In this document: in pieces, positions 1-55,125 of the stretch | Position numbering within the stretch: the first letter of the stretch is position 1 | Layout: each line of letters starts with the position of its first letter | Source of the DNA: a virus | Direction: 5' to 3' (one strand) | DNA: 55,125 nucleotides | Virus record (IMG/VR): IMGVR_UViG_3300034351_000046 | Coordinates: 1-55,125 of that record | Notes under the pieces: model-generated | The model's database searches: none | The model's input: the letters and a program-made list of their open reading frames with translations, nothing else | Told to the model about the DNA's origin: nothing | Made by a program: the position numbers and the translations under genes

Positions 1-126
1 GACTTCTCCACCGCCTCCCGCCTCCTGGGCGAACTAGCCCTCTCCCTCACCATGATCCAACCCTCCCCACAAGCCCTCGAAACCGGCCAAAAGGGACCCG
101 AATTACATCCCCCGAAGGGGGATTAG
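1..126 (+). CDS. Possible 3' end of an unidentified gene (partial)
   Basis: The first 126 bases are open in frame 1 (starting DFSTASRLLGELAL) and end at a TAG. No start codon belongs to it inside the window, so it would be the tail of a gene cut by the window edge. Joining the right end of the window to the left keeps the frame open for only a few more codons before a TAA, and no good start is seen there, so circular closure does not rescue a complete gene. It could be a flanking host gene or chance. No family is recognised. Confidence 0.22.
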   Translation, partial: DFSTASRLLGELALSLTMIQPSPQALETGQKGPELHPPKGD

Positions 127-281
127 TATTTTCTACCCAAAAAGTCCAGCAAAATCACACTTTCCGGCCACCAGGTCCCCCAACACTACCCCAATCTGCT
201 CCAAGATTTGCCCCAAGTTTCCAGGTTCCTAATCCAACCCAACCGTAACTCCCTCACAATCAACCTGCTCCGTTGGAGCAC

Positions 282-307
282 TTTTGTCTTTACATTTTGT
301 CTTTACG
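282..307 (+). repeat. Tandem 13-nt boxes TTTTGTCTTTAC(A/G)
   Basis: Two head-to-tail copies: 282-294 ending in A and 295-307 ending in G. The core TTTGTCTTTACA reappears as both arms of the perfect inverted repeat in the regulatory region at 41480-41517, so the same DNA-binding protein may recognise both loci. Confidence 0.6.
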
Positions 308-350
308 TTTTTCGCAAATTCTTGTGTACCAACATGCGCTTACGCTGCTC

Positions 351-413
351 CATATGGGTCCCCCCCCCACCCCCTATAAGGGGTGTAGGGAGGGGGGGCC
401 CCCCCATATATGA
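351..413. repeat. G/C-run palindrome
   Basis: An outer CATATGGG (351-358) faces CCCATATATG (403-412). Inside are C9 (360-368), C5-TATAA-G4 (370-383) and a perfect G7C7 palindrome (392-405). The block can fold into one long imperfect hairpin on either strand. Homopolymer runs of this kind are also prone to sequencing error, so exact lengths are uncertain. Confidence 0.5.
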
Positions 414-606
414 GCATCGCGCAGTAAACCCAAACCCTTTTTCCCAACTGGAACAAAACCTCCCCAACACCAGACCCGATAAATGTGGGGCCATACGCCG
501 CACGCCGTGGGCCGAAAAGGGGGCCCCCTCCCCCTCCGTTTTTGGGTCCCATCCGAGCCGAAAAGGGTACCCATCCGGGCGCCCAGGGAGTGGCCGGGGG
601 ACACGG

Positions 607-626
607 TGTCCGCACCTTGTCCGCAT
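607..626 (-). repeat. Paired TGCGGACA boxes (minus strand)
   Basis: On the plus strand TGTCCGCA lies at 607-614 and TGTCCGCAT at 618-626, starts 11 bases apart. The same octamer, in the opposite orientation and with the same near-one-turn spacing, occurs at 3687-3705 and 3896-3915 beside the integrase. Candidates are arm-type integrase sites or iterons. Confidence 0.4.
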
Positions 627-684
627 CCGGCAGCGGGGGCAGGAATGTGGGGGATTCCGGGGGATTGATGAGGAGTCTAGATCA

Positions 685-1074
685 TCACCCAGGGATCAGA
701 GGTGTTGGCAAGCCGGCGCTACGCTTCCCAGTGCTGGGTCTCAGCTGTCCAGGCGCCGGCCTGCCGGCCAGCATGCGTTCGATCTCGGAGAGCTTGGCGA
801 TGACGGTTGCCAGCCAGGAGGCCTTCTGTGGATCTGTCTCGATCATGACCAATTCGTCGTAACGATCGAGAGCAGCGCGTATACGTGCCAGCCGGGTTTC
901 GACGTAGTTTTGGCCATTGGAGTCTGCCTCGAACATTGCTTTGACTCTAGCGCGGTCTCGTTCTTCCCGAGCCCTGCGTTCGTCTCGTTTTCGGCGGCGT
1001 GTGATGGCGCCTCGGCGTGCGGCTTCGGCGGCTGTTTCGGAAGTGAAGGGTTTCAGATTGGCGACGTTGCCCAT
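685..1074 (-). CDS. Small basic phage protein with FTSExAxEAARxGA motif
   Basis: This 129-residue protein has an N-terminal LKPFTSETAAEAARRGA segment followed by a very basic, helical stretch (roughly residues 20-45) and a second helix-rich part ending in a Pro/Gly-rich tail. The FTSE-x-A-x-E-A-A-x-x-G pattern is known to me from small phage proteins of unknown role, some annotated as DNA-packaging or terminase-small-subunit-like; that assignment is weak here because terL is 21 kb away. A terminator at 1146-1185 separates it from the integrase operon, so it probably has its own promoter in 1075-1145. The start is the ATG giving MGNVANLK. Confidence 0.6.
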   Translation of the reverse strand: MGNVANLKPFTSETAAEAARRGAITRRRKRDERRAREERDRARVKAMFEADSNGQNYVETRLARIRAALDRYDELVMIETDPQKASWLATVIAKLSEIERMLAGRPAPGQLRPSTGKRSAGLPTPLIPG

Positions 1075-1145
1075 GGCTTCAAACGCTACGGGGGCGCCAT
1101 GCGTTTTTCAACCCCTTCCGAAGGGCTCCAGACCATCCGGGCACT

Positions 1146-1185
1146 AAAAAGCCCTCAGAGGCGATTCTAGCGCGTTCTGAGGGCT
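1146..1185 (-). terminator. Rho-independent terminator of the integrase operon
   Basis: Perfect 10-bp arms AGCCCTCAGA (1150-1159) and TCTGAGGGCT (1176-1185) with a 16-nt loop. On the minus strand the hairpin is followed directly by TTTTTAG, a standard intrinsic terminator. It lies 25 bases past the stop of the 1210-1551 gene. Confidence 0.85.
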
Positions 1186-1209
1186 ATGCTCAGAGATGAT
1201 CAGTGGTGA

Positions 1210-1551
1210 TCAGGCCACAAGTTTGAGGCCGAGTTGGGTTTGGCCGCGCTCCTGGCACATGCCGTTCCAGATGGCGCGTTCCCAGCCCCAGTATTTGTGA
1301 TGAGCGCAACCGCCTCGCGTTCCCCATACGGTAATCTCGACACAAGCGCGAGTGGCAACGAATTGCGCGGCCCATTGGGCGGCGTCACGGGCGGTTGGGG
1401 CGATGACACGGGCGGTGTAGTTTTCCATCTGGTCATGGTCCTGGGTGAGGTTGGCGTTTTCGCCCACGTTGACATCGACGGGCCAGGAGAAAACCTTCTG
1501 GCCTTTGATGGTGCCCAGCAGGCGAGCTCGGAGGTGTTTTGAGTTTCTCAT
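1210..1551 (-). CDS. Hypothetical protein, last gene of the integrase operon
   Basis: A 113-residue protein of unknown function. It opens with a basic segment (MRNSKHLRARLLG), has a middle resembling an alpha/beta domain with a run of Ala-rich helix (TARDAAQWAAQFVATRA), and ends with several Trp and Cys residues. No motif supports an activity. Its start codon is preceded by GAAAGACACTGCA, identical to the leaders of the zinc-ribbon gene and the integrase, which argues for the chosen ATG and for shared expression. It is followed by a strong terminator. Confidence 0.65.
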   Translation of the reverse strand: MRNSKHLRARLLGTIKGQKVFSWPVDVNVGENANLTQDHDQMENYTARVIAPTARDAAQWAAQFVATRACVEITVWGTRGGCAHHKYWGWERAIWNGMCQERGQTQLGLKLVA

Positions 1552-1564
1552 TGCAGTGTCTTTC
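1548..1564 (-). promoter_or_regulatory. Conserved leader GAAAGACACTGCAATGA, copy 1
   Basis: Seventeen bases including the start codon are identical here, at 2347-2363 and at 3625-3641. The AAAGA could act as a weak Shine-Dalgarno at 7-8 nt, but conservation of all 17 bases exceeds what ribosome binding needs. Confidence 0.6.
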
Positions 1565-1577
1565 TTGGTTGTCCGGG

Positions 1578-1988
1578 TTACCCGTTCCGGCGTTGGATTT
1601 CAAGGTTCAATTGACGGTCGATGATGGCCAAGCGTTTGCTTTCGGCTTCCTCTTGGCAATCGCACTCCCGGCCTCCTGCGTGCATCTGACAAAGGCGCAG
1701 GTTGATGGCGGTGCGGAGCGCGTCGATTTCACCTGGGGAGAGATGTTCCCAGCGGTGCGGATCTTCGTCGACCTCGGCCAGGATGGCACGCCACGATCCG
1801 GTCCAATTGCCATTGCTGTCCCAGATGCCGCACGCCGCACCGTAATCGGTTTCGCTTCCGGCCTGGAGGAACCCGTCCATGTTGATCTTCTCGGCCAGCT
1901 GCATCAGCAGGTGCGAGCATTCGAGGTGCGGATCGGAACTGAAGCTGTCGTTTTCCAGTTCGATGGTCAGTCTGAATTGTCGTTTCAT
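1578..1988 (-). CDS. Hypothetical small phage/mobile-element protein
   Basis: This 136-residue protein starts with KRQFRLTIELENDSFSSDP, then a helix (HLLMQLAEKI) and a DSNGNWTGSW segment. This layout (FRLTIE-x-x-N ... helix ... D-x-NGN-x-x-G) resembles a widespread family of small phage and plasmid proteins of unknown function. The C-terminal half is an acidic helical region with Cys residues (CQMH, CDCQ) and seems to be an addition. It follows the zinc-ribbon gene at 8 nt and precedes the 113-residue gene, inside the integrase operon. Confidence 0.65.
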   Translation of the reverse strand: MKRQFRLTIELENDSFSSDPHLECSHLLMQLAEKINMDGFLQAGSETDYGAACGIWDSNGNWTGSWRAILAEVDEDPHRWEHLSPGEIDALRTAINLRLCQMHAGGRECDCQEEAESKRLAIIDRQLNLEIQRRNG

Positions 1989-1996
1989 GATGGCGC

Positions 1997-2350
1997 CTAG
2001 CGTTGGAGTTGGAGTGGTTCAATGTCCCAGTTTTCAATGTCATGTTGGGCGGCGTACTGCCGCACTTCGGACATCGATTTGAAGGGCCCGTGCAAGCTCG
2101 GTTTTTCGCCCGTGCCAAACCATCGGATCAGGACCAGCCGCGCCTGGGTGAATTCGGCCACGGTGCCGTGATGGGCGCACTTGCCGCACGCGCATTGGTT
2201 GTCTTCGTTCCATTCGACTGGGCCCTGCTGTTCAGTGCCATCGTCAGTCACTCGGAAGGGGGCGGTTGTCCAAATGATGAAGTCCCCAGCCCATCCGCAT
2301 TCCGGGCAGGTGAAATCCTCGAGGCAGTTTGTGTTTTCCGGTTCGTTCAT
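1997..2350 (-). CDS. Zinc-ribbon protein in the integrase operon
   Basis: The protein is 117 residues. An N-terminal CPECGW and a second CACGKCAHH cluster about 40 residues later look like one split zinc-binding site, with the intervening segment carrying a Trp/Thr-rich strand pair. The C-terminal half has a helix (MSEVRQYAAQHD). Function is unknown; DNA binding or a small regulatory role is possible. The start was set at ATG 2350, because this places the 17-nt leader shared with two neighbours directly before it. In-frame starts farther upstream, including the ATG inside the leader, are less likely. Confidence 0.65.
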   Translation of the reverse strand: MNEPENTNCLEDFTCPECGWAGDFIIWTTAPFRVTDDGTEQQGPVEWNEDNQCACGKCAHHGTVAEFTQARLVLIRWFGTGEKPSLHGPFKSMSEVRQYAAQHDIENWDIEPLQLQR

Positions 2351-2363
2351 TGCAGTGTCTTTC
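2347..2363 (-). promoter_or_regulatory. Conserved leader GAAAGACACTGCAATGA, copy 2
   Basis: Identical to the copies before the 113-residue gene and the integrase. An in-frame ATG at the upstream edge would add MKDTA to the protein; the same is true for the integrase copy. Confidence 0.6.
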
Positions 2364-2422
2364 ATTTGTGGTTTTGAGTTGAGTTGTGGGGGCCAGCCCA
2401 TCCGGGCCAGCCCCCTGGTTGA

Positions 2423-3628
2423 CTAGTCGTTTTCCTGCCGGTCCATGGCTTCCAGATCTGGGTCCTGAGTGTTGAAACGCTCGGGCGTCATGGCCCAGTA
2501 AGCTTCGCACTGCTCGGGCGTCACAAGCGCATGATAATGGTTCATGACGATGTCCGGGCTGTTGCCCATCTCAGCGGCAGTCCGGGCCAGATCGTGAGAC
2601 CGAGCCAGGAAGTAACTCCCGAAGGAATGGCGCATGATATCGGTAGGCCACGCATCGAACCCCAGGTGATCCCGGAGCGGCAGCATTTTCTTCTGCTTGC
2701 CCTTGGCGAATTCGGCGCCGATTTCGCAACCAAGCTTCCGGGCCAGCCGCACCCAGGCCAGGGCCGTGGGTTCCATGTGAATCATCCGCGCACGGCGCGT
2801 CTTGGTCTGCCACTTCTTGAGGGCAATCAAGCCCTTGTCGAGGTCGATGTCCTGCCAGCGTAACCGGTCGATTTCCTCCGGGCGGCAACCACAGAAAAGG
2901 CCGATGGTCACATAGCCCAGCTGGTGTAGTTGGTCCGGTGTCTCGAGGATGAACCGCAGGGCCTTGTCGACCTGCTCAGGGCTCATGATCGTGGCGCCTT
3001 CGTCCTTGACGATTTTACGCTTCGGGATTGAGTCACTGCTGCACGCCTGGACGGGCGCCCAGCCGCGCTTGTAACACAATCCGAAAAAGCTCCGGGCCGA
3101 GTCGCGATTATTGTTCCAGCTGGTGTCGTTGTCGTATCGATCCAGATACTCCAAAACATCCTCGGTTGTGATCTTGGCCACGGGCATATTCTCCCGGCCC
3201 TTGGCAAAGCGCCGGATCCAGCGGCCTGCATTGGCGCAGTGCATCTCAGAGTTACCCTTCCGGCGCAGGTGCGCTTCCCATTCGATCCCGGCCTTGGCCA
3301 AGGTCATGGACTCGGGCGCCAGCGCACCGTTGCCATTGGCCGAGGACTTTCCGGCCAGCCATTCGTCGATGACCTGGGTCATGGTGTAGTTGGGCGCGGC
3401 CTTGGTCAACCGGTCCAGGGCAACCATCATCTCCGCACGCTTGCTGCTCGAAAGGGCCAGCCACGCCTCACCGGCTCGGCGGCTCATCTCCTGCTTTTCG
3501 CGTGCGGCTTCCTCGGCCTCCTGGCGCGTCTTGTAAAAGCGCCGGATCCGAGTGCCGCCCGTGGGCGTGTAATCGAGGACAAAGCGCGTGCATCCGCGCT
3601 CGGTTTGTTTTCGGATATTCAGTTTCAT
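2423..3628 (-). CDS. int: Tyrosine-type integrase
   Basis: A 401-residue site-specific recombinase that would integrate and excise the phage genome. An N-terminal arm-binding-like region (KQTERGCTRFVLDY) is followed by a SAM-like core-binding domain and a C-terminal catalytic domain. Catalytic features seen are the first Arg in GLFCGCRPEEID, a Lys-containing KTRRARM hairpin, RHSFGSYF (second Arg) and the nucleophile Tyr in NHYHALVTPEQ. The usual HxxR is DIMR here, so the first His is replaced by Asp; related integrases I know often have Asn at this place. The start at 3628 follows the 17-nt shared leader. The putative attachment region lies directly upstream. Confidence 0.93.
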   Translation of the reverse strand: MKLNIRKQTERGCTRFVLDYTPTGGTRIRRFYKTRQEAEEAAREKQEMSRRAGEAWLALSSSKRAEMMVALDRLTKAAPNYTMTQVIDEWLAGKSSANGNGALAPESMTLAKAGIEWEAHLRRKGNSEMHCANAGRWIRRFAKGRENMPVAKITTEDVLEYLDRYDNDTSWNNNRDSARSFFGLCYKRGWAPVQACSSDSIPKRKIVKDEGATIMSPEQVDKALRFILETPDQLHQLGYVTIGLFCGCRPEEIDRLRWQDIDLDKGLIALKKWQTKTRRARMIHMEPTALAWVRLARKLGCEIGAEFAKGKQKKMLPLRDHLGFDAWPTDIMRHSFGSYFLARSHDLARTAAEMGNSPDIVMNHYHALVTPEQCEAYWAMTPERFNTQDPDLEAMDRQEND

Positions 3629-3641
3629 TGCAGTGTCTTTC
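3625..3641 (-). promoter_or_regulatory. Conserved leader GAAAGACACTGCAATGA, copy 3 (integrase)
   Basis: The same 17 bases as before two downstream genes of this operon. All three genes could be co-regulated at translation, or the block could have spread by duplication. Confidence 0.6.
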
Positions 3642-3686
3642 ATTTGGTTTTTTGTTTCGCTCGGTTGTGGAGACCGAGGTGTCAAG

Positions 3687-3705
3687 TTACGGACAAATGC
3701 GGACA
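3687..3705 (+). repeat. TTACGGACA / ATGCGGACA box pair 1
   Basis: TTACGGACA (3687-3695) and ATGCGGACA (3697-3705) lie one helical turn apart, 60 bases upstream of the integrase start. The same two nonamers recur in reversed order at 3896-3915. Confidence 0.5.
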
Positions 3706-3895
3706 AAGTCAACGAATATCTCTGACAATCTTTTCGACATCTCCGCGCATCTGCCCGGAGTCTGGATTATGTGCGTTTTCCTGGGGAATTGCCATGTTTT
3801 CCCTGATTTCAGGGCCTTTTGAATGAGGCGCCAGATAGCGTGCCTGGCACCTGATAAAAGTGCCGTTTTCCTTGACTTTTCCCCAGGATGCGCCA

Positions 3896-3915
3896 ATGCG
3901 GACAGTTTACGGACA
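3896..3915 (+). repeat. ATGCGGACA / TTACGGACA box pair 2
   Basis: ATGCGGACA (3896-3904) and TTACGGACA (3907-3915), starts 11 bases apart, in the same orientation as pair 1. About 190 bases separate the pairs, as expected of arm-type integrase sites flanking a core; repressor operators are an alternative. Confidence 0.5.
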
Positions 3916-4388
3916 GAAATCTCTGGCAGATAAGTGGTTAAAGGGCTTGCAATACGCAAGCGGTTGCTTACCTTGGTTTGATGGTCACGGGATGCCGCCA
4001 GCAGTGTCCGGCATTGCCCCCTTCCTGGGGGCCCGTGGCCGTTTACTTTGGCGCCTGCTGGGCTTCCCCAATCCCTGGCCTACCCAGCATGGCGCCGGGG
4101 GCCCCCGGACATGACGCCAACCAGTGGCCGCGCCGGGAGCCCCCTTCCTGCCTGGGGCTCGGCCCGGATCGTTGTCACTCACCGTCCGGGTTTGGCATTC
4201 CCCTGCCGAGTGGCCGAGTGACCGGCACGGCAGGCGCCGAAGGGCCCCAGGCAGGAGGGGGGCGGCAGCCTGGGGGGCGGCTTGACCGGGAGGGCAAGGA
4301 TGCAATTCTGACCGAGGCCGAGCTCGGGAGGCAGAACCACTAGAGGGAGGCAAATCGACTCGGCCCCCGCCACCCCATTTTGTTTACC

Positions 4389-4562
4389 ATGAAACCACTC
4401 GAACTAGACGGCATCATCTACGACCAGGACGGCACCCAGACGTTGATCAACCACATGATCAGGGTGCGAAATGAGGCCATGCAAAGACACGATTGGGAGA
4501 ACACCGTCCTTCTCTCGCATGTCATCGCCCTGCTCAACTACTACAAGGATCAACTCGCATGA
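4389..4562 (+). CDS. Small hypothetical protein, first gene of the plus-strand small-gene operon
   Basis: A 57-residue protein with an acidic N-terminal part (KPLELDGIIYDQDG) and two predicted helices ending in LLNYYKDQLA. No family is recognised. A TTG nine bases upstream is in frame, but ATG 4389 is preferred. Its stop overlaps the ATG of the next gene (ATGA), which supports translational coupling and that the frame is real. Confidence 0.6.
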   Translation: MKPLELDGIIYDQDGTQTLINHMIRVRNEAMQRHDWENTVLLSHVIALLNYYKDQLA

Positions 4563-4846
4563 AAATTGAAAAGGTCTTCGACTCCGAATCGGGATCCCCG
4601 GCCATCCTTGGCTACGAGGAAGTCCAGAACCTGTTGCATGCCGGCTGCACCGAGCCTGACTGCAAGCATGATCATTCCCAGCTGATGCTCATCGTGCATT
4701 GCAAGAAACACCCCCAGGCCCCCAGCTGGGTCTGCTTCAAGCATGGCAAGGATACGGCCGCTGTGGTTTGTAGCCAGTGCAACACGCCGATCATTTTCCT
4801 ACGCCTCCACAAACCCAACCCCGATCAGATCTCGCTCAATGAATGA
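4559..4846 (+). CDS. Cys/His-rich small protein, probable zinc binder
   Basis: A 95-residue protein with paired Cys/His groups: CTEPDCKHDH near residue 30, HCKKH near 45, CFKHG near 60 and CSQC near 72. The spacing suggests one or two structural zinc sites. No known family is recognised, and a nucleic-acid or protein-binding role would be a guess. The start overlaps the previous stop (ATGA), and its end overlaps the next gene by 8 nt, so it sits in a tightly packed operon of accessory genes. Confidence 0.65.
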   Translation: MKIEKVFDSESGSPAILGYEEVQNLLHAGCTEPDCKHDHSQLMLIVHCKKHPQAPSWVCFKHGKDTAAVVCSQCNTPIIFLRLHKPNPDQISLNE

Positions 4847-5099
4847 TATCAAAATCCTGACCATCATCAGTGCGCCGGCAGGCAACTTGTGCGGTTACTT
4901 CGATGTGGAAATCGGCGGCATAATCGTCCGCAAATGCCGCATCGTGCAACAGCCAGGCATGCGTGCCTACATCTCGGGTCCTCAGATGTCCAGTGGCCCC
5001 AAGCGGTGGTTCACCTTTGTGACCTTCCCGGATCACATCCGGCAAGCCATCCAGGACCAGGTGCTGCCCAGGACCAAAGAAATGGGTATGACCAAATGA
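4839..5099 (+). CDS. SpoVG-like protein
   Basis: An 86-residue protein. The order of features fits the SpoVG family: strand (IKILTIISAP), a second strand with G-x-x-V, then KCRIVQQPGMRAYISGPQM as the family's exposed loop with P-x-x-x-x-G, then VTFPDHIRQAIQDQVL as the C-terminal strand-helix with the typical I-x-x-x-VL ending. SpoVG proteins are small nucleic-acid-binding regulators that also occur in phages. The match is by eye and some family residues differ. It overlaps the upstream gene by 8 nt and the downstream start by 4 nt. Confidence 0.55.
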   Translation: MNDIKILTIISAPAGNLCGYFDVEIGGIIVRKCRIVQQPGMRAYISGPQMSSGPKRWFTFVTFPDHIRQAIQDQVLPRTKEMGMTK

Positions 5100-5338
5100 A
5101 ACCCGTGCCTCCCGAAAGCCCCCTGGCCCATCAATTGTGGCATCGGAGCAATGAATTAAGGCTCTGCTGGGACCGGCTCCATCCGGCCCAGATGCACCAC
5201 TTCCTCGAGGACCAATGGGTCCTCATCATCGATGACCGATTCTTGCCTGATCGAAGGATCATTGGCTGTGTGCCCATCGAGCACCTGGCCAAGCTCACCT
5301 GGCCGATGGGCAAGCCGGCCAAAAAGAAGAAGCATTGA
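5096..5338 (+). CDS. Small hypothetical protein with basic tail
   Basis: An 80-residue protein rich in Trp, His and Pro, ending in a Lys-rich tail (GKPAKKKKH). The middle (WVLIIDDRFLPDRRIIGCVPIEHLAKL) resembles a small beta-sheet fold. No family is recognised. Its ATG overlaps the stop of the SpoVG-like gene (ATGA). A perfect palindrome lies just after its stop. Confidence 0.55.
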   Translation: MKPVPPESPLAHQLWHRSNELRLCWDRLHPAQMHHFLEDQWVLIIDDRFLPDRRIIGCVPIEHLAKLTWPMGKPAKKKKH

Positions 5339-5342
5339 CATA

Positions 5343-5356
5343 GGCAACCGGTTGCC
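5343..5356. promoter_or_regulatory. Perfect 14-bp palindrome GGCAACCGGTTGCC
   Basis: A dyad without spacer, 12 bases before the next start codon, in the only small gap of this part of the operon. It could be an operator for a dimeric regulator; it is too short and T-poor to be a terminator. Confidence 0.4.
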
Positions 5357-5368
5357 CACCATCGATTC

Positions 5369-5599
5369 ATGCCAGACGAGATCAGCAAAGCCGCCGCCAT
5401 TCTTGGACGTAAAGGAGGCAAGGCCCGTGGCAAGACCAAGGCCAGGACCGGGATCTCCGAGCGCATGAAGGCCTGGTGGGCTTCCCCGGCTGCCGCCAAG
5501 CGTCGTAAGAAAACCAAAACCAAATCCAATCATGGCAAAGAAAACCAAACCCAAAGACGATCCGAGCCCCAGCCCCCAAACCCCTACGCCGGCCTCTAA
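5369..5599 (+). CDS. Basic protein with KGG/AAAxLGRKGG motif
   Basis: A 76-residue, strongly basic protein. The segment ISKAAAILGRKGGKARGKTKARTG followed by ERMKAWWASPAAAKRRKK resembles small KGG-motif phage/bacterial proteins that are likely nucleic-acid binders. The C-terminal 22 residues are Pro/Gln-rich and overlap the next gene in another frame by 68 nt, a long overlap even for this compact operon. Either both genes are real or the tail is a read-through. Start ATG 5369 lies just after the palindrome. Confidence 0.55.
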   Translation: MPDEISKAAAILGRKGGKARGKTKARTGISERMKAWWASPAAAKRRKKTKTKSNHGKENQTQRRSEPQPPNPYAGL

Positions 5600-5873
5600 G
5601 AAGGCCAAGGTCGACCCGGAGATCATGAAGCTCCGCGCCAAGCACCAGGCCGAGGTGAAGGAATACATGAAGGCGCGGTCCTCGGCGCACATTCTCAAGA
5701 CCATTATCGACAAACGCCTGCCGGCAATGACCAAGGCTGATCTGGAAAAGCTCTACGATTACCTAGGCACCATGGCCACCCCTCCTCTTCCGGGGAGCGG
5801 CCAGGAGCACACGCGCCAGCCTGCCGAGCCGGCGCCGGCAGAGGACAAGTCTGATCCCTGGCTTACCGAGTAG
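5532..5873 (+). CDS. Small charged, helical protein
   Basis: A 113-residue protein with a Lys/Pro-rich N-terminus (AKKTKPKDDPSPSPQTPTP), a central charged helix (EIMKLRAKHQAEVKEYMKAR) and a second helix (KADLEKLYDYLG), then an acidic, Pro/Ala-rich tail. No enzymatic motif or known family is seen. The layout, a helical core with disordered ends, suggests a binding or scaffold role. It overlaps the end of the KGG-motif gene. Confidence 0.55.
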   Translation: MAKKTKPKDDPSPSPQTPTPASKKAKVDPEIMKLRAKHQAEVKEYMKARSSAHILKTIIDKRLPAMTKADLEKLYDYLGTMATPPLPGSGQEHTRQPAEPAPAEDKSDPWLTE

Positions 5874-5901
5874 CCGCCAAACTCAAAACCACAGTCGCAC
5901 C

Positions 5902-6162
5902 ATGAGAGAAGCAAAGACCTACATTGGAGATGCTGTTTACGGGGAGGATCTGGGAAGCCAGGTTAGACTCTCCACTCAGCGTTCGTTCGACACGCATTGG
6001 ATGGTTCTGGGGAATGCCGAGATCTGGTATTTCCTTCGGTGGCTTCGGTTCCGGGGCTACCTCCCGGATGAGGCCCTGGAACAGTTGAAGGCCTACACCC
6101 CGAGCGGCCCCGAGGAGCTCAAAGAAGACGATCTAGGAGGGCTGGACCATGCCTCGGACTAA
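5902..6162 (+). CDS. Small phage protein with YIGDAVYGE motif
   Basis: An 86-residue protein. The opening KTYIGDAVYGEDLGSQVRLST matches in style a common small phage family (YIGDAVYAE-x-DG ... L-x-T), whose role is unknown; here the second half (IWYFLRWLRFRGYLPDEALEQL) replaces the usual short helix. The start follows a leader, CTCAAAACCACAGT (5882-5895) plus CGCACC, that recurs at 48401. The end overlaps the next gene by 14 nt. Confidence 0.6.
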   Translation: MREAKTYIGDAVYGEDLGSQVRLSTQRSFDTHWMVLGNAEIWYFLRWLRFRGYLPDEALEQLKAYTPSGPEELKEDDLGGLDHASD

Positions 6163-6445
6163 GCAAAAGAAATGGCTTGTGAGGGTTCCCATCACTCTGC
6201 ACTTGTGTGCGGAGGTGACGGCCCAGAACAAAAATGCCGCCATTCAGGTGGCCAACCTTAAATGCTCTGAAGTGGAGGGGCAGTTCATTGGCTATCGATC
6301 CCGGATCGACCGGCCAACCTTGGCTGTTCCTGTAACCGATTCAGAAGACCAAAATGTCTGGTGGGATCCAGACGACTTTGACGCATGCGAAATCTTCCTG
6401 ACCGACAAAACCGAGGTGTCACCGATCGACGAACGGGGCGAGTGA
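6149..6445 (+). CDS. Hypothetical protein
   Basis: A 98-residue protein with a basic N-terminus, a predicted strand-rich first half (WLVRVPITLHLCAEVTAQN), and an acidic second half (WWDPDDFDACEIFLTD). The first half has the look of a small sandwich fold with an Asn-rich turn and Ala-rich helix (KNAAIQVANLKC). No family is recognised. It is translationally coupled to genes on both sides. Confidence 0.55.
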   Translation: MPRTKQKKWLVRVPITLHLCAEVTAQNKNAAIQVANLKCSEVEGQFIGYRSRIDRPTLAVPVTDSEDQNVWWDPDDFDACEIFLTDKTEVSPIDERGE

Positions 6446-6561
6446 TCGATTTTATCCATCCTCCAGATCTGCCCAGGCCCAAACCATCCAGCGGCCTACC
6501 GTGGCTGATTGCGGCATTGGGATGGATTGCCTTCGCCCTTTCCCTGATCTTCAGGGGATAG
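6442..6561 (+). CDS. 39-residue single-pass membrane peptide
   Basis: A GTG start overlaps the previous stop (GTGA), and the frame runs to TAG 6561. The peptide has a short hydrophilic, Pro-rich N-terminus (IDFIHPPDLPRPKPSSG) and one hydrophobic helix (LPWLIAALGWIAFALSLIF) with a positive end (RG). It is the last gene of the plus-strand operon and overlaps the stop of the convergent FN3 gene. Small one-TM peptides in such positions can be holin or antiholin candidates, but nothing here proves it. Its existence rests on the overlap and the clean hydrophobic profile. Confidence 0.45.
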   Translation: MIDFIHPPDLPRPKPSSGLPWLIAALGWIAFALSLIFRG

Positions 6562-7099
6562 GTTCCCCGATCAACCCGATACCCAAGGCCATCCGGTAGA
6601 ACTTGGTCCGCTCCAGCGGACTGTCCACATGGAAGGTGGGATCGATCACTGCCATGTTCCATGGGCCGGCGGGATCATCGGCCTCCTCCAGCTTGGCTGA
6701 GATGACAATGGCCAATTCGTTTGTGGCCTCCACGCCATTTGGGCTCGAAGGAATGCTCGGAATCAGCAGGCTTGCCTCCTCGGAGAAATCGCTTTCCAGT
6801 CCACTGGTATTGAAAGCGGTGGCCGCAAAGTAGTAGACCAGGCCGCGCACAAAGTTGGTGATGATACAATTGGTCACGCTCACCGAAACGATTCCGTTGG
6901 TGAGTGTGTTGTGGAGGGTGACCACTCGAGTATAGGAACGGGAGTTGGTGCCGTCGTAGATCTTGTAGCCGGCAATGTCCAATTCTGGATTGGCATCCCA
7001 GGCCACCAGGACTCGAGGGGGCTTGTTGGTGGGGGCCAGCTGCCCCACGGCCGTAAAGGCCAGGAACAGCATCATGAGAAAAAGGATGGTTCGTTTCAT
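6551..7099 (-). CDS. Secreted FN3-domain protein
   Basis: A 182-residue protein with a clear Sec signal peptide (KRTILFLMMLFLAFTAVGQ, cleavage likely near residues 20-21) and one fibronectin type III-like domain (LVAWDANPELDIAGYKIYDG ... YYFAATAFNTSGLES). The C-terminus contains TKFYRMA, similar to the FYR endings I know from secreted Verrucomicrobiota proteins; this is the main host hint. It is the last gene of the long minus-strand virion operon, starting directly at the stop of the polyvalent gene. Export rather than packaging is suggested by the signal peptide. It may act on the cell surface or bind glycans or neighbouring cells. Confidence 0.75.
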   Translation of the reverse strand: MKRTILFLMMLFLAFTAVGQLAPTNKPPRVLVAWDANPELDIAGYKIYDGTNSRSYTRVVTLHNTLTNGIVSVSVTNCIITNFVRGLVYYFAATAFNTSGLESDFSEEASLLIPSIPSSPNGVEATNELAIVISAKLEEADDPAGPWNMAVIDPTFHVDSPLERTKFYRMALGIGLIGEPIP

Positions 7100-10000
7100 T
7101 ATCGGGTTCGAGTTTCCCTCGGATACTTGTTGTCATCGGTGTAGGTGTTCACGCCTGCGCCGAAGATGTTGAGAATGGTAAGGATGGTGCCCTCGGAGAA
7201 TCCTCGCGCTTTGTAGATGTCCACGATATCCGCAAAGGGCAGCGGCACGAAAAGGTCCCGCATGATGTTGGGGATGTTGGTGGGGCGCCCCAGGAAATCC
7301 TCGCGCGAAATGATATCCAGGGCCACGCCGATGTCCGGGCGCAACTTGCTTCGGCCGAAACGGACCAGGACATCGACCAGGTTCCCCACCCCGTAAGCGT
7401 TGGCCGCATCGAAATCGATGGTCCTGCCTTTAAGCGTGGTGGTCGAGTTGGTCAGGATCCGGCTGGCCAGCACGATGGGCTGGATGAAGCCGCCCCACAG
7501 ATCGATCCGGGTATTGCCCCGCACGATCTTCATGAAGTCCGAGGAGGTGGGCGGGACCTCGTCCTTGTCATCGAACAGGGTCGAGATCAGGTAGAGGAAG
7601 GCCGCGCTGGAAAGGACACGCGCATATTCCTTGGCCACGATCCACCTGGCACGCTTGCTGTGTGCGAAGTCTCCCGCACCCCACAGGGGCTGGCCGGTCA
7701 AAAACTGAACCCGGCTCATCAGAAGCTTGGGCGCCCAGATGAATTCGGAGAATCCTCGAGCCGCAGCAGGGGGGACATAGCCACGGCCCGTGGCCACGTT
7801 GACCCAGTTACCCAGGATCCGAAGTTCGTTTTCGGTGGGAGGCCGATCGGAGAAGTTCTCCTGCAAGAGCACATCAGCCAATTCAGACCGGAGGACATTC
7901 AGGAAAGTGGCAAAGGCGCGATTCGAGCCGGCCACCGGAATGGCCAGGGCCCGGAAAGGCAGGCCGGCCACCTTGCCCAGCTTGGACTTGCCACCCCACA
8001 GACCCATGTTGGCCCACTCATCGAAGACTGACCTGGCGTTTTCCTCGGCTCGATTGAAGGTGGGGGATTCAATGTCGGTAAACTCGATCCCCATAATCTT
8101 GTAAGCGCCCGACTCGTAGTTGGGTTTGCGCCGAATGGCCGCATTGATCCGCTCAGCCCTGGCCCTCGAACTGGCTGCCTTGAACATGTCAATGAAGGCA
8201 CGCGCAATGCGTGGCGTGGTCTTGATAGGGGAAGTGGGTAGCCGCATCCCCAAGGAAAGAAGGGCGACAATTCCCTGCCGGCTCCCGGAGAAGTCATAGC
8301 TACTTCGGAGGTTGGTAACGGCCGTTCGCATGCGCCGAATGCCATACCAAACCTTCTTCATGCCGGTCAGGTTCTTGATCCGCTCAGCCTCGGCCTGGTT
8401 GTAGAAGTCGCGCTGGATTCGTTCCCGTTGAGCAGTGAGATCAATCACATCCCGATTCTGGGTCACTTCCTTGGGCGGCTCCTTCCGGCGCCGGGGCGAG
8501 AAATCCTGATCGGCAATGCGCTGCTTGTAATCGGCAATCTGCCGGCGCAGCTGAGAGACGCGCAGGTTGATGGCCTTGGTGACCGGATCCGGTTTGCCTG
8601 GGCCCAGTCGTTCGCGCATCTCCTTGCGCTGGTTCTTGAGGTCCTCGAGCCTGGCCGCCATCCTCTGGTTGCTGGGCTTGTCCTCGGGCCGGATCTTCTT
8701 GGACTTGGGAAAGACATCCTGGTTGGCCAGCTGGTTCTCCAGCTTGCGGATCTCACGGTCCAGCTGGAACCACCGCTTGTAGTCCTCCTTGGTGGTTAGA
8801 TCGGGCGGGGGATTGATCTCGCGCTGAGCCCACTCCTGCTCGGCCCGGAGTTGGGCAATCCTGGCACGGAGGGCCTCGAGCTTGGCGCTGGTGACCGGAT
8901 CCCGCTTGTTCGCACTGGTCCTGCGTCCCTCGACCAGGTCCTCCTCCATCTTGGTGATCATCCGCTCGGCCGCACGCTCGGCCCGTTCGATGCGCTGGAG
9001 ATCGGTCAGGCCTGGCGCCTCGAAGATCTGGGCATACTCTTCCCGGACACGATCGTATTCCTCCTTGAGGGCCTCGAGCTCCTCATCGGTCTGCTCGCGC
9101 CGGTCCTCGCGCTGGGCACGCATCCGCTCCCTGGCCTCCCAGTTGTTGGGATCCATCTCCCACCGGAGATCGGTAATCCGGTTCCGATACCAGGTCTTGC
9201 GGGAATCCAGGTAGGTCTTCTGCTGGTATTTGGCATCGGTGATGACCTCGCCATTGATCTTCTTGGCCCGATTCAAATCCCGCTCGAGGCGCAGCTGTTC
9301 ATCACTCTTCTCATCAGCCAGCCAGCCAGTCTTGGGGATCGGCCGCTTGGCTTCGGCATCGAGGATGTTGGAGAAGATTCGGATCTGGGCCTTGAGGTCC
9401 CGGATCGTTTTGCTGACATCGTCCTGCGCCGGCTCACGCACTCGGCCGCGCCCGGAGATCAGGTCTCGGGTTTCCTCGATCGTGATCCGGGGGACTACCT
9501 CGGAAATCATTCTGTGGACCGTCTGGGTGAGCTCGTCCCTGGTCATGAGGGGATCCAACTCCACCAGGCCGCGCACCAGCCGCTGGGTGGGATAGTAGAG
9601 CTCGCTCTGCCTGCTGCCCACCGGCTCGGTCGAGCTCGCCTCATGGGCCTGGATCTGCCGGAACTTGGCCATAGCCGACTCAACGATCTGTTCCGGCCCC
9701 ATCTCCTGCTGGGTCCGCGCCGGCCGCTCTACGACCCGTGAGGCGCGTGCGCTGGCCAGATCTGCGCGGCCTCGAGTCAAGCGCGTGGTCAGGTCCTGCT
9801 GGGAAGCCGGCCACACCTGGTCGAGGTAGGGCGAGATGTTGGGCCCGAGCTCCTCCACCATGGCTTCGTTCCAGTCGACCCGATCGGTGATGTTCTGGGC
9901 CAGCTTGGAACCGCCGATGATGGCCAGGTCCCGGAGGACCTCCTCGGGCAGGGGAGTGGGCCCCTCGGCCACGCTGAACCGGAGAGGTGTCTGGGGAAAG

Positions 10001-13000
10001 AGCCGCTTCCACTTGACGTTGATCCGTTCCTTGGCCGTCTTGGCGCTGTTCTGGTAGGACTTGACCCATTCCTCGGCAAACTTCATCACCTCGGGATTGA
10101 CCCTGGCCACCTCATCCTCGGCTTCCCCGATCGTGCGGTTGGCCTCGGCCTGCTGGAGGCGTGCAATCTGGGCATCGAGCTTGATGCTCAATTCCTGATA
10201 CTTCCTGGCTTCCTTCTCCACCCGTCGAAACAGTTCCTGCTTCTCATCCCGGCTCAGCCGTTTCCACCCCTGCGCTTGGCGCATGGTGTGATACATGACA
10301 TCGGGAGTGAAATCCCACTTGAGGGCCAGCTGCCGCGCCCGGAAGGCTCGGGCCGTAAGGGTGCCACTGCGCGTGGTGATCTCTCGAAGCTGGACCAAAG
10401 CCTGCCCCCAGAAATCGACCTGGGCGCGTGCGGCTGCCGCCTCGGCCACCAGGCCTTTGCTCTCGGCTGCCTCGGCGGCTTTGGAGGCCTTCCAGATCTC
10501 AGTGCGGAGCTCGAGCATCCAGTAATCCAAGGCCAGGACCTCCTCATCGGAAAGCATGCCAGGCCGTTTCTGCTCACGATCCACGATCGAATCAACCCAG
10601 GTGGGATCCCTGGCAATCCGGCGTTGCACCGTATCGAGCAATTCCTGGTCTGGCTTCCCGAGGAAATCCCTCATGGGAGGATGGCCCATTTCTCCGAGGG
10701 CCTTGTCCATGTCGGCATTTCGGATCGCCAGGAAATCGAAGTTGGGATCCGGCATTCGGCTAATCGAGTAGCGTGTAGTGTAGTCCTTATCGTGTTCCTC
10801 GAGGCCAGATGTTGGCGGGGGTGGCCCTTCCTCGCTTGCGTTGTGCGGCTGAGCCCAGGCACTCGCATCATTGAGCCGCCCCGTCTCGGCGGCGTACTGC
10901 ATGCTGCCCGTTCCCGTGGCAACCTCCATGGCCTCCCGGAAGAACTGAGACTTGGTGGCGGCCGCCATCGCATTGTCGAAGTCCCCGGCCTGCATCAACT
11001 CTTGGCTGAGAGCCTTGGCTTCAGCCTGCTGTTGGCGCAGCTGGTCCACCTGGTCAGGCGTGGTCATCGTGCGGCCCAGGCGAACCGCTTCTCCAGTGAT
11101 CCCGTCCGGGATGGTCCGGGCCCACTCCGCAAAAGCCGGCGCGTCCATGGCTCCCACCTGGTCGACAGTCAACCGGGGCTGCCCCGAGGTCACCGAGTAG
11201 CGGGAGTTGGCTTTTTGCACGGCGCGTTTGGCCGCATTGACCCCCTCGGTCAAGGCCTGGTCCAGGGACAGCTCCTTGGCGATTTCTCCCGCCATGAAGA
11301 TGCGATGGAAGCCGGCCGAATCCGCATACTTGGTGTCCATGTTGCGGAGGAAATTGGCATACTGGCGCCAGCTGTTGGCCACTCGGGAAACGACTCGCGC
11401 CTGGTCCTTGGTTGTGGCCACCCAAAGGAGTTCCATCGACCTTGGATTGGAGACGCTAATCGATTTGACTTTACCCGAATTGAATTTGGACACTGAACCA
11501 TCAAGCTTGGATGCGGCCATCTCATAGGACTTGGCAGCAACAGCCGCCTGCATCTTGGCCCTGTTGGCCGGCAACCCCACTCGAGACATCTCGACCAGGG
11601 GCCCGACCGGGGGCTCGACCTTGCCGCTCAGGATGTCATTCATCGAGAACAGCTGGCCATCTGGCGTCATGGCGATCGTGGATCCGAGGGCAAAGCATGG
11701 GCCACCACCCACCAGGCAAGTCGCGCATCCATTGAGGGAAGGCCCGGACTCCAGGGCACAATAACAAGCCGGGGTATTAAGCATCCCCTCGGGATCGTTG
11801 ATGAGCTTGGCCTCAGCCAATGCATTGACCACCTCATTGGTCCGATTGATATGCAGCACCATCGGCACGCCGGCCCTTCTGGCTTCCAGGAGCACCGGGA
11901 TGTCATCCACATCTCGCACCAGGTAGGAGTTGACGATGCCGCGCTCGGCCAGGTTGTTCTTCAGGAAATCGATTCCATATTGGTCGATGTATTCCCGGTA
12001 AAGCTGCCGATCGATCGAGCCCATCTTGAAAACGGCCACGCCGTTCTCGACATCGTTCCGGTCATACTGCCCGTTGCTGATGGAATCCAACCCGATCGTG
12101 CCGGGGGCGCGTGACACATGCGACCGACTGAAGATGTGAACAGGACGGTCGAGCTCCTTGATGGCCTGGTTGACCGCAACTGCCTGCCAGGGAAACGTGG
12201 TGTCGCCTGCGCCATTGATACGCAGAAAGGCCTGTTCTTCCTTGGGCATGTTCCTGATGAAACGGGCCACATGGGTGCCGACTTTTTCCGGCTCCATTGC
12301 CGTCACCAGGGAATGGCGCACTCGAGACTTCACGCCCACTGCCGGATTGCGAAGGCCCTTGGCATAGCAAACCGCGCACCCTTCACTTGGCATGCACGTT
12401 CCCAGTCCGAAATCCCAGGACACCCCGCCGGCTTTAGAATTGGAGGCCAGGAAATTGGCGCCGATGCTGGAGTTAGGGTCATCGATGTCCTGGAAGACCC
12501 GATTGTATTCTGCCTTGATGGCATACCAGAAGTTCTTATCCACCACGTAATCTGGCGGCACTCTGGCATCGAGGGTTTTGCGGATGGCCGCAATGCCTTC
12601 CGGGCTGTAGAACTTGCGGATGTATTCGATTAGGGATTGCCCCTCGCGTGGTTGCTGCCAGGGATTTTCCCTGGGGTCCACCAGGTCAGAGAGAGCCTCG
12701 CCTTCCCGGTAAAGAACATCCTGCACCGTCTTGAAGGCATCCTCCATGTTCATGCCTTCGGTTGGAGGCACGTATTCTCGGGCGCCGGCAAGCGAGGTCT
12801 TGCCCCTTACGTCCGCATAACTGTAACGGATCGTGTTGATGCTGGAGAGGGGGCTGCCCGGAGGGTAGGTTTCCTGCTCGCGCAATGCCTGCAACTCGGC
12901 TGGAGATTCAGCAATTCGTTGGGCACGCTGGATGCCCTTGCTGATCATGTCAGCAATCTCGTAGTCCGAGTAAGCTCGCTTGGACCAGCCGGGGATCCGC

Positions 13001-15288
13001 ATGGCACGCGCAACCTGGCGAATCTTATTGGCCACCCTTCTCCAGAATGGCGTAACCACGCCCCACCTGGCGACTCGCTCGGCTTCATAAGCCAGCCACT
13101 CCTCCCCGATTTGATAGATATCAGTGGTAGGGATCCGGTTCCTGGCTGCTACATCGGCTCGATCATTTGGGCTGAGGGTCCGATACACTCGGTTGACCAG
13201 GGCCGTAAATGCGGTGGGTCCGAGGGCCTGGCGAAGACCCAGATGGATGCCCACTTCATGGGTGACCTTTTCCCGGACCAATAGACGATCCCCAACCGGG
13301 AATTTCTTGGCGTTGAAAATGACTCGGCCGTTTGAATAGACCGCATCGGCATCATCGAATTGAATCCCGCGCTCGGCCAGGTCCTGCTTGACGATGTCTG
13401 GCAGCTGGGATCCTTCGTCGACCACCTCCACCAGGTTAAGTGCCCACGGGAAATCCCGTTCGAGGTTGGTCTTCAAGCCCAGGGATTCCTGGGTCACCTG
13501 GGGCTCGGTGATTAAGGGTGCGGTGGGCTCGGTCACGGGAGCCTGCGTGACGGATGGCCTGGTTGTTTGGGCGGGAGATACCCCGGCAGCCTCGGGGGCA
13601 GCCGTTGGCGCTACTGCCGCCTCAGCCTGGGGGGTGGGCTGAGCCGTGGGGGCAGCCTCAGCTGCCGGGGTGGGCACTGCCGCCTGAGTGGGAGCCGGCG
13701 CAGGCCGAAGGGGAATGGTCTGCGCCACTTCTCGGGCGGCTCTCTCCCGACCTTGAAGCTGTTGTGTGGGGGTGGTTGGCACCCCCGGCTCCTGGCCGGC
13801 CGTCAGGCGTGTAGTCATCACATCGGCCGGCTGGCCACGAAGGGCTGCCTGCCGGATGGCTGCATCTTCTGCCAGCTGCTGGGCGGTGCTGGTAAGCCCA
13901 ACTGACAAAGCCTGGTTCACAGCCTGGGCACCCTGGATATCGGCCACTCGGGGCATGATCTCCTGAGCGGTGCCGCGCACTGGGCTCGGCTGAACTGGGA
14001 CCATCACTCGGATGTCATCGCCTGTAACACTCTTAGTTTTGAGGGAAACAAGCTGGGCCTCGGGCCCGAACTCCACCAGCCTTCGGATTTCTTCCCGAAA
14101 CTGTTTGAGCTCGGCTCGGTTTTTGGTCACCCGATCGATGGCTGCCGATCCCTCGAAAGTTCCACTGACACCGCCACCAATCAGTACCCCGCCCACGCCG
14201 GCCATCAGGATTTCCTTAACGGCCTCCTCGACGGTCTTATCGGGGTTATAGGTCATCCACTCATAGACCGACTGCAAAAACTGATCAACGACTTCCTCGG
14301 CGCCTTCATAGCCAGCTTCCTTGGCCAACCGCATGATGACGCCCTTGGCGACCAGGTCTTTCTTTGCGGCCGTCAGGACCTCTTTACCTGTTCGACCTGC
14401 GCCGGCCGTCACTACTGCCGTGATGATACCGGAAATCAAACCGTCCCCGGTGGCATGCCTTCGGGCTTCCTCTTCGGATTCACCCCGTTCCCGTCGCATC
14501 TCATAGGATTGAGCGTAAGTGTCGCCAGCCTGTTGGAGGCCTGACATGGCGATCATTGCCGGGAATCCAACCGGCGCCACGGCCACGGCAGGAATGGCAG
14601 TTCCAAAAGTCTGAACGAGGCCTTTGATCTCCTGGGGGCCAGGTGAATTCTGGGAGATCACATCCAAGGCATCCAGATATTCACCTGGCACATTGGCAGT
14701 CTCCTCGAAATGTTTGATGATCGGATCGAATTTCTTGGCTAGGGATTCGTAGAGCTCCCTGTTCTTCTTCGCCAACTCGGGCCCCAATGGAGGCGCCCAC
14801 GCACCAGGCATTTGTTGACCCGGAACTTGCTGCTCAGCTATCCCCCTGGCCAGGCTTTGAGGTAATGCCCCAAAAAGCCATCCCCCTATGCGCTGCATGT
14901 TCCTGGAAATGTCAGGCCAAAGACCCACTAAACCGAGCTTTGCCTGCGTGGCCACGTTTCCAAGACTTGGATATTCAACTCCAGGTTTGTAGATAGGGCC
15001 GGGAATCATGTAGCCCATGCCGAATTCGATTGGCACCTTGGGCTTTTCAGGAGGGGGCTCCTCGCCAGGCAAAAGCAGAGGGGCCTGGTAGAGATCAGAT
15101 GGCTTTTTGGCCCAGGCCTTTCCCGGCTCGGTCAAGGGCTTGGCCGGCTCATCGAAAGTGAGAGGAGCAGTGTAGATGTCCTCCTCTTCGCCACCAGGCT
15201 CATCGAAAGTAAGTGGAGCCGTGTAGATGTCCTCCTGCTCGGGAGAATCAAAAGTTAACGGCGCTGTGTAGATGTCCTCATTCGGCAT
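7099..15288 (-). CDS. Giant polyvalent virion protein (2,729 residues) with metallopeptidase-like and GP88-like domains
   Basis: The largest gene of the window, likely injected with the DNA or an internal virion protein. Features in order: four DIYTAPL-type repeats (residues 4-71); a Gly/Ala-rich membrane-active-looking stretch (about 225-375); a Pro/Ala/Gln-rich linker (about 490-590); a zincin-like motif THEVGIHLGLRQALG with His677/Glu678/His682, as in large polyvalent phage proteins; a Cys-rich domain (about 950-1200: GTCMPSEGCAVCYAKG ... LRINGAGD ... CYCALESG ... CATC) resembling the GP88 family; long charged coiled-coil regions (about 1650-2350); and a C-terminal globular part. The domain calls are by motif only. 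No lysozyme or transglycosylase motif was recognised. It overlaps the upstream gene by 11 nt. Confidence 0.85.
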   Translation of the reverse strand: MPNEDIYTAPLTFDSPEQEDIYTAPLTFDEPGGEEEDIYTAPLTFDEPAKPLTEPGKAWAKKPSDLYQAPLLLPGEEPPPEKPKVPIEFGMGYMIPGPIYKPGVEYPSLGNVATQAKLGLVGLWPDISRNMQRIGGWLFGALPQSLARGIAEQQVPGQQMPGAWAPPLGPELAKKNRELYESLAKKFDPIIKHFEETANVPGEYLDALDVISQNSPGPQEIKGLVQTFGTAIPAVAVAPVGFPAMIAMSGLQQAGDTYAQSYEMRRERGESEEEARRHATGDGLISGIITAVVTAGAGRTGKEVLTAAKKDLVAKGVIMRLAKEAGYEGAEEVVDQFLQSVYEWMTYNPDKTVEEAVKEILMAGVGGVLIGGGVSGTFEGSAAIDRVTKNRAELKQFREEIRRLVEFGPEAQLVSLKTKSVTGDDIRVMVPVQPSPVRGTAQEIMPRVADIQGAQAVNQALSVGLTSTAQQLAEDAAIRQAALRGQPADVMTTRLTAGQEPGVPTTPTQQLQGRERAAREVAQTIPLRPAPAPTQAAVPTPAAEAAPTAQPTPQAEAAVAPTAAPEAAGVSPAQTTRPSVTQAPVTEPTAPLITEPQVTQESLGLKTNLERDFPWALNLVEVVDEGSQLPDIVKQDLAERGIQFDDADAVYSNGRVIFNAKKFPVGDRLLVREKVTHEVGIHLGLRQALGPTAFTALVNRVYRTLSPNDRADVAARNRIPTTDIYQIGEEWLAYEAERVARWGVVTPFWRRVANKIRQVARAMRIPGWSKRAYSDYEIADMISKGIQRAQRIAESPAELQALREQETYPPGSPLSSINTIRYSYADVRGKTSLAGAREYVPPTEGMNMEDAFKTVQDVLYREGEALSDLVDPRENPWQQPREGQSLIEYIRKFYSPEGIAAIRKTLDARVPPDYVVDKNFWYAIKAEYNRVFQDIDDPNSSIGANFLASNSKAGGVSWDFGLGTCMPSEGCAVCYAKGLRNPAVGVKSRVRHSLVTAMEPEKVGTHVARFIRNMPKEEQAFLRINGAGDTTFPWQAVAVNQAIKELDRPVHIFSRSHVSRAPGTIGLDSISNGQYDRNDVENGVAVFKMGSIDRQLYREYIDQYGIDFLKNNLAERGIVNSYLVRDVDDIPVLLEARRAGVPMVLHINRTNEVVNALAEAKLINDPEGMLNTPACYCALESGPSLNGCATCLVGGGPCFALGSTIAMTPDGQLFSMNDILSGKVEPPVGPLVEMSRVGLPANRAKMQAAVAAKSYEMAASKLDGSVSKFNSGKVKSISVSNPRSMELLWVATTKDQARVVSRVANSWRQYANFLRNMDTKYADSAGFHRIFMAGEIAKELSLDQALTEGVNAAKRAVQKANSRYSVTSGQPRLTVDQVGAMDAPAFAEWARTIPDGITGEAVRLGRTMTTPDQVDQLRQQQAEAKALSQELMQAGDFDNAMAAATKSQFFREAMEVATGTGSMQYAAETGRLNDASAWAQPHNASEEGPPPPTSGLEEHDKDYTTRYSISRMPDPNFDFLAIRNADMDKALGEMGHPPMRDFLGKPDQELLDTVQRRIARDPTWVDSIVDREQKRPGMLSDEEVLALDYWMLELRTEIWKASKAAEAAESKGLVAEAAAARAQVDFWGQALVQLREITTRSGTLTARAFRARQLALKWDFTPDVMYHTMRQAQGWKRLSRDEKQELFRRVEKEARKYQELSIKLDAQIARLQQAEANRTIGEAEDEVARVNPEVMKFAEEWVKSYQNSAKTAKERINVKWKRLFPQTPLRFSVAEGPTPLPEEVLRDLAIIGGSKLAQNITDRVDWNEAMVEELGPNISPYLDQVWPASQQDLTTRLTRGRADLASARASRVVERPARTQQEMGPEQIVESAMAKFRQIQAHEASSTEPVGSRQSELYYPTQRLVRGLVELDPLMTRDELTQTVHRMISEVVPRITIEETRDLISGRGRVREPAQDDVSKTIRDLKAQIRIFSNILDAEAKRPIPKTGWLADEKSDEQLRLERDLNRAKKINGEVITDAKYQQKTYLDSRKTWYRNRITDLRWEMDPNNWEARERMRAQREDRREQTDEELEALKEEYDRVREEYAQIFEAPGLTDLQRIERAERAAERMITKMEEDLVEGRRTSANKRDPVTSAKLEALRARIAQLRAEQEWAQREINPPPDLTTKEDYKRWFQLDREIRKLENQLANQDVFPKSKKIRPEDKPSNQRMAARLEDLKNQRKEMRERLGPGKPDPVTKAINLRVSQLRRQIADYKQRIADQDFSPRRRKEPPKEVTQNRDVIDLTAQRERIQRDFYNQAEAERIKNLTGMKKVWYGIRRMRTAVTNLRSSYDFSGSRQGIVALLSLGMRLPTSPIKTTPRIARAFIDMFKAASSRARAERINAAIRRKPNYESGAYKIMGIEFTDIESPTFNRAEENARSVFDEWANMGLWGGKSKLGKVAGLPFRALAIPVAGSNRAFATFLNVLRSELADVLLQENFSDRPPTENELRILGNWVNVATGRGYVPPAAARGFSEFIWAPKLLMSRVQFLTGQPLWGAGDFAHSKRARWIVAKEYARVLSSAAFLYLISTLFDDKDEVPPTSSDFMKIVRGNTRIDLWGGFIQPIVLASRILTNSTTTLKGRTIDFDAANAYGVGNLVDVLVRFGRSKLRPDIGVALDIISREDFLGRPTNIPNIMRDLFVPLPFADIVDIYKARGFSEGTILTILNIFGAGVNTYTDDNKYPRETRTR
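15076..15279 (-). repeat. Four-copy (E/S)D(I/L)Y(T/Q)APL peptide repeat
   Basis: Copies begin at residues 4, 19, 36 and 64 of the polyvalent protein. The first three share EDIYTAPLTFD exactly; the fourth is SDLYQAPLLLP. At DNA level the block GTGTAGATGTCCTC recurs. A docking or packaging signal at the extreme N-terminus is plausible. Confidence 0.75.
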
Positions 15289-16312
15289 AAGGCCTTCGCG
15301 CTCCCGTTTTGATGTTCACGATGACTCGGACTCCCCCTGGTGTTTTCCCGACCCTTTCATCCGGTCCAGGTGGGCCGGTGCGCTGTGATTGAGGTGCCAT
15401 GGTTCCTTGCTGCCTCAGTGCCGATTCAACCGGGGCCGTATACTGAATGTTGCCTGGGGCAACCGGCCCAGTGAAACCTGGAGGATAAGCCGCGCCAGAT
15501 CCTGGCAGACCCGTAGGAGGCGCCCATTCCAATCCGGGCAGCTGCATGCCTTGGAGACTTTGCCCAAGGCGCGTCCCCGGCAGTACGCGAAGCTGCGTGT
15601 CAAACCCGAGTTGCTCGAGCTCCTTGCGGTATCGATCTTTTTGATTTGCATAGGGCTCAACAAACGGCATCCATTTGTCCCAACCAAACTGCTTCTGACC
15701 TGCCTCCACATTGGCTTCGGCCGCTTTGTATTTCTCCAGGATGTTCTCGGCTTCGAGCTTGCGCTTCTCAAACTCGGCCAGGTTGTAGGCCTGCACCTTG
15801 GGGTCCTGCTGCACACGCTGGGCCCTCATGTTGGGCCAAAGCATGTAAGGACTCTGCGTCCCCGGAGGCGTGAACATCTGAGGTTGCGCGGTCCCCATCT
15901 GGGCCGGGATCTGAGCCCCGCCTGGCTGGCCGGCAGTAAACGGCACCACGAATTTCTGGCCACTCTCATCATAGAGCGTCCGGTAGCCGGTGGGCTGATG
16001 AACAGGATGAGGCACGCCCCAACGGTCCAAAGTGAACAGCTGACCGTTGCGCTCAACGAAGCCGCCCTGTTGCGAGAGCATCGATGGCACCGTGGCGGCC
16101 AGGGCCCGAGGATCGTTGAAAAAGAGTTTGGGCGCCGTTCGAGTCAAGGCCTCCCGAGGGTCGATACCAGATTGAACTAGAGTCTGGTAATCCCGCGCCC
16201 CCTGCCAACGCAACGCCGCTACGCGCTGATCCTCAAGTTGCTTGCCGATATCGGAGTACGCACCGACGTAATTCCGAAAGAACGAATCACCAAAAGTTGG
16301 ATATGTAGCCAT
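15278..16312 (-). CDS. Putative internal virion / tail-associated protein
   Basis: A 344-residue protein with a helical N-terminal part (residues 1-80, YSDIGKQLEDQRVAALRWQGARDY), a Pro/Gln/Gly-rich middle, a coiled-coil (about 180-215, EFEKRKLEAENILEKYKAAE) and a Pro/Gly-rich C-terminus. No enzymatic motif is seen. Its position between the tail-tube genes and the polyvalent gene is where short-tailed phages encode ejection or internal core proteins, so that role is inferred. SD-like GAGAGGAAAGAC precedes the ATG. Confidence 0.6.
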   Translation of the reverse strand: MATYPTFGDSFFRNYVGAYSDIGKQLEDQRVAALRWQGARDYQTLVQSGIDPREALTRTAPKLFFNDPRALAATVPSMLSQQGGFVERNGQLFTLDRWGVPHPVHQPTGYRTLYDESGQKFVVPFTAGQPGGAQIPAQMGTAQPQMFTPPGTQSPYMLWPNMRAQRVQQDPKVQAYNLAEFEKRKLEAENILEKYKAAEANVEAGQKQFGWDKWMPFVEPYANQKDRYRKELEQLGFDTQLRVLPGTRLGQSLQGMQLPGLEWAPPTGLPGSGAAYPPGFTGPVAPGNIQYTAPVESALRQQGTMAPQSQRTGPPGPDERVGKTPGGVRVIVNIKTGARRPYAE

Positions 16313-16327
16313 AGTCTTTCCTCTCGC

Positions 16328-17386
16328 TTAATCCAGCCAATAGCCCCCGTACATCCACTCCGATCCTGGGGCAACTGAGATTTCCGGCATGTCATAGAAT
16401 TGCGCCCCACCTGGCCCCAGGTCCTGCATGTATTGATACTCTTCAGCTGGGCTTCCGAATTGTTCCCCCGCATAGAAGGCGCCAGTGGATCCGGTGTAAC
16501 CAGGTGCCGGCGGTCCAATGAAGTCTTCCCCGTAAGTGGGATTGACGTTCATCCCGAAATAGCTCCCCGGCTGCGTGGCTTGATTGGGCTGGATGCTCGG
16601 ATTCAAAACATTGCCCGGAGTCTCAACGCCGCCAGCCCAAGGATCATAGCCTTGCATCCCCAGGCCATACTGCCTGGCCAACGCATTGGCTTCTTGCTGG
16701 GCCCTGGCGGCCGCATCAGCCCTGGCCAAGTACTGCTGGTTGTAGGCTTGGGCCGCTGCCGCCTGGCTGGCTGCCAGTCGCTCCTGAGAGCCAATCTGCA
16801 TCCCTGTGGTGCCATAGGCTGTTTGCTGACTGATTCTGGCCCTCTCGGTGGCGCCTTCCTCGGACATCCTGGCGCGTTGCAGAGCATTGGCCAGGTTCGC
16901 CTGATTGGTGATCCAGCTGAGATTCATCTGCTCCCGTTGGTATGGAGAGATGAAAAGATTGGCAGGCGAAAGCTGAGGCGTGGCCTGCATGCCGGCCTGG
17001 TATTGCTGGATGCCTTGATTGGTCAGTTGCTGACTGGTTAGGCCGAGGGCCCGGAGGAGTGCGGTCTGGTCATTGCCACCACCGTAGCTTCCAATCCCTA
17101 TGCCGCGCTCGGCGGCCGCCTGGGCGATTGTCCGCTTGGTTTCTGGAGACAGCACACCCTTGATGTTCCGGGCGATTCCCTCAAAGGTTGGCAACGAAGA
17201 CAGAACGGTCCCGTAATACTTTGCGATGCCGCCCCCAACGGCCTCGGGATCGTAGTCGTAGGCTTCAGGGCTTCCGGGATAAGAGACTCCCCCGCCGCTG
17301 CCGGCGCCATAGGTGCCCACGTAGTCCAACGGGTTCACCCAGTTTGGGCGAGCATCGCTTTGCCAAAGTGTAGATCTGATTGCCAT
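16328..17386 (-). CDS. Putative internal virion protein, Ala/Gln-rich
   Basis: A 352-residue protein. The first 100 residues are Gly/Tyr-rich; residues about 85-240 form a long helical, Ala/Gln-rich segment (QLTNQGIQQYQAGMQ, QAAAAQAYNQQYLARADAAA), and the C-terminus is Gly/Pro/Tyr-rich and probably disordered. The helical core with low-complexity ends is typical of internal or ejection proteins of short-tailed phages. No activity can be assigned. It precedes the 344-residue gene with 15 nt between and follows the tail-tube gene with 3 nt. Confidence 0.6.
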   Translation of the reverse strand: MAIRSTLWQSDARPNWVNPLDYVGTYGAGSGGGVSYPGSPEAYDYDPEAVGGGIAKYYGTVLSSLPTFEGIARNIKGVLSPETKRTIAQAAAERGIGIGSYGGGNDQTALLRALGLTSQQLTNQGIQQYQAGMQATPQLSPANLFISPYQREQMNLSWITNQANLANALQRARMSEEGATERARISQQTAYGTTGMQIGSQERLAASQAAAAQAYNQQYLARADAAARAQQEANALARQYGLGMQGYDPWAGGVETPGNVLNPSIQPNQATQPGSYFGMNVNPTYGEDFIGPPAPGYTGSTGAFYAGEQFGSPAEEYQYMQDLGPGGAQFYDMPEISVAPGSEWMYGGYWLD

Positions 17387-17389
17387 AAC

Positions 17390-18409
17390 CTATATGTTTG
17401 TTGAGAGTCCAATGCGCCTGAAAGATGCCCCTTGCACCCGATCCACTGTCACGGCCGGCTGCTGGTTTCCGAGATAGTGATCCATTTCTCGCTTCAAAAG
17501 CCTGATGGCTCGGGCCTCATGTTTCTCGGCCATCTCATGCGCGGCGGTGACCTCCTGGCTGTAGCCTCTCAAGGCCTGACACATTTCCAGAAGAGCCGGG
17601 ATGTTGCCTATGATCAAAGGATCAGTGTCCCGATAGGCCGGAATGTATTCCAGCTTGGCAACAGCATTGACTGTGTAGGATCCGCAAGTGGTGCAGATCG
17701 GATTGATATAATAGCGCCGATAGGCCGGATTGGTTTCGCTTGCCAGATAACGGGAAAGCAACACCTGGGCGCCTGATGTTTGGTCAACCTGGTAGAGCAG
17801 GATGTCCCCATAGGTAACCGGCTTGACGATGCCTGTGATTTCAGAGACTTCAAAATCCGAATCCACAAACGGATCCAGGAAAGTCATATAGAACCCCTGC
17901 ACCTGGTGAAGGCCATCCATGCCGTAAATCACATTGCCGTTTTGATCCTTCCCAACGATCAGCATCTTATTGCCGAGATCCCTATCATCGGTTGTATAGA
18001 TGCGAAGCCTTTGGTTGGTTGAATCCAAATCCCGTGAGGATGGCCAGACTCCCCGCTCATAACCGGCCACTGAGCCGCACCAGTCCGAGCAGCAGGATTC
18101 ATCAGGCATCGGGCCGGGGCCACCTGGCAGCACCTCGTAGAATTCGTTGTGGATGTAGATCGGCGTTTCACAAACAGACATGTTGATGATCCGCGCGAAA
18201 TCCCTTGGAAGGGTGATATACGGGGCCGCACTGGTAACACTGAACCTGGTCTTGACCCAGCCCTGCCACCAGCCGGCATCCTTGCCTGCATAGATCAGTC
18301 GTTCCTGGGCTTCATTCACCACGCTGGAAAGCGAAGCAGTGTCATCGGCGCAAATTCCCATCACTTCGGGAATCCGGCTCCGTTTGATGTCTTTGAGGGT
18401 CCTTCTCAT
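17390..18409 (-). CDS. Tail tubular A / adaptor-like protein
   Basis: A 339-residue protein. The opening (DIKRSRIPEVMGICADDTASLSSVVNEAQERLIYAGKDAGWWQGW) matches the style of portal-adaptor/head-completion proteins of T7-like and related short-tailed phages, with an N-terminal helical bundle that includes the E-A-Q-x-R-L segment, followed by a beta-rich domain and a final helix-rich part (EMCQALRGYSQEVTAAHEMAEKHEARAIRLLKRE). It would form the ring under the portal. It overlaps the Ig-domain gene upstream by 4 nt and sits next to the nozzle-like gene, as expected. Confidence 0.6.
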   Translation of the reverse strand: MRRTLKDIKRSRIPEVMGICADDTASLSSVVNEAQERLIYAGKDAGWWQGWVKTRFSVTSAAPYITLPRDFARIINMSVCETPIYIHNEFYEVLPGGPGPMPDESCCSDWCGSVAGYERGVWPSSRDLDSTNQRLRIYTTDDRDLGNKMLIVGKDQNGNVIYGMDGLHQVQGFYMTFLDPFVDSDFEVSEITGIVKPVTYGDILLYQVDQTSGAQVLLSRYLASETNPAYRRYYINPICTTCGSYTVNAVAKLEYIPAYRDTDPLIIGNIPALLEMCQALRGYSQEVTAAHEMAEKHEARAIRLLKREMDHYLGNQQPAVTVDRVQGASFRRIGLSTNI

Positions 18410-20034
18410 ATTCGTGCAAGTGTGATTTGGAAGTCAGATGAACCTCCAACATATGGCCCACCAACCGGTCCCGCATAGGCGGCTTGCGCCAGAACTGTCA
18501 ATTCGTAGGTGCTGACCACGCCAGCTGGAATCGTAAATGGGAAAGTGTATTCCCCCGCCGGCACTGCTGCACTAAAAGTATTGGCGATAACCAATGAACT
18601 TGGGAGCACCCGACGCATGTAAATGGTTTCACTGCCACACTGGATTCCGTTGGTTGCCGGAGGTACCAGGTTGGTTTTTTGGACAGACACCCTTAGCTCG
18701 CAATTGATTGCAGGCCCTCCGGTGTTGTCTATCATAAAGACTCCGCTCTGGGATCGGCCCACCGAATTTCCACATGGGCTAGCAGTGCCAGGCAGGCTTG
18801 CCCCGTTCACCGAATAGGCGCCGGCTCCACTTGCATAGGCCACTCCACACCCGACTTCGCTAACGCTATTGTTCCAGACCCAAGCCGCAAAAAGATTATC
18901 ATCGATGAAGATCTGAAAATCCTTTTCACAGGTGCCGCCCTCATTATCAGTGACCCGGATTCTGAAATTGTAGGTCCCAGTCGAAGTGGGAATCCCTGAA
19001 ATAGTTCCGGTGGATGCATCGATGGCAAGACCTGGTGGGAGATTGCCACTTGCAAGAGTTTTGGTAAATGTCTTGGGATCCCAACCACCCAAGGTTTGGA
19101 TCGTGGTGCTATACGGGACAGTGACCTCACCGCTTGGCAAAACCTCCGCGCTGGTGATCTCCATGACTGAAATAAAATAGACCCGATAGGTGTAGGTTCC
19201 ATTCCAATCGGTCATGGTCAACCGGAAGCCATAAGTGCCAGCCTTGGTAAATGTCCCATAGACTCGCATTGCCGTGGTCTGTGGCTGGAAATTGATTCCG
19301 GGAGGAGGAATTCCAAAGACTTCCCAAGAGACCCGACCAAAGAATCCACCGACTTTATCCGGGACCACAAATTGGCTGATTTCCTCATCCACACAAGCAC
19401 TCTTAAGGAGTGGGGTCAGGCAGCCGATTCCGTAGTTAAGCCATTCGGTGGCCTGGGTTCGCGCTCGGATATTGGCCGCATCCTTGTTGGCTGCCCAAAC
19501 ACGGCAGGCAGGAACAACGGCACCTTTCTTTCCATCCACACAAATAGCCTCGATCGAGGTCTCATCATTGCAGTCAGGTTTCTGCGCCTTTGGAAGGATC
19601 CTGGTTGGGGTTGGCCCAGGATTGTCAGGATCGAGCGACTGGCAGAGCTCGGTCAAATAGTTGTTGCACCAATTCTGGGCTAACGCATCAGCTTGAGCCT
19701 GGCTGTCTGCCCAGAAGGTTCCATAGGGAATCGTGAATGAATACTGCTGACCATCCGGGCAGGTGCGGTAACAGGTGTAGGCTTCATTGCCGAAAAGCTT
19801 ATTGGCCTCGCAAATCTTGGCCAGGTTCTGAGCGCACAGATCGGCATCGGCCTGGCTGATAGTAGAAATGCATAAACCATAGCATGCAGTGAAGACATCG
19901 TTGTCACCATCCCAGATCTGGTTTGGGAAATAAGTGCTCCTGAATAGCTCGCGATCTGGATCCTCAGAAGAGTAATTGCCCAGACTGTTTGCGTCCTCGA
20001 TGCAGATTGCCTTATTTGGACAAAGGATATTCAT
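18406..20034 (-). CDS. Cys-rich tail protein with putative Ig domain
   Basis: A 542-residue protein. The first 230 residues are rich in Cys and Trp/Tyr (CPNKAICIEDANSL, CYRTCPDGQQYSF, CNNYLTELC), with repeated motifs containing AQADALAQNWC. Residues about 335-415 form a bacterial putative-Ig (He_PIG-like) domain with its diagnostic NLPPGLAIDASTGTISGIP and YNFRIRVTDNEGG. The C-terminus is beta-rich. The start at 20034 was chosen because it overlaps the upstream stop (ATGA); a 30-residue longer frame exists. A tail-tip or adhesin role is inferred from position and domains. Confidence 0.7.
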   Translation of the reverse strand: MNILCPNKAICIEDANSLGNYSSEDPDRELFRSTYFPNQIWDGDNDVFTACYGLCISTISQADADLCAQNLAKICEANKLFGNEAYTCYRTCPDGQQYSFTIPYGTFWADSQAQADALAQNWCNNYLTELCQSLDPDNPGPTPTRILPKAQKPDCNDETSIEAICVDGKKGAVVPACRVWAANKDAANIRARTQATEWLNYGIGCLTPLLKSACVDEEISQFVVPDKVGGFFGRVSWEVFGIPPPGINFQPQTTAMRVYGTFTKAGTYGFRLTMTDWNGTYTYRVYFISVMEITSAEVLPSGEVTVPYSTTIQTLGGWDPKTFTKTLASGNLPPGLAIDASTGTISGIPTSTGTYNFRIRVTDNEGGTCEKDFQIFIDDNLFAAWVWNNSVSEVGCGVAYASGAGAYSVNGASLPGTASPCGNSVGRSQSGVFMIDNTGGPAINCELRVSVQKTNLVPPATNGIQCGSETIYMRRVLPSSLVIANTFSAAVPAGEYTFPFTIPAGVVSTYELTVLAQAAYAGPVGGPYVGGSSDFQITLARI

Positions 20035-22286
20035 AGCGTCGAAGCTGGAGTTGCACAGGTCAATCCCTGGTAGGGCGCCTTCTGCCACGGGGTGGCGTGA
20101 ACCATGATTCCCCGAATCCGGCACCAGCCTTTCATAACGATCTTCATTTGGAACTGGTAGCCGATATCCATTGGGCGGCTGTTCATTTGATTACAGCCGG
20201 GATGAGGTGGCTTGGGAAGTGTCACTGGAAACTTATAGCCTTCGCCATAAGCCTGCTCTGGATAACAAACCGGGTTCTCCAGGTCCTCACAAGTGGATCG
20301 AGCGGAACAGAATTCGGTTCTATACCAAAATTGCCAGCAGGCCTCCGCATCCGGCCGATAGTAGACATCCATGTAAACGGTTCCATAAACACGATCCACC
20401 CAGATCTCCCCGCCATCCAATCGCTTTAACTCGAACTCACGCCCCCAGGTCCATGCTGGCGTTTCGACAAACCATTCAACCCGATTGTCACCTTCGTCAT
20501 TTCGCGTGAAAGACGTAAGCTCCCAAACCTCGATCCCCCCATCCTGGGCCAGGATGACCGCAAAGGCACGTTGTAGGCCGCCATAGTCCCCCTCAAAAAG
20601 TTGGAGAATCTTAACTCCCTGCCACCAGCCCTCCCATGCCGGCGCCTGGCGATTGCGCTCGATGATGTCCTCGAGGGACGACACCAGGTCGAAATCTAAA
20701 ACCGCCAAGCCGCCAAACGCAGTCCCCACCTCGGTAACCTCCGGGAGCACTGTTTGAAGCATTCGGTTATCAAAGTAAATCCCGCTGGCCGTGGAAAGCA
20801 GAGCTCGATCATTGAAGTTGAGAAGGCGATTCAAGTTGCGACTGATCGGCGTATTGCCCCACTGGCTGAAATCCCTCACAGCCATGAACAGGCTTCGGTA
20901 GCCATCCCAAGAAAGGTAGAAAAGATCCCCGTTGATGTTGACGATTGAACGCTCGCCATAGGATCCATTCCTCAACTGGGCCACCCGTTGCAATGGCTCG
21001 GTAGCTGTGATCCAAGCTGACCTGGTGACCGGAACCGAAAGGGAATAGATGGTCTTGCGCGTACAGGCGAACAGCTGCCCCTCACCTAATGCGGTGTCCA
21101 GGTTGGCTGTATGCCGAAGGGCCCGGATGATCCCATCAGAGGTGGGCACCACAAAGCCATCCCCGGCCAATGCCAGGGGGTTCTCTGTCACCTTGAGAAT
21201 CGAATCCCGATAAGCGTAGGCAAGGGTGCCTGCCGGCCCCAGGACGATATCTCCAGCCGTGTATTGCCGATCTTGGGCATACCAGATGCGGCCCATGTAA
21301 TAGTCCATGGCAGTGGCCGCAGGGAGCTCGGAGACGGTCAGGAGATTGACATCGGCAGCAACAGGATCACCTGGCGTGGCCGTCACGTTGACCAGGTAGA
21401 CATGGTTGGCGGCCGGCGCCGGCTCGGGGGCAACGACAGTGATAGTCCAAGCATCGCCAAAGATTGTGACTGCCTGGGGAGCGGCCACCGCTGGATCTAC
21501 CCAGACCGAGAAAGCGGTGGTGGCCCCCACAGCCGGCACGGTGAAGCTGGCCAGGGTTGTGCAAAGCAGATTGCCGCCGGCATCCAGGATCTGCGTTCCG
21601 GCAGGGACGATGTAGCCCACCGGGGCGGTGGCCGCATCATTACGAAGAGTAATCGATTGGGTGTTTACGACTTGGATCCATGATTCGCCATCGATGAGCA
21701 CAACCTGGTTGGCGACTCCAGTATAGGGACCGTAAAGAGTGACATCCTGATAGTCACCCACAGCCGGCACGTTGAAGCCGGCAGCTATGACACCAACCAC
21801 GCCGCCAGGTCCGGTCGATCTCCGAAGCCTGGTGCCATCCCAAATTAAAGGCAGCGTGACACCATCCCCGGCCTGCTTGATCATGAACTCTTCACCCTGA
21901 GTGAAGTATGCCTGGGAAACGCTTGCCGGATCCGACAAACCAAAGATAGTGGAAAGGTTGGCTACGCTGTCGTCCAGATCCACGCGCACCTGGTAGAGGT
22001 CACCACCAATGGAGAGAATCAAGTAAGGGAAAGTGCCGTTGATGAAATTATCGTAGAGCCAGCCCCCCTGGTAGAGCGCGTTCCCAGGGTGAACTCGCGC
22101 CCTACGGATCCATCCGGTTCGAGGCAGAATGCCGCCCCCACGCATCGTGGCATTGGTGGCCCAGGCCAACTGATTTCTCCTCAGTCCTTCCGGGAAAAGC
22201 TCCGAAGCAATGGTTGGAACCTTACCGGAATCGACACCACCTATCCAGTTCCACGACCCGTCCGTGATTCGGACATTTGAAGCCAT
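20031..22286 (-). CDS. Tail nozzle / tail tubular B-like protein
   Basis: A 751-residue, beta-rich protein starting right at the divergent terL promoter. The N-terminal WNWIGGVDSGKVPTIASELFPEG followed by NQLAWATNATMRGGGILPRTGW resembles nozzle or stabilisation proteins of short-tailed phages, which open with a similar G-G-x-N-x-R-x-G-G-x-x-P-R-x-G pattern. Two Ig-like inserts rich in Val/Ala/Pro (about residues 165-300) are followed by propeller-like strands with repeated TRKTIYSLSV and GDLFYLSWDG segments. A Cys-rich C-terminal domain ends it. It would form the tail tip below the adaptor. Confidence 0.65.
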   Translation of the reverse strand: MASNVRITDGSWNWIGGVDSGKVPTIASELFPEGLRRNQLAWATNATMRGGGILPRTGWIRRARVHPGNALYQGGWLYDNFINGTFPYLILSIGGDLYQVRVDLDDSVANLSTIFGLSDPASVSQAYFTQGEEFMIKQAGDGVTLPLIWDGTRLRRSTGPGGVVGVIAAGFNVPAVGDYQDVTLYGPYTGVANQVVLIDGESWIQVVNTQSITLRNDAATAPVGYIVPAGTQILDAGGNLLCTTLASFTVPAVGATTAFSVWVDPAVAAPQAVTIFGDAWTITVVAPEPAPAANHVYLVNVTATPGDPVAADVNLLTVSELPAATAMDYYMGRIWYAQDRQYTAGDIVLGPAGTLAYAYRDSILKVTENPLALAGDGFVVPTSDGIIRALRHTANLDTALGEGQLFACTRKTIYSLSVPVTRSAWITATEPLQRVAQLRNGSYGERSIVNINGDLFYLSWDGYRSLFMAVRDFSQWGNTPISRNLNRLLNFNDRALLSTASGIYFDNRMLQTVLPEVTEVGTAFGGLAVLDFDLVSSLEDIIERNRQAPAWEGWWQGVKILQLFEGDYGGLQRAFAVILAQDGGIEVWELTSFTRNDEGDNRVEWFVETPAWTWGREFELKRLDGGEIWVDRVYGTVYMDVYYRPDAEACWQFWYRTEFCSARSTCEDLENPVCYPEQAYGEGYKFPVTLPKPPHPGCNQMNSRPMDIGYQFQMKIVMKGWCRIRGIMVHATPWQKAPYQGLTCATPASTL

Positions 22287-22350
22287 ACGCTAGTTAATTT
22301 CCAGTTGCACATACCAAGAACTGTGGTCCACGCTGTGACGACTAGCGTAT
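22285..22350. promoter_or_regulatory. 10-bp inverted repeat in the divergent nozzle/terL promoter region
   Basis: ATACGCTAGT (22285-22294) and ACTAGCGTAT (22341-22350) are perfect inverted copies separated by 46 bases. They fill the 83-bp gap between divergent genes, the left arm touching the minus-strand start codon and the right arm 19 bases before the terL start. A two-site operator or a paired late-promoter element is likely. Confidence 0.55.
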
Positions 22351-22369
22351 TACGTCTGAAGCCCAATCT

Positions 22370-24151
22370 ATGCCGGAAGACACAATCTTCAAGTATAATG
22401 CGATCTGGCCGGCTGATGCCACTGACCTGGCGATCGAGATGGCGTGCATCCAACAAGGGGGCACCTGGTTCAAAGATAATAGGGAATGTGGGGCAGGTTT
22501 AGAGCATCACTATTCAGAAATGCGGAGGATTCTCTGGCCTCACTTAGATGATCACAGATGGGTGCAGCTATGTCTTGAGGAGGTCATCAATCATAAGATC
22601 GTGGTGCTGATGGGCGCCGGCTCCACTGGCAAAACCAATTTTGCCGCCTGGTTCTCTCTTTGCGAGTACTACTGCTTCCCCGAGCACACTTGCATTTTGG
22701 TGAGCTCTACCGATCTCCGAGGCCTTGAACTGCGTGTCTGGGGTGAAATTAAAAGCCTGCATGACCTGGCCACCAGCCGCTATGAGCTCCCCGGCCACCT
22801 CATCGAATCCAAGCACGCCATCTCCACTGACCTGGTGGATGAAGGATCCATCCGAGATCTCCGCAAAGGAATGATCGGCATTCCCTGCGTTCAAAACGGA
22901 AAATTTGTAGGCCTCGGAAAATACTTAGGCATCAAGCAGAGGAGAATGCGCCTGGTAGCAGATGAGGCCCAATTCATGGGATCCGGGTTTCTCAACGCCT
23001 TTGCCAACCTGGACAAGAACACCGATTTCAAAGCTATGGTTCTGGGCAATCCCAATGACATCCTGGATCCACTTGGCCGCGCGGCCGAGCCGAAGGATGG
23101 ATGGGGATCCCACATGGAACCCGAGAAGACCACTGTATGGGATACTCGGTTCATGAACGGAAGGTGCGTCAACCTGGTGGGCACCGATTCCCCCAATTTC
23201 GACTACCCGGAAGATGAACCCACCAAGTTTCCTTACCTGATCTCCAGGGAAAAGATTGCCAATACAAAGGCATTCTTTGGGCAGGATTCGGCCGAGTATT
23301 ACTCCCAGTGCATTGGCACCATGAAGATCGGCGCCATGGCCAAACGGGTACTGACTCGGGATCTATGCATTCAATTCAGTGCGAATTTGAGAGACGTTGT
23401 CTGGGATGGGTTCCCGATAAAAATCGGAGGCCTCGATGCTGCCTATGGTGGAGACCGCTGCATGTGCGGCTATATCGAATTCGGGAAGGATCGAGAACAA
23501 AAAACCAAGCTGTTGATCCACCCTCCAGTAGTGGTGCCCATCCTTGGCCGGAAGGATCCCGAGGAGGAAATCGCCATCTTCGTCAAAGACTACTGCCATC
23601 GGATTGGGATCTCCCCTGAGAATTTCTTTCATGACTCCACGGGCCGTGGATCCCTCGGGACAGCATTGGCCAGGATCTGGTCCGCTCATTGCAATCCGGT
23701 TGAGTTTGGAGGATCCCCAACCGAGCGGCCGGTCTCCCTGGAGCATTACATCTGGGATGAGAAACAGCACCGCAAACGGCTCAAAACCTGCCGGGAGCAC
23801 TATTCAAAATTCGTCACTGAGCTCTGGTTCTCGGTGAGGTATGCCGTGGAGGCCGGCCAGGTCCGGGGGCTGCCAGAAAGCGTCATGGAGGAATTCTGCA
23901 TGCGCGAATGGACCAAGGTGAAGGGGGACAAGATCGAGGTTGAAAAGAAAGAGGACATGAAAGAGCGCGTGGGCCGCTCCCCGGACGAAGCTGACTGGTG
24001 TTCGATTTGCGTGGAGGGCGCCAGGCGCCGAGGCTTTACCATCAGCCGGCTCACCAACGCAGAGGCAGAAACAAGAAATCGTGAGTGGATGCTCGACCTA
24101 CAACGGAAGGCATCCACTCACCGATCGGGACAGTTGAGTTACCGGAGGTAA
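22370..24151 (+). CDS. terL: Terminase large subunit
   Basis: A 593-residue DNA-packaging motor. The ATPase shows Walker A GAGSTGKT (residues 82-89), Walker B LVADEA (Asp198-Glu199) and a coupling-type segment VLGNPND (about 224-230). The RNase H-like nuclease shows Asp356 in IGGLDAAYGGD, Asp422 in FFHDSTGRG, and the family's GRSPDEADW near the end (Asp539/Asp542). Length and motif order are complete. It is encoded on the plus strand in the middle of the minus-strand virion genes, with its own upstream region holding a 10-bp inverted repeat. No small terminase was identified next to it. Confidence 0.93.
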   Translation: MPEDTIFKYNAIWPADATDLAIEMACIQQGGTWFKDNRECGAGLEHHYSEMRRILWPHLDDHRWVQLCLEEVINHKIVVLMGAGSTGKTNFAAWFSLCEYYCFPEHTCILVSSTDLRGLELRVWGEIKSLHDLATSRYELPGHLIESKHAISTDLVDEGSIRDLRKGMIGIPCVQNGKFVGLGKYLGIKQRRMRLVADEAQFMGSGFLNAFANLDKNTDFKAMVLGNPNDILDPLGRAAEPKDGWGSHMEPEKTTVWDTRFMNGRCVNLVGTDSPNFDYPEDEPTKFPYLISREKIANTKAFFGQDSAEYYSQCIGTMKIGAMAKRVLTRDLCIQFSANLRDVVWDGFPIKIGGLDAAYGGDRCMCGYIEFGKDREQKTKLLIHPPVVVPILGRKDPEEEIAIFVKDYCHRIGISPENFFHDSTGRGSLGTALARIWSAHCNPVEFGGSPTERPVSLEHYIWDEKQHRKRLKTCREHYSKFVTELWFSVRYAVEAGQVRGLPESVMEEFCMREWTKVKGDKIEVEKKEDMKERVGRSPDEADWCSICVEGARRRGFTISRLTNAEAETRNREWMLDLQRKASTHRSGQLSYRR

Positions 24152-24190
24152 GCTACTTGCGCTTACCCTTCCTGCATCCTTTCTTGGGCA

Positions 24191-24775
24191 TTACTTTTTG
24201 GGTTGGGGTTGGGGCGCGTGGGGAGCCGATAATTTGATCAACTCATCGGCCACCATCTGCGCGGATTCCTTATTCACAACCTGCTTGAGGAGCTTGGAGA
24301 CCTCCAGGACCACGCCGGCCTCAGTTTGGTGCTTGGACATCCACCTGACCCATTGGCCCTCGGCAGCCTTGCCCTGGGGCGTTGTGGACATGATTTTGCG
24401 GCCGGCCTCGATGACCTGGGCTAGGATGGCCGCAGTCTTTCTGTTGGTGTTCGACCTGAGCTTGGCCCAGACACCAAAAACAGCAGAAAGCAAAGTGCCG
24501 ACAATACCACCAACACCAAAAAGGTTCCCAATATTAGTTCCGGTTTCGACAATGGCATCGGCGGTTTCACCTGGTGAGAAATCAAAGGCTTCATACCAAT
24601 TGGTCACGGCCGTGATCACAGCCTGGCCGCCCTCGATGTTGGTCGACCAGGTGACCACCGGCACCTGAATAGTCTCGATGTTGAACAGCTTCTTTTCAAC
24701 CTCGGTGGGGGCAGCCGCGCACCCGACAGTTGTCAGTGCGAGGAGCAACGTGCAGAGCAGAACTTTTGTTTTCAT
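24191..24775 (-). CDS. Lipoprotein with internal membrane segment (lysis candidate)
   Basis: A 194-residue protein starting with a lipoprotein signal peptide: KTKVLLCTLLLALTTVGCAAA, lipobox TVGC with Cys19 as the likely lipidated residue. A second hydrophobic stretch, GNLFGVGGIVGTLLSAVFGVWAKLR (about residues 70-97), can span the membrane and is followed by a helical, basic C-terminus. Membrane segment plus N-K-K-type helix reminds me of phage holin-like proteins, and the lipid anchor of o-spanins, but no family match is certain. The start was set at the ATG of the signal peptide, not at the longer upstream frame. It is convergent with terL. Confidence 0.65.
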   Translation of the reverse strand: MKTKVLLCTLLLALTTVGCAAAPTEVEKKLFNIETIQVPVVTWSTNIEGGQAVITAVTNWYEAFDFSPGETADAIVETGTNIGNLFGVGGIVGTLLSAVFGVWAKLRSNTNRKTAAILAQVIEAGRKIMSTTPQGKAAEGQWVRWMSKHQTEAGVVLEVSKLLKQVVNKESAQMVADELIKLSAPHAPQPQPKK

Positions 24776-24779
24776 ATCA

Positions 24780-26015
24780 TTAAAGACTAAGCCCAACCTG
24801 GCAGCCCATCCATTCGATGATTGCATCCTGCTGGGCAGTATTATCAGCCACGCTTCGGATGATGATTTCGTGGAACTCACCCTCCTGATACTGCCCCGCA
24901 TAGGAATCGCCACCATGCTGGGTTCTGTCGATTGTGGGGGTTGCCGCATGGGTCACCACATCGGCTGGATTCTTGTTGACCCGGATTTCGCTTGCGGCCC
25001 CATTGAAAACGCACGTAAGGACGCACCATTGTTGCGCCGGAACAGAAACCGTCCCTGCCCTGAAAGCACCCGTTGTTTTCAGGTAGCTGGTCAAAAAGTA
25101 GTTGGGGGCACTTCCAATCGCGATGATCATATTGAGCAACGTGGGATGATTGCTCGCAATCAAATACTGGCTGCCCCTCAAAAACCTGGCAAAGCAACTG
25201 GCATAAATCGTGTAAGCCGTGCCCATTGGCCGGTTGCCATTTCCGTTCTGCCAATAATTGTGGGTTGTTGGGCCGGTGCCACCGTATCCAAAAACCGGAA
25301 TCCCGCCCCGCACACCATAGCTTGGATAAGCTGCTGCCGTGACAACCAGGTTCCCGTCATGGTCATCCCGATACACCTGGCACTCGGTCACTTCATGCTG
25401 GCCGTGGCCTGCCGCGTTCACATCCATGAATCCCACATAAAGAATTCCTTCAGTTGCGCGACCGGTGAACGTAACCGTGTATTGAGTCAGCACCCCGGTA
25501 ATGACGATGTCTGTGAAATCACCCGAGGCCGCACCTTCATGCAAAATCCGAATGGCGGTGTTTCCGGTAACCGCCCTCATTTTGAATTTGAAGGTATAAG
25601 TCCTGCCAGGTTCGCTTAACAGAAAGGTTTGCTTTATGTAAGCGTTCTGGGCTGTGAAGGTGAACGTGGTTGCTGTGTTGACGGTGCAGCTGACCCTTTG
25701 TGCCCAATCAGATGTAAAGTTCCCAGATGAAACCAGAAAGTTCGCATCATTATCCACCTGGTTTGGGGAGATGACTTTGAACCCATTAAAGTTCTGGAGA
25801 AACAGATTATAGTTTGGGGAAAGGACAGAGGTCTTGTTGGGGGAGGTGTCCATGAGGTCCCCAACCGACACAAACGGATTCACCACTGAAAGCGAGGCGT
25901 TATACCAGCACTGGGTATTGGGATCACTTGTCAGAAGCGGGTTAACGCAGGCGCCGGCACCCTGCAAGAATGCAGGATCCCGAAGGCCTAGGGATGGAAA
26001 TCGGCGCAAATTCAT
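24780..26015 (-). CDS. Fibre/adhesin-like protein with LamG-type domain
   Basis: A 411-residue protein. After an N-terminal segment (about 1-70) come two beta-sandwich regions: one with a carbohydrate-binding-like pattern (about 95-215, YTFKFKMRAVTGNTAIRI) and a C-terminal LamG/concanavalin-like one (about 290-411) with QQWCVLTCVFNGAASEIRVN and the closing EFHEIIIRSVADNTAQQDAI helix seen in phage and bacterial LamG-like domains. Surface-polysaccharide or glycan binding as receptor-binding protein is a reasonable inference. It lies between the small Cys-motif genes and the lipoprotein gene. Confidence 0.65.
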   Translation of the reverse strand: MNLRRFPSLGLRDPAFLQGAGACVNPLLTSDPNTQCWYNASLSVVNPFVSVGDLMDTSPNKTSVLSPNYNLFLQNFNGFKVISPNQVDNDANFLVSSGNFTSDWAQRVSCTVNTATTFTFTAQNAYIKQTFLLSEPGRTYTFKFKMRAVTGNTAIRILHEGAASGDFTDIVITGVLTQYTVTFTGRATEGILYVGFMDVNAAGHGQHEVTECQVYRDDHDGNLVVTAAAYPSYGVRGGIPVFGYGGTGPTTHNYWQNGNGNRPMGTAYTIYASCFARFLRGSQYLIASNHPTLLNMIIAIGSAPNYFLTSYLKTTGAFRAGTVSVPAQQWCVLTCVFNGAASEIRVNKNPADVVTHAATPTIDRTQHGGDSYAGQYQEGEFHEIIIRSVADNTAQQDAIIEWMGCQVGLSL

Positions 26016-26017
26016 TT

Positions 26018-26482
26018 TTACGGCTCTTCTTGGTAGGCAATCAGAACATCGGTTTCATCAGGGCCAATGGCTGTGATCGACAGCACTCCAGTCTTTCCGG
26101 CCGCAATGGTGGAAGGCGCGGTTCCGATCACCGTCCAGTTGGCGTTGTACGTGATTGTCCTATCGGATCCATCGGCTGTCATAACCACGGCCACGGCCTT
26201 GGCTTTCCCGGCCACCGGTCTGTTCAACGAAGCGTTGAAATCGATGTCCCCGGCAAGGGCCAGGGTCTGGTAATCGGCGCCATCGAGGTTGATGTCGATC
26301 GAGGCCCCGTAGGTAATGGCCTCAACCGTAGGCCCGAGATTAGCCACCACTGCGCCTAGTGCGGCAATGGCAGCATGGATCTCACAGAGAAGTTGCAGTT
26401 TGAGGGCCTGCCGCTCCTTGGTTCCAACCCCAAAGAAGCACTTGCCGCTATTCAGTAAAGTTTGTGGATCACAGTTCGCCAT
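26018..26482 (-). CDS. Small virion-region protein with N-terminal Cys-motif module
   Basis: A 154-residue protein. Residues 1-45 (MANCDPQTLLNSGKCFF ... ALKLQLLCEI) are a copy of a module found several times in adjacent genes; this copy has lost the second Cys of CxxC (CFFG). The rest is a beta-rich domain (YQTLALAGDIDFNASLN, ITYNANWTVIGTAPSTIAAGKTGVLSI) typical of phage decoration or tail-fibre-type sandwiches. It is likely a minor structural protein. The gene lies 2 nt from the LamG protein gene, in a run of similar genes. Confidence 0.65.
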   Translation of the reverse strand: MANCDPQTLLNSGKCFFGVGTKERQALKLQLLCEIHAAIAALGAVVANLGPTVEAITYGASIDINLDGADYQTLALAGDIDFNASLNRPVAGKAKAVAVVMTADGSDRTITYNANWTVIGTAPSTIAAGKTGVLSITAIGPDETDVLIAYQEEP

Positions 26483-26494
26483 AGTGGTGCCTGG

Positions 26495-26629
26495 TTACGG
26501 AGTTGCGCTTTGGATGGCCGATAGGATTTCGCAAAGGAGTTGAAGCTCCAAGGCTTCCTGGATATTCGATTCCAAGCAAAACCAGCAGGCGGCATCATCC
26601 ATCAAATTTTGCAAGTTGCACGTTGCCAT
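26495..26629 (-). CDS. 44-residue Cys-motif module as a stand-alone gene
   Basis: The frame runs from ATG 26629 to TAA 26495 and encodes MATCNLQNLMDDAACWFCLE and onward to LQLLCEILSAIQSATP. It consists of one complete module: C at position 4, CxxC-L at 15-19, then a helix ending in LLCEI. The similarity to the N-terminus of the next gene and to both modules at 28141-28524 is clear by eye, which supports that this very short frame is translated. Function is unknown. Confidence 0.65.
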   Translation of the reverse strand: MATCNLQNLMDDAACWFCLESNIQEALELQLLCEILSAIQSATP

Positions 26630-26630
26630 A

Positions 26631-26912
26631 TTAGGGCCTTCTCGTTGCACCCATTTTCCTACTGATTTCGTTCAGTAGGATGTGGTTTTCTTCCACGGTT
26701 TTTTCCAGGTTCCCAATCCTCACCTGAAGACTTTCCACTTTGACCTTCAGTTCCAAGATTGCAGCTGCCTGGACCTTCCGGCAGTCGTCATTGATTGAAA
26801 GCTCGCGTTGCAGGAAAAAGCCGATCAGGCCAATCATGATAGCCACGATCCAGGTAGGGAAAGATCCCTTCCACCATTCTCTCCCACTTCCATTTTTGTC
26901 CATGCTTCCCAT
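26631..26912 (-). CDS. Membrane-anchored coiled coil (i-spanin or lysis candidate)
   Basis: A 93-residue protein with one N-terminal membrane helix (FPTWIVAIMIGLIGFFLQREL, about 18-38) followed by a long coiled coil (AAAILELKVKVESLQVRIGNLEKTVEENHILLNEI). A short cytoplasmic N-terminus and an extracytoplasmic coiled coil is the layout of i-spanins; XhlA-like holin-associated proteins have similar parts in a different order. An alternative ATG nine bases downstream (MDKNGS) is possible. It sits 3 nt after the signal-peptide fibre gene in the operon. No partner o-spanin is certain, though the lipoprotein at 24191-24775 is a candidate. Confidence 0.6.
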   Translation of the reverse strand: MGSMDKNGSGREWWKGSFPTWIVAIMIGLIGFFLQRELSINDDCRKVQAAAILELKVKVESLQVRIGNLEKTVEENHILLNEISRKMGATRRP

Positions 26913-26915
26913 TTC

Positions 26916-28139
26916 TTAGTAGTCTCCAAATTCAGCATCACTACCGAATTTGATTCTGCCATAGTGACCGTCCAAGCTAAGGCCTGCCGCGTCAGTTGCG
27001 TAGTTGTCGGATGTGTTTCCACCATCCCTGAAAAGTCTCCCAATCATGATCCCGGATTCCTTAAGGTTGGTCACCGTAGTAAGCACGGCAATTCGATGAG
27101 TGTAGGCCGTGACGATTCCGTTTGTGATCCGGTTTGTGATCGTGGTTGTCGGAAAGATTTGACCTGGGTTCGCGAATGAATACTCCAATCCCCATACCAC
27201 ATTGGTATTGGCTCCAGCTGGCGTGGCCAGGCCGGTCCAGTGAAGGTGCAGCCTCAATCCATAGGCATTGTTGGTGGTGATCCCATGCGGGATTTGAATC
27301 GAGAAATCCAACTGCTCCTCGGATCCGGCATCAAAGCCATAGACACTCAGGCCTCCAGCAAAAGTGACTTTACCTGGCTGGGCCGATGGGCTTGAAAGCG
27401 TGTTCAGAGAAATCCGAAGGTCATCCCAGGACGGCACGGTCTGCAAAAAGTTGGTTGCCTTGGCCTGGCCATTCACCTCCAACTCGGCCGTGGGGGTTAG
27501 AGTATTGACCCCGAACCACCCATTGGAATTGACCACGCTTTTGGGAGTGCCGTTGGTGTCTGCCCAGGTCCACCAATTAGTGGTGCCCACCTGTGGAAGG
27601 ACGACGATGCCGCCACCGTATAAGTTAAGGCGTGGCAGTCCGTTTACTGTTCCAAACCAGTGAGCCGGGGAGTACAGGGAATTCTCGGCCGTCATCGTCT
27701 GGGCCCAATAGGAATTGGCACTAATGCTATAAGATGGCTGGGAGTCCCGGTTGATCCCAACGGTCCCGTTGTTCACTATGAAAAGCGGAGTGCCGGTCCC
27801 GTAATCGTTAGTGTGAATCATGAAGTCCACGCCCCCGGCTGCATCCACCTGGACTCGAAAGAAGTTTGATACGATCACATCGTCGTAAAAGATCGATGGC
27901 TGCTCCACCAGTATCCCGTCAGCAAAGAGAGTGGTGCCTCCACCAAAGTATGCATTGCCGGTCAGATTGGTAAACGCCTGGTTGACCACCATGGATCCGG
28001 TTCCATTCCCAAACACAGAGTTGCCGCGCACCCAGGCCCCAGGCACGTTCGTTGTGAACATGTTTCGGAACACCGGCATCTGGGCATTGGCGAAACAGGC
28101 CAGGAAGGCCAACAGGAAAATCAGGAAGGTCTTTTTCAT
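26916..28139 (-). CDS. Fibre-like protein with Sec signal peptide
   Basis: A 407-residue protein with a signal peptide (KKTFLIFLLAFLACFANAQ, cleavage likely after residue 20). The body has hallmarks of phage tail-fibre proteins: short beta repeats (residues 30-220), the GVNTLTPTAELEVNG motif (similar to the VGIGT-x-xP-x-x-LDVNG of fibre-head domains, about 212-228), then a beta-sandwich with LHLHWTGLATPAGANTNVVWGLEYSFA as found in virion proteins I know from uncultivated phages. A signal peptide is unexpected on a protein that would be assembled in the cytoplasm. Either it is exported to the cell surface or the N-terminus has another role. Confidence 0.65.
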   Translation of the reverse strand: MKKTFLIFLLAFLACFANAQMPVFRNMFTTNVPGAWVRGNSVFGNGTGSMVVNQAFTNLTGNAYFGGGTTLFADGILVEQPSIFYDDVIVSNFFRVQVDAAGGVDFMIHTNDYGTGTPLFIVNNGTVGINRDSQPSYSISANSYWAQTMTAENSLYSPAHWFGTVNGLPRLNLYGGGIVVLPQVGTTNWWTWADTNGTPKSVVNSNGWFGVNTLTPTAELEVNGQAKATNFLQTVPSWDDLRISLNTLSSPSAQPGKVTFAGGLSVYGFDAGSEEQLDFSIQIPHGITTNNAYGLRLHLHWTGLATPAGANTNVVWGLEYSFANPGQIFPTTTITNRITNGIVTAYTHRIAVLTTVTNLKESGIMIGRLFRDGGNTSDNYATDAAGLSLDGHYGRIKFGSDAEFGDY

Positions 28140-28140
28140 A

Positions 28141-28524
28141 TCACGCGATTAGTAGCACCCAAGCTCCAGTGGTGTCATTCCAATACCACACCTGGCCGGA
28201 AGTCCGATTGATCCAGATCTGGCTTTCAACGCCAGGATCGGCCACGGGATCGACGGTCCTGATAACCACTCCACCAAGAGCACCTGGTGACCCAACCAGC
28301 TGACAAAGCATTTCCAGCTGCGCGGCCAACAGCTGTTTGTTGGTCATCGATGTGTAGGGATTGGAATCCGCAATAAGATCTTCAACAGAGCAGGTGGCCA
28401 TGGGATCGAGGGTTTGTTTGATCTGGCAGAGGATGGTGAGGATTGCGACTCCTAATTGCTTCTCACTGAGGCAGAGCAGGCAATCCGAATCCTGCAAGAT
28501 CGTGGTTGGGTTGCAAGTTGCCAT
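28141..28524 (-). CDS. Small protein with two tandem Cys-motif modules
   Basis: A 127-residue protein. Module 1 (residues 1-40) is MATCNPTTILQDSDCLLCLSEKQL and a helix ending ILCQI. Module 2 (41-80) starts again with MATCSVEDLIADSNPYTSMTNKQL, has lost its CxxC, and ends MLCQL. The C-terminal part (GGVVIRTVDPVADPGVESQIWINRTSGQVWYWNDTTGAWVLL) is the short beta motif found at the ends of many phage fibre proteins (a WYWNDTTGAWV hairpin). A virion or fibre-associated protein is the best guess. Confidence 0.65.
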   Translation of the reverse strand: MATCNPTTILQDSDCLLCLSEKQLGVAILTILCQIKQTLDPMATCSVEDLIADSNPYTSMTNKQLLAAQLEMLCQLVGSPGALGGVVIRTVDPVADPGVESQIWINRTSGQVWYWNDTTGAWVLLIA

Positions 28525-28545
28525 AGGCTCAAAAATGTTAGGCTA

Positions 28546-28579
28546 GGTCAGCACCGGGGCCGCCATCCCAGTGCTGACC
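28546..28579. terminator. Hairpin in the gap between two Cys-motif genes
   Basis: Perfect arms GGTCAGCAC (28546-28554) and GTGCTGACC (28571-28579) around a 16-nt GC-rich loop. On the minus strand it is followed after about ten bases by CATTTTTG, so it could act as a leaky terminator or a stabilising/processing hairpin inside the virion operon. The 88-bp gap has no gene. Confidence 0.5.
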
Positions 28580-28612
28580 ACGCCTTCACCAATACCCACC
28601 GACCTGAACTTG

Positions 28613-29011
28613 TTAACGACCAGGATTGAAGAGCGTTCCGTTATTGATGCCACGCTCGATCTGGTCAACGACCATGCCCCGGACCTTTTTGGGATCCGCG
28701 CAGTTGAGGCAGACGGCCTCCTCAACCAAGGCTTCAAGATCGGTGATTCGACCTTGCTCGACGGCATACGTGGCAATCATGGCAACGGCCATTTGGAACA
28801 GCTGCCGGTCACTGAAGCAACCGGAACAACTCGCATCCTGGATCATCTGAACAGCCGTGCATTCGTTATCCTCATCGGTTGACACGATGCGGCAAAGCAC
28901 GATTGCGAGAACAAGGAAAAGCTGTTGATCCGACAGACACCGCAAACACGGATATTCGGACAGTGCCTCGGCGGTTCCTTGGGGCGCCCATCTTGGAGAA
29001 TTAGTAGCCAT
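28613..29011 (-). CDS. Small protein with three consecutive Cys-motif modules
   Basis: A 132-residue protein. Module 1 has SEYPCLRCLSDQQLFLVLAIVLCRI; module 2 has MIQDASCSGCFSDRQLFQMAVAMIATY; module 3 has ALVEEAVCLNCADPKKVRGMVVDQIERGI, so the pattern CxxC-(L/F/A)-S/A-D-x-(Q/K)-(L/V) is repeated three times at about 40-residue spacing. The pairs of Cys could bind metal or form cross-links between subunits. It overlaps the end of the 88-residue gene that follows the capsid gene. No function is known. Confidence 0.65.
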   Translation of the reverse strand: MATNSPRWAPQGTAEALSEYPCLRCLSDQQLFLVLAIVLCRIVSTDEDNECTAVQMIQDASCSGCFSDRQLFQMAVAMIATYAVEQGRITDLEALVEEAVCLNCADPKKVRGMVVDQIERGINNGTLFNPGR

Positions 29012-29267
29012 AGGAATTATTCATTGCGGCCGCTTCGATCTCCTCATCGGCAGACATCATTTGCGGCCCTTCTTCGTCTTCCATTTCGGATTCTTCCGAC
29101 GAAGCCGAGGCCGAGACTTCAACTTCGTCACCATAGAGGGCGGTTACTTTCAGGGTGATCGTATCGCCTGGTTTTACCCCGTCCGCAAAGAGGCTCCGGG
29201 GCAAGAGCGCATTTTGCTCCATGTCCGAGCCAGACTCGGAGCTCATCCCGTTTTCGTCATAAGGCAT
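29001..29267 (-). CDS. Small capsid-adjacent protein with scaffold-like C-terminal tag
   Basis: An 88-residue protein directly downstream of the capsid gene. It has an acidic Ser/Glu-rich start, a small beta domain (ALLPRSLFADGVKPGDTITLKVTALYGDEVEV), an acidic Ser/Glu linker and the ending MMSADEEIEAAAMNNSYGY. The ADEEIEAAAM core is identical in the C-terminus of the scaffold-like protein (31130-32473). A decoration or assembly role is suggested. The start ATG 29267 has AAGGA 6-7 nt upstream; a longer frame extends 26 residues upstream but lacks support. Confidence 0.7.
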   Translation of the reverse strand: MPYDENGMSSESGSDMEQNALLPRSLFADGVKPGDTITLKVTALYGDEVEVSASASSEESEMEDEEGPQMMSADEEIEAAAMNNSYGY

Positions 29268-29335
29268 AGGTGTCCTTTCGTTAAGGAGAGGGCCCTGGTC
29301 CTCGCTCAGAACCAGGGCCCACCCGTGGGATTGCC

Positions 29336-30661
29336 TTACGGACAAGGACTATTCGCGCTCGAGTAATCCTGAGTCACGTAGGTGGGCGGGGTCTGACAGA
29401 CCGGCACCTCGATCACGCAAGCAGGCTCGCGCAAGTGGAGGATCACCTCCATGAACTCGGGATACATCTTCTTGGTCGAGAATTTGAAGTCTGCAATAAA
29501 CTTACCCTTGTTCCGGCGGCTGTTATCAACAGCAATCGGAATGGTCAGGCCATTGGCGTCAACAGCCGTGCCGCAAGTCAGGTTGTCCATGACAAACTGC
29601 CATCGACCACCAAAACTGCGCGGGACGAAGGGCATCATGGGATGCACCTGGGCCGCATCGAGGACCAATTGTTTCATCGCCCGACGATGCCAGATGAACG
29701 TGGCCTGGATCGGTGCATTGATATAGGCATCATTGACGATGCCCCGAATGCCGCTCGAGGCCGGCTCATTGTGATACGGGAAGACCTGGTTAAGGGTCAC
29801 GCCGTCGTTGAGAAGCTGGAACCTGATCGGGTGGAGATCAGCCTTCAACATGAAGTTGCCGACTCGGCCAGCCCATCCATACTTGTAGTATTCCTCGGCG
29901 CCAGCCCCGAAGGCCTGGAACCGCCAGGAATCTTTCAAGTTGGAATCACCCTCGATGAGGTCCCAGATGGTCTCCATATCGGTCAGGACCTCCAATTCAG
30001 GAGGCTGGCCCATGGGCACCTTGCCCAGAGCTCCATTGAGGATCTGGGTTTGGAGCCGGCGCCGAAGCATGTTCACCGTGAGCTTCGAGGTGGGGAGAAC
30101 AGAGGGAACCACATTGATGAGGTTTCCGGTTTCGGTGAAGGTAAAGGCCGTGAGGCCCCGGCCACCACCGCCGCCAGCCACCCAGTGGTAGCCAGCATAA
30201 CGAAAGGCTTCCGAACGGATCCGGTTACCGATGATCAATTCCTGGGCTGCCCGGAGTTGCTCCACGGCGTTGGCGTAGTGTTCCTTCGCCCGATCCATGG
30301 TCAACATCTGGTCATAGCAGAACAGCTGAGAGGTGAAGCTCTTCTGCTCCAGGTGGTATTCGTCTCGGGTAGAGCCGAATCCGATTTCCGTTTCGCAAGG
30401 ATCGCACGGTTGGCCAACGCAGGTGGTGTCATTGACATTCTGCCAGGCCTGGGAGTGATCCACCGCTACACGGTTGAACCGATCATAGGTATGACTGGTC
30501 CCGTCGAAAGCTTTGAACTGTCCAATCTCCATCATGCCATTGATGGAGCCCACGGGAGTAATATCCTTCAGGATTTCCTCATCGAGGTGCTCCGTCCGAC
30601 GCATGATGATATTGGTAAAATCAGCACACGAAATTTGAGGAGTACAGCCTAAACTTGCCAT
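29336..30661 (-). CDS. Major capsid protein
   Basis: A 441-residue protein. Length, position after the scaffold gene, and sequence (a long helix AKEHYANAVEQLRAAQELIIGNRIRSEAFRYAG, a Gly-rich loop GGGGGRG, alternating beta/alpha segments, and a C-terminal sheet with a Cys/Pro ending) fit an HK97-fold capsid protein of a short-tailed phage, though no diagnostic motif exists. N-terminal residues (ASLGCTPQISCADFTNIIMRRTEHLDEEILKD) would form the N-arm. The start at 30661 is preferred over a 9-residue longer frame. A terminator and a roughly 250-nt structured non-coding region lie upstream, so it may have its own promoter. Confidence 0.8.
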   Translation of the reverse strand: MASLGCTPQISCADFTNIIMRRTEHLDEEILKDITPVGSINGMMEIGQFKAFDGTSHTYDRFNRVAVDHSQAWQNVNDTTCVGQPCDPCETEIGFGSTRDEYHLEQKSFTSQLFCYDQMLTMDRAKEHYANAVEQLRAAQELIIGNRIRSEAFRYAGYHWVAGGGGGRGLTAFTFTETGNLINVVPSVLPTSKLTVNMLRRRLQTQILNGALGKVPMGQPPELEVLTDMETIWDLIEGDSNLKDSWRFQAFGAGAEEYYKYGWAGRVGNFMLKADLHPIRFQLLNDGVTLNQVFPYHNEPASSGIRGIVNDAYINAPIQATFIWHRRAMKQLVLDAAQVHPMMPFVPRSFGGRWQFVMDNLTCGTAVDANGLTIPIAVDNSRRNKGKFIADFKFSTKKMYPEFMEVILHLREPACVIEVPVCQTPPTYVTQDYSSANSPCP

Positions 30662-30921
30662 ATGCAAAAACTCAGTTACGTGTCCCAAACGGACACTGGT
30701 TACAAATCGACTGTGAGTATTTTGCTTGCGAAGCAGGCCATCCGGGCCTTGGCAGAGTTGCCTACGCTTGCGGTTGCGAGCCGCTTTTACCTGGTCATCG
30801 CGTGGTCGACCAGGTGGAGCTGTTTCGCGCTCCCCGCGCCGATCGGAACGTCATCGGATGTCTACGTTCCAGCTGGTGACGAATCCAGTTACGTCATGAG
30901 GCTGCCTTAGAACATAAAAAG
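30662..30921 (-). ncRNA. Structured leader or non-coding RNA upstream of the capsid gene
   Basis: No minus-strand gene fits in this gap (with the terminator to 30982 it is 320 bases). It contains consecutive inverted repeats: GTGTCC/GGACAC (30680-30696), GCTT/AAGC (30723-30733), AGGCC/GGCCT (30734-30748), GCGG/CCGC (30770-30784), ACCTGGTC/GACCAGGT (30789-30815) and GGAACGT/ACGTTCC (30845-30870). In the minus-strand transcript these would make a chain of small hairpins between the terminator and the capsid start codon. Function (translation control, RNA stability, packaging RNA) is unknown. An 82-codon plus-strand frame also runs through it but looks unlike a protein. Confidence 0.4.
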
Positions 30922-30948
30922 AGGCGTGTCAAGTGATTCAACACGCCT
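30914..30948 (-). terminator. Rho-independent terminator between scaffold operon and capsid gene
   Basis: AGGCGTGT (30922-30929) and ACACGCCT (30941-30948) form an 8-bp stem with an 11-nt loop. On the minus strand the stem is followed by CTTTTTATG, a T-run. It would end the portal-scaffold transcript just before the capsid leader, so capsid expression probably depends on read-through or its own promoter. Confidence 0.7.
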
Positions 30949-30982
30949 TTGTGAGCTCTGATTTGCTGTGTGATAGCTAACG

Positions 30983-31123
30983 CTATCTTTTTCGTTTTCG
31001 AGCCTTCGCTTTCTCAATCTTATCCATGGTGCCGTAAACGTAGGCATTGGATCTCTCGGATCCAGGTTTGAGGCCTGCCTTCTTTGCAGACCTGGCCAAC
31101 TTTCTGTGGAGTGCTTTTGGCAT
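30983..31123 (-). CDS. 46-residue very basic protein
   Basis: The frame begins MPKALHRKLARSAKKAGLKPG and ends GTMDKIEKAKARKRKR. The pattern (P-K-x-LH-x-KL-x-x-x-A-x-K-x-GL ... NAYVYGTM-x-KIEK-x-x) is known to me from very small proteins encoded near phage structural genes; the function is not established, nucleic-acid binding being likely from the charge. It starts 6 nt after the scaffold stop, so it belongs to the portal-scaffold transcript, and a terminator follows its stop. Confidence 0.7.
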   Translation of the reverse strand: MPKALHRKLARSAKKAGLKPGSERSNAYVYGTMDKIEKAKARKRKR

Positions 31124-31129
31124 GATGTT

Positions 31130-32473
31130 TTATCTGGGTTGGGTTCGCATGGCAGCCGCCTCGATTTCCTCATCGGCTGTCAATTGTCTGGGCTTCGCAT
31201 CGGTTCGCCCCTCCTGGCCGGCGCCAGGTTCACTGCCTCGAATCTCTTCCAATTCCGCTTTGAGAGCTTCGATCTCAGCATCCTTGGTTTTGATCCGGTG
31301 AACCAGGCGCCCGAATGCGGCCGCGCGGTTCCGAATGGCAGAGTGCAGTCTGACTCGACGTTCAAGTGGTAGGTCACGCGCACCACTGAACATCAAATCG
31401 GCATCCTTGTATCCCTTTTCGAGCAGGGCATTGCCTTCATCGTCCCCCTCGATTGGCCCAAAGAATTCCGGGTATTGCTTAGCCGCTTCGGTGTTGAGTT
31501 TCTTGAACAGCACCTGGGCCTCTGTCCTTTGGGCTTCCTGCTCCTTCTGTTGTTTCTGAGCCTGCTCGAGGTGTTGCTTTTCCCGCTCGGTCATGTTGGT
31601 GCGGAAGTCCTCGATGGCTTTGACCCTCTGCGCGTGCAGACGGTGGATATCCCTGCGCTGGGCGAGCACATAGAACGCATTCTGCCCAAACATCTCCTGG
31701 GCCATTGTGGCGGCCTGTTCGTTGTCTGGGACCTGCATGATGGCCGCAAAGTCCTGGGGAGTGCCCCTCCGGGTGTTGCCCTCCTGATCCTGGACGTTGA
31801 GACTGGAGACCAGCTGGACCCCCTCATTCCAGGCCTCTACAAACGGTTGCTCGTACTTCTGCTTGTATTCGTCACTCTGCTCGTAGGCCACGGCCTTGAC
31901 GATGGCATTCTGCTCCTCAATCTTCTTGTTAAGTGCCTCAATCTGTTCCAGATAGGCCTTTTTCTCCCCCTCTTCCGGCTTCTGTCCGCTGGTCTTGTAG
32001 GAGGCGAGCTCCTTCTCGGCCTCAGCCAGGCGTTCCTTGACCCGTTTATACTCGGCCCGGAGCTCGGGGGCTTTCAGGGGGCCGGTTGCAGGTTCCTCGG
32101 GGGGCTTTTCCTCCCCAGGCTTGGGTTTTTCCTTGGGTTTTGGCACCCCCAGGAAGTCCTCATCATCACCTCCAGGAGGCGTTTCTGGCGGCTCTGCCGG
32201 CTCCTCTGGTGGCGTTTGCCCCTCTTCCGGGGGCTTGGGAGGGGCCTTGGGTTTGGGCTTCGCCTTGGGCTTGGGAGGGGGCGCCTCGGGGGTTTCCTTG
32301 GCAAACTCGGCCAGGTCCTCATCCAGGCTTCGGAAAGTAGGCTTGGGAGGATCGGGCGGTTTTGCCGGCGCCGGATCCTGGGGCGGTGCGTTGGGATCCG
32401 GTTGAGACGGTGGCGCTGGGGGCGGCACGTTGGCAATTCCAGGGGACGGTACGCTTTCGGGTTCTTCAGGCAT
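31130..32473 (-). CDS. Scaffold-like head assembly protein
   Basis: A 447-residue protein. The N-terminal 145 residues are Pro/Glu/Lys-rich and disordered; then a coiled coil (about 150-205, ELRAEYKRVKERLAEAEKELASYK, EQIEALNKKIEEQNAIV), a mixed helical domain, another charged coiled coil (REKQHLEQAQKQQKEQEAQR) and a C-terminal helix with ADEEIEAAAMRTQPR. Composition and position between portal and capsid genes fit a scaffolding protein; such proteins commonly bind capsid with their C-terminal helix. The same C-terminal tag occurs in the 88-residue protein beyond the capsid gene. Confidence 0.75.
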   Translation of the reverse strand: MPEEPESVPSPGIANVPPPAPPSQPDPNAPPQDPAPAKPPDPPKPTFRSLDEDLAEFAKETPEAPPPKPKAKPKPKAPPKPPEEGQTPPEEPAEPPETPPGGDDEDFLGVPKPKEKPKPGEEKPPEEPATGPLKAPELRAEYKRVKERLAEAEKELASYKTSGQKPEEGEKKAYLEQIEALNKKIEEQNAIVKAVAYEQSDEYKQKYEQPFVEAWNEGVQLVSSLNVQDQEGNTRRGTPQDFAAIMQVPDNEQAATMAQEMFGQNAFYVLAQRRDIHRLHAQRVKAIEDFRTNMTEREKQHLEQAQKQQKEQEAQRTEAQVLFKKLNTEAAKQYPEFFGPIEGDDEGNALLEKGYKDADLMFSGARDLPLERRVRLHSAIRNRAAAFGRLVHRIKTKDAEIEALKAELEEIRGSEPGAGQEGRTDAKPRQLTADEEIEAAAMRTQPR

Positions 32474-32475
32474 AA

Positions 32476-32748
32476 TCAGACTTGGTGGGGTAGGTTATCT
32501 CTTCGGAGTCTGGGCGCCGGCTTCTCAACGATGCCGATCGTCAGAAACAATTCCCGCAATTTGTGGGCCCCGGTTAACTGCCAGTGACGGGCACTGGCGG
32601 CCACCTCATCCTGGGCAGCCCCCTGTTCCCAACTCATTTGCAGGATGGCGGCATCGAGCGCGGCCAGGATGGCCGGATCGGTGTCGAATTCAGCCGCTTT
32701 TTTGGCGTGGGCTGAAATTAAAAAACGCCTCTTTGGTGATTCAAGCAT
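32476..32748 (-). CDS. Small hypothetical protein between portal and scaffold genes
   Basis: A 90-residue helical protein (ESPKRRFLISAHAKKAAEF ... ILAALDAAILQMSWEQGAAQDEVAASARHWQLTGAHKLRELFLTI). The start ATG 32748 overlaps the end of the portal frame by 8 nt, which sets the start; a 10-residue longer frame is possible. Its end is 2 nt from the scaffold start. No family is recognised; this position in short-tailed phages often holds a small assembly or head protein of unknown function. Confidence 0.6.
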   Translation of the reverse strand: MLESPKRRFLISAHAKKAAEFDTDPAILAALDAAILQMSWEQGAAQDEVAASARHWQLTGAHKLRELFLTIGIVEKPAPRLRRDNLPHQV

Positions 32749-35086
32749 TGGGCGGCTCTTCTTCTGGTGCCGCTTCAAGCATGGTTCTTATTCGCTCATT
32801 TTGGATGTCAGAAGCGGCTTTGGCATCCTTGATGGTGGTGTCGACTTGGCCTTGAGAAAGTTCTCCGCGCAGCTTGGCCAGGTGCTCTTCCTCCTTCTGC
32901 CGCTGCCCTTGGATAAAACGCTGCTCGCTCTGGCTGAGACGCTGCGCGTTCTTTTGAGCCTCGATCTGCGCCTTGGTCTGGGCTTGGATCTGCATCCCCT
33001 CAACCTTGGCCTGGGTGAGGGCAAGCTCCTTCTGGATCTTGGGATCGATGCCCTGGCCATTCTGCTGCCGTTGCTGCTGGATCTGCTCATTGAACTGTTG
33101 CAGCACCTTCATGATCTCGGCCAGGCGTTTCTGGATGGCCCCGGCCATCTCCTGGTTGGCGGGATCCTGGGCTGCCATCTGGAGATAACTCGAAGCAGTG
33201 ATAGCCACGTTGATAAGCCCAGCCAATTCTGGGGGCGTGGGCATGCCGGAAGTCGCGCGGATCCGGCGCATCACATCATCCATGCCCTTCATTAAGGCCA
33301 GGGTGATCTGCATGGGGTCCTGCCCCTTGCGCGGCGGTATTTGGACACCCTGCATCAGAGCCCCCACCATCAGCTGCCCATCATGGGTGGATTCACTGGT
33401 CATAATCGGCTCCACGGGCACCCACCTGGTGGCCAGCCGGGGATCGTCACTGTTGGCCTGCACGTAGAGGCGCAGGACCTCGGTCTGGGCATCCGGGTTC
33501 AAGAGCGGCCGCACGCTCATCAGCTTATCTGCCATGGCCACCTGAAGCATCTTGTTGCCGGATCCCAGCACCTGCTCCGGTTCGACATCCCACAGATCGG
33601 GGTCCAAAGCCTTTGCCGGCACGCCTTGCTTCAGGACTCGTTGCCGGAATTTTCTGACCTCGGGGTCGATGGAGTTGGGCTGCATGAACCGGCGCACGAT
33701 TTCGATGTATTGCCCCTTTTGATAGGTATACGCCAGGGAGAGCATCGTACCCACAAGAGCATTGGCCGCATTGACCTCAGCCATGATTTCAGTGGCGGTT
33801 TTTTCCTTTTGAGCTCCGGTGTCCCGCCCTTCCCGGAATTGGGCTGCCGCTTCATTCATTTGCTGCCGGTTATCGGCCATCGTGGCCCCAACCAGCTGTT
33901 GATTGACCTGCCACCGATCGTTCTGGCCCACAAAATTGACGCCATCAGGAATGACGCCGTAATTGTGCAGATCGATCTTAGTCAGACGCTCGGCCTCATC
34001 CGCACTCGAGACCCTGAAGTAATTCAGAAGGTTCTCAAACGTGGCATCATTGATTTTGCATCGAAGCCGGTTCTGCAAATTGCAGACTGCGTAAATCAGC
34101 CACCCAAGGGATCGGACGCTGTGATACTTGAAAGGGGCCCTGGCACTAAGATCACCGAATTGAAAATGCAGGATTTCCTTCAAGTCATAGGCATAGCATC
34201 TGTCGTTTCCGTTATAGAGCCATTCCTGGGCATCCATGCCGAGTTTCTGAAGGGATAGTTTCTTGTCTCCGATCTCTCCGTTGGGCGGCGTGTCTAATAT
34301 CATGCGCCTGCGCCAGCCGTGTTTCTTCTTTTCATCACTCCAAAAGTAAAAGTCCCAGGCATTGATGGTGGGGACCACATCGGATGAATAATAGACTCCA
34401 TCCTGCTTGATTTGCTCCACCAGTTTCTCCGGGCTTAGTGAATCCCAATCAGTCACCTGGCCGGCCGGCTGGGCCGCACACCATTTGATTGCCTTCCTGG
34501 CTAGCGGCTTGTTCCAGGCCGGATCGATGCGCTTACGCTCGATCATCCTGGTCATCTCCGCGCAGGTGTATTGCCGGTAAATGGCAAAGTGGGTCAAATT
34601 CTCCATCGACAGAAGGGTGTTCGACGGCACCAGCAGATCACAGATGGCCAGGGTCTTTGGCTTCCACCGGTACTTGTCTGCCCAGTGAGCCGGCCCGATG
34701 CCGTGTAGAACGGTCGATGCCATCTGGGAGCGGATCTGCTCGAAGTAGCAAAGAGAATCCTTCATGACCTGGTTTATCTCCTTGGCCACAACCCCCGACC
34801 AAATCGACCGCATAACATCCGGGCCGAAATTCAGGGTCATGGAGAAGAAGTTGGGAGGTTTAATGAAGGCGTTGTAGTAGCTGCGCCTGGCATCGGCTGC
34901 CAGCTTAGGACCATCCAGGAAGTTGACGTTGGTGTTGATCCTGGCTGATTCAGCCTCTTCGTCTGTCCAGGGTGGGAACCCGTCAAAAAGCCGATCGATT
35001 AAAGCGCGGTTGGTTGCCCGTGGATAATCCGCTTGGCGCATTTCTTGGACCACCTGGTCCACATAGGAAGCGGTGGAAAAGTTCAT
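32741..35086 (-). CDS. Portal protein
   Basis: A 781-residue protein, first gene of the virion operon. The first 120 residues include DEEAESARINTNVNFLDGPKLAADARRSYYNAF, consistent with a short-tailed phage portal. The core (about 120-420) has the WDFYFWSDEKKKHGWRRRMI, LLVPSNTLLSMEN and NLQNRLRCKINDATFENLL segments, and helix-rich wing and barrel regions follow (TATEIMAEVNAANALVGTMLSLAYTYQKGQ). The C-terminal 160 residues are Gln/Glu/Ala-rich coiled coil, as in long portals with barrel extensions. It would form the dodecameric DNA entry ring. Length is within the range for P22-type portals. Confidence 0.8.
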   Translation of the reverse strand: MNFSTASYVDQVVQEMRQADYPRATNRALIDRLFDGFPPWTDEEAESARINTNVNFLDGPKLAADARRSYYNAFIKPPNFFSMTLNFGPDVMRSIWSGVVAKEINQVMKDSLCYFEQIRSQMASTVLHGIGPAHWADKYRWKPKTLAICDLLVPSNTLLSMENLTHFAIYRQYTCAEMTRMIERKRIDPAWNKPLARKAIKWCAAQPAGQVTDWDSLSPEKLVEQIKQDGVYYSSDVVPTINAWDFYFWSDEKKKHGWRRRMILDTPPNGEIGDKKLSLQKLGMDAQEWLYNGNDRCYAYDLKEILHFQFGDLSARAPFKYHSVRSLGWLIYAVCNLQNRLRCKINDATFENLLNYFRVSSADEAERLTKIDLHNYGVIPDGVNFVGQNDRWQVNQQLVGATMADNRQQMNEAAAQFREGRDTGAQKEKTATEIMAEVNAANALVGTMLSLAYTYQKGQYIEIVRRFMQPNSIDPEVRKFRQRVLKQGVPAKALDPDLWDVEPEQVLGSGNKMLQVAMADKLMSVRPLLNPDAQTEVLRLYVQANSDDPRLATRWVPVEPIMTSESTHDGQLMVGALMQGVQIPPRKGQDPMQITLALMKGMDDVMRRIRATSGMPTPPELAGLINVAITASSYLQMAAQDPANQEMAGAIQKRLAEIMKVLQQFNEQIQQQRQQNGQGIDPKIQKELALTQAKVEGMQIQAQTKAQIEAQKNAQRLSQSEQRFIQGQRQKEEEHLAKLRGELSQGQVDTTIKDAKAASDIQNERIRTMLEAAPEEEPPNA

Positions 35087-35135
35087 GATTTAGTCCAATC
35101 CTATTAAAGTTGTCTATTCACTGGAGTCCCATATT

Positions 35136-35161
35136 GGCTTGAAGCTGCATCGTTTCAAGCC
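35136..35161 (+). promoter_or_regulatory. Hairpin GGCTTGAA/TTCAAGCC in divergent portal/methyltransferase gap
   Basis: Arms at 35136-35143 and 35154-35161 with a 10-nt loop, in the 87-bp gap between divergent genes, 12 bases before the methyltransferase start. It may be an operator or an RNA hairpin that affects translation. Confidence 0.4.
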
Positions 35162-35173
35162 CATAACGGTCAT

Positions 35174-35785
35174 ATGCCTTCAACTTACGGCCTACTCAGC
35201 AAAACGGATATCCGAAATCTGCAAGCGTGTTTGTCGGATATTTTGGTGAGGCGAAACACGGGCAGCACCATCAATGTTTTGGAGATTGGTGTATGGAACG
35301 GAAGCACCGCCAAAGGGATCCGGGGATTTCTCAAAGATCAAGGATATCCAATATCGTACTGTGGGATCGAAAACGGCAATGGGGCCGAGTCTGTCACTGA
35401 ACCCCCCTTCGGTGGCGCCAGAATTATTTTTGGCGATTCGATTTCCGCACGCGCAAAGATCGATGATTGGGCGCGGTTTGATTTGCTTATTATCGATGGT
35501 TGCCATTGCCTTACCCATGCCTGCATGGATTTCCTTTGCTACCAATCCCTGGTGACTATTGGTGGCTATGCTCTGTTTCACGACATCAACCCCGACTTCC
35601 AGGGCGTCACCCAACACCATGCCAGCCAAGACCACAAATCAATGCCGATGGAGGTGGCCGTGGTCCACGCCATCAATCTGCTCGGCCTGCCCGAGGGCCG
35701 CTTTTACGGCTGGACCGGTAAAATGTCAGACTTTGAAAAAGGGTGCTCCAACGGTTTCTTCATCGCGCAAAAGCTTACAGCTTGA
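35174..35785 (+). CDS. Class I SAM-dependent methyltransferase (Methyltransf_24-like)
   Basis: A 203-residue protein. Motif I is NVLEIGVWNGSTAKGI (about residues 34-49), followed by YCGIENG (acidic residue of strand 2), IIFGDSIS and FDLLIIDGCHCLTHACMDFL (DG-x-H region of the methyltransf_24 type), and then IGGYALFHDINPDF. This type of enzyme is typical for sugar or small-molecule O-methylation in surface-polysaccharide gene clusters. It is the first gene of the plus-strand cargo island, divergent from the portal gene, so it is probably expressed independently of the virion genes. The end overlaps the convergent pyruvyltransferase-like gene by 11 nt. Confidence 0.8.
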   Translation: MPSTYGLLSKTDIRNLQACLSDILVRRNTGSTINVLEIGVWNGSTAKGIRGFLKDQGYPISYCGIENGNGAESVTEPPFGGARIIFGDSISARAKIDDWARFDLLIIDGCHCLTHACMDFLCYQSLVTIGGYALFHDINPDFQGVTQHHASQDHKSMPMEVAVVHAINLLGLPEGRFYGWTGKMSDFEKGCSNGFFIAQKLTA

Positions 35786-36554
35786 GAAGCTTGAAAACCT
35801 TTTCGGCAAAATACACGTTCAGTTGCCGACAGCCCTCCAGGTAATTCTCCACCCTGCCGTTCTTCGGAATGTCCTTGTGGACCTTGTTCCAATTCTGATC
35901 GTTGACCAAGTAGTACAAAGGCTCCAAACCATAGAATTTGGAGGACCACGGTTTCCAGCAAAGCACCTTCCTGCCTAGCAGCATGCCCCAATAGACCCCG
36001 TGATAAGAACTGGTCACAAGGGTCCTTCCAGAGGCCAGGAACATCAGCACATCCCGGAACATGCCGGCCTTGTGCTTATTGTCCATTCTGGGGAAACCTC
36101 TCAATCCATCGATAGGGCACCGTGGATGCTCATAAACCACCAGGTCATGTTTTGGGGAAGATGCCCTGGCCTCATCAAAGAACGGGCTCATACAGCTGGG
36201 GCATGGAACGTAGTCCCATGGATTCCCAAAATCGCGCAGGCCAACCAGGTCGAACTTCTTGGTCCATTCCGGCCACCTCACCAGGTGATCCCCATGCTGG
36301 TTGGCCCCCACGCCCCACAAGACCATAGGAAACCGCTTTCGGTCCAAGGCCTCCACCAGGACCGGTGCGGTATCGTAATAGAACAAGCCGCTGCCCCCGA
36401 AGATCACAGCATTTTTGGCGAAGACCTCCAAATCCTCGATTTTATTGGGCAAGACTTTGACCTCTGCCAACTCCTTGAAATAGACCGTTGGCCTGCAAAC
36501 CTGCTCGGCCAGGTTATCCGGGTTGACCGTCATCCAGGATATCGTTGGTATCAT
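35775..36554 (-). CDS. Polysaccharide pyruvyltransferase-like protein
   Basis: A 259-residue protein resembling the polysaccharide pyruvyl transferase family (CsaB/WcaK type). Seen are AVIFGGSGLFYYD (Gly-rich strand-loop), FPMVLWGVGANQHG, VGLRDFGNPWDYVPCPSCMSPFF, and the GT-B-like ASGRTLVTSSYHGVYWGMLLGRKVL with the family's T-S-x-x-HG-x-x-x-x-x-LG-(K/R). Family members transfer pyruvate to sugars or act as related glycosyl-modifying enzymes. It is encoded opposite to the other cargo genes and ends inside the methyltransferase gene, so it has a separate transcript together with the small membrane protein upstream. Confidence 0.75.
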   Translation of the reverse strand: MIPTISWMTVNPDNLAEQVCRPTVYFKELAEVKVLPNKIEDLEVFAKNAVIFGGSGLFYYDTAPVLVEALDRKRFPMVLWGVGANQHGDHLVRWPEWTKKFDLVGLRDFGNPWDYVPCPSCMSPFFDEARASSPKHDLVVYEHPRCPIDGLRGFPRMDNKHKAGMFRDVLMFLASGRTLVTSSYHGVYWGMLLGRKVLCWKPWSSKFYGLEPLYYLVNDQNWNKVHKDIPKNGRVENYLEGCRQLNVYFAEKVFKLLKL

Positions 36555-36708
36555 TATTGACTACCTTTTCGACTCCGATTCCAACGGATGCAACCAAAAA
36601 CGGAACGATAAACCTGAAAACCCGGCGCCTGGAAACACGCACCTCATATTCCACGGCATGATTGGGCGCACCTGGTCGACCAACGTCGCCAACCTTACTC
36701 ACTGCCAT
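36514..36708 (-). CDS. Small membrane protein
   Basis: A 64-residue frame with a basic segment (YEVRVSRRRVFRF) before one hydrophobic helix (IVPFLVASVGIGVEKVV) and an Asp/Asn-rich tail. It overlaps the start of the pyruvyltransferase-like gene by 41 nt, longer than the usual coupling overlap. Start ATG 36708 is the better of two; seven residues more are possible. It may be a real regulator or immunity/exclusion peptide, or a chance frame. Evidence is hydrophobicity and position only. Confidence 0.35.
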   Translation of the reverse strand: MAVSKVGDVGRPGAPNHAVEYEVRVSRRRVFRFIVPFLVASVGIGVEKVVNNDTNDILDDGQPG

Positions 36709-36812
36709 ATGAATGCCTTCCATCTTCACATCTCCACACTACTTCTGATCATCGTTGACAGCAATACATTTGAACGCTTGCAAACCAAGGCTTCTTTGGG
36801 GTAACCGTGATC

Positions 36813-37505
36813 ATGCTCAAGTCCAGATCAACGTGGCCCCCTGGAGGATGGCAATTCCTTGAGCCGGCAACCGGTTGGAGTGCCCCACAAGGATTGATGT
36901 TCGACCAGGTAGTGGATGCCATTATCAAACACCGGCTGGCCAATAAACAGCATCGCCTCTCAACGGATCCCGATGTTGTGGCCCAGCAACTCGATGATTA
37001 CACATGCGCCAGGCTTCAAAATCACCCGTCTTGGTGCGCCCAGCAGGAGATGCCCAGATCTTTTACGTTTCCCCGGCCGAAGCGATCCATTCGGGCGGGG
37101 GAAGAAGAAGGAGGTGTTGCGGGAGGCGTTAGGCTTCTCAAAAACACCGCCACCGGGATCAAAACCTGGATCGATTGGTTTGGAGAAGGAAAGCCAGTTG
37201 ATCAAACCACCGCAGATGTCCGCGCATTGGTTTGTGCGGACTGTCCGCAAAACGACAGACAAAAGGGAATCTTCGCCTGGTTCACCGGAGCGGCCGTCAA
37301 GGAGATCAAGGCTATCTTCAGCGCCCTCAATGACCTCAACATGAAGACCCCCTACGATGATAAGCTCAACGTCTGCAAGGCTTGCGATTGTCCGCTCAAG
37401 GCCAAGGTGTGGGCGCCAATGCACATCATCAAAAAGCACCTATCCAAGGAGGCGTTTAATCGGCTCGATGATCGGTGCTGGATACGAAAGGGCGCAGACG
37501 ACTGA
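36813..37505 (+). CDS. Cys-rich phage protein of unknown function
   Basis: A 230-residue protein. The N-terminal WPPGGWQFLEPATGWSAPQGLMFDQVVDAIIKHRLAN and the STDPDVVAQQLDDYTCARL region match a family I associate with uncultivated phages (PPGGW ... FDQVV-x-x-I-x-x-HR-x-AN). The second half carries CADCPQN and CKACDCPLKAKVW with a CW near the end, most likely a zinc site. The GTG at 36807 would add two residues; ATG 36813 is preferred. It precedes the glycosyltransferase genes by 3 nt, so it is the first gene of that transcript. The role is unknown. Confidence 0.65.
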   Translation: MLKSRSTWPPGGWQFLEPATGWSAPQGLMFDQVVDAIIKHRLANKQHRLSTDPDVVAQQLDDYTCARLQNHPSWCAQQEMPRSFTFPRPKRSIRAGEEEGGVAGGVRLLKNTATGIKTWIDWFGEGKPVDQTTADVRALVCADCPQNDRQKGIFAWFTGAAVKEIKAIFSALNDLNMKTPYDDKLNVCKACDCPLKAKVWAPMHIIKKHLSKEAFNRLDDRCWIRKGADD

Positions 37506-37508
37506 GCA

Positions 37509-38999
37509 ATGCTTTGCATTCTGCCAGTCTATAAAAACGACGTTTCCAGACTCCAAAACCTGCTGAAGTGGATCCACCAGCTTGGTGGATGCGCCGGCCA
37601 CCAAGCCACCATTGTGGCCGATGCCGGAACCCCCGCCGACCAGGTGTTCGAGTTAAGGAAGCACGCCCAGCTTGTATTCGATTCAGTTTCCATTGAAACC
37701 ACAGACCGAGAAGTCAAAGGTTGGCCGCAAGGGCCCAATGAATTGTTTCTGGCAGCCGCGCGTCACGCAAGCAAGCGCAACACACATTGGCTTTTCCTGG
37801 AACCCGATTCAGTCCCACTTTCACCAGGCTGGCTTGATAAAATTGACATCTACTATCGAGCCAAAGGCGCCATCTATCTTGGCCAACTTGTCCCTTGCGG
37901 CAAACCTGGGCTTCCCCCCGTGCATTTCACTGGCGTGGGTGTATACCCCTCCTATGCCATCCTGAACCTGGAATGGAGTATCCGCAAAAACCCGGATGTG
38001 GCTTTCGATATTTCAACGGCCGATGTGATCGTGCCACGGGCCATGCATTGCGAGCTCTTTCAACACCTCTGGGGCGAGGTTGGCAATCCTCCGACTTTTG
38101 CTCACAAGGGAATACCCGGAACCGCTACATTTGGTTTAGACTACCTGCAAAAGGATGCCGTACTGTTTCATCGGACCAAAGACGGCAAGCTGATTGAACT
38201 CCTGCGCCGCCGCGCCGGCCTGGTGGATTTTCCAGAAGTCCAAAAGCCATTCATTCAGCTTGGACGCTTTGGCGACATCATCCTGCTTTTGCCATCCATG
38301 AAGTACATTTATGACGCTACAGGCGTGCGGCCAAAGATGATCGTTTCCAAGGATTATGGATCCGTTTTAGACGGTGTCTCCTATGTTGATAGATTCAGCC
38401 TGCCCGTCCACTGGTATATGGGAATGCCAAAGGCCCGTGAATTTGCCGAGCAAAAGTTTGGTGGCGCAACAGTCACCCAATGTCACGGCCATCAGTGGGG
38501 CGTTGACATAAAGAAGTGGCCATCTTTTATGGTCTCTATGATTGATCGGACTGGCGTGCCTATGGATCTTTTTCACAAATTGCCATTAGTGTTCGACCAA
38601 CGGGATCCAGGCCGAGAAAAAGCTGCCACTCCAAGACTCAACGGGAAGTCCTATATCCTTATCAACACCGTTGGTGTTTCCAGTCCATTCCCGCACGGCA
38701 ATAAAGTTTTTTCCGCTCTCAAGCATCTAACCAACCGGGTGGCCTTGATCGACATGAGCCGAATAAAGTGCCATCGGATTTACGATCTGATTGGGGTCAT
38801 GGATAACGCAGTTGGGTTAATCACAACCGACACGGCAACTTTGCACCTGGCCCACGGGGCACGCTGTCCATACATCGCACTGACTGTGGATGGGTGGTGC
38901 AGCTCAGTTCCAAGGGGAAACTGCCAGCTGGAAATTAAGTACTCACGCTTCATGGCATCCCTATCAGCCATGGTAAAGATAGTGGAGGGATGGCTATGA
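37509..38999 (+). CDS. Two-domain glycosyltransferase (GT-A plus heptosyltransferase-like GT9)
   Basis: A 496-residue fusion. Residues 1 to about 240 look like a GT-A (GT2-like) domain: MLCILPVYKND opening, WLFLEPDSVPLSPGW with Glu98-Pro-Asp100 as the DxD-like site, and FTGVGVYPSYAI. From about residue 245 a GT9 heptosyltransferase-like domain follows: PFIQLGRFGDIILLLPSMKYIYD (the R-x-GD-x-x-L-x-x-P motif), then a middle, and LIGVMDNAVGLITTDTATLHLAHGARCPYIAL (the acceptor-side D-(S/T)-x-x-x-HLA motif). It would add two sugars or act as a bifunctional elongation enzyme on a surface glycan or virion target. Its stop overlaps the next start (ATGA). Confidence 0.8.
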   Translation: MLCILPVYKNDVSRLQNLLKWIHQLGGCAGHQATIVADAGTPADQVFELRKHAQLVFDSVSIETTDREVKGWPQGPNELFLAAARHASKRNTHWLFLEPDSVPLSPGWLDKIDIYYRAKGAIYLGQLVPCGKPGLPPVHFTGVGVYPSYAILNLEWSIRKNPDVAFDISTADVIVPRAMHCELFQHLWGEVGNPPTFAHKGIPGTATFGLDYLQKDAVLFHRTKDGKLIELLRRRAGLVDFPEVQKPFIQLGRFGDIILLLPSMKYIYDATGVRPKMIVSKDYGSVLDGVSYVDRFSLPVHWYMGMPKAREFAEQKFGGATVTQCHGHQWGVDIKKWPSFMVSMIDRTGVPMDLFHKLPLVFDQRDPGREKAATPRLNGKSYILINTVGVSSPFPHGNKVFSALKHLTNRVALIDMSRIKCHRIYDLIGVMDNAVGLITTDTATLHLAHGARCPYIALTVDGWCSSVPRGNCQLEIKYSRFMASLSAMVKIVEGWL

Positions 39000-39661
39000 T
39001 TTATCACGTTTACTCCAGCTACGTCCCCCAAAACAAAGACACACTCCGAAGGATGACTTTGGCCAAAAAAACCTGGGACATCCAACCGTGGGTTGATCTT
39101 CCAATAGTCGATCGCCAGGTGAAGTGCTACACAGACTACAAGGGAAAAGTGCCATACGTTAAGGACATTTTGCGTGCGGCCTCAGAGGGGAAGAAGGTTG
39201 AAGATATTTTTGTTTTTACAAACTCAGATATCTGCGTGTCATCGGATTGCTGCTTCAAAATCACAATGGCCCTTCAGAGCATCGATGCGGCTTACTGTTT
39301 CCGGCGCGATTTCAATAGGATCGAAAAGATCATTCCCGATGAGGTGATCCCAAGGGGGCAGCATTATGTCGGAAGTGACCTTTACGCTTTTCGCCTTGGT
39401 TGGTGGTTAAAATATGGCCCTGAGTTTCCGAATCTGTTGCTGGGGCGCGAGGCCTGGGACTCTGTTCTCAGAATCCTCATCGAGCAGACACACCCAGGCC
39501 AGCAGGTCACTCTGCACAACCTGATCTACCATGAACGGCACGCCTCGGTTTGGGAGAATCCGCACAACCGGCGCACGATCCCGAGCCAGATGCACAACGT
39601 CAGTCTGGCCCGTGATTTTTGCTACCAAGTGGGATTTGATCCGCGCAGGATTGGCCTATGA
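38996..39661 (+). CDS. Putative glycosyltransferase
   Basis: A 221-residue protein. It opens with IYHVYSSYVPQNKDTLRRMTLAKKTW and has KKVEDIFVFTNSDICVSSDCC (an N-S-D catalytic-site candidate), then HYVGSDLYAFRLGWW and IYHERHASVWENP. The pattern is that of small GT-A-like phage or capsular glycosyltransferases, though no family is certain. ATG 38996 was chosen since GGAGG lies 7 nt upstream and it overlaps the previous stop; ATG 38990 is too close to the SD. It overlaps the next gene by 4 nt. Confidence 0.6.
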   Translation: MIYHVYSSYVPQNKDTLRRMTLAKKTWDIQPWVDLPIVDRQVKCYTDYKGKVPYVKDILRAASEGKKVEDIFVFTNSDICVSSDCCFKITMALQSIDAAYCFRRDFNRIEKIIPDEVIPRGQHYVGSDLYAFRLGWWLKYGPEFPNLLLGREAWDSVLRILIEQTHPGQQVTLHNLIYHERHASVWENPHNRRTIPSQMHNVSLARDFCYQVGFDPRRIGL

Positions 39662-40317
39662 GATTTGACCTCGAAGAAATCCACGGCCTCCTACTCCCGC
39701 GCAAAGACAGAGCCGCATGCGTTCACATCCGCAAAACAGGCAGGCTTGCCTGGAATCCCAAGTTTAACAATTTGCCGGCCTGGAAGAAGCTCAAGCCGGG
39801 ATCTGTGGTGTTCGATGTGGGGGCTTTTGTTGGGGATACTGCCAAAGTGTTTTTGGATCTGAAATGCGAGGTCCACGCCTTCGAGCCGCGCCCGGAGTCC
39901 TTCATATGCCTGCTCCACAACTGCCCGGAAGCACACTGTTACAACGTGGCCTTGGGTGATCACACCAGGTACTCGACAACCACCAGGGGCGGCAACATGG
40001 GAGGCGCCTCATTGCTGCCAGGTGACAAATACAGCATCCGGCTGGATGACCTTCAGGTCAGGCGCATGGATGTTCTAAAGATCGATGTCGAGGGATTCGA
40101 GATGAAGGTTTTGGAGGGAGGCGTTAAAACGGTTAATCGACTTCGACCATTGATCCACATTGAAATCAACACAAACGCTCTGGAAAGATTTGGTGTCACC
40201 CCCGATTCAGTGACCCATTTGTTGCGAAGATTAGGGTATGGGAGCCAACTTGAGGTCCATCGATGCGTTGAAGCCCATACCACACATTGGGACTTAGTTT
40301 GCCGCCACACATCATGA
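39658..40317 (+). CDS. FkbM-family methyltransferase
   Basis: A 219-residue SAM-dependent methyltransferase. Motif I is VVFDVGAFVGDTAKVFLDL (about residues 50-68), then EVHAFEPRPESFICLLHNC with Glu-Pro (strand 2), NVALGD, and RMDVLKIDVEGFEMKVLEGG, the diagnostic K-x-D-V-E-G of FkbM enzymes. FkbM members usually methylate hydroxyls of sugars or polyketides. Within this operon it would modify the glycan made by the preceding glycosyltransferases. The stop overlaps the nuclease start (ATGA), indicating one operon. Confidence 0.88.
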   Translation: MRFDLEEIHGLLLPRKDRAACVHIRKTGRLAWNPKFNNLPAWKKLKPGSVVFDVGAFVGDTAKVFLDLKCEVHAFEPRPESFICLLHNCPEAHCYNVALGDHTRYSTTTRGGNMGGASLLPGDKYSIRLDDLQVRRMDVLKIDVEGFEMKVLEGGVKTVNRLRPLIHIEINTNALERFGVTPDSVTHLLRRLGYGSQLEVHRCVEAHTTHWDLVCRHTS

Positions 40318-40724
40318 GCCACCTCGATTCAAAGAACCTACCGGAAAACATCCGCAAGTGCATGGAGCCCCGAGTCCGCAAGGAGCTCAAGACACCCACC
40401 CTGATGGAGGTCTTCGCAAAGGAAGACCGAAAGAGGGAGCTCGACATGCACAAGGACTTCGAGGCCTGGTTGCGGCTCAATGAAATCCCGTTCGTCCACA
40501 GCCGCACCGACAAAAAGTCAACCACGGCCGTTGGAACCCCAGACTTCGTAATTCTCCTCGAGGGGAGGGGATTCGCGATCGAGCTCAAGGGCCCCGGAGG
40601 CAGGCTCACAGCAGAACAAGAAAAGACACTATTCCACTGGACCCAGAAAGGCGTGCCATGCCTGGTGGCAACAACCTTAACGGGCGCCATCGACTTTACC
40701 AAAAGCCAACTGGGGCTCGGCTAA
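40314..40724 (+). CDS. VRR-NUC-type nuclease
   Basis: A 136-residue protein of the PD-(D/E)XK superfamily. Seen are HKDFEAWL (Glu of motif I), GTPDFVILLEGRGFAIELKGPGGRLTAEQ (PD then E-L-K catalytic core), and WTQKGVPCLVAT. The VRR-NUC fold is common in phage and may act as Holliday-junction or flap/structure-specific nuclease. ATG 40314 is fixed by overlap with the previous stop. Its stop meets the convergent HTH gene (4-nt overlap). It is the last gene of the cargo transcript, so it is co-transcribed with glycan genes although it belongs to DNA metabolism. Confidence 0.85.
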   Translation: MSHLDSKNLPENIRKCMEPRVRKELKTPTLMEVFAKEDRKRELDMHKDFEAWLRLNEIPFVHSRTDKKSTTAVGTPDFVILLEGRGFAIELKGPGGRLTAEQEKTLFHWTQKGVPCLVATTLTGAIDFTKSQLGLG

Positions 40725-41056
40725 ATGAATTTGGGCGTCACCTGCTTGGCCACTTCGTTGATGATCCTGCCGGCAGTCACCCGAAGAGCCTCATGGGCCA
40801 CCCAGGTGTCCCCGGATCGAAATCGAGCCCTTTCCCCCACCGCCAAGCCCTTTTTGATCCGGTAGGTAACCTGCCCCTTGGTTAAGCCAAGATCATTGGC
40901 TATGGCCTGGGTGGTCCAGCCGTTCTTGGCCCGGATCAGAACCTGGACCTCCTCAACAGCTGTTTCAAGGCTGGCAGATCCTCGAGTTATTACGAATCGG
41001 ATTTTATGGCGGTTGGCCTTCCCGTTGTGCGACTTCGGAGATTTGACCTTAGTCAT
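40721..41056 (-). CDS. HTH-containing putative regulator
   Basis: A 111-residue basic protein. A helix-turn-helix is visible as AKNGWTTQAIANDLGLTKGQVTYRIKKG (about residues 45-72), with a basic N-terminal arm (KVKSPKSHNGKANRHKIRF). The C-terminal helix (AHEALRVTAGRIINEVAKQ) may mediate dimerisation. The ATG at 41056 is preferred over a GTG 6 bases upstream. It is transcribed with the zinc-finger gene, from the divergent control region at 41436-41582, and is therefore a candidate repressor or antirepressor of the phage switch. Confidence 0.7.
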   Translation of the reverse strand: MTKVKSPKSHNGKANRHKIRFVITRGSASLETAVEEVQVLIRAKNGWTTQAIANDLGLTKGQVTYRIKKGLAVGERARFRSGDTWVAHEALRVTAGRIINEVAKQVTPKFI

Positions 41057-41069
41057 ATTCACACCTTGT

Positions 41070-41435
41070 TCACACCACCTTATTGGCAGCCATCAAGGCG
41101 ATAGCTAGTTTGTCCAGATCCAGGCCGCAACAAGGGCAATGGTGCAATTCAACCGAGGTCCCATTCTGGTAGACATTGACGCGCCGGGGTGAAGGATTGC
41201 CGGCCTTTAACATGGCCCGACGATCCCGCTGGTATTGCCGGCGCCGTTCCTTCTGCTCCTCGGTTAAGGGCTTCCGCTCATTGGTGCCCTCTGGTGCATC
41301 CTGGTGCCTCTTGGTGTCATGCCCGTTTTTGATGTTTCCATGCACCCTGCCTTGGTGCATCCGAAGGGCCCTTTCGGCCTGTTTTTTGGGGCGGTTGGAT
41401 GAAGTCCAACCACATTGTTCACATCTTGTTCGCAT
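41070..41435 (-). CDS. Zinc-finger protein of the regulatory region
   Basis: A 121-residue protein. It starts RTRCEQCGWTSSNRPKKQAERALRMHQGRVHG, a C2H2-like finger (C-x2-C ... H-x5-H), followed by a highly charged helical region (EEQKERRRQYQRDRRAMLKAG) and HHCPCCGLDLDKLAIAL with a second Cys pair. It is the first minus-strand gene beside the operator and so the best candidate for the early regulator transcribed opposite to the recombination operon. ATG 41435 is preferred to a much longer frame that runs back through the operator. Confidence 0.65.
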   Translation of the reverse strand: MRTRCEQCGWTSSNRPKKQAERALRMHQGRVHGNIKNGHDTKRHQDAPEGTNERKPLTEEQKERRRQYQRDRRAMLKAGNPSPRRVNVYQNGTSVELHHCPCCGLDLDKLAIALMAANKVV

Positions 41436-41465
41436 AGCGTCTGTGGTTTTGGTTAATAACTTTTT

Positions 41466-41536
41466 AGGACAGTTAAGTCCTGTAAAGACAAAGACTCTGC
41501 TCAATTTGTCTTTACAGTCAAGTTTTAACGTAAAGA
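41466..41536. promoter_or_regulatory. Divergent operator: perfect 13-bp inverted repeat of CTGTAAAGACAAA
   Basis: CTGTAAAGACAAA (41480-41492) and TTTGTCTTTACAG (41505-41517) are exact inverted copies with a 12-nt spacer; centre-to-centre distance is about 2.4 helical turns. A third, incomplete half-site CGTAAAGA lies at 41529-41536, and AGGAC/GTCCT (41466-41481) overlaps the left arm. It sits between the divergent zinc-finger and RHH genes (147 bp apart), so a regulator bound here would control both directions. The same box occurs twice at 282-307. Confidence 0.75.
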
Positions 41537-41582
41537 TTTGGCTTGCTTCCCCAGGAAGCCGCCCAAAAATGGGCACCTCATT

Positions 41583-41756
41583 ATGCCGCCCCAAAAATCG
41601 AAACCCCAAAAGACGATCCTTAAAAATTTCCGGTGTCCGACAGAGGTCGACCGGTGGATGCGAACCCACTGCAAGGAGAAAAATATCACTCAAACAGAGA
41701 TGATCCTTTTAGCTCTTTGCGCCAAATACCCCAAACTGAAAGGATGCCTTCAATGA
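41583..41756 (+). CDS. Ribbon-helix-helix-like small regulator
   Basis: A 57-residue protein. After a basic N-terminus (PPQKSKPQKT) comes ILKNFRCPTEVDRWMRTHCKEKNITQTEMILLALCAKY, compatible with an Arc/MetJ ribbon-helix-helix: a strand, helix A and helix B. It is the first plus-strand gene after the operator with the 13-bp inverted repeat and could bind it as a dimer, the direct test being the half-site spacing. ATG 41583 is chosen; longer frames start inside the control region. The stop overlaps the next gene (ATGA). Confidence 0.6.
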   Translation: MPPQKSKPQKTILKNFRCPTEVDRWMRTHCKEKNITQTEMILLALCAKYPKLKGCLQ

Positions 41757-41947
41757 GTGAAGCCAAAGAGAATCAGGACGATCTGCTTACGTATAAAGAA
41801 GCGGCAAAAAAGCTTGGGTGCTCAGTCCCCACATTGCGCCGGATGGTCAGGGAAAAGAAAATCCCCGTGATCGTCCTAAGCAACCAATTTAAACGATTTC
41901 ATTACCCCACAGTTCTGCAACACATAAAAAACAACCCGTCCGACTGA
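41753..41947 (+). CDS. Excisionase-like HTH protein
   Basis: A 64-residue protein with a winged-helix/MerR-type HTH of the excisionase family: LLTYKEAAKKLGCSVPTLRRMVREKKIPVIVLSNQFKRFHYPTVLQHI. The pattern L-T-x-x-E-A-A-x-x-LG-x-S-x-x-T-(L/I)-x-x-x-x-(R/K)-x-x-x-I-P is the usual one. It could be the excisionase partner of the integrase, or a regulator of the recombination genes that follow. ATG 41753 overlaps the RHH stop; a start 9 bases upstream is also in frame. Homologues that bend att DNA act in excision. Confidence 0.7.
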   Translation: MSEAKENQDDLLTYKEAAKKLGCSVPTLRRMVREKKIPVIVLSNQFKRFHYPTVLQHIKNNPSD

Positions 41948-42018
41948 CAAAGACACTACTCTTCGATTGAAAATCGAGTTTCTTTGGGGGCTCGGGAGGG
42001 ACCAACATCCACAAAAAC
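41948..42018 (+). promoter_or_regulatory. Leader with hairpin before the RecT-like gene
   Basis: The 71-bp gap carries AAAGACACTACT (similar to the integrase-operon leader AAAGACACTGC) and a hairpin TCGATT-GAA-AATCGA (41963-41977). The following AAAATCGAG also occurs in the leader at 48354-48503. No clear terminator T-run is seen. Confidence 0.35.
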
Positions 42019-43050
42019 ATGACTGAAAATCCGTTATACGCAAACCTAGAAGAACGCATCGAGGCCATTGAAAGACTCGGTGCCATTTGGGCTCGATCCG
42101 GCGCGTTTAAATGCGATCGAGTCGAGCAGGGCCAGGCGATTCTGTCCTTCTGCATGGGCAGCGGCATCACGCCGCTCGAATACCTGGCCACCTACCACAA
42201 CATGGCCGGCAAGCCCCAGAAGCTGGCCTTGGCCTGTTTGGCCGAAATCCGAATGAAGGGCGCCAAGCACAAATGGCTCAGCGCATCGGATGACCGTGAA
42301 AAAGCCATTCTGGAGATCACCTTCGAGGGTGCCACGGTCAAAGTCCAATACACCATCGAGGATGCCAGGGCCCAGGGCCTCGTTAAAGCCGACAGCAACT
42401 GGGTCAAGTCGCCCTCCTACATGCTCCGCGCCCGAGCCATCACCACAGCCATTGGAATGCTCGCGCCCGAGATCGTGGCCGGCGCCGAAGCTGCGCCTGA
42501 CGAAGCCCCCCAGGTGGAGAAACCCCTGGATCTGGGCAAAGATAAGCCAGCCGCTCCGCAACAAGAGGAGAAGGAACTGGCTGAAATGGGGCTGGCACCA
42601 GCCACCCCAAAAACAGAACCAGCCGCCCCCAAAAAGGAGCCAGCCAAGCCCAAAAAGGAGCCAGCCAAGCGCCGTTCCATTTCAGTGCCGGCACCCGGAG
42701 AGGAAGAAGGGGAGACCCCAATTCCCCCTCCAACCCGAAAGACGATTGAGCCTGAAGGAACCGCCGAGCCGCCTAAGCCGGTGGAAAAGGTGCAGTTTGG
42801 AGTCGAGGACCTTGACCCCGCTTTAGTTGATGAAATCGGCCGAGTCTGCAACGGACACTTCCTGGCCGTCGCTAATTGGATGATCAAAGAAAAGTGGATC
42901 CCGGCCCCCGACAAGCCGCTCGAGCATGAAGCCTATGCTGCCCATCATCTCCGAGCCACGCTGCCCAAACTAACCAAGCCACGCGCCAAAAAGATCATTG
43001 AGCAAAAAGATGCATTTTTACGCGCAATCACTGAACCCTCAAAACCATGA
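42019..43050 (+). CDS. RecT-like single-strand annealing protein
   Basis: A 343-residue protein. The N-terminal domain (residues 1-155) has the RecT/Redbeta-type order: GSGITPLEYLATYHNMAGKPQKLALACLAEI, then ATVKVQYTIEDARAQGL, NWVKSPSYMLRARAITTAIGMLAPEIVAGAEA, similar to phage recombinases (W-x-x-x-P-x-x-ML-x-x-RA). The middle (about 160-260) is a long Pro/Lys/Glu-rich linker with PAAPKKEPAKPKKEPA repeats, unusual for this family. The C-terminal part (about 270-343) is a helical extension. It is the first gene of an operon that continues with a Cas4/RecB-like nuclease and DUF669-like protein, the expected recombination partners. Confidence 0.75.
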   Translation: MTENPLYANLEERIEAIERLGAIWARSGAFKCDRVEQGQAILSFCMGSGITPLEYLATYHNMAGKPQKLALACLAEIRMKGAKHKWLSASDDREKAILEITFEGATVKVQYTIEDARAQGLVKADSNWVKSPSYMLRARAITTAIGMLAPEIVAGAEAAPDEAPQVEKPLDLGKDKPAAPQQEEKELAEMGLAPATPKTEPAAPKKEPAKPKKEPAKRRSISVPAPGEEEGETPIPPPTRKTIEPEGTAEPPKPVEKVQFGVEDLDPALVDEIGRVCNGHFLAVANWMIKEKWIPAPDKPLEHEAYAAHHLRATLPKLTKPRAKKIIEQKDAFLRAITEPSKP

Positions 43051-44102
43051 AAAAGAAAATCCCAGAACCACCGACACCAAAGTTCAGGCCATCTTCCCTG
43101 CCCATGCTCGGGAAGTGCCCCAAGTTTGAAGGCAAGCCATCAACCTACACCGATGAAGGCACCGAACGTCACGATGCCTTTGCTGAATACTTCCGGGGCA
43201 ACAAGGAGGCCCTGGAGGCACTCAACGATGAATTCCTTGAGAACATGGAGTGGGCAGTCCAGTACGTTGAAACAAGGGCTGCCGTCAATGACTACCCCCT
43301 CGAGATCGAACAACTTAACACCGGCACCCTTCCCAATGGCATGACCGTCCAGGGGACACCGGATCTGGTGTGTGGCCCGGATCTGTTCGATCTGAAATGG
43401 CGTTTCCGATACTACGACCCCCAAATGGCCTGCTATGCCTTCATGGTGCTGGAACGAACCAAACTCCCGGACCTGACCACGCATGTCCTTTACGCCAACA
43501 ACCAGGCCGCACGATCCAGAAAATGGACTATCGAGTCTGCCTGGAAGGAGATCGAAGACATCATCACCATGGTAGAGTCCGCATGGGCCACCGCCACGCC
43601 TTGTGAGTATTGCGGCTGGTGCGCCCGGAACCTGATTTGCGAAGCCTTGATCCAGCAGGTTAATACGGCCATTGCCGCCAACCCCGATTGGAACCTGCCC
43701 CAATGGCACTCCTCGGAAATCAAAACTGGCAAGGACATGGGCCTTGCGTTACGCATCGCGCGTACTCTGTCGGATTGGTGCGAGAGTGTGGAATTCCACG
43801 CCCGAGAAATGGCACTCAAGGAAGGCATGGTGCCCGAGGGATTCAATGTGGTGACCCGTGCCGGTGGCCGCTACATCGATGAGGTCATGGCAGCCTACAA
43901 CGCCATCCGCTTGCCCCAGGATGAATTCCTGAAGGCCTGCGCGGTTAAACCCAAGGCCCTGTTCGATGCCTACGCTCTTTTCCATGGAATGAAAAAGGCG
44001 CCGGCTGAGCGGGATTGCATGGAGAAGCTTGGCCCCCTGGTCAAGCGCAAGCCCAACGTCGTAATGCTCGTTCAAGACAAACCCAAAAAGAAAGACAAGT
44101 AA
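43047..44102 (+). CDS. Cas4/RecB-like nuclease (exonuclease partner)
   Basis: A 351-residue protein with PD-(D/E)XK features: SSLPMLGKCPKFEGKP, GTERHDAFAEYF (His of motif I), MTVQGTPDLVCGPDLFDLKWRFRYYDPQMACYAF (D, D-x-K catalytic set around residue 105-125) and a C-terminal iron-sulfur-type cluster CEYCGWCARNLICEAL. This is the arrangement of Cas4/AddB-like and DUF2800-type phage nucleases that work with an annealase. It overlaps the RecT-like gene by 4 nt, supporting a shared function in end resection and recombination-dependent replication. Confidence 0.75.
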   Translation: MKKKIPEPPTPKFRPSSLPMLGKCPKFEGKPSTYTDEGTERHDAFAEYFRGNKEALEALNDEFLENMEWAVQYVETRAAVNDYPLEIEQLNTGTLPNGMTVQGTPDLVCGPDLFDLKWRFRYYDPQMACYAFMVLERTKLPDLTTHVLYANNQAARSRKWTIESAWKEIEDIITMVESAWATATPCEYCGWCARNLICEALIQQVNTAIAANPDWNLPQWHSSEIKTGKDMGLALRIARTLSDWCESVEFHAREMALKEGMVPEGFNVVTRAGGRYIDEVMAAYNAIRLPQDEFLKACAVKPKALFDAYALFHGMKKAPAERDCMEKLGPLVKRKPNVVMLVQDKPKKKDK

Positions 44103-44103
44103 C

Positions 44104-44634
44104 ATGCCAGTTTTCACTGATTCTGATTCCAATTATGAGATCGTGCCCGAAGGGGATTACATCCTCTGCGTGTTCGAGTTTTCAACCGACATCTCATCCG
44201 GCCAGAAAACAGCCGGCGCCGAGCGGTTCAACATCGTGTTCACCGTGGAAGGAACCAATGCCAAGGTGCGCGAAACCTTGATCGATGCAGAGCAGACACT
44301 CTGGAAAATCGATCAATTCGTCAAAGCCGCCGGCATCCGCTCCCTTCAAAAGGGTGATGCGTTTCACTTCGAGCAGGACCGCGCCGAAGAATTAAACGTG
44401 CCGTGGATCAACCCCATGGGCTTGCGCGTGCATGCTCGGGTGGTCGAGGAGACCTACACCTCGAGGAGGTCAGGTAAGCAAGTCACCAAAAATGCCGTGG
44501 CCCTCTACTATACCGATAAGGAACCGCTCAAGCCGAATCCCGAGCTCCGCAACAAACCCACCAGCAAACCCAAACAGGAGGAATCCCAAGAGTCCACCAG
44601 TCCTTGGGATGCCAAGCCCAAGACACCGTTCTGA
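44104..44634 (+). CDS. DUF669-like ssDNA-associated protein
   Basis: A 176-residue protein. The start PVFTDSDSNYEIVPEGDYILCVFEFSTDISSGQKTAGAERFNIVFTVEG and the following RETLIDAEQTLWKIDQFVKAAG, GLRVHARVVEETYTSRRSGKQVTKNAV match the DUF669 family, with an OB-like beta barrel and a helical insertion. The C-terminal tail is Pro/Lys/Glu-rich and ends acidic (DAKPKTPF), like single-strand DNA-binding proteins. DUF669 genes in phages stand next to annealases and nucleases, as here. It lies 1 nt after the nuclease. Confidence 0.75.
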   Translation: MPVFTDSDSNYEIVPEGDYILCVFEFSTDISSGQKTAGAERFNIVFTVEGTNAKVRETLIDAEQTLWKIDQFVKAAGIRSLQKGDAFHFEQDRAEELNVPWINPMGLRVHARVVEETYTSRRSGKQVTKNAVALYYTDKEPLKPNPELRNKPTSKPKQEESQESTSPWDAKPKTPF

Positions 44635-44651
44635 TTCATACCACAGTTCGC

Positions 44652-46172
44652 ATGAAACCCAGGCCCTACCAAACAGAGGCCGTCCTTAAGATTCGACACG
44701 GTTTTAAGGAGTTCAAAAAGCAACTGGCAGTCCTCCCGACTGGCAGTGGCAAAACCATTCTCTTCTCCTGGCTTGCTGAGGAAATCCAGCCGCTCAAGAC
44801 ATTGATTCTTTGTCATCGGCAGGAGCTCCTCACGCAGGCCGTGGAGAAGTTGAGGATGGCCACCGGGATCCGCGCCGAGTTGGAAAAAGCGGAGTGGACT
44901 GCCTCCGCTGAAGCCCCGGTAGTGGTGGCCAGTGTTCAGAGCATGATCCGAAGGCTGGACCGGTGGCCATCTGATCACTTTCACCTGGTGGTAGCCGATG
45001 AGGCCCACCATGCCGTCTCAGAATCCTGGCAGAAGGTTCTGAACCATTTTGACAGCTACGTTTTGGGATGCACTGCCACGCCTGATCGAGCGGACCAACG
45101 CACGCTCGGTGAGTACTTCGAGAACGTAGCTGTCGACATTTCATTGGTACGCCTAATTCGAGAGCAATACCTCTCCAACATCGTCATCAAAAGCGTGCCC
45201 CTTAAAATCGACCTGACCAAGGTCCACCTCCAGGGTGGGGACTTCGATGAGGTGGAGCTTGGCCACCTCCTGGAGCCCTACCTGGTCACGATTGCCCAGG
45301 CCATCCGAGACCACGCAAGTTTCCGCAAGGTCCTCGCCTTCCTTCCACTGATCGATACCAGCCGAAAGTTTGTCGAGGCCTGCCGCCAGGTGGGACTCAC
45401 AGCCAAGCACGTAGACGGTAAATCCCCTGACCGCGCAGAGATCCTCCAGCAGTTCGACAACAACCAATTTGACGTTCTGTCAAACGCGATGTTGCTTGTT
45501 GAGGGCTACGATTCCCCCAGCATCGATTGCATCGTTGTCTTGCGCCCTACCAAGAGCCGGCCGCTTTTCGCGCAGATGGTGGGACGGGGCACTCGGGTCC
45601 ATCCGGCCAAGGAAAACCTGCTTCTGCTGGACTTTCTTTGGCTCCATGAACGGCATCGGATTGTCCACCCTGCCGATCTGATGGCCCATGACGCCGAGGA
45701 GGCTGATATCGTTACCGAGCTCTCCCAGAAGCTCTCTGCCCAGGGCGCCTCGGAGGAACAGCTGGACCTGCTCACCCTGGCCGCTAGCGCCACTGAAGAG
45801 CGCGAACGTAAGTTGCGCGAACGCCTGGCCGAGCTCGCCAGCCGCAAGGCCAAATTCATCAGCCCTGAGCAATTCTGCTTGGAGCATGGCGAGACCGAAA
45901 CGGCCTTCTATGAACCCACCATGAAGTGGGAAGGCAAGCCGATCACACGCAAGCAAATGAAGTATTTGGAACGAACCAAAATCGATCCAGACCTCATTAA
46001 GGGGCGCGGCCACGCCTCCAAGCTCCTGGACGTTATGTTCAAACACAAAGACCTGGAGCTCGCCTCCCAAAAGCAACGGTGGTCCATGCAGCAACATGGC
46101 CACCCAGATCCATGGATGGCAACCAAAGCTGAAGCCAGAAGATTCTTCGCCCAACTCAACCGAAAGAAATGA
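44652..46172 (+). CDS. SF2 DEAD/DEAH-type helicase
   Basis: A 506-residue helicase of the UvsW/RecG-like SF2 type. Motifs: Q-like RPYQTEAV, I LPTGSGKT (residues 29-35), II LVVADEAHHA, III GCTATPDR, and C-terminal IV-VI with LRPTKSRPLFAQMVGRGTRVHP (motif VI G-R-G-T-R). The C-terminal 100 residues are a charged helical extension (LSQKLSAQGASEEQLDLLTLAASA, KEGE-type). It may drive fork regression/restart or displace proteins during replication. ATG 44652 was set because the leader ACCACAGTTCGC (44640-44651) sits directly before it. It overlaps the next gene by 4 nt. Confidence 0.88.
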   Translation: MKPRPYQTEAVLKIRHGFKEFKKQLAVLPTGSGKTILFSWLAEEIQPLKTLILCHRQELLTQAVEKLRMATGIRAELEKAEWTASAEAPVVVASVQSMIRRLDRWPSDHFHLVVADEAHHAVSESWQKVLNHFDSYVLGCTATPDRADQRTLGEYFENVAVDISLVRLIREQYLSNIVIKSVPLKIDLTKVHLQGGDFDEVELGHLLEPYLVTIAQAIRDHASFRKVLAFLPLIDTSRKFVEACRQVGLTAKHVDGKSPDRAEILQQFDNNQFDVLSNAMLLVEGYDSPSIDCIVVLRPTKSRPLFAQMVGRGTRVHPAKENLLLLDFLWLHERHRIVHPADLMAHDAEEADIVTELSQKLSAQGASEEQLDLLTLAASATEERERKLRERLAELASRKAKFISPEQFCLEHGETETAFYEPTMKWEGKPITRKQMKYLERTKIDPDLIKGRGHASKLLDVMFKHKDLELASQKQRWSMQQHGHPDPWMATKAEARRFFAQLNRKK

Positions 46173-46819
46173 ATAAAACAATCTACATCCCACCGAAGCG
46201 AGTTAAACGCATCGACAGACCGCTTGCCGTTTTGGCGATCAGAGACTGGAAGGCAGTAACCCTGGAAAATCCAGGCCCCGTTCTCTTCGATCCACCAATG
46301 AAGATCGATATCACTTTCGGGTGGACGGATCTGACTCGCTATAAAAGAGCCTGCAAGCTGGCATGCCGGCAAAGGATAGAATCCCAAATGCAGGGGCACC
46401 ACCACCATAAAGGAGCAAGAGATGGGGATGCCTGGAGAACCCACATCGAAGGATGTTGTGGCCAGGAACCGATCTCGATCCTCAAAGGTGTTCCACCCAA
46501 CCAAAAATTGAACGTCTTTTTTCATGGGGCCGATGTAGACGGGGATGAAGTTAAAACCAGAGACCGGGATCTAACGGATCGAATTGATCTTTTTGTCGAC
46601 TACGGAGACATCATCATCGACCGCATTTATTGGCTGGTAGTTGGGCGAGCTCCTATCTTCCATGTCTTTGGCTGGATCCCAGGCGATGAACTTAAGAAGC
46701 GCGGGAAGGCGATTTACGTTCCGGGCAGGGGAGACAGCTTTGGGATCAATCAGGCCTTGCTATACAAGGGGATGCCGCCCTACAAAAATCGGCAAATCAA
46801 ACCTGACTCTGAATCATGA
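46169..46819 (+). CDS. Hypothetical protein with conserved aromatic core
   Basis: A 216-residue protein. The C-terminal half, DRIDLFVDYGDIIIDRIYWLVVGRAPIFHVFGWIPGDELKKRGKAIYVPGRGDSFGINQALL, resembles a beta-rich family I associate with phage and mobile-element genes (Y-x-x-x-GW-x-x-G-x-E-x-x). The N-terminus is basic with a His/Lys segment (QMQGHHHHKGARDGD) and a helix of Cys residues (KRACKLACRQRIES). A nuclease-like fold is possible but no catalytic set is certain. It connects the helicase and the sulfotransferase genes with 4-nt overlaps. Confidence 0.55.
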   Translation: MNKTIYIPPKRVKRIDRPLAVLAIRDWKAVTLENPGPVLFDPPMKIDITFGWTDLTRYKRACKLACRQRIESQMQGHHHHKGARDGDAWRTHIEGCCGQEPISILKGVPPNQKLNVFFHGADVDGDEVKTRDRDLTDRIDLFVDYGDIIIDRIYWLVVGRAPIFHVFGWIPGDELKKRGKAIYVPGRGDSFGINQALLYKGMPPYKNRQIKPDSES

Positions 46820-47382
46820 AAATGAAAATTATCAACGGGCTCCATCGGACCCTCTGCCCCACATTCCCGAGATCCGGCAACACCTTTGTCATGCTGACCC
46901 TGGGTGATTATTTCGGCACTGATCGGTTTCGCTTTGCTGATGTTTACAAGTTTCCTGAACAAGGATTTCAGAAAGACCCAAAATGCGTAATGCAGAAAAC
47001 CCACGATTTTGACTTTGTTGATCAACCCCAAAAGCAATGGAAACAGTTAGTCCAGATCCGCAATCCGCTCGATGCGCTGGCCAGCTGGCAAGTCCTCAAA
47101 ACCAAGGAAGGAACCGCCCCCAACAAACCAAGGCAATGGTGGAAAGAACAAATGGACTACTATGCCAAGTTCGTTAAAAAGTGGATTCTCGACGATGTCC
47201 CAAATCGCCTGGTGGTGACCTACGAAAAGCTGATGGCCGATCCGGTTGGAGTCATGTGTGACATCGTCCTTTTTATAGAGCATGAACCGAGGTCAGTTGA
47301 TTTTGAACGCATGGGGCAAATCGTTGGCATTCGTCTCAAACGCACACAGGGAATTTATCCAAGACCCTATGTCCAACTCTAA
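46816..47382 (+). CDS. Sulfotransferase-like protein
   Basis: A 188-residue protein with the sulfotransferase P-loop TFPRSGNTFV (residues 16-25; the 5'-phosphosulfate loop, with Arg19-Ser20-Gly21-Asn22-Thr23), KTHDF (His63) and the 3'-phosphate-binding IRNPLDALASW (Arg82 and Ser90). These are the PAPS-binding signatures of cytosolic-type sulfotransferases. The acceptor could be a host glycan, lipid or a virion component. It has no signal peptide. Sulfotransferases in phage genomes are unusual. It lies in the recombination operon, not in the glycan island, and overlaps genes on both sides, so it is expressed in the early transcript. Confidence 0.82.
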   Translation: MKMKIINGLHRTLCPTFPRSGNTFVMLTLGDYFGTDRFRFADVYKFPEQGFQKDPKCVMQKTHDFDFVDQPQKQWKQLVQIRNPLDALASWQVLKTKEGTAPNKPRQWWKEQMDYYAKFVKKWILDDVPNRLVVTYEKLMADPVGVMCDIVLFIEHEPRSVDFERMGQIVGIRLKRTQGIYPRPYVQL

Positions 47383-47647
47383 TTACTACACCACCCAGGA
47401 TGCGCCGAAAACCCTCGAGCAAATGGTGGCATGCGCTCGGCGTGAATTTGAGCTTCGCAAGAAAGTTTACCCTAAGTGGGTCCAGGGAGGCCGTATGTCC
47501 GAGGTCCAGGCCACTCATGAGATCGAATGCATGGAAGGCATCTACTACACACTTTTCCGCTTGAAGGAGCTCCAGGATGCAAGCGAAGAAATGAAGCGAC
47601 TGGCAACAAGTGGCAACAAGAACCCGGAACAAGCGAAGCTATTATGA
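47369..47647 (+). CDS. Small helical protein
   Basis: A 92-residue protein composed of two or three helices (TLEQMVACARREFELRKKVYPKWVQGGRM ... VQATHEIECMEGIYYTLFRLKELQDASEEMKRLATSG). The segment E-F-E-x-R-x-x-V-Y-P-x-W-V-x-x-G-x-(M/L) with E-I-x-x-M-x-x-I matches a common tiny phage protein family of unknown function. The start overlaps the sulfotransferase end by 14 nt; the stop overlaps the next start (ATGA). Confidence 0.65.
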   Translation: MSNSNYYTTQDAPKTLEQMVACARREFELRKKVYPKWVQGGRMSEVQATHEIECMEGIYYTLFRLKELQDASEEMKRLATSGNKNPEQAKLL

Positions 47648-47883
47648 GAATTTTCCAGGAACGCAAGGTGGCCTATGCGGTGGAGGGCCCCTACGAAGAT
47701 CAAATGCGACTTACTACCGGAGATCGAAAAACCATGGATGAGGCACTCGAAGCCGCCAGGGAATTCGAGAAAGAAATGCCGATTCAGAAATTACGGCTTG
47801 TAAAGACAGTGACGATTGTCTATACAGAAATCCTTCCGTATCCACAACGGCACAGCAGGTGCCCTAAATGCGCGACAAAATGA
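47644..47883 (+). CDS. Small hypothetical protein
   Basis: A 79-residue protein with an alpha/beta pattern (MRIFQERKVAYAVEGPYEDQMRLTTG; helix TMDEALEAAREFEKEM; strand LRLVKTVTIVYTEIL) and a C-terminal Cys pair (CPKC). No family is recognised. The start overlaps the preceding stop and the stop overlaps the next start (both ATGA), so it is part of the same tightly coupled operon. Confidence 0.6.
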   Translation: MRIFQERKVAYAVEGPYEDQMRLTTGDRKTMDEALEAAREFEKEMPIQKLRLVKTVTIVYTEILPYPQRHSRCPKCATK

Positions 47884-48353
47884 GCGATTGGAAATATTTG
47901 AACAGATGCCGGATCCCGCCAGGGAAATCCAAGATGTATGGATCCCGCCCCTCGGACGGGTTCAATGGCGCCTTTCACATCACCATCAATGGGCTGGAGC
48001 TCCTGGCCCTGGCCTCCGATGGGATGGGGTGGCAGCATGTCTCCGTTTCAATTGCTCGCCAGCCGACACACACACCCAGCTGGCACATAATGTGCGCGTG
48101 CAAAAACCTTTTCTGGGAGGACACCGACACGGTCATGCAGCTGCACCCTCCCAAGGCTCTTTACGTAAACCATCACCCAGGATGCCTGCATCTGTGGAAA
48201 CCCACGATGGATGGCGTCATCATCCCGCTGCCGCATCCCGCCATGCTGGGATGGGAAATGGAAGATGGGAAATCGGCCCTGGAGGTCCCAGGCCTGCCCC
48301 AAGAGGTTCAGGAGTGGATCGAGAAGCATTACGGGAAAAGGGCCCCCGAATGA
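47880..48353 (+). CDS. DUF7694-like phage protein
   Basis: A 157-residue protein. It shows GFNGAFHITINGLELLALASDGMGWQHVSVSI, PSWHIMCACKNLFWEDTDTVMQLHPPKALYVNHHPGCLHLWKPT, a conserved pattern (GW-x-HVSVS ... FW-x-x-x-(D/E)-x-V-x-Q-x-HPP ... YVN-x-HP-x-x-LHLW) that I know from the DUF7694 family. Its biological role is unknown; it is frequent in phage and bacterial genomes. The ATG at 47880 overlaps the preceding stop; a start 12 bases upstream (MRDKM) is also possible. A multi-hairpin non-coding region follows. Confidence 0.75.
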   Translation: MSDWKYLNRCRIPPGKSKMYGSRPSDGFNGAFHITINGLELLALASDGMGWQHVSVSIARQPTHTPSWHIMCACKNLFWEDTDTVMQLHPPKALYVNHHPGCLHLWKPTMDGVIIPLPHPAMLGWEMEDGKSALEVPGLPQEVQEWIEKHYGKRAPE

Positions 48354-48503
48354 GAGACGGGTGACCGGAAGGACACTACTACTTCCAATCACCCGTCATT
48401 CTCAAAACCACAGTTCGCGACTGTGGTTCTAACGATTTTTTGACTTTCAGCGCAAGCTGAAAATCGAGAAACCAAAAAACCAAAAAAGCAGAAAGACCAC
48501 AGT
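48354..48503 (+). promoter_or_regulatory. Three-hairpin intergenic leader
   Basis: Three stems follow each other: GACGGGTGA (48356-48364) with TCACCCGTC (48389-48397) around an inner GGAAG/CTTCC stem and a 10-nt loop; AACCACAGT (48406-48414) with ACTGTGGTT (48420-48428), 9 bp perfect; and TTTCAGC (48445-48451) with GCTGAAA (48456-48462), a GCAA tetraloop and an outer CGAT/ATCG. The first stem begins 3 nt after the upstream stop and could end that transcript, but no T-run follows it. The second contains the recurring CTCAAAACCACAGT leader. The next gene starts 37 bases after the last stem. Confidence 0.55.
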
Positions 48504-49250
48504 ATGAAGAGATCAGAGGCTAAAGAGCCTATTGGAAATCCCGTCCTCCCAGGCGGGAAGGAAAAGAAGGAACGCATCATCATCAAGCCGCCCAACTTCG
48601 GGCTGGCTCAATTCACGATCGAGGGGCTCACGCAATTGTGCGTCCATCGATTCTCACAGAAGGTCCTCGAAAGCCTGCGCGGAGAACCCGATGCAGAAAC
48701 CGGGGAGAAAGCACCATCCAAAGCCAAAAAGAAGCCCAAGAAAAAGTACTCCGACGAAGTGCTTTATCATGACGCTCGCTACATCAGCCCGGAGGGCTGG
48801 GACGGAATCCAGGCCAGTGCCTTCCGTAACTGCATGATCTCGGCATGTCGCGTGGGCGGCTTTGAGATGACCAAAGCAAAGCTGAGCCTGTTCTGTGTTC
48901 AGGACGGGTTCGATGCCACTCAACCTCAATTCGGCATCGTCCGAATCTACGGTGAACCGCGCATGGCGATTGACATGGCCAGGGTCTCCCGAGGGGATCC
49001 CTATCCTGTTGTGCGTCCGGTTTACATGCCCTGGCACGCGAAAGTGAAAATCCGATGGGACGCAGATCAATTCCATCTGGATGACGTTGCCAACCTCCTC
49101 TACCGAGCCGGCGTGCAGGTTGGTGTCGGTGAGGGACGCTGGGACAGCAAAAAGTCTGCTGGCCTTGGTTGGGGGCAATTCGCAATCACGGGCATTGAAA
49201 GACTCACTCTCGAAATCCCACAACTACCACCGATTCCACCCATTAAATGA
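48504..49250 (+). CDS. Phage protein with RAMP-like G-rich loop
   Basis: A 248-residue protein. After a basic N-terminus with KKKPKKK linker comes AFRNCMISACRVGGFEMTKAKLSLF, then YMPWHAKVKIRWDADQFHLDDVANLLYRAGVQVGVGEGRWDSKKSAGLGWGQFAI. The pattern (A-F-R-N-x-M-I-x-A-C-R ... GVGEGR-x-DSKKS-x-G-x-GWG-x-F) is shared with a recurring phage protein. The glycine-rich end, G-V-G-E-G-R-x-x-x-x-x-x-G-x-GWG-x-F, resembles the G-loop of RAMP-type RNA-binding proteins; this is a suggestion only. Its leader ends in GAAAGACCACAGT before ATG. Confidence 0.65.
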   Translation: MKRSEAKEPIGNPVLPGGKEKKERIIIKPPNFGLAQFTIEGLTQLCVHRFSQKVLESLRGEPDAETGEKAPSKAKKKPKKKYSDEVLYHDARYISPEGWDGIQASAFRNCMISACRVGGFEMTKAKLSLFCVQDGFDATQPQFGIVRIYGEPRMAIDMARVSRGDPYPVVRPVYMPWHAKVKIRWDADQFHLDDVANLLYRAGVQVGVGEGRWDSKKSAGLGWGQFAITGIERLTLEIPQLPPIPPIK

Positions 49251-49804
49251 GCACCAAAACCAAAGTCGAATTCGGCTATGCGCCGATGCCCAACTCGAAG
49301 CTGAACAAAACTCAGGTTCAGGTTGTGGCCTCCGAATTCAAACGCCTGGAAGAAAAACATCGGGTTCTCAAGCCGGCCACGATTGTCGAGGCCGCTCGCC
49401 CCCAAGGGTCCAGGCTACACCCATTCTTCACCTGGGATGATCGGGCAGCCGCCGAGCAATACCGGCTGATCGAAGCGCAGATGCTTTCCCGATCTGTCCG
49501 CATATTCCAGGTGGGAATCCCACTGGCTGAACAGCCGGTTGTTCGCGCTTGGGTCCATGTGACCGCACATAGCGAGGAGACCGAGTTTGAAGGCCCAGGC
49601 TACATCAGTGTGAATCGTGTTTTGGACGACACTCGCTACCGGGAGCAGATGCTCCAGGAAGCCAGAGATGACATCCGCATTTTTCAGCGCAAGTACGAGG
49701 ACCTCCTCCTTGTGACGGGGGCCATGGAAAGCGTTGAGAAAGTCAAAAGCAAGCTAGCTCCAAAGCCGCGCAGGCGCGGTGGGGCGCGTCACAAAGCGAC
49801 CTAG
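49247..49804 (+). CDS. Hypothetical phage protein of the recombination operon
   Basis: A 185-residue protein. Features: LNKTQVQVVASEFKRLEEKHRVLKPATIVEAARPQGSRLHPFFTWDDRAAAEQYRLIEAQMLSRSV, a strand-rich centre (VRAWVHVTAHSEETEFEGPGYISVNRVL), and a helical C-terminus with a very basic tail (KSKLAPKPRRRGGARHKAT). The LHPFF-x-WDD-x-x-AAE-x-YR pattern is common in phages near RecT-like or replication genes; the role is unknown. It overlaps the previous gene by 4 nt. The following kilobase is non-coding, so it ends this operon. Confidence 0.7.
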   Translation: MSTKTKVEFGYAPMPNSKLNKTQVQVVASEFKRLEEKHRVLKPATIVEAARPQGSRLHPFFTWDDRAAAEQYRLIEAQMLSRSVRIFQVGIPLAEQPVVRAWVHVTAHSEETEFEGPGYISVNRVLDDTRYREQMLQEARDDIRIFQRKYEDLLLVTGAMESVEKVKSKLAPKPRRRGGARHKAT

Positions 49805-50747
49805 CAAGCAAAGCCCTGTAGTGGCGGCGCAGGCGAGTCATGGCCGAGAGTGATTGGTGGAGAGTGTCGATGCCAGGTTAGACATGGCAATGCTGGCACG
49901 ATGCCGCTCCTCCGAGCAAGTCGAGTTCAAACCGAGCGCGATGCAGTATGTCAAGACATGCCATTGCAGGCTCGACCAGCCCCGTCTTGATGCGGCTGGG
50001 AAGGGCAAAGCACAACAAGACATGTCCTGGTTTGGTGCGACCGAGCCAGGCAAGGTCAGGCGTGTCGCGACAAGGCAAAGCTGGCGCGACAATGCGAGTC
50101 CAGCCTGAGATGGGTGCGACGATGCCTGACATGGCAAAGCAATGCAGGCAAGGCGCGATCTGGCGAGCCAGCGCACGTAATGGCGGGGCGCGATGCGTCC
50201 CTGCGCGACATGGCAAAGCTGGCGAGTCGAGCCTCGTTGAGGCGAAGCTAAGCTGAGTTGGGCAATGCAGGCAAAGCGCGAAATGGTCTGGCCTTTTACG
50301 ACGAGGCGGGTCTAAGCGATCCCAGGCTGGCCAAGCGCGAATTGTCAGAACCGAGCGAGCTATGGATTGCCAAAGCAATGCAGGCGGTGAGTGGGGAGCA
50401 TTGACTGGCGAGACTAGTCAAGCCACGACAGTGCAGGCAAGTCGAGTTCGTGCCTAGCCCAGCGTTGCGTGACATGGCTGAGAAGAGCAACGCAGGCAAG
50501 TCGAGGCGGGACACGTACTGACTCGGCACGGCATGACACAGCATGGCAGGCATGGGATGGCGAGACTAGTTGTAGTTTAGCCCGGCCTGGTCCGTCTGAG
50601 CAGGCATGGAATTGCTGGTCAAGTTGTAGCAAGGCGGAACCTGGATTGTCTGGGTGAAGCCAAGCAGGCATGCCCACGCAAAGCAGGGCCAAGTCTAGTG
50701 AAGCCTGACAGTGCAGGTTTGGCTGGGTTTGGCTTGTCGGTAAACCC
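49805..50747 (+). repeat. Degenerate repeat array, about 940 bp, no gene
   Basis: A long non-coding stretch built of short GC-rich words. Phased runs with a five-base period occur (for example AGGCA-AGGCG ... TGGCG-AGCCA-GCGCA around 50145-50180). GCAGGC-type anchors recur at about 50379, 50432, 50491, 50546, 50601, 50664 and 50711, intervals 53, 59, 55, 55, 63 and 47. Exact repeats include TGGCGAGACTAGT (50406-50418 and 50558-50570), GACATGGCAAAGC (about 50128 and 50207) and GCAGGCAAGTCGAG (about 50433 and 50492). Open frames on both strands have low-complexity translations and no start context, so they are rejected. It ends at a strong hairpin upstream of the primase-helicase gene, so origin, structured RNA or a protein-binding array are candidates. 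Confidence 0.6.
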
Positions 50748-50781
50748 GAGTGGCCGGTAGGTTGATTCCTGCCGGCCGCTC
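50748..50781 (+). ncRNA. 14-bp hairpin before the primase-helicase gene
   Basis: GAGTGGCCGGTAGG (50748-50761) pairs with CCTGCCGGCCGCTC (50768-50781) with two G-U wobbles and loop TTGATT. It lies 20 nt before the start codon with only TCAATGGAGTGAACTT between, no T-run. It may terminate the repeat-array transcript, regulate the primase-helicase, or mark a replication start. Confidence 0.55.
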
Positions 50782-50801
50782 ACTTTCAATGGAGTGAACT
50801 T

Positions 50802-52913
50802 ATGGAATTGATCGAACAAGCCGCACGTTATCTTCAGTCGATCCCGCCGGCCATCTCTGGCCAGGGTGGACATTCTCAAACCCTCAACGCCGCCCGAGCC
50901 CTGGTCTGGGGCTTCAACCTTCCCGAGGCTCAAGCCATGGAGCTCCTGAGTCAGTGGAACCAAGGGTGCCAGCCACCCTGGAGCCAGAGGGAGCTCGAGC
51001 ACAAAATCAAGGAGGCCAACAGCAAGGAATTTGGTAAACCGCGCGGCTATCTCCTCTCCAAGAACCAACGCTATCTTTCGCGCAACGCCGCTCGACCAGG
51101 CGTCGAGTCCAAACCCGAGGTGGCTGCCAAACAATACGATCTGAGCACCGCCCAGGAAATCGAACTGCCCAAGGGCAAGCGCGACGGGTTTTTCCAGTTG
51201 CTGGAGGCCTGCTTTAAACCTGGTGAAGGCGTGCGCGTGATGGGCGGCATGGATGAGGAGGGGCATGTGCGGTGTGATCCCCACGGGGGCGTGGTCCTTT
51301 CCAGGGAGGAGTGGATCAGTAAGCTCGAACAGAAGGGCAGCATCAACGCGCTCTACTATCGCCTGGGAGGTCCTCCGCTGGGGGTTTACCTGGGCATCAA
51401 CCCGATGAAAATCGGGGGCGGCAACAAGGATGCCGATGTCACGGCCTATCGCCACTGCCTGCTGGAGTTTGACAAGATCTCCATTCGCGAGCAGTGGGCC
51501 CTGATCGTCCAGTCCAACATCCCCTGCGCGGCCGTCATCTACTCGGGCAACAAATCGATCCACGCCTGGGTGAAGGTCGACGCGCCAGACCGCAAGACCT
51601 ACGACGAACGGGTCAGCGCCATTTACGATCACTTCCGGGAATATCAACCAGATGTCAAAAACAAGAACCCCTCCCGGTTCTCCCGGTGCCCGGATGCCAA
51701 GCGCGATGATACGGTGCAGTATCTCCTGGGCCTGAACCTGGGCGCCGAGTCCTACACCGAGTGGAGCAAGCAACTCCTGGTGGAGGGAATCGGCATCACC
51801 TATTCGGCCAAGGAGGTGCGCGAATACGATCCCACCGAGGACGGCATGACCGTGGCCGGGGATCAATGGCTTCGCAAGGGCGGGTCCTGCATCCTGGTGG
51901 GGCCCTCGGGCGTGGGCAAGTCCAGTCTGGCCTGCCAGATTGCCATGTGCTGGGCCCTGGGCCGGCCCTGCTTTGGAGTGACGCCGGTCAAGCCGCTCAA
52001 GATCCTCTTCCTTCAAGCCGAGAATGACCTGGCCGATTTGCACTCGATGAACATCGGGATTTACCAGGGCCTGGGAATACTCGATCAACCGGAGGCCTTG
52101 GAGATGATCGACCGCAACCTGGTCTACAACCACAACGTGGCCGACACGGGCCACTCCTTCATCGTCGCGTTGCAGAAGCTGGTGGACTACCACGAACCGG
52201 ACCTGGTGATTGTCGATCCCCTGCTCTCATTCATTGGCGATGACGCCAGCCGGCAGGAGATCGTGGGCCGGTTCTTCCGCAACTGGCTCAACCCGATCCT
52301 GCACAATTCCAACGTGGCCTTCATGGGCGTGCATCACACCGGCAAGCCGCCTCAGCAGCAGGAAGGCAAGGGCGGCAAAAAGCCCCCGCGTCGATCCCTG
52401 GCCGAGTGGTCCTACCAGATGATGGGCAGCAGTGAGTTGACCAACTGGGCGCGTGCGGTGGTCCTGCTCAATCAGCTTCCCGAGGGCGACTTCGAGTTGA
52501 TCTTCTCCAAGCGCGGCAAGCGTGCCCAGGCCACGCATCCCAATGGGAGCCCCACGCAAATCGTCCGATTGCGGCATAGTCCTCTGGCAATTTTCTGGGC
52601 CCAGGAGGATCCCCCGGAGGAACCGGTCACCGCTTCGGAATCCGAGCCCCAGGCGGCACCCAACATGACAGCTGGACAAATGGTCCAGACAGTGGCTAGC
52701 TCCAATCTTTATGAGTTCACCAATTCGATCCCCAAAGAGGGCATAAGCAATGCCAGACTGCGCGAGATGATAGTGGACTACGCCGCCAACACTCTGGGGA
52801 TCGACCTGGGCGAACCGAGATCCGGGCGTGTCACGCGCACGCTGGAAGCCCTAGTCCGCAACCACAAACTGAGCCGCAAAGGAAAACTCTACATCAAGGG
52901 GCACGATGCATAA
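50802..52913 (+). CDS. Primase-helicase
   Basis: A 703-residue fusion. Residues 1-85 form a PriCT-like domain (RYLQSIPPAISGQGGHSQTLNAARALVWGFNLPEAQAMELLSQWNQGCQPPWSQRELEHKI). Residues about 180-300 carry primase-like AEP features: RLGGPPLGVYLGINPM, CLLEFDKI (acidic pair near 221) and SGNKSIHAWVKVDA (S-x-H motif near 248). A RecA-type ATPase follows with Walker A GPSGVGKS (367-374) and Walker B DLVIVDPLLSFIGDD, then VHHTGKP and SSELTNWARAVVLL, similar to RepA/AAA_25 phage helicases. The C-terminus is a winged-helix-like part. It would prime and unwind DNA at the phage origin; it follows the repeat array directly. Confidence 0.82.
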   Translation: MELIEQAARYLQSIPPAISGQGGHSQTLNAARALVWGFNLPEAQAMELLSQWNQGCQPPWSQRELEHKIKEANSKEFGKPRGYLLSKNQRYLSRNAARPGVESKPEVAAKQYDLSTAQEIELPKGKRDGFFQLLEACFKPGEGVRVMGGMDEEGHVRCDPHGGVVLSREEWISKLEQKGSINALYYRLGGPPLGVYLGINPMKIGGGNKDADVTAYRHCLLEFDKISIREQWALIVQSNIPCAAVIYSGNKSIHAWVKVDAPDRKTYDERVSAIYDHFREYQPDVKNKNPSRFSRCPDAKRDDTVQYLLGLNLGAESYTEWSKQLLVEGIGITYSAKEVREYDPTEDGMTVAGDQWLRKGGSCILVGPSGVGKSSLACQIAMCWALGRPCFGVTPVKPLKILFLQAENDLADLHSMNIGIYQGLGILDQPEALEMIDRNLVYNHNVADTGHSFIVALQKLVDYHEPDLVIVDPLLSFIGDDASRQEIVGRFFRNWLNPILHNSNVAFMGVHHTGKPPQQQEGKGGKKPPRRSLAEWSYQMMGSSELTNWARAVVLLNQLPEGDFELIFSKRGKRAQATHPNGSPTQIVRLRHSPLAIFWAQEDPPEEPVTASESEPQAAPNMTAGQMVQTVASSNLYEFTNSIPKEGISNARLREMIVDYAANTLGIDLGEPRSGRVTRTLEALVRNHKLSRKGKLYIKGHDA

Positions 52914-52958
52914 CATGTGCCCTTTGCTGCAACGAAACCCCCAAAACGTGAAACAATC

Positions 52959-53537
52959 ATGGACCTATTGAAACGACCCCCGCAACCCAGTGACCAGCCC
53001 TTCACCAGTCTCAACCAGGCCTTTGCCCACTTCTTGGACTCCCACTTCAACGTCCCCGGCAACGTGCCGCCCATCGTCCGCATGGCTTTCATGAAGGGCG
53101 CCTCCTACATGAAGCGGCTGGCGATGTCGACCAAGGAGATGAGTGGCCCTGATCGGGTCATGTTCATCAGCCGGCTCTACAAAGAGATCGAGCAGGAAAT
53201 GGCCTCCATCGATGAGGCTCTGGCCCAGCCGCCGGCTCCGATCCAGCCGCCCCCGCCAGGTCCCGGCATGGATCTGCCCGGAACCGCCCCCGGCCCCCGG
53301 CCCCCGGTGGAGTCGCCCACGGGGGATGCCGCCACGGCCCCGGCGCCGATGATGTGGACCGTCTCGATGGTGCAGGAGTTTGATGCGGCCTTGCGGGGCG
53401 CCCAGCAGGCCCAGGCCTCCACCTTTCCCTTCAAGGGCAAAACCTTTCGGGTGGCCGATGCGCCGGCCATTCTGAATCATCTTCGGCAGGTCTTTGCCGG
53501 GGATCAACCGCAACCGCCACAACCCAGACCCCAATGA
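52959..53537 (+). CDS. Hypothetical protein with helical and Pro-rich parts
   Basis: A 192-residue protein. The first 85 residues are helical (LNQAFAHFLDSHFN, PPIVRMAFMKGASYMKRLA, RVMFISRLYKEIEQEMASIDEAL), the middle (about 88-135) is a Pro/Gly-rich linker, and the C-terminus is a helix-strand part (SMVQEFDAALRGAQQAQASTFPFKGKTFRVADAPAILNHLRQVF). No family is recognised; the modular structure suggests a protein-protein adaptor in replication. A 14-residue longer GTG start exists at 52917; ATG 52959 is preferred. It overlaps the DUF5662-like gene by 4 nt. Confidence 0.6.
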   Translation: MDLLKRPPQPSDQPFTSLNQAFAHFLDSHFNVPGNVPPIVRMAFMKGASYMKRLAMSTKEMSGPDRVMFISRLYKEIEQEMASIDEALAQPPAPIQPPPPGPGMDLPGTAPGPRPPVESPTGDAATAPAPMMWTVSMVQEFDAALRGAQQAQASTFPFKGKTFRVADAPAILNHLRQVFAGDQPQPPQPRPQ

Positions 53538-53998
53538 GTCAATTCTACGATTCAACCCCTGACACCCAAGCCCACATCGCCCTGGTGCGAAAATTCATGC
53601 AGCGGCCCATCGTCAAGCTGATGCATCGAGCCGCCACCCATGACGCCTCCAAGCTGGAGAGCCCCGAAAAGGCGGCTTTCGACAAGCTGACCCCCCGGCT
53701 CAAGGGCCTCAAATACGGCTCGGAGGAATACCGCGCCAGCCTCCGGGAGATGAAGCCGGCCATCGATCACCATTACCAGGTCAACTCCCATCACCCGGAG
53801 CACTATCCCAACGGGATCAACGGCATGAGCCTTTTGGATCTCATGGAGATGTTGTGCGACTGGGGCGCGGCCCAGCAACGGCACGATCCTCCCGGCAACT
53901 TTGAAGCCAGTTTCAAGGTCAACGTGGAGCGGTTCAAGATCGGGCCCCAGCTGGAGTCGATCCTCCGCGCCACGGTCAAGGAGATGGGCTGGGAATGA
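53534..53998 (+). CDS. DUF5662-like protein (HD-related)
   Basis: A 154-residue protein. The pattern HDASKLESPEKAAFDKL ... LKYGSEEYRASLREMKPAIDHHYQVNSHHPEHY ... MSLLDLMEMLCDWGAAQQRH ... FKIGPQLESIL matches the DUF5662 family; His-Asp (HDASK), HHYQ-x-N-x-HHPE and EMLCDW are the expected metal-binding and active-site signs of an HD-type hydrolase. A nucleotide phosphohydrolase role is a reasonable inference, not established. It overlaps genes on both sides by 4 nt. Confidence 0.8.
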   Translation: MSQFYDSTPDTQAHIALVRKFMQRPIVKLMHRAATHDASKLESPEKAAFDKLTPRLKGLKYGSEEYRASLREMKPAIDHHYQVNSHHPEHYPNGINGMSLLDLMEMLCDWGAAQQRHDPPGNFEASFKVNVERFKIGPQLESILRATVKEMGWE

Positions 53999-54309
53999 CC
54001 ACAGAATCCAAACCCACCCTGATCAATGCCAGCGTGTTGGCTGAAGCCGTGACCCAATGGTTCATAAGACGGCGCGTGTATGAATGCCCAAGATGCTACG
54101 GCAAAGGTGTGCAGGGGGGTGGCCGTGGCCACTTCGGGGACTGCAACGGAGATGCGGGGGAGGCCTGGAAGCCTTGCTGGTGGCCGTGCCCCCGATGTCT
54201 TGGGTTTGGGTGGGTGGATCTGGTTTCAGAAATTGAATACAGGGAGTCCCTCGAGGGGGACGAGTTTTCTTCACCAAAATACAGCAGCAAGCGCAAGAGA
54301 GAAGGCTAG
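53995..54309 (+). CDS. Zinc-ribbon protein (DnaJ-like CxxCxGxG motifs)
   Basis: A 104-residue protein. Two motifs, CPRCYGKGV and CPRCLGFGW, with the intervening Gly-rich loop and GDCNGDAGE plus PCWWPC, form a DnaJ-type zinc centre; the usual family motif is CxxCxGxG. The C-terminus is acidic then basic (SSPKYSSKRKREG). Small phage proteins of this kind are common; the partner is unknown. It is 3 nt upstream of the HAD-like gene. Confidence 0.7.
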   Translation: MTTESKPTLINASVLAEAVTQWFIRRRVYECPRCYGKGVQGGGRGHFGDCNGDAGEAWKPCWWPCPRCLGFGWVDLVSEIEYRESLEGDEFSSPKYSSKRKREG

Positions 54310-54312
54310 CCT

Positions 54313-54726
54313 ATGACAGAACACACCTTTGACAAACCCCGAGGCTGGATCGGCATCGATCTGGACGGCACCCTGGCTCACTACACCACCTGGCACACGC
54401 CCGATCACATCGGCGCGCCGATTCCCCGGATGGTTCACCTGGTCAAGCTCCTCCTGGATGCCGGCTGGGATGTTCGCATTCTGACGGCGCGGGTGGGGCC
54501 CCAGAAGCAACCCCAGGATCGGGTCTACGCCGCCCAGGCGATCCGGGCCTGGACCATGAAGCACCTGGGCCAGGAGCTCCCCTGCACCCACGAAAAGGAC
54601 TTCGCCATGGTCTGGATGTTCGATGACCGATGCACCCAGGTGGTCAAAAACTCCGGGGTGCTCATCGGCCGGGAGCATTTGCCCGAGGCCCTCAACACTT
54701 TGGAGGGGTTCGATCCCTCCATTTAA
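54313..54726 (+). CDS. HAD-superfamily phosphatase-like protein
   Basis: A 137-residue protein with HAD motif I IGIDLDGTLAHY (nucleophile Asp in DLDGT), motif II RILTAR, and a Lys/acidic end region WTMKHLGQ ... VWMFDDRCTQV (motif IV-like DD). The fold is compact and without a large cap, as in polynucleotide-phosphatase or small nucleotide phosphatases of phages. The substrate is unknown; nucleotide or DNA-end phosphate is likely because of the neighbours. The start is the ATG after the previous TAG. Confidence 0.82.
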   Translation: MTEHTFDKPRGWIGIDLDGTLAHYTTWHTPDHIGAPIPRMVHLVKLLLDAGWDVRILTARVGPQKQPQDRVYAAQAIRAWTMKHLGQELPCTHEKDFAMVWMFDDRCTQVVKNSGVLIGREHLPEALNTLEGFDPSI

Positions 54727-54770
54727 CCCCCCGTTCCACGTAGAACACCAAACCGAAAGGAAAACACAAC

Positions 54771-55019
54771 ATGCCCGAAGAACCAACTGATCCCAACCAA
54801 CTGGACCCCCAAATCCAACCCGAGGATCCCACCGAACTGAGCCCCGAGACCGCTGCCCGAGTGCAGCCTCAACCCGAGGAACCGGCACCCGAGGCCCAAT
54901 TCGGAGGCCAACCGTGCCCCGGCCCCCATGTGGTGGTCACCCCGGAGGAACCGGCACCCGAGCCTCTGCCCGACAAAAAGGAAGAGGACTGCACGCTGCC
55001 CCAGCAGCCCGAGCAGTAA
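54771..55019 (+). CDS. Acidic, Pro-rich small protein
   Basis: An 82-residue protein built almost only from Pro, Glu, Gln and Asp (PEEPTDPNQLDPQIQPEDPTELSPE) with a repeated EEPAPE segment. It is expected to be disordered. A good ribosome site (AAAGGAAAACACAAC before ATG) and the terminator right after it suggest it is expressed, although no function can be given. It resembles the disordered N-terminal part of the scaffold-like protein in composition only. Confidence 0.55.
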   Translation: MPEEPTDPNQLDPQIQPEDPTELSPETAARVQPQPEEPAPEAQFGGQPCPGPHVVVTPEEPAPEPLPDKKEEDCTLPQQPEQ

Positions 55020-55029
55020 GCCAACCCAC

Positions 55030-55065
55030 GGGGTGTCGGAATCTTGCCGCACTTTCCGACACCCC
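55030..55065 (+). terminator. Rho-independent-like terminator at the right end
   Basis: A perfect 12-bp stem GGGGTGTCGGAA (55030-55041) / TTCCGACACCCC (55054-55065) with a 12-nt loop, followed by CTCTTCTTCG, a pyrimidine-rich tail in place of a pure T-run. It closes the primase-helicase operon 10 bases after its last stop. Confidence 0.8.
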
Positions 55066-55125
55066 CTCTTCTTCGAATCTCGCCCCCCGGACTAACCCGG
55101 ACCAAAAAATCTCCAACTAGCCCAC

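Follow-up and report, generated by a model that had tools for sequence, protein, structure and literature searches.

Two kinds of phage protein that bear on the present locus are already known, namely polyvalent proteins with HEXXXH peptidases and GP88 domains within proteins of more than 1,000 residues. Iyer et al. 2017 (PMC5512222) recognized a HEXXXH set among the metallopeptidases (MPTases) of polyvalent proteins and discussed self-processing; a term search of the main text of that paper returned no gp88, iron-sulfur, radical SAM, Fe-S, cysteine or TIM barrel, nor SAM as a word. GP88 is a Pfam family named just "Gene product 88"; a search of 50,697 phage records matched D29 gp88 in 376 of them, and relatives of a GP88 alignment are encoded in at least 557 viral stretches. 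Among the literature matches listed, no title or abstract opening names GP88 as a radical SAM protein, and a radical-SAM-like fold would give this large unknown a concrete, testable chemistry. Here, we describe a virus record of 55,125 bases (the window, meaning the whole stretch of DNA that was analysed) in which a GP88-like domain is embedded in a giant protein of polyvalent type (Table 1). Within the literature and databases searched, three aspects are new: the interpretation of GP88 as radical-SAM-like, the swap of a cysteine module at one place, and the occurrence of a CX5CX2CYA GP88-like module in a polyvalent-type protein.

Table 1. Features of the giant gene and its surroundings (window positions; residues are those of the giant protein)
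Feature	Position	Strand	Evidence
Integrase, 429 aa, downstream of giant gene	2423..3712	-	phrog_1, E 9e-26; 49% to L040
Polyvalent-type protein, 2,729 aa	7099..15288	-	ORF list, translation; relatives L002 and L036/L040 in same gene order
Conserved C-terminal region, residues 2331-2729	7102..8298	-	53% identity to L036
Highly charged segment, residues 1960-2330, 48% DEKRQ	8299..9411	-	composition; common to L036
Exchanged module, residues 796-1478, without counterpart in L036	10855..12903	-	BLAST alignment limits
GP88-like, probably radical-SAM-like Cys domain, residues about 935-1235	11584..12486	-	Pfam GP88 23.4-23.7 bits; 72% identity to L002
Second Cys group, C1175 C1177 C1188 C1191 C1198	11695..11766	-	all five also present in L002; may be an auxiliary cluster or a zinc site
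RINGAGD, residues 1023-1029, counterpart of GP88 RIHWDGD	12202..12222	-	R, G, D invariant in A5; in register in hhalign
CX5CX2CYA loop, C965 C971 C974	12367..12396	-	kept in L002; stands at the place of canonical GP88's CX6CX3CYA
HEXXXH zincin-like metallopeptidase domain (putative), residues about 600-795	12904..13491	-	53% identity to L036, 43% to L002; alignment A4
EEWLAYEAE, residues 729-737, candidate third metal ligand	13078..13104	-	E729, E730, A733 invariant in A4, 5/5 rows
HEVGIHLGLR motif, residues 677-686 (H677, E678, H682)	13231..13260	-	HExxxHxGLR in 10/10 sequences
N-terminal tandem peptides, residues 4-74 (EDIYTAPLTFD x3 + SDLYQAPLLLP)	15067..15279	-	translation
751-aa neighbour	20031..22286	-	weak match to MW202497 'phage stabilization protein', E 6e-6, 22% identity
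Terminase large subunit	22370..24151	+	phrog_2, E 4e-8

Relatives, gene order and the HEXXXH part of the giant protein

Scans of viral contigs identified two close relatives, L002 and L036, both from metagenome 3300035161. L036 (= L040, L124) carries a full counterpart of the giant protein, a 2,770-residue open frame, and L002 (= L004, L037, L041) encodes 1,733 residues in a frame that is open at the contig end and is 47% identical to the window protein over 1,000 columns, rising to 72% within the cysteine domain. With the whole giant protein as query, viral contigs gave no useful yield. L003 was considered as a relative and rejected, with only 36% over 43 residues and surrounding DNA that encodes a repetitive protein of a different look. 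Genes of 751, 572, 339, 352, and 344 aa lie ahead of the giant gene in the same order in the window, L002, and L036/L040; the terminase is common to the window and L040, and the L002 contig ends short of that position. The 751-aa neighbour is about 78% identical in L002 and L040 and has no PHROGs match, the remaining neighbours tested gave no informative PHROGs match, and most neighbours are without any family match. Residues 2450-2716 of the giant protein match (28%) a 1,582-aa giant protein of phage MW202497, which is encoded downstream of portal, capsid, and stabilization genes. That the window protein is delivered with the phage DNA, as the first-pass annotation had proposed, is a purely circumstantial case, built from the gene order common to three phages near the terminase and the probable stabilization gene. 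The MW202497 protein (L125) contains HELGHH at residue 436, which combines HExxH and HExxxH, and has no cysteine; elsewhere in the window, positions 50802-52913 encode a primase/helicase-type protein (phrog_2597, E 4e-51, with AAA_25).

The single protein of 2,729 residues described at first pass corresponds to one uninterrupted minus-strand ORF of 2,729 codons, and its tandem N-terminal peptides are equally real, with three exact copies of EDIYTAPLTFD and a looser fourth one. The pattern [YF].APL is absent from every other window ORF of at least 80 aa, and this N-terminal peptide region has no BLAST match in L002 or L036. The long coiled coils attributed to the same protein were not confirmed: residues 1960-2330 are strongly charged, but a crude heptad scan gave no qualifying stretch. 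An identification of the C-terminal region as LPD38 was not supported—when A8 was compared by hhalign with the C-terminal ends of L038 and L039 (Bacteroides phages), the probability was 0.3, with slices that were maybe not ideal. R[YF]S tripeptides occur at residues 821, 1363, 1506, and 1770, partly near domain borders (four of the R[FY]S type against 0.99 expected; 1/300 shuffles had as many), and are raised also in L002 and L036, though not in the other seven of the ten sequences scanned; in L038, VRFR/IRFR occurs at four places (0/300 shuffles). Such tripeptides of the R[FY]S type could possibly be processing or linker marks.

In alignment A4, which holds five rows (window, L036, L002, and Bacteroides phages L038 and L039), the H, E, and H of HExxxH, the G-L-R behind it, and E-E-x-x-A downstream are invariant in all five. 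HExxxHxGLR is kept in each of the ten sequences examined (the window protein and nine relatives), among which L042/L043 and L038/L045/L046 are near copies of one another in the HExxxH stretch; L042-L046 were found by a pattern on the EE stretch, of which the HE motif formed no part. Pfam clearly identifies L038 as a polyvalent protein (InPase, LPD38, PBECR5, ART-PolyVal), and no Pfam peptidase model matches the HEXXXH region of the window protein or the same region of L038. The zincin-like motif reported earlier is best restated: it is a real and conserved motif of metallopeptidase type, but as HExxxH it exceeds the usual zincin HExxH by one residue. The published HEXXXH set of polyvalent MPTases is characterized by HExxxH with a conserved Glu after it, and HEVGIHLGLR fits that peptidase type; the polyvalent reading with a zincin-type motif is supported to this extent, the zincin fold being putative.

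The cysteine domain and its likeness to GP88

All eight cysteines of the giant protein (positions 965, 971, 974, 1175, 1177, 1188, 1191, and 1198) fall within residues 965-1198, a clustering that none of 200,000 random placements equalled. L002 keeps 8/8 of them and has no further cysteine among its 1,733 residues, so that the proposed check on ligand conservation revealed no variable ligand between the two proteins; the Cys domain is also their best-conserved stretch (72% against 47% over 1,000 columns). GAGD stands at residues 1026-1029. The Pfam GP88 model (PF17338) scored 20.6 bits (E 4.5e-4) against the whole protein and 23.4-23.7 bits (E about 5e-5) against slices of the domain, just under the curated cut-off of 24.4 bits (D29 gp88 scores 188 bits), and the L002 domain, although 72% identical, gave no match to it up to E 5 with HMMER filters on. 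The cysteine pattern is CX5CX2CYA followed by CxC..CxxC..C, which differs from the CX6CX3CYA and C-terminal C..CxxCxxC of GP88; the GP88 motif R-x-[HN]-x-x-GD and then [YF][ST][RK] is present, giving a strict signature at residues 965-1055. Of the resemblance to GP88 first noticed, a remote relationship thus appears real, but membership does not, and on these sequence features the domain is GP88-like, not a GP88 member.

For comparison, we took D29 gp88, 18 bacterial loci, and, out of at least 557 viral loci, the 80 best. The canonical CX6CX3CYA and C-terminal C..CxxCxxC are kept in 77/77 of the viral GP88 proteins added in this way, a set selected for closeness to D29; among bacterial members that reach full Pfam scores, some depart from this spacing. 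Five bacterial relatives (L030, L031, L033, L034, and L035) are without the C-terminal Cys group, so this group can be dispensable. In alignment A5 (window, L002, and 18 GP88 proteins), the first and third loop Cys, the A after the loop, the R, the G-D, and a W are invariant; across 56 GP88 sequences, the first and third loop Cys, R, and GD are invariant and the second Cys is kept in at least 90%. A signature, C..C..C[YF]..R-x5-D..[YF][ST][RK], occurred in 109 of 781 open frames of at least 150 aa, all 109 belonging to GP88 loci or to the contigs of the three giant genes, and in 0/200,000 shuffles of the window domain; it was drawn up post hoc, after the sequence had been seen, and misses 5/56 GP88 sequences of A7.

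A custom HMM built from the 56 GP88 sequences missed the window domain (best domain -0.7 bits), which was outscored by 4/200 shuffles and by several unrelated window ORFs, and hhalign of A7 against A1 was weak (probability 8.7%, E 0.004), although it aligned the Cys loop, R..GD, and [YF][ST]R with their counterparts. Tblastn of the Cys domain or module returned no useful match in phages or plasmids and no GP88 phage record; a profile search of 398 genomes from one phylum, run without a positive control, and sequence searches of solved structures gave no useful result.

Stand-alone GP88 genes were seen at six Geodermatophilus/Blastococcus loci (L021-L025 and L027; 73-89% identical to L021), where several neighbours of L021 are common to L023 and only fragments are common to L022. 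In this bacterial family, 7/112 genomes lie above the GP88 cut-off, and G080 is borderline and DUF5131-like. Streptomyces phage GP88 genes (L014-L016) lie near the genome end, those of L015 and L016 beside ParB-like nuclease and Lsr2-like genes.

DUF5131 provides a bridge in sequence between GP88 and radical SAM proteins. In four and then 112 bacterial genomes, four frames of 254-279 aa matched GP88 weakly, with scores (20-24 bits) that reach the cut-off at best. One of these, L126, is a DUF5131 protein (337 bits) with a Pfam GP88 score of 23.6 bits, below the cut-off, and the other three are 69-71% identical to it; in NCBIfam, the match of L126 is to TIGR04471 (radical SAM mobile pair protein A), with E 1e-15 and a score of 57.8 bits against an equivalog cut-off of 355. 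The hhalign comparisons were all weak (A10-A1, E 0.01; A7-A10, E 0.02; A5-A10, E 0.03), and that of DUF5131 with the window domain (E 0.01) covered only the Cys loop. Because the GP88 score of the window domain is of the same size as that of L126, its most careful placing is as a probable remote member of a wider GP88/DUF5131/radical-SAM-like group.

Structure prediction at the level of domains, which the first-pass annotation had suggested, succeeded for D29 gp88 and not for the window's Cys domain. The model of the latter (20 sequences) was poor, with a pLDDT of 47.1, and its structural look-up had a best Z of 4.5 and no radical SAM row among 50. The D29 gp88 model (56 sequences; pLDDT 93.1, pTM 0.90) runs from a strand-rich start through the Cys loop, helices, and a RIHWD strand before GD to more strand-helix units. 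Foldseek against the PDB gave a best E of 0.016 and none below 0.001; its first 20 rows include spore photoproduct lyase, IspG, and one entry that we take to be NifB. When Foldseek's best 1000 chains were realigned by VIA, the top 20 rows were all radical SAM enzymes (Z 7.4-6.2) from seven families—viperin, spore photoproduct lyase, SuiB, QueE, EpeE, NifB, and TigE—and radical SAM enzymes made up 28 of the best 50 rows, where SuiB, QueE, TigE, 7bi7, and similar entries with silent titles are presumed to be radical SAM proteins. The lead is small, since the best Z is 7.4 and non-radical-SAM enzymes follow from 6.2, and a Z under 8 can reflect merely a common arrangement. In BFVD, the matches of the D29 gp88 model with E <0.001 were proteins with a GP88 domain, one Gp37/Gp68-like protein, and one DUF7227 protein; phage proteins that carry a radical SAM name followed at E 0.02-0.05. 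With the D29 gp88 sequence as query, neither the radical SAM models of Pfam (up to E 5) nor the models of NCBIfam (up to E 1) gave a match. Classical radical SAM enzymes have the motif CX3CX2C; the spacing in the window domain is neither this nor CX6CX3C, with three loop Cys present and kept in L002.

Exchange of the cysteine module

In BLAST comparisons, the window protein and its L036 counterpart align only at window residues 599-795 (53%) and 1479-2728 (48%), with no match in L036 for residues 1-598 and 796-1478. L002 aligns with L036 at L002 residues 150-666, 681-919, and 1328-1733, and the intervening residues 920-1327, which bear the L002 Cys domain, are missing in L036 between matching flanks. 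Because the alignments break at these segments, we read the protein as a mosaic of exchangeable parts; because L036 lacks the module yet keeps the HEXXXH domain, the two are separable. The polypeptide thus unites at least two unrelated domains, the HEXXXH domain and the Cys module, which is one criterion for a polyvalent protein. Variable metal ligands, one of the outcomes named in advance as counting against the first-pass annotation, were not seen between the window and L002, but canonical GP88 has another Cys spacing and L036 lacks the module.

At the same place, L036 carries a replacement module (residues about 860-1495) that has only three cysteines (979, 1026, and 1029; C...CVLCY) and no family match. 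This replacement fits the loose signature C..C..C[YF]..R-x5-D..[YF][ST][RK], which appeared in 0/100,000 shuffles. Its local alignment score was 37 with the window module (shuffle mean 34.0; 73/300 shuffles as high) and 36 with the L002 domain (88/300 shuffles as high), so only the loose signature links the window module to the L036 replacement. Used as a query, the L036 module found nothing useful in phages and, in viral contigs, nothing except itself.

Interpretation and comparison with known systems

We regard it as about an even call that the giant protein is a modular, probably virion-delivered polyvalent protein with a divergent radical-SAM-like module, whose own fold is predicted by way of the D29 gp88 model. 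On this reading, the protein, apparently encoded beside virion genes, would probably be packaged or ejected with the DNA, as related families suggest, and by the same analogy its HEXXXH metallopeptidase would most likely cut the polypeptide into working pieces. The module that follows the peptidase would fold as a TIM barrel of radical-SAM-like type and be a divergent member of the wider GP88/DUF5131 group, as the GP88 model indicates; a [4Fe-4S] cluster able to cleave S-adenosylmethionine would sit on C965, C971, and C974, and C1175-C1198 would form a second metal site. Once inside the new host, the enzyme would have its cluster rebuilt and would chemically alter a peptide, a nucleotide, or a nucleic acid in a way that benefits the phage. 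The nearest folds act on nucleotides, DNA photoproducts, and peptides, which shows no more than that such substrates are possible. The earlier guess at an iron-sulfur enzyme is plausible given the resemblance of the GP88 fold to radical SAM enzymes and the DUF5131/radical SAM sequence bridge, and it has become likelier because the fold modelled for a true GP88 resembles that of radical SAM enzymes and all eight cysteines are kept in the one close relative, but the window domain's own model lends it no support.

The same cysteines could instead bind zinc or a structural metal in a degenerate radical-SAM-like barrel with dead chemistry, serving for binding or as a scaffold, whether in the virion or in the host. 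A spacing that departs both from canonical GP88 and from the classical radical SAM motif would suit such decay, as would the bacterial GP88 relatives (L030, L031, and L033-L035) without the C-terminal Cys group; we nevertheless find it rather doubtful, since L002 keeps all eight cysteines and R..GD although overall identity is 47%, and the 56 GP88 sequences have loop Cys 1 and 3, R, and GD without exception and Cys 2 in 90% or more. Another alternative is that the domain is an independent metal-binding fold that came to look like GP88 and radical SAM proteins by convergence around C..C..CYA. The poor model of the window domain, the failure of its tblastn to return a GP88 phage record, the custom GP88 HMM that misses it, and the weak hhalign all lean that way, but three separate motifs in the same order and at similar spacing, found in 0/200,000 shuffles with a signature drawn up post hoc, together with a Pfam GP88 E of 5e-5, make convergence unlikely in our judgement.

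A further alternative concerns the whole protein, which may be a structural protein, internal to the virion or used in ejection, its zincin-like part maturing the particle and its Cys domain idle after entry. The identical gene order in three phages and the resemblance of the C-terminal part to the MW202497 giant protein downstream of portal, capsid, and stabilization genes speak for this reading; an exchangeable module between conserved flanks fits cargo better than a structural part, and we consider a solely structural role improbable. The preferred reading of a modular polyvalent protein with a radical-SAM-like module can be carried further, in a form that we offer only tentatively and think more doubtful than true: phages would carry and inject a ready-made radical SAM enzyme as exchangeable cargo of a self-cutting polyvalent protein, and GP88, DUF5131, the window module, and the L036 replacement would be one early-infection cargo family derived from radical SAM enzymes. 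If a GP88-like domain does travel as virion-protein cargo, an iron-sulfur, SAM-dependent activity would join the effectors that phages may inject.

Among described systems, the giant protein resembles the phage-type polyvalent proteins (PMC5512222), as a very long multidomain protein near apparent virion genes with HEXXXH and then a conserved-Glu stretch. Its HEXXXH-domain relatives include the Bacteroides phage protein with InPase, LPD38, PBECR5, and ART-PolyVal. With PF17338 (D29 gp88 and its relatives), the Cys domain shares a three-Cys loop ending in CYA, R-x-[HN]-x-x-GD, [YF][ST]R, and a C-terminal Cys group; it differs from the D29-like members, which stand alone, measure about 240 aa, and carry CX6CX3CYA, in being part of a 2,729-aa protein, in its CX5CX2CYA loop, and in a score below the cut-off. 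GP88-domain phage proteins of about 1,000 residues are already present in BFVD (A0A6J5RM19_1, 1,122 residues). DUF5131 (PF07505)/TIGR04471 is similar in the CX6CX2CYA loop of L126 and in the order of strand motifs, and differs in that L126 falls far under the TIGR04471 cut-off and that DUF5131 matches the window domain weakly.
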